30,473 nucleotides of DNA from Candidatus Aerophobetes bacterium Ae_b3b (GCA_005223085.1 NJBP01000024.1:1-30473), one strand, 5' to 3'; shown: positions 1-30,473, numbered from the stretch's first letter. Notes: a model not told the origin generated them from the sequence alone. A program made the numbers and translations.

Positions 1-156
1 CTCCAGGTTATATGAGTTAGACATTAAAGTTTTAACATTTGAGGGCATGATATCATCAAGATACCTCATTCTCTCAACATTTACATCTAAAATAGTTACC
101 TGAGCCCTCATTCCTGCTGCAATTTTTCCTGCAAGTTCCTTCAGAAGAATTTCTCA
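1..156 (-). pseudogene. Alanine dehydrogenase remnant (NAD-binding part), runs off the window
   Basis: Reading leftward on the minus strand, the peptide contains GKIAAGMRAQVTILDVN followed by RMRYLDDIMPSN and TLMSNSYNLE. This matches the Rossmann segment of alanine dehydrogenase (second strand ending in an acidic residue, then the LDDI...TLMSN region). The part that should hold the GxGxxG loop is not recognisable, and the same frame has a TGA at 154-156. No start codon with a ribosome binding site precedes it, and no N-terminal half is seen between here and the aminotransferase gene. I read this as a broken gene whose 3' part continues outside the window. The family call rests on recalled motifs. 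Whether the downstream part is intact cannot be seen. Confidence 0.6.
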
Positions 157-290
157 TTCTACAGGGGTGCAGTTCAAAATCAGTGCCTTACATATTCCTG
201 TAAGATTTCACCTGGCTCTTTATTACTTAAAGCCAACTTAACCCGATCCAATGAAGAAAAGTTCGGCTTGGATATCAAAAGTCTCAATCC

Positions 291-1574
291 CTATTTCTTC
301 ACATGGGCCTGCTTGGCCACTGTTAAAGCCTCTTCACATGTAGTTAATGTATGCTCCACATCTTTCTCTGTGTGAGATAAGGATATAAACCAATTATGTG
401 CCGGATGCAAAAGTATCCCTTTCCTGATAACTCTGGTAAAAAAATCCCGGCGGATGGCTTCTCTTAACTTTAAGTCCTCATATTTGAATCTCAAAAACGG
501 CATGGGTGCGAGGGGCCACCCCGTCGCCTCTGCTTCTATTTTCATGTTTTCCGCCAAATTATTTAACCCGGTTATTAATTTCTCTCCTAAACTCCAGAAA
601 TGTTGTGGTCCTTGGAAAGTCTCTAATTCCTCAATCGTAGTTAAAGCAGCAATGATAGCAATCGTCTCTGGATTAAATGTTCCTGATATAGCAGTCTTTG
701 TAAAGGCTTCCATAATTTCTTTTTTTCCTACCACAGCTGCAATGGGAAAACCGTTAGCCATTCCCTTGCTTACCGTAGTTAAATCAGGAATCACTCCCAA
801 ATATTCCTGGACCCCCCCTAAAGATATCCTAAATCCCGTCTTGATCTCGTCGAAGATTAAAACTACCTCATGTTGGTGGGTCATCTGTTTAATCTCTTGC
901 AAGGTTTGTTTAAGGGGGGATAAGACTAGTTCCTCGGGAGCTATTATAACTGCAGCGATCTCATCTTTGTTCTCCACCAAAATTCTCTCCAGCGAAGTTA
1001 AATCATTAGCATCGTACTCATAAATATCCTGTTTAATACTCGGTGGTACACCTGGTACCTGGCTTGTCTTCTCAATAGGGGAACGTTCCCAAGGCACAGT
1101 AGTCGTTCCCCCACCTCTCACGCACCAATCATGCCACCCATGATAACCACACATAGCAACTTTATTCTTACCAGTGAAGGCTCTAGCAATACGGATGCTA
1201 GCTGATGTGGCTTCAGAACCAGTTTTATGTAAAGTAGCCATCTCTGCACATGGTATTATTTCAATTAATTTCTTTAAAAGCTGATTTTGAAGAGGAGGGT
1301 TAAAGGTGAGAAGTACTCCTTCTTCTAATTGCCTCTTGACTGCTTGGTTTACCTTAGGGTAGGCGTACCCCAAGATGATGGGACCAAAGGAAAGAATAAA
1401 ATCAATAAACTCGTTACCATCTACATCCCAACAGTGAGAACCTTTTCCTTTGGTAATATAAACTGGAGAAGAGCCATAAATAAGTTGAAATCTAGAGGCT
1501 TGAACTCCTCCTGGAAAGACTTGCTTTGCTAATTCTAGCATTTGCTCTGATTTTTCAAAACTGTAAAGTTTCAT
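291..1574 (-). CDS. Class III aminotransferase, glutamate-1-semialdehyde aminomutase-like
   Basis: This is a PLP-dependent fold-type I enzyme of 427 residues, the usual length for HemL-like class III aminotransferases. Visible marks are the PLP phosphate/ring region GSEATSASIRIARAFTGK (119-136), YHGWHDW (144-150), the cofactor aspartate in IFDEIKTGFR (Asp242) and the Schiff-base lysine in SKGMANGFP (Lys270). The start is set by AAGGAGGAGATGAGAAATG. It is the last gene of the catabolic locus on this side and has no haem-biosynthesis neighbours. It is therefore more likely to transaminate an amino- or keto-sugar or a semialdehyde from the pathway than to act as HemL. Upstream lie the phosphotriesterase and transposase relics, so its original operon link may be broken. 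The family is certain, the substrate unknown. Confidence 0.9.
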   Translation of the reverse strand: MKLYSFEKSEQMLELAKQVFPGGVQASRFQLIYGSSPVYITKGKGSHCWDVDGNEFIDFILSFGPIILGYAYPKVNQAVKRQLEEGVLLTFNPPLQNQLLKKLIEIIPCAEMATLHKTGSEATSASIRIARAFTGKNKVAMCGYHGWHDWCVRGGGTTTVPWERSPIEKTSQVPGVPPSIKQDIYEYDANDLTSLERILVENKDEIAAVIIAPEELVLSPLKQTLQEIKQMTHQHEVVLIFDEIKTGFRISLGGVQEYLGVIPDLTTVSKGMANGFPIAAVVGKKEIMEAFTKTAISGTFNPETIAIIAALTTIEELETFQGPQHFWSLGEKLITGLNNLAENMKIEAEATGWPLAPMPFLRFKYEDLKLREAIRRDFFTRVIRKGILLHPAHNWFISLSHTEKDVEHTLTTCEEALTVAKQAHVKK

Positions 1575-1607
1575 TTCTCATCTCCTCCTTCCCCAACGTA
1601 ATTTTTC

Positions 1608-1748
1608 TCAAAAGGCGAGCACCTCCCTGGGATTGTCGACAAGCAACGTATTTACCTCCCTTTGAGATACTCCCAACTGTTTCAATCTAGGTACTATATT
1701 AACTAGCAAATGCTCATACCCACCCCCTCCATACTTATGCAAGTTCAT
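1608..1748 (-). pseudogene. C-terminal relic of a phosphotriesterase-family hydrolase
   Basis: The minus-strand frame that ends in TGA at 1608-1610 reads HKYGGGGYEHLLVNIVPRL, then KQLGVSQREVNTLLVDNPRE and VLAF-stop. This is the characteristic end of phosphotriesterase-family (PF02126) proteins: a YGGPGY-like turn, a helix, then the DNPR...LAF tail. Only about 43 codons remain. Upstream the frame runs straight into the transposase remnant, and none of the metal-binding histidines of the family are present. The stop lies 33 bases before the aminotransferase start, which suggests the intact hydrolase once preceded that gene in the operon. The motif match is strong although the fragment is short. 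Confidence 0.7.
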
Positions 1749-2638
1749 TAAGAAGTCTCTTTTTCAGGGTAACAATGTAGGAGAAGCCTTGCTCTTTGAT
1801 GCAATCGAGAACCTTCTGACTTACCATACCCCGATCGACTACAAAGATAATTCGTTTAAGGTTAAATCGCTTCTTTAAGTCATCTATAGTTTCTATTACC
1901 GTAGTTTTATCCGCTCTATCCCCTTCGAAGACTTTATGAGCGATAGGTATTCCTTCATCGCCTGCTAAAAGACCAATAACGATCTGATGTTTATCGGGAC
2001 GGTGATCTCTTGATTTGCTATGTTTTGCTATGGAGGGGCCCTCTCCCTCGAAGTAGCTGGAGGTAGTATCATAAAAAGATAAGGTTAAGCTTGAGGGTAA
2101 ATAAATCACGTAATTTATAGTAGAGATCTTTTTCTATATCTTCTTTCATTTCTTCTAAGTAGTCCATGCTTCGGTAAAAATCGTGAGGGGAAAGGTGAGT
2201 GTTTTCCAGCTCTGGTAGGTACACTTTCTCTTTGTACCAGGAAGAGATAGCCAGCTTACTTAAAGGGTCAACTAATCGATTGGCCACCATCAAAAATGAG
2301 ATGAGCTCCACCGGTATCTTTGTTTCAGTATGTCTCATATGGCCATCTATCAATTCATCTAAGCCGAGCTCTTTCCAAAGATGTCTTGCTGCGAGGATAT
2401 CCCCCTAGCGAGGAGATTTCTTTGCTTTTAAGTTCTCTACATTTAGATCCTCTCTTTCGCAGATGCGGCAAAGACCTTTAATGAGTTTTTCTAAGTCTGT
2501 ATTTTTAAACTTTTCCAGGTTGCCTAGCTTAGCAACTACTCTCTGTCTTGATTGACCTTTATGCCAGTAATTTTCTACTATTTTGACATATCGGTAGAGC
2601 TTCCCTTTTGACCTGGTCTCACTTATGCGAGGGAACAT
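1735..2638 (-). pseudogene. IS1634-family transposase remnant (nonsense codon, frameshift, truncated)
   Basis: The N-terminal piece begins MFPRISETRSKGKLYRYVKI and contains QRVVAKLGNLEKF, typical of IS1634-like DDE transposases. An in-frame TAG at 2405-2407 stands where the family usually has tyrosine, between KKSPR and GDILAARHLWKELGLDELI. The frame then continues to LRDLFTLKLNLIF, where an A5 run (2073-2077, T5 on the coding strand) shifts it by one base. Skipping one T restores the family reading FYDTTSSYFEGEGP, which carries the first catalytic aspartate. The second aspartate lies in IIFVVDRGMVS. After YIVTLKKR the match ends near 1750 and a phosphotriesterase tail follows, so the glutamate-bearing half is missing. 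Three independent lesions make it a dead element. No convincing right-end inverted repeat was found. Confidence 0.85.
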
Positions 2639-2650
2639 TTGACACCATTA

Positions 2651-2697
2651 ATTTTGATATATAATTCTTATTTAATCTTCTATTGTTATATCAAAAT
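2651..2697. repeat. 11-bp perfect inverted repeat upstream of the transposase relic
   Basis: ATTTTGATATA at 2651-2661 is repeated inverted as TATATCAAAAT at 2687-2697, with 25 AT-rich bases between. It lies just upstream of the transposase start codon (2638). It could be an element-end structure, a transposase operator, or chance in AT-rich DNA. The matching opposite element end was not located. Confidence 0.5.
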
Positions 2698-2698
2698 A

Positions 2699-3009
2699 AT
2701 CCAAGTTGTTAAGGAGCAACAAGCTCAAATTTGGCACTATGCAATTTCAATTCCTAAAATAAAAATCCTTATATAACAAGGGTTACAGAGATTCAAGTGG
2801 CTGAAAATGGCGTTTTACTGTCAAACTTGGGTTGAGAAGATTGGTCGACGGAGATTGGAATCCAGACGAGTTTCTCGTTGCTCAACCCGGAGAAAAAATT
2901 GTGCCCACCTACGTCGGGGGTATTGTCCAGGCCAAAGCCTCTGGTAAGGAACAACGTCGATGATGGGTGAGAAACTTCGTTCTCAAATGGGCTTACCAAG
3001 CTTTTGGCA
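2699..3009. other. Gene-free stretch with a short protein-like frame and inverted repeats
   Basis: No intact gene is seen between the transposase relic and the first DapA-family gene. On the plus strand, 2805-2963 is an open frame without a start codon. It includes GDWNPDEFLVAQPGEKIVP and TYVGGIVQAKASGKEQRR, which looks protein-like but matches no family I can name. GGGTTGAG (2829-2836) is repeated inverted as CTCAACCC (2881-2888). Inside it ACGAG-TTT-CTCGT can pair, and TGAGAA-ACTTCG-TTCTCA lies near 2970. It may be a decayed gene fragment moved in with the insertion element, or a structured non-coding segment. The sequence alone does not decide. Confidence 0.35.
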
Positions 3010-3894
3010 TTATATCAACGCTAGATCTCGAAGTTTAGCTTCTAGTTTCTTCTTTTCTTCTGGAGTGAGTTCCCTGAGAGGTTTTCTGGCATAGCCACCT
3101 TTTCTTCCCCGGAGCTCAAGGGCTGCTTTGTATGTAGCAATGTAAGGACCCTTCAATGCTGCCCTTATCTCTAACATTCTGTATTGAAGTTGAACTGCTT
3201 TTTCATAATCTCCCTCTTTAAAGGCCCGGTAAAGCTGAACAGGAATCTCGGGAAATACATTTCCAACCACCAGCACAGTTCCTTTCGCTCCCATAAGTAG
3301 TCCTGCCAAGACGAGATCATCGGTACCAATGATGAGGTTAAACTCATCTCCGACAACCTGTTTGAATTTACAGAAAGCTAAGAGTCTATCACTAGAGTCC
3401 TTCATCCCTACTATATTATCCAACTGAATGAGTCTGGACAGAAACTGAGGGGTTATCTCAAAACCGGTACGGGCAGGATTGTTGTAAATAAAGAAAGGAA
3501 GGTCGGTTGCTGAGGTTACATCTCGGTAATAGGAATAAATAGCCTCCTCATCATGTTTATAGTAGAAGGCAGGTACTGCTGCAATGGCATCTACGCCAGC
3601 TTCTGCTGCAATTTCTGCCTGTTGGATCACTTGGCGGGTGCTGGGGGAGCCTACCTGGGCAATTACAAACATATCATTTTCCCTTACCGCCTCCACCATT
3701 AAGCGATCAAATCTTTGATAATCATCGGGAGAAAGCATAGGACCTTCGCCATAGGTACCACTGGCGAAAATTCCGTCGACTCCCTTCTCAGCCAAAAACT
3801 TAATATGTCCTTTTAAGACTTCTCCATCAATTTCACCCTCTTTGGTAAAGGGGGTGAACGATGCCACAAGTACACCTTCTATTTTTTTTGCCAT
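3010..3894 (-). CDS. DapA-family lyase/aldolase, copy 1 (dihydrodipicolinate synthase/N-acetylneuraminate lyase superfamily)
   Basis: This is a TIM-barrel class I aldolase of 294 residues, the standard size. The carboxylate-binding loop reads GTYGEG (46-51) in place of the usual GTTGE. The catalytic tyrosine is in YNNPARTG (Tyr137) and the Schiff-base lysine in IVGMKDSS (Lys165), so it should be active. AGGAGGT precedes the ATG at a good distance. It lies 52 bases downstream of the LarA-like gene, and a second family member lies on that gene's other side. In a catabolic operon such enzymes usually cleave or dehydrate 2-keto-3-deoxy sugar acids rather than make lysine. True DapA cannot be excluded from motifs, but the altered GTYGE loop and the context argue against it. 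Confidence 0.9.
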   Translation of the reverse strand: MAKKIEGVLVASFTPFTKEGEIDGEVLKGHIKFLAEKGVDGIFASGTYGEGPMLSPDDYQRFDRLMVEAVRENDMFVIAQVGSPSTRQVIQQAEIAAEAGVDAIAAVPAFYYKHDEEAIYSYYRDVTSATDLPFFIYNNPARTGFEITPQFLSRLIQLDNIVGMKDSSDRLLAFCKFKQVVGDEFNLIIGTDDLVLAGLLMGAKGTVLVVGNVFPEIPVQLYRAFKEGDYEKAVQLQYRMLEIRAALKGPYIATYKAALELRGRKGGYARKPLRELTPEEKKKLEAKLRDLALI

Positions 3895-3946
3895 TGTTTA
3901 TCTACCTCCTAATGGTATTTTGGCAATTTTCCGATTCTCTCGACTC

Positions 3947-5263
3947 TCACATCTCATAATTTTTTTCTTGCCCTTTAACATACGGTAATGATATACCACC
4001 CAAGGACATAACGCCTACTTTCGCTTTTTCCCCACATTTCTTGAAAGCTCTTTTGAGAGCCTCCTGCATTGATCTTGTCCAATTAAGATGGAGTTGATCA
4101 GCTTTTTCAGCAGAGATTCCTTCAGTTACAATTATCATATCTGACTTCTGCTGTGCCTGTAGTATCTTATAAATGGCAGGGGAGTTAGCCATTTCATAGC
4201 TGTATTTTTCTGCTTTTATCTCTTCAAGATACTCTTCAGGGGTAGGCCAAGGTCTGCTTAGTGATTCCTCATATAATTTCTTGGTTAAAGATGGCCCGAG
4301 TTCTTCAGAACAATAGGCAGCTATGATTCTTACTCCCCCATTCTTAACTACCTCTGCGGTACTCATCATAGGGACATTACTCATGTCAAAATACCAATGT
4401 TTGGGATTGGCACTGGCAATTACAATATCTGCCCTCTCAGGAAATCCTACACCGAAGACTTTCAGGAAGAACTTTATTCCTTCTTTCTGGGCCTTAACGG
4501 GGTTTCCTGCCACTGCTTCCATTATCTCCAGTTTGGAATCAAGAATAACGTTGACAACCATATCTAGGCCAGCCATATTTGCTGCCTCAACCATATCCAT
4601 CCAGCAAGGGTTGTTATTGGTTCTTCCAAACCATGACTGAGGGGAACGAGCGAGTTCTCCATGATTATGAAAGATAGATTCTTTACCTGCTACTCCTGGT
4701 AATAGTATTTTTGGTCCACCACAGAAACCAGAATAAGCATGAGCCTCAAGACTACCGATACCAATCTTTATGTCTGAGTCGGCTACCGCACGGTTAATCC
4801 ATAAGGGGGTACCAAATTTAGTTTTCCCTATATACTTTAACTGATTCTTATCCTCAGCATTATGTTGGATAATTCTTATTTTCCCTTCGGATACTATTTG
4901 CTTACCCACTTTTTTTTGTATTTCTTCTTTCTCCATTGGTCTGTGAATACCGGCGGCAATAATTATGCAAATATCCTCAGCTTTAACTCCAGCTTTTTTT
5001 AATCGCTCCAACAGAATGGGAAGGATTCTATGTGCAGGGGTAGGCCGGGTATAATCATCACAGATTATGGCAACTTTCTTGCCGCAAGCGGCCTTTTTCT
5101 CTATCGGATCCATACCCATTGGTCTGTCCAGAATCTTGTTTATCCTATCTTCCAGATTTAGAGCTGTCGACACTTGTTTTGGCCATCCCACAAGAAGAAG
5201 GTTTTTATCCGGGATTTCAAATTGGATCTTTTCTTCCCCATAGGGAATCTCTATTTGTGCCAT
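3947..5263 (-). CDS. larA: LarA-family nickel-dependent 2-hydroxyacid racemase/epimerase (DUF2088)
   Basis: The 438-residue protein has the LarA two-domain layout. Conserved sites are visible: DDYTRPTP (69-76), GIHRPM with His107, LEAHAYSGF with His175, GGPK with Lys185, and FHNHG with His199/His201. In lactate racemase the equivalent residues bind the nickel-pincer cofactor; the lysine holds it covalently and the histidines bind nickel or act as acid/base. The AAGGAGGGATAG before the ATG is formed by the last codons and stop of the preceding gene (4-base gap), implying coupled translation. Known LarA homologues interconvert epimers of several 2-hydroxyacids, including sugar acids. Within this operon I infer a sugar-acid C2 epimerase. 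The cofactor genes larB, larC and larE are not in the window. Confidence 0.87.
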   Translation of the reverse strand: MAQIEIPYGEEKIQFEIPDKNLLLVGWPKQVSTALNLEDRINKILDRPMGMDPIEKKAACGKKVAIICDDYTRPTPAHRILPILLERLKKAGVKAEDICIIIAAGIHRPMEKEEIQKKVGKQIVSEGKIRIIQHNAEDKNQLKYIGKTKFGTPLWINRAVADSDIKIGIGSLEAHAYSGFCGGPKILLPGVAGKESIFHNHGELARSPQSWFGRTNNNPCWMDMVEAANMAGLDMVVNVILDSKLEIMEAVAGNPVKAQKEGIKFFLKVFGVGFPERADIVIASANPKHWYFDMSNVPMMSTAEVVKNGGVRIIAAYCSEELGPSLTKKLYEESLSRPWPTPEEYLEEIKAEKYSYEMANSPAIYKILQAQQKSDMIIVTEGISAEKADQLHLNWTRSMQEALKRAFKKCGEKAKVGVMSLGGISLPYVKGQEKNYEM

Positions 5264-5267
5264 GTTG

Positions 5268-6170
5268 CTATCCCTCCTTAGGCAACAGGCCCAATTCTTT
5301 CAAAACCTGAGCTATCTGTTTCTTTTGTCTAGAATCAATACTGGGTAAGGGAAGTCTTACCGACCCTCCGGCTAAACCCAACATTTTCAGAGCTTCTTTA
5401 CAAGGAGAAACATAACCTGGTTCGTATTCTAAGAATCTGTTGAGGTTTTGAAGTTTCGTATGAATCTTAAACGCATTTTCATAGGATTCCTCCTCAAAGG
5501 CCTGATACAATTCAACCATCTGTGAGGGAACTATACAGGCAGCGGTAGAGAAAATTCCCTTTGCTCCCACACATAGGCTAGGATAAAATTGACTGTCGAT
5601 CCCTGTTAGGATCGCGATTTTATTACCCGCCAGCCGGATTATCTCTACTAATTGGCCCAAATCTGGGTTACTCTGTTTTAGCCCTATGATACCTTTCACC
5701 TCTGCAAGACGTTGAATAACAAGAGGAGTTAGATCATTTCCCGTATAAAGAGGATTATTGTAAACTATCACTGGTATATTCACATTGGATACAACAGTTT
5801 TATAATGTTCGTATAAAGAATCATCAGGTAATCTAAAGTAGTAAGGCGGTGTAATGATTGCCGCCTGAGCTCCTGCTTCTTGAGCTTCTTGGGTAAGAAT
5901 TATGGTCTCCTTGGTACCACAGGCTGCAGTTCCTGCTATAACAGGAATCTTGCCTTGGATAGTTTCAGCTATTGTTTCTACTACCATACTCTTTTCTTCT
6001 TTTAACAGATGGCAGAACTCTCCGTTACCACCGGTGCACATTATTCCATGCACTCCTTTGCTAATTAGATATTCCGTTAACCCTTCTAGTCCTTTTAAAT
6101 CAACTTCACCTTCGGGGGTAAAAGGAGTAATTATAGCTGGAATTATCCCTCTTAGCTGTTCTCTTTCCAT
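5268..6170 (-). CDS. DapA-family lyase/aldolase, copy 2
   Basis: This 300-residue TIM-barrel class I aldolase has a substrate loop CTGGNGEFCHL, so GGNGE replaces GTTGE. Tyr137 lies in YNNPLYTG and the Schiff-base lysine is Lys165 in IIGLKQSN. It is clearly diverged from copy 1 and not a recent duplicate. It starts two bases after the stop of the RmlD-like gene, with AAAAGGGAA inside that gene's end as ribosome binding site, and ends four bases before the LarA-like gene. The tight packing indicates one transcript with coupled translation. Both copies keep the catalytic residues but differ in the substrate loop, so I infer different substrates or successive steps on a keto-deoxy sugar acid. Confidence 0.9.
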   Translation of the reverse strand: MEREQLRGIIPAIITPFTPEGEVDLKGLEGLTEYLISKGVHGIMCTGGNGEFCHLLKEEKSMVVETIAETIQGKIPVIAGTAACGTKETIILTQEAQEAGAQAAIITPPYYFRLPDDSLYEHYKTVVSNVNIPVIVYNNPLYTGNDLTPLVIQRLAEVKGIIGLKQSNPDLGQLVEIIRLAGNKIAILTGIDSQFYPSLCVGAKGIFSTAACIVPSQMVELYQAFEEESYENAFKIHTKLQNLNRFLEYEPGYVSPCKEALKMLGLAGGSVRLPLPSIDSRQKKQIAQVLKELGLLPKEG

Positions 6171-6172
6171 TT

Positions 6173-7159
6173 TTATTCCCTTTTTTCTCTACCTCTCAAC
6201 TGAGCTTTCATTATTTTTAATCCTTCTTCATATCCTGTCATTTTACGATCCAGAGTTTTCTCTATCTTACTTACATCTAAACTGGCATTTCTGGGGAGCT
6301 CATTAATTAACTGAGGTACAATGCTATGGTCAACCGCAAAAGATAAGAGAAGATCTTCCGGGGTCCCCAGCAAAACTAAATCTTCTTCCAAATCGAAAAC
6401 CCTGGCTATCTCTTTTACAAACTCATAACGGTTTGTGTTTTCTCTACCTGCTACATGGTATATTCCCTGTAAATTTCTGCTACACACCTCCAAAATCACT
6501 TCGGCTATATCACTGGCCAAGGTAGGAGACTGGGATATCTGCGTAGGTTGTTTTATCGCCTTACCCTTTCTGAGTAAACTAATAACTTTCACCGCCCAGC
6601 TATTTCTTTGAATACTTCTTTCCTCCCACAGTGACCACTGCTGAGGAATAGCAAAATTATGTCCGTATACATTGGCAACCCTGAGAATAACCCAGTCATC
6701 TGTATTATTTTGAGTAGCTATTTCCCCTTCCCGTTTGGTCTTGCCGTAACAATTTAGAGGAGATGGAAGATCATTCTCAGTGTATCTTTCGCTCAACTCT
6801 TTTTTTCCATCAAAGACCCAATCAGTAGAAATATAGATCATCTTAGCTCTCAAACTATGGCATACCTTTGCCACATTTTCTGTTCCTTTGACATTTACCT
6901 CATAGGCTAAATCAGGGCTTTTCTCACAACCTCCCAGACTCGCATAGGCGGCACTGTGTACTACAAAATCAGCTCGAAAATCCATAAGGCAATTTTTGCA
7001 AGCATTCTGGTCAGTAATGTCCAAGATTCCCGATGTACAATTTTCTATCCGAGGAGGAAAAGAAAACCCTAAGCCTAAGACGGACAATTTTTGTTTTGCC
7101 TTATAGGCTACATTGCTTCCCACCAGTCCACTGGCTCCAGTTATGGCTATTCTTTTCAT
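6173..7159 (-). CDS. NAD(P)-dependent sugar reductase/epimerase, RmlD-like extended SDR
   Basis: The N-terminus MKRIAITGASGLVGSN holds the GxxGxxG nucleotide loop. YISTDWVFDG and SPLNCYGKTKREGE (YxxxK catalytic pair) are typical of the dTDP-4-dehydrorhamnose reductase branch of extended SDRs. I start it at the ATG at 7157-7159 (328 residues), preceded by TAGGGAAAG. An upstream in-frame TTG at 7189 would add ten residues but lacks a good ribosome binding site and disturbs the usual close start-to-loop spacing. No nucleotide-sugar genes are adjacent, so a role on a free sugar or sugar lactone of this pathway is likelier than rhamnose synthesis. The exact reaction is unknown. Confidence 0.85.
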   Translation of the reverse strand: MKRIAITGASGLVGSNVAYKAKQKLSVLGLGFSFPPRIENCTSGILDITDQNACKNCLMDFRADFVVHSAAYASLGGCEKSPDLAYEVNVKGTENVAKVCHSLRAKMIYISTDWVFDGKKELSERYTENDLPSPLNCYGKTKREGEIATQNNTDDWVILRVANVYGHNFAIPQQWSLWEERSIQRNSWAVKVISLLRKGKAIKQPTQISQSPTLASDIAEVILEVCSRNLQGIYHVAGRENTNRYEFVKEIARVFDLEEDLVLLGTPEDLLLSFAVDHSIVPQLINELPRNASLDVSKIEKTLDRKMTGYEEGLKIMKAQLRGREKRE

Positions 7160-7185
7160 TTTTCTTTCCCTAAAGGCCTTTATTC

Positions 7186-7935
7186 TCAAGCTTTTGAGAG
7201 TTTAAGTAATCGAGCAGCATTTTCATAAAGTATTTTCTCTTTAGCTTGCTGAGATATTTGGGCATCTTTTACCTTAGCTAGTTCTGCTCCAAGGTTCAAA
7301 GCTGGACTATCTGAGCCAAACAGTATCTTATCCTCTCCACATCTCTCTACCGCAGTTTTAATAATTAACCACTCTGTAGTAGTACCTGTTGTATCCAGAT
7401 AAATATTTTCTGCCTTCTCTGCTATAACAATAGCTTCCAACCAGTCTTCAAATCCCATGTGAGCCATGATGATCTTGGCCTGAGGAAATCTCTGGGCCAG
7501 GGCAGCTATTCGTCTGGGGTTTGAATAATCATCATTCCAGGTGTGGAATAAAAGCGGAATATCGTAGTGTATCGCTTTTTCCATCACTGGATCAACTATG
7601 GTTGAATCTGCGTAGTACCCATTAAGGGTGGGATGGAGCTTCAACCCCTTCATCCCGTACTCCTTTATACACTTATCTATTTCCTGCTTAACCAGTGTTT
7701 GTTTGTATCGGGGGGAGATAACTCCAAACCCGATCAGGCGCTCAGGATACTTTTTTACCGCATCGAATATCTCCTTATTTCCCTTGATGGGATCATAAGA
7801 AAGCTGCCAGGAATTCACGCAGGATATATCTACACCAAACTGGTCCATCAGTTTAATGAGACCCTCAAGATCAGCATAATCCTCACTCCATCCTACCCAG
7901 GAAGTGCCTAAGTGCGCATGAATATCAATAATCAT
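7186..7935 (-). CDS. Amidohydrolase-2 family metal-dependent hydrolase
   Basis: This is a compact TIM-barrel hydrolase of 249 residues (PF04909 type). Metal ligands are visible: the HxH pair in MIIDIHAHLG (His6, His8), the barrel histidines in LLFHTW and IIMAHMGFEDW, and the aspartate in LFGSDSPALNLG. GLKLHPTLNG matches the conserved strand carrying KLHP. Its ATG overlaps the preceding SDR stop as ATGA, so translation is coupled. Family members act as lactonases, decarboxylases or hydratases. In a sugar dehydrogenase operon a lactonase following an oxidation step is a sensible guess, not shown by the sequence. Confidence 0.88.
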   Translation of the reverse strand: MIIDIHAHLGTSWVGWSEDYADLEGLIKLMDQFGVDISCVNSWQLSYDPIKGNKEIFDAVKKYPERLIGFGVISPRYKQTLVKQEIDKCIKEYGMKGLKLHPTLNGYYADSTIVDPVMEKAIHYDIPLLFHTWNDDYSNPRRIAALAQRFPQAKIIMAHMGFEDWLEAIVIAEKAENIYLDTTGTTTEWLIIKTAVERCGEDKILFGSDSPALNLGAELAKVKDAQISQQAKEKILYENAARLLKLSKA

Positions 7936-8723
7936 AATATTATCTCCTTTCCTGTAGTCCAGCCACCATCCACCAGGAGCAGCTCCCCGGTGATGAAATC
8001 CGAGGCAGCAGAGGCTAGATAAACCACTGCTCCGGCCACATCCATAGGGTCTCCAACTCTACCTATGGGGAGCTTGCTAACAATGTCCTGGTATTTTTTG
8101 GGATTCTCAAAAACGTGGCTCGCCATCTCGGTCTTAATGAAGGTCGGGCCAATTGCATTAACGTTGATGTTATACTTACCCCATTCCATAGCAAAGGTTT
8201 TAGTTAACGACCAGACCGCGGCTTTACTCGCATTGTAGGAAGCGTGGGCTGGCAATGGCATGATAGCATTCATAGAGGCAATATTAACAATCTTTCCCTT
8301 TTTTCGCGAAATCATCTGGGGCACTACCTTTTGAGTACAAAAGAAAAGAGCCTTTAAATTCACATCAAAAGTAGCATCCCAGGTTTTTTCACTGATCTCA
8401 AGAGCAGGCTCTCGGAAACATACCCCGGCATTGTTGACTAATATGTCAATCCGCCCAAACTTACCCATCACCTCATCAACCATACGATCAATTTGAGCAA
8501 GTTTGGTGATATCGGCCTCTACCGCTAACGCTCGGGAACCCAATTTCTCTATTTCCTCAATCACCTGGTCTGATTTCTCAATGTCTGCTACTACCACATC
8601 TGCTCCGGCATTTGCCAGAGCAAGCGCACAAACACGACCGATTCCCCGCTTTCCTCCAGTAACTAAAGCCACTTTCCCCTCTACCCGGAAGTCAGGAAAT
8701 TTTAATTCTTCCTTACTTTCCAT
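7932..8723 (-). CDS. SDR family oxidoreductase (classical)
   Basis: This classical short-chain dehydrogenase has 263 residues. It shows TGGKRGIG (22-29) for NAD(P) binding, NNAG (97-100), catalytic Ser150 in NIASMN, and Tyr163 and Lys167 in YNASK. Asp47 at the end of the second strand (VVVADIEK) favours NAD over NADP. The C-terminus FITGELLLVDGGWTTG is typical. The start has AAGGAGGTG at good spacing. It is followed by the amidohydrolase with an ATGA overlap and preceded by the FGGY kinase 36 bases away. It likely oxidises or reduces a polyol, ketose or sugar acid of the pathway. KduD- or gluconate-5-dehydrogenase-like activity is possible but unproved. Confidence 0.92.
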   Translation of the reverse strand: MESKEELKFPDFRVEGKVALVTGGKRGIGRVCALALANAGADVVVADIEKSDQVIEEIEKLGSRALAVEADITKLAQIDRMVDEVMGKFGRIDILVNNAGVCFREPALEISEKTWDATFDVNLKALFFCTQKVVPQMISRKKGKIVNIASMNAIMPLPAHASYNASKAAVWSLTKTFAMEWGKYNINVNAIGPTFIKTEMASHVFENPKKYQDIVSKLPIGRVGDPMDVAGAVVYLASAASDFITGELLLVDGGWTTGKEIIL

Positions 8724-8759
8724 TCTATTTGCACCTCCTTGTTCTTCACATTTTCCAGG

Positions 8760-10301
8760 TCAGGAAATAACCCGGTGAATCTCCTCAAATAACCTTTTGT
8801 TATTGCTATAGAGCGTTTTGTAAATGTTAAAGAGACCCTGATATAGGAGATGGTTATCTGGTATAGGTTCACGTTCTTCTACTATGGGTATAACTTTATC
8901 GCACATATCTTCCGCGGTGGGATAAATCTGTACTCCTACCCCACCAAGTATGGCTGCTCCCAGGCAAGTAGCCTCACTAACAGCTAAAAGTCTAACCTTC
9001 TTACCCGTTATATCTGCTACTATCTGACGCCAAAATGCACTCTTGGCTGCGCCTCCGGCAATTATGATGCTAGACACTTGGATACCGATTTCCTCTTCTG
9101 CATCTATGCGGTGTTTTATACTATAGCCTATTCCTTCCATGATAGATCTTATAAAATCAGATTTTTGGTGTCTGAGAGTAAGGCCAAAAAAGCAACCTCT
9201 GGCCAGAGGGTCAAACACAGGACTTCTTTCTCCCAAAAGATAGGGAAGGAATATTAAACCTTCGCACCCGGGCTTTGATTTTTGAGCCTCCAGGTTCATT
9301 AAGTCGTAAGGATCAATATCTAGGGTGTGAGCACTTTCTTTTTCCAAAGGGCAGAACTCGTCTCGAAACCATCTCAATGAGATACCTGAGGTATTGGCAC
9401 CGGCAATGGTAACATATTTTCCAGGAACAGCATGGGGATAGTAACCGATTCTCTTTTCAGGATCCAGAATAGGCTTATTTACACAGGTTATGACATCTGA
9501 GGAAGTTCCAATGTTTACGCAGGTATAACCAGCTCTGACTACTCCAGTTCCCACCGCGGAAACAGTAGTATCTCCTGCTCCAACAACAACGGGAGTACCC
9601 TCCGTTAAGCCAACTTGCAAGGCTACCTGGCCCAAGAGACCCCCTGCGATGGAAGTGGATAAAGTCAAGGGAGGCAGTTTATCGGCAGACAAACCTGCAA
9701 TTTTCAATAACTGCGGTGACCATTCTAATTTTTGTACATCTAAAAGCTGAGTAGCAGAAGCACTGGCATAGTCGGTAAAGATCTCACCGGTAAATCTAAA
9801 AACGATGAAGTCTTTGGGTTGGAGGATTTTATACGTTTGTCTAAAGACCTGGGGTAAGTTCTCCCTTACCCACATAATCTTAGATAGGGAGTAGATGGGG
9901 TCTATTCTAAGACCAGTTTTACTATATAGTTCATCTTCACCAATAGTTTCCCGGAGTAACTTACACTGAGGGAAGGTTCTGCGATCCATCCATAGTAGAC
10001 TTTTGCAAAGAGGGTTTCCTTCTCTATCCAAAAACACTGGAGAAGGTTGATGACCGGTAACTGAGATAACCGCTATCTTTTGGGGATCAACTTTGGCTTT
10101 GTCTACAACTTTCTTTAAATTTGATAAAGTCGCCTTCCACCACTGGTTAGGATCCTGTTCCGCCCAGCCGGGATATGGTGTTTCCACTGGATATTCCATG
10201 TAAGAACTGCTCAGCGGTTGTCCTCTCAAGTCAAATAGAATACTTCGGGATCCCGTGGTACCTATGTCTATTCCTATGAGAAAATGAGTATCTTTACTCA
10301 T
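8760..10301 (-). CDS. FGGY-family carbohydrate kinase, xylulokinase-like
   Basis: The protein has 513 residues, full length for the family, with two actin-like ATPase halves. The N-terminal phosphate loop is GIDIGTTGSRS (10-20). GHQPSPVFLD and WMDRRT form the sugar-binding region, GAGDTTVSAVGTGVV and PYLLGERSPVFDP the signature region, and IIIAGGAAKSAFWRQIVADI the C-terminal adenosine motif. The architecture is closest to xylulokinase, but kinases for other ketoses and sugar acids share it. Only a weak AAAAGAAG precedes the ATG. It follows the 2-hydroxyacid dehydrogenase by 34 bases. Presumably it phosphorylates the free intermediate before aldol cleavage or entry into central metabolism. Confidence 0.9.
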   Translation of the reverse strand: MSKDTHFLIGIDIGTTGSRSILFDLRGQPLSSSYMEYPVETPYPGWAEQDPNQWWKATLSNLKKVVDKAKVDPQKIAVISVTGHQPSPVFLDREGNPLCKSLLWMDRRTFPQCKLLRETIGEDELYSKTGLRIDPIYSLSKIMWVRENLPQVFRQTYKILQPKDFIVFRFTGEIFTDYASASATQLLDVQKLEWSPQLLKIAGLSADKLPPLTLSTSIAGGLLGQVALQVGLTEGTPVVVGAGDTTVSAVGTGVVRAGYTCVNIGTSSDVITCVNKPILDPEKRIGYYPHAVPGKYVTIAGANTSGISLRWFRDEFCPLEKESAHTLDIDPYDLMNLEAQKSKPGCEGLIFLPYLLGERSPVFDPLARGCFFGLTLRHQKSDFIRSIMEGIGYSIKHRIDAEEEIGIQVSSIIIAGGAAKSAFWRQIVADITGKKVRLLAVSEATCLGAAILGGVGVQIYPTAEDMCDKVIPIVEEREPIPDNHLLYQGLFNIYKTLYSNNKRLFEEIHRVIS

Positions 10302-10335
10302 ATGTAAGTTCTTCTTTTCATTTTACAAAAAGACC

Positions 10336-11322
10336 TTAGTTACCTTTTGCCTGAATTTCTTCCCAGTTTACCGAGAATTGGGGACTATCTCCTTTAGCTA
10401 CTCTTATGATTTCCTCTGCTACTATCATGCCAGTTCTCATACTAGCCTCAACGGTATACCCACCGATATGAGGAGTAGCCAGAACATTGGGTAGAGTGAA
10501 AAGAGGGAAGTTTTTTTCAGGAGGCTCTTTTGAATATGTATCTATAGCTGCTCCGGCCAGCAGTCCTTTTTCCAAAGCACGGTAAAGATCATCTTCGTTG
10601 ACTATGCTTCCTCTGGCGGTGTTTATGAGATAAGCTGTCCTCTTCATTTTTTGGAGCTGGTTATAGCCGATAAGATTCTCAGTTGAAGGAATTAAGGGAA
10701 CGTGCACCGTAACAAAATCCGATAGCTGAACTAGTGTCTGTAGATCGACAAACTTAACTGACCATTTTCTTTCAAAATGTTCACTGCGCACAACATCGTA
10801 GTATAAAACCTCCATACCAAACCCTCGGGCTCTTTTTGCTACCTTTTTTCCAATACTTCCTAACCCAACAATCCCTAATACCTTCTCATAAATTTCAATT
10901 CCTGTATATTTAGGCCCTTCCCATAGACCCTTTCCTAGTGAAATGCTGGCTGGTACAAGGCCTCTGGCAATTCCTAAAATAAGGGCAAAAGTATAATCAG
11001 CAACCGTTTCCTCATTAGCTCCTAGAGCCCTCGTTACAACAATTCTCCTTTTAGTGGCCTCTGGGATATTTATTTTATCTAATCCTATTCCATGTTTCGC
11101 TATAATCCTCAATTTGTTTGCCTTACGCAAGGTCTGTAGTCCTATCTCATCTTCCCCTGCAATAATTGCAAAGTAATCTCCTATTATTCGAGCTAACTCA
11201 TCATCAGAAAAGGGACCACGGTCGTATACCAGCTCACACTTGTTTCTCTTGAGCAAATTTTCAGGTTCATTACTAATCTTCCCGAAGGAAAATGAACTGA
11301 CTAACACTTTGAATTTATCCAT
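10336..11322 (-). CDS. D-isomer-specific 2-hydroxyacid dehydrogenase, phosphoglycerate dehydrogenase-like
   Basis: The 328-residue NAD-dependent enzyme has the flavodoxin-like catalytic and Rossmann domains. Visible are AKHGIGLDKINI, the nucleotide loop VGLGSIGKK, the catalytic arginine in NTARGSIVNEDDL, the glutamate in YSKEPPEK and the histidine in TPHIGGYT. It lacks the ACT domain of long SerA. The chosen ATG (11320-11322) has AAAAGGAGAAGGTG immediately upstream and lies 13 bases after the cyclase stop. A TTG at 11355 would add an unlikely lysine-rich leader. In this operon it may act on a 2-hydroxy/2-keto sugar acid, which would fit with the LarA-like epimerase. Confidence 0.9.
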   Translation of the reverse strand: MDKFKVLVSSFSFGKISNEPENLLKRNKCELVYDRGPFSDDELARIIGDYFAIIAGEDEIGLQTLRKANKLRIIAKHGIGLDKINIPEATKRRIVVTRALGANEETVADYTFALILGIARGLVPASISLGKGLWEGPKYTGIEIYEKVLGIVGLGSIGKKVAKRARGFGMEVLYYDVVRSEHFERKWSVKFVDLQTLVQLSDFVTVHVPLIPSTENLIGYNQLQKMKRTAYLINTARGSIVNEDDLYRALEKGLLAGAAIDTYSKEPPEKNFPLFTLPNVLATPHIGGYTVEASMRTGMIVAEEIIRVAKGDSPQFSVNWEEIQAKGN

Positions 11323-11335
11323 CACCTTCTCCTTT

Positions 11336-12043
11336 TTACTCTGTTTCGAGAGCAATGAGTCTAATAGGAGAAGAGCTCCCGTGTATACCCTTGATATTAA
11401 GAGGGGAAGCTATTATTAATAGTTTCTTCCCTACTACCTTATCAACTTCACCCCCTACATTTTCTATGATGAGAATATTATTAGGTAGGAAATTCTTTCC
11501 ATGGTTAGGTGGATGAAAGGGAGGCTGAGCAAAAAATTTATGATCATCCACATCACAGGCATCAATCCCTACCAATTTTACCTTCTTGTCAGCCAACCAA
11601 CTGCCTGCCTCATCACCTATGGCGGTAGAATAAGCATAGTAGTCTTTGGGGTGAGTGTCAAATAGATGGTGCCATCCGGTGTTAATAATGATCATATCAT
11701 CTGACTGAAGGGTTTTTTTCGTTTTTTCTACTGCCATCTCCAGATCTCTTTGGGAGATACACAGATTTTTTCCACAAGAAGGACCATACTTATCGGAAAG
11801 ATCGACAACTAGACCCTCCCCTACAAAGCGGTCCAAAGATAAATCTTCCAGTTTTTTCCCATCCCTCACAAAGTGCCAGGGGGAGTCCAGATGAGTAGCA
11901 AAATGAAGGGTAATGGTGACCTTGGAACTTCTACAGCCTTGAACTTCAAAAGTTTCATAACTTTCAAATTCAGGTGAGCCAAAAGGATGAAACGTTTTCT
12001 TAGATATTCCATGGGTCAAATCATAGATATTTTTTATTTTCAT
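11336..12043 (-). CDS. Cyclase-family metal hydrolase (kynurenine formamidase-like, PF04199)
   Basis: This 235-residue protein begins with YDLTHGISKKTFHPFG and carries the family metal site HFATHLDSPWHF (His47, His51, Asp53, His57), followed by VVDLS and later VGIDACDVD. The length matches bacterial kynurenine formamidase/isatin hydrolase relatives. AAGGGAGAAG precedes the ATG. No tryptophan catabolic genes lie nearby, so hydrolysis of an amide, lactone or similar ring in the sugar pathway is more likely. The reaction is inferred from the family only. The 80 bases before it, up to the isomerase-like gene, contain nothing I recognise. Confidence 0.88.
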   Translation of the reverse strand: MKIKNIYDLTHGISKKTFHPFGSPEFESYETFEVQGCRSSKVTITLHFATHLDSPWHFVRDGKKLEDLSLDRFVGEGLVVDLSDKYGPSCGKNLCISQRDLEMAVEKTKKTLQSDDMIIINTGWHHLFDTHPKDYYAYSTAIGDEAGSWLADKKVKLVGIDACDVDDHKFFAQPPFHPPNHGKNFLPNNILIIENVGGEVDKVVGKKLLIIASPLNIKGIHGSSSPIRLIALETE

Positions 12044-12123
12044 TTTCTTCTCCCTTGTGGATATGGTTTTTGTTCTTTAGCTACACTGGAGGTTACTGTT
12101 CTGGCAACGTTAGGAAAACTCTC

Positions 12124-12903
12124 TCACAGGTATTTTTTGAGTAAAGCCACACTTTTCTCTACCCCTTCTCTCTCATCTCCCTCTCCTTCAAATTCCAGAC
12201 AAACATACCTATTAAAGTGAGCCTGCCTTAGCATTTCCCTTACCTTACTATAATCAATGGTGATTTCCTCTCCCTGGGAGTCAAATTGATAAGTTTTTGC
12301 ATGCACATGTACAGCATAGGGAAGAAGAGATTGGAAGGAGTGATAGCGAATATCCTCACGGATATTACCAATATCAGGACAAATCTTGAGGTAAGGAGAA
12401 TCGAACTCTTCTACTAATCTCAGCACCACTTTGGGATCGGTGTCTCGGGGACAGTTTTCTACGGCCAAGCAAATGTTTCTTTGTTCTGCCTCTCTTAAAC
12501 ACTTCTCCAAACAGGATTTCACAAAGGGATAGAGGGCTTCTTCATCTTTGTTGAGGGCTATTAAGTCTCCTGGAAGTATCCTCAGAATTTTGGAACCCAT
12601 TTCTTCTATACTATCCATCCATGGGAACACTCGAGCAACATCCTTCTCTCTAACGTTAGGATCTAAACTGGTAAAGTCATGATTATTTACGGCGATAGTT
12701 ACCACAGTTAAGCCTAAATCCTGAGCCTTTTCTCTTAAATTCCTTATCGTTCCCCCTTTTTCTAAATGCATCTCTAAATGTTCATCCCAAAATTCTACTC
12801 CCTCTATACCTAACGTTTGGCATATTTGCAGATACTCCTCCAAACCCCTCTGTCCAGAAGAAATACTCCTGTTAAAACTAAAGCTGGTACAGCAGATTTT
12901 CAT
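12124..12903 (-). CDS. Sugar phosphate isomerase/epimerase-like TIM barrel (AP endonuclease 2/xylose isomerase-like)
   Basis: This 259-residue protein of the PF01261 superfamily shows the metal and acid/base positions as GVEFWDE (strand 2), CLAVENCP (glutamate), KICPDIGNI (aspartate), VHVHAKT (histidines) and YVCLEFEGEGD (C-terminal glutamate). These resemble the IolE/hydroxypyruvate isomerase/tagatose-3-epimerase group. AAAGGATAG lies upstream of the ATG. It sits directly after the ABC permeases, a common place for the first intracellular isomerisation or epimerisation step. The substrate is unknown. Confidence 0.87.
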   Translation of the reverse strand: MKICCTSFSFNRSISSGQRGLEEYLQICQTLGIEGVEFWDEHLEMHLEKGGTIRNLREKAQDLGLTVVTIAVNNHDFTSLDPNVREKDVARVFPWMDSIEEMGSKILRILPGDLIALNKDEEALYPFVKSCLEKCLREAEQRNICLAVENCPRDTDPKVVLRLVEEFDSPYLKICPDIGNIREDIRYHSFQSLLPYAVHVHAKTYQFDSQGEEITIDYSKVREMLRQAHFNRYVCLEFEGEGDEREGVEKSVALLKKYL

Positions 12904-12943
12904 ATTACTATCCTTTCAATACGATTTGTATACCGATTAATAG

Positions 12944-13777
12944 CTAGCCTTTAACCGCTCCCAAGGTCATTCCCCTTACTACGTGCTTATGCAAGACGGT
13001 AACCATTAAAAAAAGTGGTACCAGGCAAACCATAGCAGCCGCAGACATTCCTCCCCAATCAAACCTGAATTGTTGCTTAAAGCCAGCGAAAGCCACAGTA
13101 ACAGGAACAACTCTGGATCGGGTCAGAACCAAGGGAATGAAAAACTCATTCCACGAGAAAATGAAAGCAAATATGGCGGTAACGGCTATTGACGGAGCAG
13201 CTATCGGCAGCAATATTTTCCACAATACCATAAGATTTCCACATCCGTCTACTCTGGCGGCGTCGTCCAACTCCCGCGGAATATCGTTCAGAAATCCATA
13301 TAAAAGCCAGATGCTAAAGGGTAATGTAGGAATTAAATTGGCCAAAATTACAACTATGTAGGTATCTACGAGTCTAAATTTTTGAAACATAAGAAATAAC
13401 GGCAGTACTACAGCTACTGCCGGCAGGAAGCGATTGCTCAAAAACCATATAGGAATAAATGTCTTCCCTCTAAAGTTGTACCTGGATAGAGCAAAAGCAG
13501 TAACAATTCCTAGTCCCACACTTATGAAGGTAGTACCTGAAGAAATAATCAAGCTATTTAAAACTCTTCCGTAAAATTTCCATTCAGTTTGCAGCCTGAT
13601 AAAATGCTCGAGAATAGGCTGAAACCTAAATACTGGTGGGCTTGACATTATGAGCTCAGTAGGTTTAACTGCGGTGAGGCCCACCCAAGCCAAAGGAAAA
13701 AGATACACTGCAAAAAAGAAAACGTAACTGAGTACCAAGACTATTCTAATTACCCTATTTTTCCATTCCTTATGCAT
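12944..13777 (-). CDS. Carbohydrate ABC transporter permease, MalG-like
   Basis: This 277-residue inner-membrane permease of the CUT1 type has six predicted hydrophobic segments. The EAA loop that docks the ATPase is visible in IPRELDDAARVDGCGNLM. The start at 13775-13777 is preferred because GAAGGAGGCCAGAAAATG gives a strong ribosome binding site and an eight-base overlap (ATGCATAA) with the MalF-like gene. A further upstream start would create a 50-base overlap and a non-family leader. It pairs with the MalF-like permease and the binding protein. No ATP-binding subunit is encoded in the window, so a shared MsmK/UgpC-type ATPase must be elsewhere. Confidence 0.92.
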   Translation of the reverse strand: MHKEWKNRVIRIVLVLSYVFFFAVYLFPLAWVGLTAVKPTELIMSSPPVFRFQPILEHFIRLQTEWKFYGRVLNSLIISSGTTFISVGLGIVTAFALSRYNFRGKTFIPIWFLSNRFLPAVAVVLPLFLMFQKFRLVDTYIVVILANLIPTLPFSIWLLYGFLNDIPRELDDAARVDGCGNLMVLWKILLPIAAPSIAVTAIFAFIFSWNEFFIPLVLTRSRVVPVTVAFAGFKQQFRFDWGGMSAAAMVCLVPLFLMVTVLHKHVVRGMTLGAVKG

Positions 13778-14669
13778 TTTCTGGCCTCCTTCGCAGAACA
13801 TTAATAAACAATATAACAAAAACGTTAATTAAAGCCAGCATGAGATAAGCATAAGCTGCAGCATGCCCTATCTCGAAATATCTGAATCCCAGCATATAGG
13901 CATTAAAAGGTAAAACACTGGTGCTGACAGCAGGACCTCCATATGTGATTACATAAGGAAGATCCATCACTCTAATGAGATCTATTCCCCGAATCAAAAT
14001 GATTACTAGGAACGCGTGTTTAGTCCAAGGTAACATTATGTACCGAAATCTTTGCCACGCTCCAGCACCGTCAATATTTGCTGCCTCCCACTGATCTTGG
14101 GGAATAGATAGAATAGCAGCTAGTAATACCAGAAAAGAAAAAGGGATCCACTCCCATACATCTGCCATGATAAGAGATATCATTGCCCAAGTCGGCCTAG
14201 CCAGCCATTCTGGAGCAGGAAGTCCTACTGTTCTTAGCAGGAAGTTAAGGAGACCGAAGGAATACTGGTACATGTACCTCCATATGTTTCCCACCACTAC
14301 CGGAGCAAGCAGCATGGGCATCATCATCAAAATTCGTAAGCTGCGTAATCCTCTACGGTGTTCTCCAGAAAAGAGCATAGCAGCTAGTAATCCGATCCCA
14401 ACTTCCCCTGCAAGACATCCTCCCAGGTAAATGAGTGTAAGCCAAAGGGATTTGGGAAAAGAGATTCCCAGGGGATGACCGCTGGTAAGAGTATTTAAAA
14501 AATTTTCCCCTCCGACGTAGTTAATACCTCGGCTTGGATCAAGGAGACTATAACTGTGCAGACTTAACCAGGCTGAGTAAATTAGAGGAAAAACACCAAG
14601 CACTAATAAAACAGCTATTGCAGGGACTAACATTAACCAGGGTAATTTCTTGCTCCTTTCACCAGACAT
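13770..14669 (-). CDS. Carbohydrate ABC transporter permease, MalF-like
   Basis: The 299-residue CUT1 permease has an N-terminal membrane anchor (PWLMLVPAIAVLLVLGVFPL) and about six hydrophobic segments. Its EAA motif is IPQDQWEAANIDGAGAWQRF, followed by the short helix YIMLPW. AAAGAGGAAAGC precedes the ATG. The intrinsic terminator at 14694-14734 lies between this gene and the binding protein gene upstream, so the permeases are probably expressed by read-through at a lower level. It forms a heterodimer with the MalG-like permease. Confidence 0.92.
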   Translation of the reverse strand: MSGERSKKLPWLMLVPAIAVLLVLGVFPLIYSAWLSLHSYSLLDPSRGINYVGGENFLNTLTSGHPLGISFPKSLWLTLIYLGGCLAGEVGIGLLAAMLFSGEHRRGLRSLRILMMMPMLLAPVVVGNIWRYMYQYSFGLLNFLLRTVGLPAPEWLARPTWAMISLIMADVWEWIPFSFLVLLAAILSIPQDQWEAANIDGAGAWQRFRYIMLPWTKHAFLVIILIRGIDLIRVMDLPYVITYGGPAVSTSVLPFNAYMLGFRYFEIGHAAAYAYLMLALINVFVILFINVLRRRPENA

Positions 14670-14693
14670 TTAGCTTTCCTCTTTCACAATTTA

Positions 14694-14734
14694 CTAAAAA
14701 AAATGTCGCAGCAAAGATTTTTTGCTGCGACATT
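14694..14734 (-). terminator. Intrinsic terminator between binding protein and permease genes
   Basis: AATGTCGCAGCAAA (14702-14715) and TTTGCTGCGACATT (14721-14734) form a perfect 14-bp stem with a 5-base loop. Read on the minus strand, eight T residues follow at once (A run 14696-14703, partly in the stem base). It lies 19 bases after the binding protein stop. Partial termination here would give more binding protein than permease, a known arrangement in sugar ABC operons. Confidence 0.93.
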
Positions 14735-14752
14735 ATCAAACACCGTTCTCGT

Positions 14753-16036
14753 TTACTTTTGACTCTGCTCTATCCGTCCCTGCATAACCTTGTAGACTTC
14801 CGTGTTGGCATCGCGTACCGCTTCTGCTGGTGTTTTCTCTCCTAACATCATTTTATTTAATTCCACGCCTACTATATTCTCCACCAAACTGAATTCTGCA
14901 ATGACTGGTCTCGGAATAGCATACTCTAAGGATTTAGCGAGTACCGAGAAGTATCGAGATTTAGCCACATTAACAGGATCAGTTAGAGCAGATATTCTGG
15001 CTGGCTGTCCGGTATGAGCTACCAGTAGTTGTTGATTTTCCCTACCTGTATAGAATTTAATGAAATCCCAGGCCTGATCTTTGTAATAAGACTTAGTGTT
15101 TATACCCAGTCCGTAACCACCCATAGGTAGAACTCGTTTACCCCTAAAACTAGGAGGAAGAGCTACTCCTATCTTATTTGCCAGTTTAGCTGCCTCCGGG
15201 TTAGTAAGTACGTTACCTGCCCATTGATTGGGAGCCATTCCTACAACTCCAGCCGTTCCCATGGCCTCGTACAAGTCAGCCTCAGCCCATCCTATGGCAT
15301 CAGGAGGGCAGAATTTGGTCAGTTTCAGAAGTAACTCGGCTGCCTCTACACCTGCTGGAGTATCGATCGCCGGCACGTAATTTTCGTCCCAGAAGTATCC
15401 CCCCGCACTCATGAACGGAGCGTACCAGACATCTGCCGCCCAGAAACGCTTCAAATTTGCCCCCGCAGCATAAAAAGACGGGGGATTATGGATCTTTGGA
15501 GCTACAGCAAATACCTCTTCCCAGCTTGTTGGAACCTTCACCCCAGCATCATCTAAGACATCCTGTCTGTAATAAAACACCTGACTATTTCCATCATGCG
15601 GAATAGCCCACCACTGGTCTTTGTACTTGTACATCCCCAGAACTACATCATAGATATCGCTCTGTATGTCTTGCCAGAACTCCGAATCCTGCAGCAGATA
15701 TGCATCAAGAGGTAACAGGTAACCGGCATCAGCGTATCCCCCGATATATTTATAGTCTATCCAGATGATATCATAGGCTCCTCCTCCACCGGCAACGTCT
15801 AAGGCTATTTTTGTTGCCCATTCCTCCCAGGGATAGGACTCTATAACAACATCCACATCAGGGTTGAGCTTCATGTACGCATCAGCCACTCCTTTAACTG
15901 CAAATCCGTATCTGGGACCCGTCTGACCAATGAAGGTTAATGTGGTTTTTCCCTGTACCGCAATCGGACAGACGAAACTGGTCAGCAAACCTACCATTGT
16001 TCCCACTAATAACCAACTCAACATTTTTTTTGACAT
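14753..16036 (-). CDS. Extracellular solute-binding protein of a sugar ABC transporter (family 1)
   Basis: The 427-residue protein starts with MSKK and a hydrophobic core (MLSWLLVGTMVGLLTSF) ending near AVQG-K, a type I signal peptide. No clear lipobox is present. The mature part begins TLTFIGQTGPRYGF and contains VDVVIESYPWEEWATKIALD and YDIIWIDY, as in CUT1 binding proteins. WDFIKFYTGRENQQLLV is the conserved C-terminal region. AAGGAGG precedes the ATG inside a small hairpin loop. It is the first gene after the operator-bearing promoter at 16258-16285 and is followed by a strong terminator. It should capture the sugar substrate outside the membrane. Confidence 0.93.
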   Translation of the reverse strand: MSKKMLSWLLVGTMVGLLTSFVCPIAVQGKTTLTFIGQTGPRYGFAVKGVADAYMKLNPDVDVVIESYPWEEWATKIALDVAGGGGAYDIIWIDYKYIGGYADAGYLLPLDAYLLQDSEFWQDIQSDIYDVVLGMYKYKDQWWAIPHDGNSQVFYYRQDVLDDAGVKVPTSWEEVFAVAPKIHNPPSFYAAGANLKRFWAADVWYAPFMSAGGYFWDENYVPAIDTPAGVEAAELLLKLTKFCPPDAIGWAEADLYEAMGTAGVVGMAPNQWAGNVLTNPEAAKLANKIGVALPPSFRGKRVLPMGGYGLGINTKSYYKDQAWDFIKFYTGRENQQLLVAHTGQPARISALTDPVNVAKSRYFSVLAKSLEYAIPRPVIAEFSLVENIVGVELNKMMLGEKTPAEAVRDANTEVYKVMQGRIEQSQK

Positions 16037-16040
16037 TTTC

Positions 16041-16057
16041 CAAGCCTCCTTGGCTTG
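16041..16057 (-). promoter_or_regulatory. Hairpin presenting the binding-protein Shine-Dalgarno in its loop
   Basis: On the minus strand CAAGCC-AAGGA-GGCTTG forms a perfect 6-bp stem. The Shine-Dalgarno AAGGAGG lies across the loop and the 3' arm, four bases before the ATG (16036). It could expose or partly mask the ribosome site and so tune translation. The pairing is seen in the sequence; its function is inference. Confidence 0.45.
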
Positions 16058-16100
16058 ATAACTTTACTGTCTTTTTCCCCGACCTAGTTCATTTTTTCAT

Positions 16101-16159
16101 GAGAGCCCTCCCACCCAGAAATCCAATTATTCAACACTTTTCTCTTTTTGGAGGCTCTC
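16101..16159. repeat. Imperfect inverted repeat in the long leader of the transport operon
   Basis: GAGAGCCCTCC (16101-16111) faces GGAGGCTCTC (16150-16159), with one unpaired base. It lies within the ~215-base untranslated leader between the promoter and the binding protein start. It could fold in the RNA. No riboswitch class is recognised. Confidence 0.4.
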
Positions 16160-16234
16160 TCTTATTCCAAAGCTGACAGGCCTATCTACTTTTTCACCCC
16201 CTTCCGGCCTTTTTTAGATCCATTTTGATTTGTC

Positions 16235-16254
16235 TAATGTCTGTTGACTTACCT
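16235..16254. promoter_or_regulatory. Candidate GntR operator 1 (transport operon)
   Basis: TAATGTCTGTTGACTTACCT occurs here and, identical in all 20 bases, at 19635-19654 before the GntR gene. In both places it begins three to four bases downstream of -10, overlapping the expected transcription start. The core GTC-TGTT-GAC is a dyad. A repressor bound here would block initiation. The family of the binding protein is inferred from position. Confidence 0.8.
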
Positions 16255-16257
16255 CTT

Positions 16258-16285
16258 ATTTTAACAGATTTTTTCGTCTTGTCAA
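16258..16285 (-). promoter_or_regulatory. Promoter of the transport/catabolic operon
   Basis: On the minus strand TTGACA (16280-16285), a 16-base spacer and TAAAAT (16258-16263) form a near-consensus sigma-70 promoter. It lies between the zinc dehydrogenase stop and the binding protein start, giving a leader of about 215 bases. The candidate operator follows -10. The rest of the 311-base gap has no gene. Confidence 0.8.
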
Positions 16286-16347
16286 GGGCTCGATAAAAAA
16301 TTGAGCGGTCAGCTACATCCTGGTAGAGAAGATCCCGCCAATCATTT

Positions 16348-17469
16348 TTAGCTTTTTGGCCAAGGATTAATTACTGCCTTTATGGCATTATCTGGTCTAC
16401 TATTGATGAAATGGAAAGCTTGATTAATTCTTTCTAGGGAAAATTCATGAGTAACAAGTTTAGACAATGGAAATTGAGAAGATTGTATGATTTTTACCGC
16501 ACCTTCATACCCTTGAGCACTTAAAATACATCCCGAAACGCTCACTTCTCTAAACACCAAATCAGTATCCGGGATCAATGTTAATGCTTTTCTACCATTT
16601 ATGCCAACAAATACACATCTCCCACCCCTCTTTACCATTTTTATGGCTAATACTTGAGCCTCGGGAGAACCACTTGCCTCTATACTCATATCAGCTCCAA
16701 AATCACCGACTACTTCCCTAACTTTATCAATGGGATTTTTAATCTGAGATGAATTTATAGTATAATCTGCCCCCAGCTCTTGTCCTACAACTAATCTATT
16801 TTCATCTTTTTCTCCGGCTCCTATCAAAATTATAGGATAGGCTCCCGCATTCTTAGCTGCAACTACCGCACATAACCCGATAGTCCCCGGGCCCAGAATT
16901 ACACAGGACTCACCTGCCCCCAATTTGGCTACATTAACTGCGTGTAAAGCTGTAGCCAAAGGCTCGGTTAATACCCCTGTTTTCCATTCCATTTTTTTCT
17001 CATATTTATGGACAAACGCCTCTGGAGGTACATATAAGTACTGAGCGAACCCACCCCACAAAGGAGTAGGAAGTCTAGAAGCTGGGATGTTACATCCATA
17101 CTGTCGGCCATATCCACCGGTGAATGACGCATCATCCTTCTGGCAAATATTGTATCTTCCCTGTTTGCACCACCGGCATTGATGGCAGGGAATTAGTATC
17201 TCAACCGTTATTTGATCGTCTATGTTAATCCTTCTTTGTTGAATAGCTTTGGTACCTACCTCTGTCACTTCTCCAATGAATTCGTGCCCCATAATGTATG
17301 GTGTTGATATTCCCTGGACTCCGTTCCAAAAATGAATATCTGATCCACAAATCCCACAGAGTCTAATCTTCATTAAAATATCATAAGGCCCCAAGGACGG
17401 TTTTTCAAATTCTTGGATAATAAACTTTCCTGGTTTTACAAACAAAGCCGCTTTTACTTTTTCATTCAT
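16348..17469 (-). CDS. Zinc-dependent alcohol/polyol dehydrogenase (threonine/sorbitol dehydrogenase-like MDR)
   Basis: This medium-chain dehydrogenase has 373 residues from the ATG at 17469. The catalytic zinc site is CGICGSD (Cys41) with GHE (His62, Glu63). The structural zinc loop is CHQCRWCKQGRYNIC, all four cysteines present. The NAD loop is ILGPGTIGLCAVVAAK. A GTG at 17484 could add five residues; neither start has a strong ribosome binding site. It lies 57 bases after the Gfo/Idh/MocA gene and before the transport-operon promoter. It probably oxidises a secondary alcohol of a sugar or sugar acid. Substrate unknown. Confidence 0.9.
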   Translation of the reverse strand: MNEKVKAALFVKPGKFIIQEFEKPSLGPYDILMKIRLCGICGSDIHFWNGVQGISTPYIMGHEFIGEVTEVGTKAIQQRRINIDDQITVEILIPCHQCRWCKQGRYNICQKDDASFTGGYGRQYGCNIPASRLPTPLWGGFAQYLYVPPEAFVHKYEKKMEWKTGVLTEPLATALHAVNVAKLGAGESCVILGPGTIGLCAVVAAKNAGAYPIILIGAGEKDENRLVVGQELGADYTINSSQIKNPIDKVREVVGDFGADMSIEASGSPEAQVLAIKMVKRGGRCVFVGINGRKALTLIPDTDLVFREVSVSGCILSAQGYEGAVKIIQSSQFPLSKLVTHEFSLERINQAFHFINSRPDNAIKAVINPWPKS

Positions 17470-17526
17470 TTTTTGGAACTTCACAAGGAGGTTCTTCAGA
17501 AGCTTAAGATGGAGATACAGAGTGAA

Positions 17527-18684
17527 TCATCTATTTATCATAACTTTTTCCCATTTTCCTTGTTTTGCACTATTTACAATGGCTTCAACAATTGACTGAA
17601 TATTGTGTCCAACTCTGAACGTTGGAAAATCAGGCTCAATTTTATCTAAATGCTTTTTCTCCAGGATATACTCATATATTCTGCTAAAATGTTTTTTAAA
17701 AGTGTCAGAATATCCTTCTATTTGCCCCGGTGCAGCTCCAATGGACCCTCTTACCTTTGGTTTAAACAAAGCTGGGTCTCTTAAAAGGATCTGATTGGGT
17801 TTATCACGAAATCCCACCCACAGCTTGTCTGCCTGAGACAAATCCCAGGCTATCGATCCCTTTAGACCACTAACCTCAAGAAAAAAATCCCACCTTTTCC
17901 CTGCACTGACCTCGGACAAAGTAAGCACTCCTTTAGCTCCATTGTTGAACCTCATGAGAATACTAGCGTACTCTTCTAATGGAGTACTCTTTTTTTCGTA
18001 CCCAGTTTTGACTGGTGAATAAGCCTTATCTTCTCGCTGTCTCAATCGTATCGGGAAAACATTGGTAAAATCAGCACACACTGAATCTATGGTGAGGCCT
18101 GAAGTAAATTGTACTAAGTCGAGCCAATGGCACCCGGTCGTTGCCACTACGCAGCTACTACCCCCTTTTTGTGGATCCATTCTCCAGTTGTAATCTGTTT
18201 GGTGAAGAAATGCATCCTCCAAGGACCAACCACGTATGATACAAATATCTCCCAGTTCATTTTCCTGGACCATTGCTTTTGTTTGTTGTATGGCCGGAAA
18301 AAAACGAATGTTGAAATTAACTGCGGTGACCATACGTTTTCTTTCGGCAATTCTCGCCAATTCTGATGTCTCTTCTGTATTCAATCCCAAAGGTTTTTCG
18401 CAGATTACATGTTTATCAGCTTCGAGGGCAGCTTTTGCTTGGGGAAAATGAGCGTGGTTGGGGCTAGCAATGTGGACAACTTCTATTTTTGGATCCGAGA
18501 TTAGCTCTTGGTAGTTCCCGTATGCCTTGGGTATATTATGTTTTCTTGCGTAAGAGAGTGCCAGGTCTTCGTTAAGATCAGCAAGAGCTGTTATTTCCAC
18601 AAATTCTATTCTCCTTAAGGCATCTATGTGAGTGAATCCTATGCCTCCACCTCCTATTATACCTACCTTTATTCTTCTGAGCAT
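17527..18684 (-). CDS. Gfo/Idh/MocA family NAD(P)-dependent oxidoreductase
   Basis: The 385-residue protein begins with the dinucleotide loop VGIIGGGGIGFTHIDALRRI. It has the family signature VICEKPLGLNTEE (EKP, with the catalytic lysine) and a long C-terminal domain with GGSSCVVATTGCHWLDLVQF, carrying the usual GxxxDxGxHxxD-type region in altered form. It is first after the regulator, from which 194 non-coding bases separate it. That gap has no convincing promoter. It likely oxidises a pyranoside or inositol-like ring carbon, the usual activity of the family. Confidence 0.9.
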   Translation of the reverse strand: MLRRIKVGIIGGGGIGFTHIDALRRIEFVEITALADLNEDLALSYARKHNIPKAYGNYQELISDPKIEVVHIASPNHAHFPQAKAALEADKHVICEKPLGLNTEETSELARIAERKRMVTAVNFNIRFFPAIQQTKAMVQENELGDICIIRGWSLEDAFLHQTDYNWRMDPQKGGSSCVVATTGCHWLDLVQFTSGLTIDSVCADFTNVFPIRLRQREDKAYSPVKTGYEKKSTPLEEYASILMRFNNGAKGVLTLSEVSAGKRWDFFLEVSGLKGSIAWDLSQADKLWVGFRDKPNQILLRDPALFKPKVRGSIGAAPGQIEGYSDTFKKHFSRIYEYILEKKHLDKIEPDFPTFRVGHNIQSIVEAIVNSAKQGKWEKVMINR

Positions 18685-18878
18685 CAGTTTCTTACGGGGA
18701 CATTTAATCTAGTCTTGTAGAGACGTAATTTGTCACCGCCTAAGTTACTAAAGACTAACTTTAACTCACTGTTTATCTTTGGGTGACTTTTATTCCCAAA
18801 ATAGTTTCTTTTCCATAAGGGTTAGTAAGTTTGTCAAAAGGGATCTTCTATATAAGCGATTCTACGCCATTTTCGTAA

Positions 18879-19625
18879 CTACTGTCTGCGTTTACGAAGG
18901 ATAGTAAACTCAAGAATATTGGGAGCCCAATATTCTCGCCCATATATAATAGGTTTATCTTCAGAGTTATAATCAACCTCCTCCACCAATAATAGAGGTG
19001 AGAGGTCCACAATTTTCAATTTATCTAAAATATAAGGTCCGGGTAGAATAGGGATTATCCTACCTAGGCTATATTCTATCTTCTGATTGTACTTTTCCTC
19101 CAGAAATTTAGATAAAGATCCATTAAGCTCTTTTAAAACCTCGATTCTTCCCACAATGTTCTCTGAAAAGACATCCAAAGTATAGACAGCCGGTTTTTCA
19201 TTCGCCGTTCTTACTCTCTCCAATATTATCACGGGAGAGCCTACTTCAATATTCAACTTATTGGAAATTGTTTTATCTGCTTTAGTGCGTTCTAATTTAA
19301 ACCAAGCTGTACCAGCTTTTAAACCTTTGGATTCTATAACCTCTGTTGCACTAGTGTTCACCTCCAATGGATTTCGAATAATCAGATCCGAACTTCGTAC
19401 AAAAGTGCCTCGTCCTTGGCGTCTAATAATAATTCCATCTTCTTCTAATAAACGCAGTGCCTCCCTTAGAGTTACCCGGCTGACTCCTAGCATCTGAGCC
19501 AATTTTGTCTCGTTAGGTAGTCTATCTCCAGGTGCCAGGATACTCCTTTGAATTAACTCTTCTATTTTATCTCTAGCTATAAGGGGAAGCGGTTGGGTTA
19601 ACTTTTCGATTTTAAATTGTTCCAT
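18879..19625 (-). CDS. GntR-family transcriptional regulator with UTRA domain (HutC subfamily)
   Basis: The 248-residue regulator has an N-terminal winged helix (about 12-80): LAPGDRLPNETKLAQMLGVS, then RVTLREALRLLEEDGII and RRQGRGTFV. The C-terminal UTRA ligand domain (about 95-240) ends VEEVDYNSEDKPIIYGREYW. It lies upstream of the catabolic genes on the same strand. Its own promoter carries the same 20-base block as the transport-operon promoter, which suggests autorepression and repression of the operon, relieved by a pathway metabolite. The transcript leader should be only about 27 bases and shows no clear Shine-Dalgarno, so translation may be weak. Confidence 0.93.
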   Translation of the reverse strand: MEQFKIEKLTQPLPLIARDKIEELIQRSILAPGDRLPNETKLAQMLGVSRVTLREALRLLEEDGIIIRRQGRGTFVRSSDLIIRNPLEVNTSATEVIESKGLKAGTAWFKLERTKADKTISNKLNIEVGSPVIILERVRTANEKPAVYTLDVFSENIVGRIEVLKELNGSLSKFLEEKYNQKIEYSLGRIIPILPGPYILDKLKIVDLSPLLLVEEVDYNSEDKPIIYGREYWAPNILEFTILRKRRQ

Positions 19626-19634
19626 TGGTTCGTT

Positions 19635-19654
19635 TAATGTCTGTTGACTTACCT
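19635..19654. promoter_or_regulatory. Candidate GntR operator 2 (autoregulatory)
   Basis: This is the second, identical copy of TAATGTCTGTTGACTTACCT, lying between the gntR -10 box and its start codon. The spacing to -10 is the same as at operator 1 to within a base. Conservation over non-coding DNA 3.4 kb apart points to a functional binding site. Confidence 0.8.
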
Positions 19655-19658
19655 TATT

Positions 19659-19686
19659 ATTATAAGAATTATTTTCACCTTGTCAA
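19659..19686 (-). promoter_or_regulatory. Promoter of the GntR regulator gene
   Basis: On the minus strand TTGACA (19681-19686), a 16-base spacer and TATAAT (19659-19664) match the sigma-70 consensus at all twelve positions. The start codon is at 19625, leaving a leader of about 27 bases. Such a strong promoter fits with the strong repression implied by the adjacent operator. Confidence 0.88.
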
Positions 19687-19808
19687 GTAGGCAAAAATTC
19701 TGTGTTAATTAACAATTAAAAGTGCACTATTGGACGTAAATCAGGTGGCTTTCTGGAGAAGGAAGCTACTTTCTCCTTTCTTTATTTTACCTATAATGGA
19801 GTTACAAT

Positions 19809-20003
19809 TTGTTCGAGGCAGGTAGAAATAATAAAAATGAGGTGATGAAGGGTGAGGAAAGGGCAAGGCCCTGGTTAATTGGTCCTCTCTCTGAAGCTTT
19901 AGGTCTTGCGAGGGGTGTCTTCCTTGTTCCTCTGCTGTGTGTTGGACTAGCGGGTATCTTTTCTTCCTATGTCTCTTTACTGAGACCCATTAATGGCCCT
20001 TAA
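19809..20003 (+). pseudogene. Possible C-terminal relic of a FucP-like sugar permease (MFS)
   Basis: The plus-strand frame reads PWLIGPLSEALGLARGVFLV then PLLCVGLAGIFSSYVSLL before the stop at 20003. This resembles the last transmembrane helix of L-fucose permease-type MFS proteins (a PxxxGxLaDxxGLrxxFLVPLLC pattern). Only about 45 codons of similarity exist, and the frame opens with TTG without a ribosome site or promoter. It may be the tail of a lost transporter gene. The remaining intergenic DNA (19687-19808) has only a short inverted repeat GGAGAA/TTCTCC (19755-19776). Confidence 0.35.
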
Positions 20004-20026
20004 TATATCTTTTCCTTCAATAAATT

Positions 20027-21796
20027 CTATCCTTTAGGGACAATGGCTCCTTGGGAACATACTTGAGCACAGAAACCACAACCCGTACACAGAACCTTAT
20101 CTACCAAAATAACCTTTTCATTAGTATTTTCCTGGTAAATAGCCGGGCAGCCAACTTTAAGACATCGGCCGCACTGGGTACACCTATCTGGGTCTATGGT
20201 CCAGGGACCTTTCTTTGGTTTTTCTATTAGAATACAGGCGCGTCTGGAAATAATTACCGAAGCGGCTTTTTTTCTAACTTCCTCTTTAAGAACTCTCAAA
20301 GTCTGGCCAAAATCGAAAGGATCGATAACTCGAATATTCTTGATTCCACAAGCCCTGGCAAAATCTTCCGGGTATGCGGTGTAAGTTCTCTTTTTCATCA
20401 GGGTTCTGCCTGTACCAGGATGATCCTGAAGGCCAGTCATCGCCGTAGCTCTGTTGTCAACAATTACAATGGTAGAAATCCCTTTATTGTATGAAATCTC
20501 CAGAAGCCCCGTCATCCCAGCGTGAAAAAAAGTAGAATCTCCCACAATTCCGATCAAGGGCTTGTCTCTAAATCCTGCTTTATCCATGCCTTGAGCCACA
20601 GTTATTCCTGCTCCCATACAAAGAATGGTATCTAATCTTTCATAAGGAGGAAATACTCCTAAGCTGTAACATCCTATATCTCCGCTTACCACACAATCGA
20701 TTTGGGAAAGGGCATAAAAAAGGCCTCTACTTGGACACCCTGCACAGAAAACCGGAGGCCTTGCTGGAAGAAGGATAGCCTTTTTATCTGCTTTCTTTTC
20801 CACTAATAGCACACTGCCGTTCTCTATCCTGTCATGCCCCTGAGCCACTTTGTCCGGGTTTAACTCTCCTATCCCCGGAAAAAAGTCTCTTCCCTTTGTT
20901 TTTATACCTAAGCTGCGGATATGCTCTTCCAGAAAATTGTCAAGTTCTTCTATCACAATCAATTCCTGGTAATTATGGGCAAACTCTCTAATAAGGTCAT
21001 CGGGAAAGGGATAAGAAAGACCGAGTTTTAATATGGAGGCTTCCTTAAATTCCTCCATGGCATACTGAAAAGTCACTCCTGAGGCTACCACTCCCACTTC
21101 TTTTCCTCTGGCAATTATCCGATTCTGGGAACATTTATTGACGTAGAGCCTCAGTTGTGCTAATCTCTTCTCCATCCTCTCTCTCATCTTCCTGGCATAG
21201 CTAGGAACGGCTACGTACTTTTGGGGGTTTTTGAGAAACTCGATTTTCCCCTGGCTAGCTTTCCTTTTCTCCAGCCTAACCACTGATTTGCCATGTGAGA
21301 TGCGGGTAGTAGAGCGGAGGATAACTGGGGTATTGAATCTTTCCGATAACTCAAAAGCCGCAATCATAAAATCCTTTGCCTCCTGACTATCAGAAGGTTC
21401 GAATAGAGGAATTTTGGCAAATCGAGCGTAGTTCCTGGAATCCTGCTCATTTTGTGAAGAATGCATACCAGGATCATCGGCTACCACTACCACTAGACCC
21501 GCCTCAGTTCCCATATAGGAGAGAGTCATCAAAGGATCAGCGGCTACGTTTAATCCCACGTGTTTCATAGTGGCCATGGACCTGGCACCTACCAAAGACG
21601 CTCCAACAACGACTTCCAGCGCTACCTTTTCATTGGGGGCCCATTCGCAGTAAACTTCGCTCTCATACTGTGCCAGAGATTCCAGGATCTCGGTACTGGG
21701 AGTTCCCGGATACCCTGCCGCGAGCCTCACCCCAGCTTCATAAGCTCCCCGCGCAATCGCTTCATTCCCGCTTAAAATCCTTGATCTGTTGGGCAT
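20027..21796 (-). CDS. iorA: Indolepyruvate:ferredoxin oxidoreductase, alpha subunit
   Basis: This full-length 589-residue subunit oxidatively decarboxylates aryl 2-keto acids to acyl-CoA, reducing ferredoxin. The N-terminal pyrimidine-binding domain has AAGYPGTPSTEI and EWAPNEKVALEV. The middle shows CAGCPSRG (351-358) and the thiamine diphosphate site beginning at GDSTFFHAG (419-427) and running to VDNRATAMTG. Two 4Fe-4S clusters lie at the C-terminus (Cys539, 542, 545, 550 and Cys570, 573, 576, 580). The beta subunit IorB, usually adjacent, is absent on both sides, so it must be encoded elsewhere or be missing. Only a weak GGGATT precedes the ATG. A possible promoter lies at 21908-21936. 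Confidence 0.95.
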   Translation of the reverse strand: MPNRSRILSGNEAIARGAYEAGVRLAAGYPGTPSTEILESLAQYESEVYCEWAPNEKVALEVVVGASLVGARSMATMKHVGLNVAADPLMTLSYMGTEAGLVVVVADDPGMHSSQNEQDSRNYARFAKIPLFEPSDSQEAKDFMIAAFELSERFNTPVILRSTTRISHGKSVVRLEKRKASQGKIEFLKNPQKYVAVPSYARKMRERMEKRLAQLRLYVNKCSQNRIIARGKEVGVVASGVTFQYAMEEFKEASILKLGLSYPFPDDLIREFAHNYQELIVIEELDNFLEEHIRSLGIKTKGRDFFPGIGELNPDKVAQGHDRIENGSVLLVEKKADKKAILLPARPPVFCAGCPSRGLFYALSQIDCVVSGDIGCYSLGVFPPYERLDTILCMGAGITVAQGMDKAGFRDKPLIGIVGDSTFFHAGMTGLLEISYNKGISTIVIVDNRATAMTGLQDHPGTGRTLMKKRTYTAYPEDFARACGIKNIRVIDPFDFGQTLRVLKEEVRKKAASVIISRRACILIEKPKKGPWTIDPDRCTQCGRCLKVGCPAIYQENTNEKVILVDKVLCTGCGFCAQVCSQGAIVPKG

Positions 21797-21907
21797 GTAA
21801 ATCCCGGTTCGGTAAACTACGTCATTATTATAGCAAAAAACTTTTTTTTACATTTTTGGAGTGGAATTTTTGGCCGACTTACTAAGCCAACATATTTAGT
21901 CCTTCTC

Positions 21908-21936
21908 TTTTAATCACATATTTTGTTTTTTGTCAA
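21908..21936 (-). promoter_or_regulatory. Possible promoter of iorA
   Basis: On the minus strand TTGACA (21931-21936) is followed by 17 bases and TTAAAA (21908-21913). The -35 is perfect and the -10 weak. The leader would be about 105 bases. Confidence 0.5.
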
Positions 21937-22011
21937 GTGGTATCTCGGGACTCTTCCCCTCCGTCGCTGTATATCGACTTTGGATTGTTTCTGCTCGTCT
22001 TCTCGTTTCGG

Positions 22012-22058
22012 GAAAGACGTGAAACTCCTCGCTCCGCTCCTCAGACAACACGTCTTTC
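22012..22058. repeat. 10-bp perfect inverted repeat in the iorA upstream region
   Basis: GAAAGACGTG (22012-22021) pairs with CACGTCTTTC (22049-22058) around a loop rich in CTCCTCGCTCCGCTCCTC. A second possible pairing, GTCTT/AAGAC, lies just left of it. It sits in the 531-base gap between the divergent iorA and the 167-residue gene, where no protein is supported. The segment is more GC-rich than its flanks. It could be a small structured RNA or a decayed repeat. No known RNA family is recognised. Confidence 0.45.
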
Positions 22059-22231
22059 TTCTTCCTCAACTCCAAGACTCGTTAAGGTGGCTGATATAAG
22101 GCTCCTTCGGGCAAAGTCCCTCGATACGTGTATAAATCTTCTAAATATTAATACCTTTCTGGTACTATCACGTAATTAGCAGAAACTCAGAAGACCTGTC
22201 ATGAACATTGTTACACCAGTTGAAGACAAAC

Positions 22232-22260
22232 TTGCTCTTATTGATAAAATGAGGTATAAT
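22232..22260 (+). promoter_or_regulatory. Promoter of the unknown/DUF3786 gene pair
   Basis: TTGCTC (22232-22237), a 17-base spacer and TATAAT (22255-22260) lie 68 bases before the first start codon. The -10 is perfect and extended by a preceding G-rich stretch. Confidence 0.65.
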
Positions 22261-22271
22261 AGTTTTTAATC

Positions 22272-22285
22272 AGGACTTAAGTCCT
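22272..22285. promoter_or_regulatory. 14-bp perfect palindrome just after the promoter
   Basis: AGGACTTAAGTCCT is a complete 14-base palindrome 12 bases downstream of -10, close to the expected transcript start. The position suits an operator for a dimeric repressor, but no regulator is encoded nearby. Confidence 0.5.
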
Positions 22286-22327
22286 CAGGCAACCAATGGT
22301 AAGACATTAGCCAGCCGAACAAGATCA

Positions 22328-22831
22328 ATGAAAGAAAAACTACCAGCAAAGCTCTGGCAAATAAGGATGGAGAGGGCCGGAGAGACAACAAGACTCTATG
22401 TAGTTTCTATCCACCAGCCCATGCTGGTGTTTGAATCTTATTTTGGCAGACTCAGAAGACGGTTCGAGATAGCCCCCTCAAAGAAACAGGACCCACCAGT
22501 GTTTTACCTGCTTGCGGGAGAGAATGCTGAGGTAGAAAGAGCCACAGATATGCACGGTTTCAAACTCAAAGCTATTACAGAACACCACATAATCTTAGAG
22601 GTGAAAAATCCAGAAAATAAAAATCTTTATGAAATTTCTCTTTTTAACCCCCGCTTGAGGGGCTTCTGGAGAAGAGAGTACATTTTCTCAAAAGACAAGA
22701 GGGAAGCAGCCAGTTTTGCCCAGCAATTTAAGGAAAACTATCACATCGATATAAAGAAATCATCTAAGATTGATGGCTATCGGGTAGAGGCGATTGAAAA
22801 AGACCGAATAATTCTCACCAGACAGGCTTAA
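22328..22831 (+). CDS. Hypothetical protein, paired with a DUF3786 gene
   Basis: I do not recognise this 167-residue protein. It is soluble-looking, basic, with no signal peptide or membrane segment. It appears to have two similar beta-rich parts: the phrase HGFKLKAITEHHIILEV in the middle is echoed near the C-terminus by DGYRVEAIEKDRIILTR, suggesting an internal repeat of a small beta domain. It has a promoter upstream but only a weak ribosome site. The DUF3786 gene follows after three bases, so the two are certainly co-transcribed and probably act together. Confidence 0.8.
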   Translation: MKEKLPAKLWQIRMERAGETTRLYVVSIHQPMLVFESYFGRLRRRFEIAPSKKQDPPVFYLLAGENAEVERATDMHGFKLKAITEHHIILEVKNPENKNLYEISLFNPRLRGFWRREYIFSKDKREAASFAQQFKENYHIDIKKSSKIDGYRVEAIEKDRIILTRQA

Positions 22832-22834
22832 AAA

Positions 22835-23497
22835 ATGAGCGGGAAATCAGGTAATATGGGAGCAAAACCTCCACTTAAACCGGATGCAGAAGGAAAGTAT
22901 AACCTGGCCATCAAACATGCTAAGCAGAAGCTCAAGGAGATGGATGTAGCTGATATTTGCCAGAGAAGCAAGGCGAGTTATTCCCAAAAAGAAGGTTTTC
23001 TTCTGCCCTATCTTAATTACACTCTGCGCATAGACCCTCAAAATTTCGCCGTTTTTTCAACTGATCCTAAAAAGATAATAGATCCAGCACTTGAAGTACT
23101 GATTCTGCACTATCTTAGAGATGCCCGAACTACAGGGCCAACTGGTAAATGGGTGAGTTATCGGGAGCTACCCAGCGGAGGGTTCTACTATGCGGTTTTT
23201 CGAGCCCGGACAGAGATTCCTCTCATTAAGAGGCTTGGAAGTCGGCCAGAGTTATTTAAAAAGGCTGCCTGTAGCCTGGGAGGAGAACCGGCTCAATACG
23301 GCGATCTCGCTTTTAAAATTATCACCTTCCCCAGACTTCCCTTGGTCTATATTCTCTGGACCGAAGATGAGGAGTTTCCGGCCAAGGCGTCGGTTCTCTT
23401 TGACAGCTCAGCCGAAAATCACCTGCATATTGAGGATCTTGCTTATCTGGGTGAGACAGTAACCAGGGAGCTGATAAGATCAGCCCCGCGAATATAG
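22835..23497 (+). CDS. DUF3786 domain protein
   Basis: This 220-residue cytoplasmic protein has the DUF3786 pattern: an N-terminal helix, then ILHYLRDARTTGPTGKWVSY, RELPSGGFYYAVF, GDLAFKIITFPRLPLVYILW and EDEEFPAKASVLFDSSAENH, ending with a helix (LAYLGETVTREL). The function of the family is unknown; in my recollection it occurs mainly in anaerobes. It follows the 167-residue gene by three bases and ends nine bases before the convergent macrodomain gene, with no obvious terminator between. Confidence 0.85.
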   Translation: MSGKSGNMGAKPPLKPDAEGKYNLAIKHAKQKLKEMDVADICQRSKASYSQKEGFLLPYLNYTLRIDPQNFAVFSTDPKKIIDPALEVLILHYLRDARTTGPTGKWVSYRELPSGGFYYAVFRARTEIPLIKRLGSRPELFKKAACSLGGEPAQYGDLAFKIITFPRLPLVYILWTEDEEFPAKASVLFDSSAENHLHIEDLAYLGETVTRELIRSAPRI

Positions 23498-23506
23498 CGA
23501 GCCGTA

Positions 23507-24052
23507 TCACTCCCCGCTTACCTTTTGCCATATCTCCTCGTAGGCTTTAAGGTCCCCATCAGAAAAGAGAACAAAGCGCACCTCTTCAAAGTCGTGTTCC
23601 TTAAGGAAGTCCCGAACTGTTGAGAGAGCAATCCAAGCAGCATTGTGGATGGGGAAACGATAGGCACCGGTACTGATTGAGGGAAATGAAATGGATCTAA
23701 TACCTTTATTCTTGGCCAGAGTGAGACTATTGCGGTAAGCATGGGCTAAAAGCAGGTTCTCATCCTGGTTTCCTCCCGACCATACAGGACCCACCGTATG
23801 AATGACATATTTGGCCTTGAGTTTTCCTCCTGTGGTGATGACCGCCTCACCCGTAGGACACTCTCCCTGCCTTACCCGAATCTTCTTACACTCCTCAAGG
23901 ATCTCGGGACCACCGGCTCGATGGATTGCGCCATCTACGCCACCACCTCCTAAAAGACTGGTGTTGGCAGCATTAACAATTGCCTCGGTGTCCTGCTGGG
24001 TTATGTCGCCCCGAATCAAGCTAAGCTTGGCATTGTTTACTTTGGCCTGCAT
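23507..24052 (-). CDS. Macrodomain protein, ADP-ribosyl/O-acetyl-ADP-ribose hydrolase (MacroD/YmdB type)
   Basis: The 181-residue protein is a single macrodomain. It shows LIRGDIT (Asp16, adenine binding), [20 protein letters not shown] (Asn27/Asn30 and Asp40 of the catalytic loop), [25 protein letters not shown] and [13 protein letters not shown] (phosphate loop). These are the hydrolase residues of MacroD-type enzymes that remove ADP-ribose from proteins or deacetylate O-acetyl-ADP-ribose. GGAGGCGGGCA precedes the ATG. It is the last gene of the rarA-galU-macrodomain run, 48 bases after galU. No ADP-ribosyltransferase gene is in the window. Confidence 0.93.
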
Positions 24053-24100
24053 TGCCCGCCTCCACAGAAAAAAAATTCTTATATAGATCCAGTAGCTCTA

Positions 24101-24967
24101 CTAAACCCGATTCCTTAGATATTTTCTGAGGTCCCTCCCAAACTCCGGGTTCTTAAGAGCAAAATTAATAGTAGCTTTTAAAAACTCTCTCTTATCACCA
24201 CAATTCCAATAGGTACCTTCTAGCTTACAGGCATAGACGGTCTCATTTCTACAAAGATTCTTCACCCCATCTGCTACCCAGATTTCTCCTCCTTTTCCTG
24301 GCTTGGTTTCCTCCAGTGCTTCAAAAATTTTTGGGGTAAACACATATCGTCCTACGCTGGCAAGATTAGACGGAGCATCATCAGGATGAGGTTTTTCAAC
24401 GGTGTCTAAAACCTTGTATACCCCTTTTTCGATCTCTTGGGGCTTTATTACCCCAAATTGGGAAATTTTTTCTCTGGGCACCTCCATTACCCCCATCACC
24501 GAACCCTGGTACTTTTCAAAGACCTTGATCATTTGACCTATGGCTGGGATCTTCGCCTCTATTATGTCGTCTCCATAGGAAAAAGCAAAGGGTTCATCAT
24601 CCACCACAACTTTAGCACAGAGAAGAGCATGACCGTTTCCTAGAGGCATCTTTTGTCTGACATAAATAAATTTAGCTAGATTAGATATTCTCTTTACTTC
24701 CTCTAGCAGGTCCAGCTTATGTGCCTCTTTTAATCGGTACTCGAGTTCAAAACTTCTGTCAAAATGGTCTTCTATGGATCGCTTGTTTTGACCAGTAACC
24801 AAGACAATTTCCTCAATACCTGCGTCCACCATCTCCTCAACCACATATTGAATAATGGGTTTATCAACCACGGCAAGCATTTCTTTGGGCTGAGCCTTTG
24901 TCGCCGGAAGAAATCTAGTACCGAATCCAGCCACTGCAATAACTGCTCTTCTTATTTTTGGAGTCAT
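24101..24967 (-). CDS. galU: UTP-glucose-1-phosphate uridylyltransferase
   Basis: The 288-residue enzyme makes UDP-glucose from UTP and glucose-1-phosphate. The nucleotide loop is VAGFGTRFLPATKAQPKEML (12-31), where the usual AAGLGTR is AGFGTR. It is followed by DKPIIQYVVEEMVDAGI and EEIVLVTGQNKRSIEDHFD. FAFSYGDDII holds the metal aspartates and GKGGEIWVADG the conserved late motif. ACGAGGTAG precedes the ATG. Between rarA (45 bases upstream) and the macrodomain gene it supplies UDP-glucose for envelope or exopolysaccharide synthesis. Confidence 0.95.
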   Translation of the reverse strand: MTPKIRRAVIAVAGFGTRFLPATKAQPKEMLAVVDKPIIQYVVEEMVDAGIEEIVLVTGQNKRSIEDHFDRSFELEYRLKEAHKLDLLEEVKRISNLAKFIYVRQKMPLGNGHALLCAKVVVDDEPFAFSYGDDIIEAKIPAIGQMIKVFEKYQGSVMGVMEVPREKISQFGVIKPQEIEKGVYKVLDTVEKPHPDDAPSNLASVGRYVFTPKIFEALEETKPGKGGEIWVADGVKNLCRNETVYACKLEGTYWNCGDKREFLKATINFALKNPEFGRDLRKYLRNRV

Positions 24968-25012
24968 CGGCTACCTCGTAAGTTAATATGGTGCATTCTA
25001 CATCATAAATAC

Positions 25013-26344
25013 TTAATGGGAAAGCTTATCTTTATCTTCTAATCCTTGGGATATTTTTTTCTCAAATCCTCTTCCCGTGGGTCGATAATACTTCCTATTT
25101 TCCAGGCCTTGGGGTAGATATTGCTGCTTCACTCTGGCCTCAGGAAAGTCATGAGGATACCGGTAGTTCTTTCCATAACCTATTTTTTTCATTAAGGAAG
25201 TGACGGGATTACGAAGATGCAAGGGTACCGGTAAATTCAAAGTCCTGGCTACATCTTCTTTGGCTTCTAAGAGTCCCTTGTAAGAAGCATTAGATTTGGG
25301 AGCAGAAGCCAGGTAGGTAGCAGCCTGAGCTAGATTAATCTGGGCCTCAGGCATACCCACAAATTCTACTGCCTGAGCTGCTGCCGTAGCCACTGACAAA
25401 GCCTGAGGATCGGCATTACCCACATCTTCAGAGGCAAAAATGACCATTCTTCGCGCAATGAAACGAGGATCCTCCCCGGCTTCAATCATGCGAGCTAGCC
25501 AGTAGAGGGCAGCATCTGGATGCGATCCTCGCATAGACTTAATAAAGGCAGAAATAACATTATAATGCTCCTCCCCTGCTTTATCATATAAAAGAGCTTT
25601 ACTTTGTAGAGCCTCCTCAGCTTCTCTTAAGCGAATGTAACGAAAGCCATTCCTATCCGGTCTACCGGTCTCAGTAGCTATCTCCACTGCATTTAAGGCC
25701 ACTCTGGCATCGCCGTTGGAGCCATCAATAATTAGATTTAGAGCCTTTCGGTCGATTTTTATCTTATACTCACCGAGACCCTCCTTTTTGTCTTTTATGG
25801 CCCGGTCCAGGATTTTCTTAATTTCCTTCGGACCAAGCCTTTCCAGGGTAAAAATCCTGGTTCTAGAAAGAAGCGGCCCAATAACTTCAAAACTTGGATT
25901 TTCAGTAGTAGCGCCAATTAGAATAATGGTTCCATTTTCTACGTGAGGGAGAAATGCATCTTGCTGAGCTTTATTAAACCGATGGATCTCATCGATAAAG
26001 AGGATGGTCCTCTGATGGTAGACTTTCAGCCTGACCTGGGCTTCTTTTACCACTTTTCTCACATCGGCTACTCCCGAGGTAACCGCAGAAAATTGAAAAA
26101 AACAAGATTTGGTAAGATGAGCAATAATCCTGGCCAAAGTCGTCTTTCCGGACCCCGGGGGACCCCAAAAGATGAGAGAAGCTAGTTTATCCTCCTTGAT
26201 CATCTTTTGCAGAATTCTTCCCTCGCCCACGATATGTTGTTGGCCTACAAACTCATCCAAGCTCTGGGGTCGGATGCGATCAGCAAGAGGAGCCTCTCTT
26301 TTTTTATCCTTCTCTTCCCCCGAATGAAATAGGTCCATCCTCAT
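25013..26344 (-). CDS. rarA: Replication-associated recombination protein A (MgsA/RarA AAA+ ATPase)
   Basis: The 443-residue clamp-loader-like ATPase acts at stalled replication forks. It shows the N-terminal SLDEFVGQQHIVGEGRIL, Walker A GPPGSGKTT (61-69), Walker B ILFIDEIHRF (114-123), sensor 1 in LIGATTENPSF and sensor 2/lid GDARVALNAVEIA. The C-terminal tetramerisation part includes IKSMRGSHPDAALYWLARM and PHDFPEARVKQQYLPQGL. AGAAAGG lies upstream of the ATG. It is the first gene of a three-gene minus-strand run. Confidence 0.96.
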   Translation of the reverse strand: MRMDLFHSGEEKDKKREAPLADRIRPQSLDEFVGQQHIVGEGRILQKMIKEDKLASLIFWGPPGSGKTTLARIIAHLTKSCFFQFSAVTSGVADVRKVVKEAQVRLKVYHQRTILFIDEIHRFNKAQQDAFLPHVENGTIILIGATTENPSFEVIGPLLSRTRIFTLERLGPKEIKKILDRAIKDKKEGLGEYKIKIDRKALNLIIDGSNGDARVALNAVEIATETGRPDRNGFRYIRLREAEEALQSKALLYDKAGEEHYNVISAFIKSMRGSHPDAALYWLARMIEAGEDPRFIARRMVIFASEDVGNADPQALSVATAAAQAVEFVGMPEAQINLAQAATYLASAPKSNASYKGLLEAKEDVARTLNLPVPLHLRNPVTSLMKKIGYGKNYRYPHDFPEARVKQQYLPQGLENRKYYRPTGRGFEKKISQGLEDKDKLSH

Positions 26345-26689
26345 AAACTTTGCCTTTCTTAATTTATGATCTTTTCGGGGATTTAGTCACTCTAACTTAC
26401 CTACCCTTACCTTAACTCTTTCTATTTTTTGTAAAACCTACATTCCCTCAGCATTCTACAACAAAAAAGGCTTACGTCAAATAAGAATCAAAGTCACCCC
26501 CAGCCTCTGTCCTTGCCCTTTTTCTAGTTTTCCTTCTAATCTCACAGTTTCTTTTTAAGCTTGTGGTTTCCCTGGATTTTGGGTGCAGACCGACACCTGG
26601 AGTCTTGAAAAAGAGTAAATTTATGCTATGCTCTCCTCTCCTCACATTTAACCTCTCTAATAAACCAGTGTATAGACAGATGTTTTTCT
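26345..26689. other. Intergenic stretch between divergent rarA and EamA genes
   Basis: No gene or RNA is supported in these 345 bases. Near the right end a plus-strand promoter is visible: TTGAAA (26605-26610), 16 bases, TATGCT (26627-26632), about 70 bases before the transporter start. I could not assign a clear rarA promoter. Confidence 0.6.
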
Positions 26690-26701
26690 ATGGGGAGTAG
26701 C

Positions 26702-27586
26702 ATGATAAGCAAAAAGGGAATAATAGCCTTGTCGGTTACTGTCTTTATCTGGGCAAGTACCTTCACCGTAATCAAAATTGGACTGGAGCGCATCACCCCC
26801 TTAAATCTATCGTTCGTTAGATCTATCTTAGCTACCTTTTTCCTGCTAGGGTGGCTTCTACTCAAAGGAAACCAGCAGGAAATTGCTAGAGCGTTAAAGT
26901 TTCATTTAGGGTATATTATTGGTTTGGGAGTAGTTGGCGTTGCCTTATTCAATATCTTTCAAAATATAGGCATTGGTCTTACCTCATCGGGGATAGCTTC
27001 CTTATTGGTCGCCTCCAATCCGGTATTCATTTTAATTTTAGCCGCCAGCTTTCTCGGCGAAAAAATCACCAAAAGTAAAGCAGCTGGTATAGTGCTGGGT
27101 TTTGTCGGAATCATCATAGTCACCTTCCTGGGCAAGAATATGGCTTTATTGTTAAGATCAGGATCTTTCTGGGGTAATATTCTGGCTTTGCTTTCCGCTG
27201 TATGCTGGGCAGTTTATTCAGTTATGAATAAAAGCGCTCTAAAAAGGTACAGTCCCCTAATTTTAACTGCTCTAGCCTATGTTTTTGGATCCCTCATTCT
27301 TTTTTTCTTTTGCTTTACCTTTGAGGATGTGTCTCTTATTTTCCAATGGTCACTTTCCTCCTGGTTAATACTTCTCTATCTAGGTATTCTTGCTTCAGGA
27401 GTTACTTTCTATCTCTGGAACTATGCCTTAAGTATTATGGAGGCATCCAGAGTTTCGGTTTTCATTTTCCTGATTCCCGTATTGGCTATCTTGTTGGGAA
27501 AGGTGATTCTTAACGAGACTATTACCGGTTTTACTTTCCTGGGGACTGCTCTGGTGTTATCGGGGATCTATTTGATGGAGAGATAG
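26702..27586 (+). CDS. EamA-domain (DMT superfamily) permease
   Basis: The 294-residue inner-membrane transporter has ten hydrophobic segments in two EamA repeats (about 5-140 and 150-290). Family marks are VFIWASTFTVIKIGLERITP, the end-of-repeat motif FLGEKITKSKAAGIVLGFVG, and in repeat two LIPVLAILLGKVILNETITG. I start it at the second ATG because GGGGAG sits five bases before it. Starting at 26690 would add four residues and lose the ribosome site. Such proteins export amino acids or related metabolites; the substrate is unknown. Confidence 0.92.
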   Translation: MISKKGIIALSVTVFIWASTFTVIKIGLERITPLNLSFVRSILATFFLLGWLLLKGNQQEIARALKFHLGYIIGLGVVGVALFNIFQNIGIGLTSSGIASLLVASNPVFILILAASFLGEKITKSKAAGIVLGFVGIIIVTFLGKNMALLLRSGSFWGNILALLSAVCWAVYSVMNKSALKRYSPLILTALAYVFGSLILFFFCFTFEDVSLIFQWSLSSWLILLYLGILASGVTFYLWNYALSIMEASRVSVFIFLIPVLAILLGKVILNETITGFTFLGTALVLSGIYLMER

Positions 27587-27630
27587 ATCTTGAAAAAGGA
27601 AACCTTTGAAAGCTATCTTTTTCACCACCC

Positions 27631-27666
27631 TTGACGTCAAAACAAACTGGAGTATACTATATAGTA
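27631..27666 (+). promoter_or_regulatory. Promoter with overlapping 12-bp palindrome
   Basis: TTGACG (27631-27636), a 16-base spacer and TATACT (27653-27658) form a good promoter for the small PH-like protein gene. The perfect palindrome TACTATATAGTA (27655-27666) overlaps -10 and could be an operator. The leader before the gene is about 155 bases with no recognised RNA element. Confidence 0.65.
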
Positions 27667-27820
27667 GAACTAAGTGAGCTCAAGTGGGGATGTGATGAGT
27701 AGATAAAGGTAAAATTCCTACTTTTAGAAGTTGGAGATTCAAAAAAGAAATTTAGTCGGAGGTGGAGAAACGCAAAAAACTATAGATGTGAACGACAAAA
27801 GTTAAAAATGGAGGTGGATT

Positions 27821-28198
27821 ATGATTCTGAAATCCGGTGAAGAAAAAAGACAAGAAGAGGAGGCCACCGTCCAGGAATTTAAATGGGCGGGAAGTCCTGA
27901 AGAGGCGCTCCAGGGAAAAGGAAAAGTTTATCTTACCACCCACAGATTGATTGTGGAAAGAGAATCTGAAGGAAAGTCAGTCAGGGTTTTTGAGTTTCCT
28001 CTGAAAGCTGTTCAGCAGGTGGCTGCCAAAGGATTTTTTAGCAAAATCCTCTCGCTTGAGGTTAACCTCTCGCAGGTGGAAAGTGACGTCAAGAAGATAA
28101 GTTCTTCGGAGAAAAAAGGATTTGGCACGCTTCAGATCAAGGTAAACGATCCCAAGGCCTGGGCAAGCGAGATAGGTTTCCGAAGTAGGAAAACATAA
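27821..28198 (+). CDS. Small PH/GRAM-like domain protein, function unknown
   Basis: This 125-residue soluble protein has no signal peptide or membrane segment. After a charged N-terminal region (EEKRQEEEATVQEF) comes GKGKVYLTTHRLIVERES, a strand-turn-strand motif typical of bacterial PH-like/GRAM domains, then VFEFPLKAVQQVAAKGFF and SLEVNLSQVE, and a final strand/helix (GTLQIKVNDPKAWASEIG). The ribosome site GGAGGTGGATT is strong. It is monocistronic and converges with the M48 protease gene. The domain call is by pattern; the function is unknown. Confidence 0.8.
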   Translation: MILKSGEEKRQEEEATVQEFKWAGSPEEALQGKGKVYLTTHRLIVERESEGKSVRVFEFPLKAVQQVAAKGFFSKILSLEVNLSQVESDVKKISSSEKKGFGTLQIKVNDPKAWASEIGFRSRKT

Positions 28199-28287
28199 GG
28201 AATTGTGTCGAGAAAAGTAAGGAATCGAGGCAAAGCTTACTGTTCTTCAAGACTAGCTAGGACGAAGGAAAAGTCTCTGGGGGCACC

Positions 28288-29589
28288 TTATTCATGCACC
28301 ATGATATCATCGTATGCAACATGGATTCGGGGAGAAACAAAGAAGCCAATCTTTCCCTGGCGGAAGGTATTATCATTCACGGAAGCTAGACGATAATTAT
28401 TTACATAAACCGATATATTGGATCCTTCACATCTGACTTGAAGGTAGTTAACAGTATTTTCCTGATTGAGGTAAGACGAGTCTGTCCATTCTTGGAGAGG
28501 AAATGCATCACCGCCAGCTACTTTCCAAATGCTATAGTGCCCATCACCCCTTAGTCCAAAAAGATAAGTGTTTTCACTGTCTAGAAATCTAAACATCAGG
28601 TAATATTCCCCATCATTTGATCCCCCTATCTTTCTGACTTTCACCTTACAGGTAAAGTCGGAGAAAATCTTACCATGCCAGGAAAGATAACCTTCGTTCC
28701 CTCCAGAGATATGGTACTCACCATTCTCATGATAGGCATATTCAGATTCTGCCCAATTACCCTTCTGGCTAAAGTCATCCTGGAATAAGAGAGGAGTGGC
28801 GGATTTTAATCTTCTGGTTGCTTCCAGAAATTCAGTCCGATAACGATTTTTTCCGGATAAATTGGAGAACTCCTGAACTTGATGCTCAATCTTTTTAATT
28901 CGCTGCAAGGTTGGAGGATGGGAGCTGATTAAGGTTTCAATAGCCAGAGGTTCTCTCTTTTCGAGTTTCTTTAGTTTGGCCAGAAAATCTCTCAAACCTC
29001 CGGGATCATAATCTGCCTCGTAAGCGTATCTTGTTCCCAGTCGGTCAACTTGAAACTCATCCTCCCGGCTATATCCCAGAAGAATTAAGTTAAAGACGAC
29101 ATCGATGATTTGTCTAGCGTCCTCGTCCTTGAGCAAAAGACTTGCCAATATGGTATAGGCTAACATCCCTTGTATCTTTTTAACTGCATGTCTGGCCGTG
29201 ACATGGCCAACCTCATGTCCCAGGATACCAGCCAGCTCTGCCTCACTTTCAATAGTCTTTAATATTCCGGTGGTTACGTAAATAAAGCCACCAGGACAGG
29301 CAAAGGCATTGACCATGGGATCATCCAGGATTTTAAAATGATACTCGAGATTCTGGCGATCACAAACCCGAGCTATCCTCTGGCCTACTTTATCAATGTA
29401 AGCTGTAAGTTCGGGATCATTGAGAACTTTGAATTTAGTCTCCACTTCCCTGGCTACACCACGTCCAATAGATACCTCTAACTCCTTGGGAATTAGAATA
29501 ATATCCTTAGACTTTTTTGAGACTGCGGCGGTAAGGCCGGCAAAAAGAACAAAATTTAAGGTGAGTGTAAGCAGCAAAATCTTCTTCAT
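28288..29589 (-). CDS. Secreted M48-family metalloprotease with C-terminal lectin-like domain
   Basis: The 433-residue protein begins MKKILLLTLTLNFVLFAGLT, a signal peptide. The zinc protease domain carries HEVGH (125-129) in ILGHEVGHVTARHAVKKIQG and the third ligand glutamate in YSREDEFQVDRLG, followed by YDPGGLRDFLAKL. This is a BepA/YfgC-like M48 core without the usual TPR repeats. From about residue 272 a different domain starts (LLFQDDFSQKGNW ... YDDIMVHE), resembling concanavalin A-like/DUF1080-type beta sandwiches. I start at 29589, where GGGGGTGAAAAA precedes the ATG. An upstream ATG at 29652 lies inside the -10 box and is excluded. It probably acts on envelope proteins. Confidence 0.9.
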   Translation of the reverse strand: MKKILLLTLTLNFVLFAGLTAAVSKKSKDIILIPKELEVSIGRGVAREVETKFKVLNDPELTAYIDKVGQRIARVCDRQNLEYHFKILDDPMVNAFACPGGFIYVTTGILKTIESEAELAGILGHEVGHVTARHAVKKIQGMLAYTILASLLLKDEDARQIIDVVFNLILLGYSREDEFQVDRLGTRYAYEADYDPGGLRDFLAKLKKLEKREPLAIETLISSHPPTLQRIKKIEHQVQEFSNLSGKNRYRTEFLEATRRLKSATPLLFQDDFSQKGNWAESEYAYHENGEYHISGGNEGYLSWHGKIFSDFTCKVKVRKIGGSNDGEYYLMFRFLDSENTYLFGLRGDGHYSIWKVAGGDAFPLQEWTDSSYLNQENTVNYLQVRCEGSNISVYVNNYRLASVNDNTFRQGKIGFFVSPRIHVAYDDIMVHE

Positions 29590-29650
29590 TTTTTCACCCC
29601 CACAAAGGCTGGAAAAGGAAAAAACTGTACTACAGCCATTCTTAAGGTTC

Positions 29651-29679
29651 ATTGTATCATAACTTATTTACCAGGTCAA
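29651..29679 (-). promoter_or_regulatory. Promoter of the M48 protease gene
   Basis: On the minus strand TTGACC (29674-29679), 17 bases and TACAAT (29651-29656) lie about 60 bases before the chosen start codon. It is back to back with the hydrolase promoter. Confidence 0.75.
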
Positions 29680-29699
29680 TCTTCAGGACCAAAATAAAT

Positions 29700-29728
29700 T
29701 TGACTTCTCTGATTTCTATTGCTATATA
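29700..29728 (+). promoter_or_regulatory. Promoter of the alpha/beta hydrolase gene
   Basis: TTGACT (29700-29705), a 17-base spacer and TATATA (29723-29728) lie 22 bases before the ATG, giving a very short leader that still contains AAAGGAC as ribosome site. Confidence 0.75.
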
Positions 29729-29750
29729 AGAATAAACAAAGGACTAAACT

Positions 29751-30473
29751 ATGCCTGCAGGCCAAAAGCTAGAAATAAAGTACCAGGGTAGGTGGTTAAA
29801 TATTTCCTACTGTTATGAAGAAAGGGGGGAAGAGACCCTTTTCTTCATTCATGGATTGGGCTGCTGTAAAGACTCATTTGGGGGCATTTGGAAAGCGCAG
29901 GGGTACCATAACTACTCCATATTTACCTTTGATTTACCCGGCTTTGGTGACTCTTCAAAACCTACCAGTTTTTCCTATGATATGAAGGATCATGCTGGAG
30001 TAGTAGACAGGATAATCAAGAGGCTAAATTTAAAGAACCTTCACCTTATCGGGCACAGCATGGGAGGAGCTATCGTGCTTTTCTACCTGGATGCTGCCAC
30101 TGATAATGCTCTTTCTTTCATTAATCTGGAAGGAAATCTTTGCCCGCAGGATTGTACCTTTAGTCGGCAAGCAAAAAATGCATCCTGGAGAGAATTTGAA
30201 AGCTCTGTTTTTGATCAAATAAAAGAGGAAGTGAGAACCTCCGAGGATAAAGACTTAAGAGTGTATTATGGATACCTTTGTAAAAGCAGCCCTTATGCCT
30301 TTTATCAGAGTTCCTGCTCCCTGGTCCGATATTCAGACAGTGGAATTATTCTTAAAAAATTTCTTCACTTACGGGTGAAATCATACTATGTCTTTGGGGA
30401 GAAGAACAAAAAAACGGAAATTATAAAGACTTTGAATGACCATCGCCTACATCTTACTTCGGTTCCCCAAAGC
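29751..30473 (+). CDS. Alpha/beta hydrolase fold protein (partial, runs off the window)
   Basis: The 241 codons visible are open to the window end. The start ATG has AAAGGACTAAACT upstream. The fold is clear: LFFIHGLGCCKDSF (oxyanion HGLG, 34-37), FTFDLPGFGDSSKP, and the nucleophile elbow HLIGHSMGGAIVL with Ser103. After INLEGNLCPQDCTF the chain becomes helical (cap domain), and VKSYYVFGEKNKKTEI probably corresponds to the strand before the acid residue. The catalytic His is likely the one in LNDHRLHL or beyond the window. Several cysteines are present but no signal peptide. It is an esterase, lipase or related hydrolase; substrate unknown. Confidence 0.88.
   Translation, partial: MPAGQKLEIKYQGRWLNISYCYEERGEETLFFIHGLGCCKDSFGGIWKAQGYHNYSIFTFDLPGFGDSSKPTSFSYDMKDHAGVVDRIIKRLNLKNLHLIGHSMGGAIVLFYLDAATDNALSFINLEGNLCPQDCTFSRQAKNASWREFESSVFDQIKEEVRTSEDKDLRVYYGYLCKSSPYAFYQSSCSLVRYSDSGIILKKFLHLRVKSYYVFGEKNKKTEIIKTLNDHRLHLTSVPQS

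Follow-up and report, generated by a model that had tools for sequence, protein, structure and literature searches.

A LarA homologue that keeps the residues of the nickel-pincer nucleotide (NPN) cofactor site and has lost the usual substrate contacts of its C-terminal domain is encoded between two DapA-family lyases, at the end of a sugar operon of Candidatus Aerophobetes bacterium Ae_b3b. In the window, by which we mean the whole stretch of 30,473 nucleotides analysed here (GCA_005223085.1 NJBP01000024.1:1-30473), we read from the sequence the layout of the operon, an operator-like motif common to two promoters, the importer genes and the three enzyme families, and elsewhere in the genome the cofactor genes; from these we infer how LarA is loaded and which reaction it may catalyse. 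With about even confidence, we propose that this GntR-controlled operon imports and degrades one carbohydrate or sugar acid, in which LarA would invert a carbinol centre in an acid-like C5-C6 intermediate and the lyases would act on 2-keto intermediates.

Results

The three genes are complete open reading frames on the minus strand: DapA/NAL-family lyase 2 (DapA2; 3010..3894; PF00701, 223.5 bits), the LarA homologue (3947..5263; Pfam Lar_N, 214.7 bits, and LarA_C, 35.6 bits) and DapA/NAL-family lyase 1 (DapA1; 5268..6170; PF00701, 245.5 bits). The gap between DapA2 and LarA is 52 bases and that between LarA and DapA1 is 4 bases, and a purine-rich stretch resembling a ribosome-binding site lies ahead of each gene. 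Both the reading frames and the Pfam families agree with the initial annotation, which had described three intact genes separated by these gaps. When the 4 LarA homologues and 5 DapA-family genes of the genome were placed at random within it, the fraction of trials in which a single LarA had two DapA genes within 1.3 kb was 4e-5.

The trio forms the 3' end of a closely spaced run of 13 minus-strand genes, extending from 16036 down to 3010. The run starts with an ABC sugar solute-binding protein (14753..16036; PF01547, 153.9 bits), and between this gene and the first permease lies a hairpin of 14 pairs followed by a T run (14702..14734, minus strand), a possible attenuator of the kind that is frequent at this place in importer operons. 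Two ABC sugar permeases follow, of UgpA/MalF type (13770..14669) and of MalG type (12944..13777, its start placed at an ATG by inspection), and then a xylose-isomerase-like TIM barrel of the sugar epimerase/isomerase kind (12124..12903; PF01261, 105.5 bits), a Cyclase-family hydrolase (11336..12043; PF04199), the 2-hydroxyacid dehydrogenase already recognised in the initial annotation, which is of the D-type (10336..11322; PF02826/PF00389), and an FGGY carbohydrate kinase (8760..10301) that scores 415 bits against TIGR01312, above the xylulokinase cut-off of 380. Between the kinase and the trio lie a short-chain dehydrogenase that resembles KduD/gluconate 5-dehydrogenase by its profile matches (7932..8723), an Amidohydrolase-2 family protein (7186..7935; PF04909, 129.4 bits), whose role could possibly be that of a lactonase, and an RmlD-like NAD(P) sugar dehydrogenase/epimerase (6173..7159; PF04321, 195.9 bits). 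Upstream of the operon, on the same strand, are a zinc-type medium-chain polyol dehydrogenase (16348..17484), a Gfo/Idh/MocA sugar dehydrogenase (17527..18684) and a GntR/UTRA regulator (18879..19625; PF00392 and PF07702).

At the other end, fragments resembling one broken DDE-type transposase (1735-2638, with a Pfam match on 1735-2106 only) separate DapA2 from the gene of a class III aminotransferase (291-1574); the aminotransferase gene may formerly have followed DapA2 in the operon.

Two strong promoter-like sites were recognised, each before a first gene: one ahead of gntR (19686-19659), matching the consensus at 12 of 12 positions, and one ahead of the binding-protein gene (16285-16258), matching at 11 of 12. 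They are the two best sites of the minus strand, in a region whose total of promoter-like sites is not above chance. Directly past the -10 element of both lies the identical 19-mer GGTAAGTCAACAGACATTA, copy 1 at 19635..19653 and copy 2 at 16235..16253, both on the minus strand. The 2.04-Mb genome holds exactly these two copies and no others at up to 3 mismatches, and the reversed control gave none. The simplest reading is that the 19-mer is likely the operator of the neighbouring GntR protein, and as it is common to the promoters of gntR and of the operon, the LarA/DapA trio would be part of one substrate-specific regulon.

The initial annotation had pointed to the lysine and histidines that the cofactor needs, and in the alignment Asp72, Arg75, His108, His174, Lys184 and His200 (LarA numbering) are indeed all kept by the LarA homologue. 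The equivalents of Tyr294, Gln295 and Lys298 are Asp, Met and Val, in the segment ANPKHWYFDMSNVPMM. As neither a lysine nor an arginine is found between the lysine of the NPKH motif and that of VVKN, the loss of Lys298 is independent of alignment details. A frameshift or assembly error as the source of the missing motif was rejected, since both alternative frames contain numerous stop codons. The LarA_C profile match begins only past the 294-298 segment, and its low score compares with 79-166 bits in two homologues of lactate- or broad-racemase type. Nearly all other aligned homologues keep Gln295 and Lys298, the exceptions including a paralogue on contig C40, in which Tyr-Gln is kept without the lysine. 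The loop after His174 is Ala-Tyr, putting an alanine at pocket position 175. Around positions 358 and 359 the alignment is poor and was set manually; it gives Pro and Ala, residues less bulky than those of lactate racemase. An AlphaFold model built from 4 sequences was unusable (mean pLDDT of 45). In the LarA_Ip enzyme, Arg73, Gln295, Lys298 and two histidines hold the carboxylate of the substrate, and His107 and Tyr294 contact its 2-hydroxyl (PMC11851776). Given the loss of Tyr294, Gln295 and Lys298, the homologue described here probably acts on a substrate not yet known.

The LarA homologue reached no NCBIfam cut-off for a functional LarA family, those of the hexonate epimerases included. 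Its best match is the LarAH6 malate racemase (NF052593; 335.4 bits, cut-off 500); LarAH5 gives 305 bits (cut-off 462), lactate racemase LarA (NF033504) 304.5 bits (cut-off 460), with Ala-Tyr where that family has a Phe-Phe loop, LarAH10 267 bits (cut-off 540), and the hexonate/gluconate 2-epimerase GntE (NF052594) 21 bits (cut-off 500), with Ala-Tyr as against a Glu-Val/Ser loop. In a maximum-likelihood tree whose references were LarA_Tsac, LarA_Ip and Mar2 only, the sequences of GntE, HGR and LarAH5/10 being left out, the homologue falls among uncharacterised LarAs at 99/97 support, eight from its own phylum and a ninth from a different one; it sits on a long branch of 1.29 changes per column and apart from all three references. 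The initial annotation had counted branching with plain lactate racemases, together with a gene order that does not recur, as a point against its reading; in the tree the homologue is separate from the lactate and malate racemases.

As for the lyases, Tyr107, Tyr133 and Lys161 are kept in both, which places them in the DHDPS/NAL superfamily, and the loops GTYGE (DapA2) and GGNGE (DapA1) are as first described. Against TIGR00674 (cut-off 206) DapA1 scores 238 bits and DapA2 186.7 bits. DapA1 has Gly-Asn at Thr44-Thr45 and a tyrosine in place of Arg138; in DapA2 Arg138 is present and position 45 is Tyr. A role in lysine biosynthesis was rejected, as these residues do not fit and as a separate dapA of 349.6 bits lies beside lysA/dapF on contig C25, so that DapA1 and DapA2 are not needed for lysine; the earlier view that both have diverged from plain DapA is thereby upheld. 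The DapA family also includes keto-deoxy sugar-acid aldolases, for example YagE of E. coli. DapA and YagE of E. coli are 26-34% identical to the two lyases (29-31% for YagE alone), whose loops fit neither, that of YagE being GSGGE.

All three cofactor genes, whose absence from the genome the initial annotation had counted as a point against its reading, are present on contig C36 and score above the curated cut-offs (larB 304, larC 225 and larE 334 bits). They form a larC-larB-larE cluster, and the same contig also carries a TRAP-like transporter and, behind a KdsB-like gene, another member of the DapA family.

Among the other LarA loci of the genome, the one on contig C25 comprises LarA, a polyol dehydrogenase, an epimerase and an FGGY kinase, that on C33 has no metabolic context, and the C40 paralogue lies in an operon (1564-10849) under an IclR-like regulator, in which a DapA and an ABC sugar importer precede this LarA and a DegT aminotransferase, a Gfo/Idh protein and an SDR follow it. 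A further "LarA" match, on contig C62, was discarded because on inspection it is a DUF362/ferredoxin-like protein. Among the nearest LarAs in the phylum, several again lie close to FGGY kinases, polyol dehydrogenases, 2-hydroxyacid dehydrogenases or sugar importers. In a genome of the same order (G014, contig C141, 7907-11797) a NanA-like lyase adjoins a Trp294-type LarA and a sulfatase, and in one of the same family (G002, contig C46) a LarA is found with polyol dehydrogenases, TIM barrels, a KduI-like protein, an ABC importer, an FGGY kinase and a 2-hydroxyacid dehydrogenase.

The DapA-LarA-DapA order was not found elsewhere in more than 600 genomes, plasmids, viral contigs and one GTDB scan, which relies on exact peptide seeds that distant orthologues could escape, nor did the same searches yield a LarA orthologue with more than 36% identity across the greater part of the sequence (38% over part). 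The genomes comprised 61 and then 386 relatives, 17 genomes of the phylum, 84 and 82 of two other phyla and 3 of a third; the matches of the GTDB scan were lactate-racemase-type proteins of Bathyarchaeota at 33-34% identity. The recurrence of the neighbourhood, by which the initial annotation was to be judged, is accordingly partial: the exact trio is unique to this genome as searched, which counts against the initial reading, whereas DapA and LarA occur together in two other operons, that of C40 and that of G014. In the open-licence papers searched we found none on NPN enzymes paired with DapA-type lyases, and the terms "nickel-pincer" and "dihydrodipicolinate synthase" co-occur there only in a Haloferax annotation review (PMC8305020).

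Discussion

We propose that LarA would be loaded with the nickel-pincer nucleotide from LarB, LarE and LarC, and would invert the configuration of a pathway intermediate at one carbinol centre: a hydride would move onto the cofactor and back, His108 and His174 serving as acid and base. As Tyr294, Gln295 and Lys298 are gone and positions 175, 358 and 359 appear small (Ala, Pro and Ala), the intermediate is probably a larger molecule than lactate or malate, bound in a non-standard manner, Arg75 and the histidines being the remaining contacts to its carboxylate. Judged from the sequence, the substrate class is most likely a C5 or C6 aldonic or keto-aldonic acid. The flanking Schiff-base lyases may then cleave or dehydrate 2-keto intermediates, as two substrates or in two steps, to yield pyruvate and an aldehyde. 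Against this explanation stand the lack, in the searches described above, of an orthologue that would show the unusual LarA residues to be conserved, and the lack of an aldonate dehydratase among the genes of the regulon. In addition, conclusions drawn from gene neighbourhood have proved misleading for LarA homologues in the past (PMC7583248).

The route put forward in the initial annotation is this explanation in its most specific form: LarA would be an aldonic acid C2 epimerase, and its product, after dehydration to a 2-keto-3-deoxy acid, would be split by one of the DapA-type lyases or by both. Its catabolic setting is supported, and the sugar-acid context and the presence of YagE and other keto-deoxy sugar-acid aldolases in the DapA family are in its favour. 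So are the gluconate and mannonate C2 epimerases known in the LarA superfamily (PMC7583248). An assignment as a hexonate epimerase is not supported, as the GntE model scores far below its cut-off and the C-domain residues Gln295 and Lys298 are lost; moreover, the route needs the very dehydratase that the regulon lacks, and neither lyase carries the YagE loop. We consider this route unlikely.

To our knowledge, the nickel-pincer enzymes characterised in the literature all act on 2-hydroxyacids, and here Arg75 and both catalytic histidines, which are also carboxylate contacts, are kept. Both points speak against LarA using its NPN on a substrate other than a 2-hydroxyacid, be it a sugar, a keto-sugar or a polyol, or in hydride chemistry that does not invert a stereocentre, and we hold this to be unlikely. 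Yet the C-domain residues that contact the carboxylate and the 2-hydroxyl in LarA_Ip are replaced, the C40 paralogue is also without Lys298, and for homologues without His174 or Lys298, whose substrates are unknown, a 2020 survey suggested other hydride chemistry (PMC7583248). It is conceivable, if doubtful, that a nickel-pincer enzyme without the clamp isomerises a non-2-hydroxyacid sugar or keto-sugar by a hydride shuttle, as a dedicated step in an inducible carbohydrate pathway to which two DapA-type lyases belong; if this were true, the paralogue on C40 would provide a second example.

A 2-hydroxyacid dehydrogenase is found not only in this operon but also adjacent to LarA in two further genomes of this order (loci L046 and L061), as would be expected if LarA served the end product. 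In that case the lyases would release a C3 unit, converted to lactate or glycerate, which LarA would racemise so that the D-2-hydroxyacid dehydrogenase could oxidise it. We regard this as distinctly unlikely, since LarA lies outside the lactate racemase branch, reaches 304 of the 460 bits and is without Phe175 and the carboxylate-binding Lys298. That LarA is decaying or cofactor-free and has no catalytic role, in keeping with its long branch and with the Y294A change in LarA_Ip, which gave a protein without tethered cofactor (PMC11851776), is very improbable in view of the intact frame, the full set of N-domain residues, the good ribosome-binding-like site and the tight position in the operon.

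Returning to the preferred reading, that of an inducible operon for one carbohydrate or sugar acid, a LarA that retains its cofactor site, is without the usual clamp and is tied by an operator-like motif to a sugar operon with two lyases is a concrete candidate for extending nickel-pincer chemistry into carbohydrate catabolism, and its partner enzymes in the operon make a small, testable list.

With the LarA superfamily (Lar_N/LarA_C) the homologue shares the domains, the NPN-binding and acid/base residues and the larB/C/E genes, and it differs in having no Tyr294, Gln295 or Lys298, of which Tyr/Trp294, Gln295 and Lys298 are usual but not universal features of the superfamily. From LarAH6/Mar2 it is set apart by a separate branch of the tree and by Ala-Tyr after His174, where LarAH6/Mar2 have Tyr-Lys. 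The sugar-acid gene context and the small pocket residues are like those of GntE and the LarAH18 hexonate group, to which, however, there is no meaningful profile match. An altered active site in a carbohydrate gene context is also found in the single-histidine LarA subfamily of Blautia and Streptococcus (PMC12611868); unlike that subfamily, which lost His174, the LarA homologue described here keeps both histidines and has lost the substrate contacts of the C-domain.
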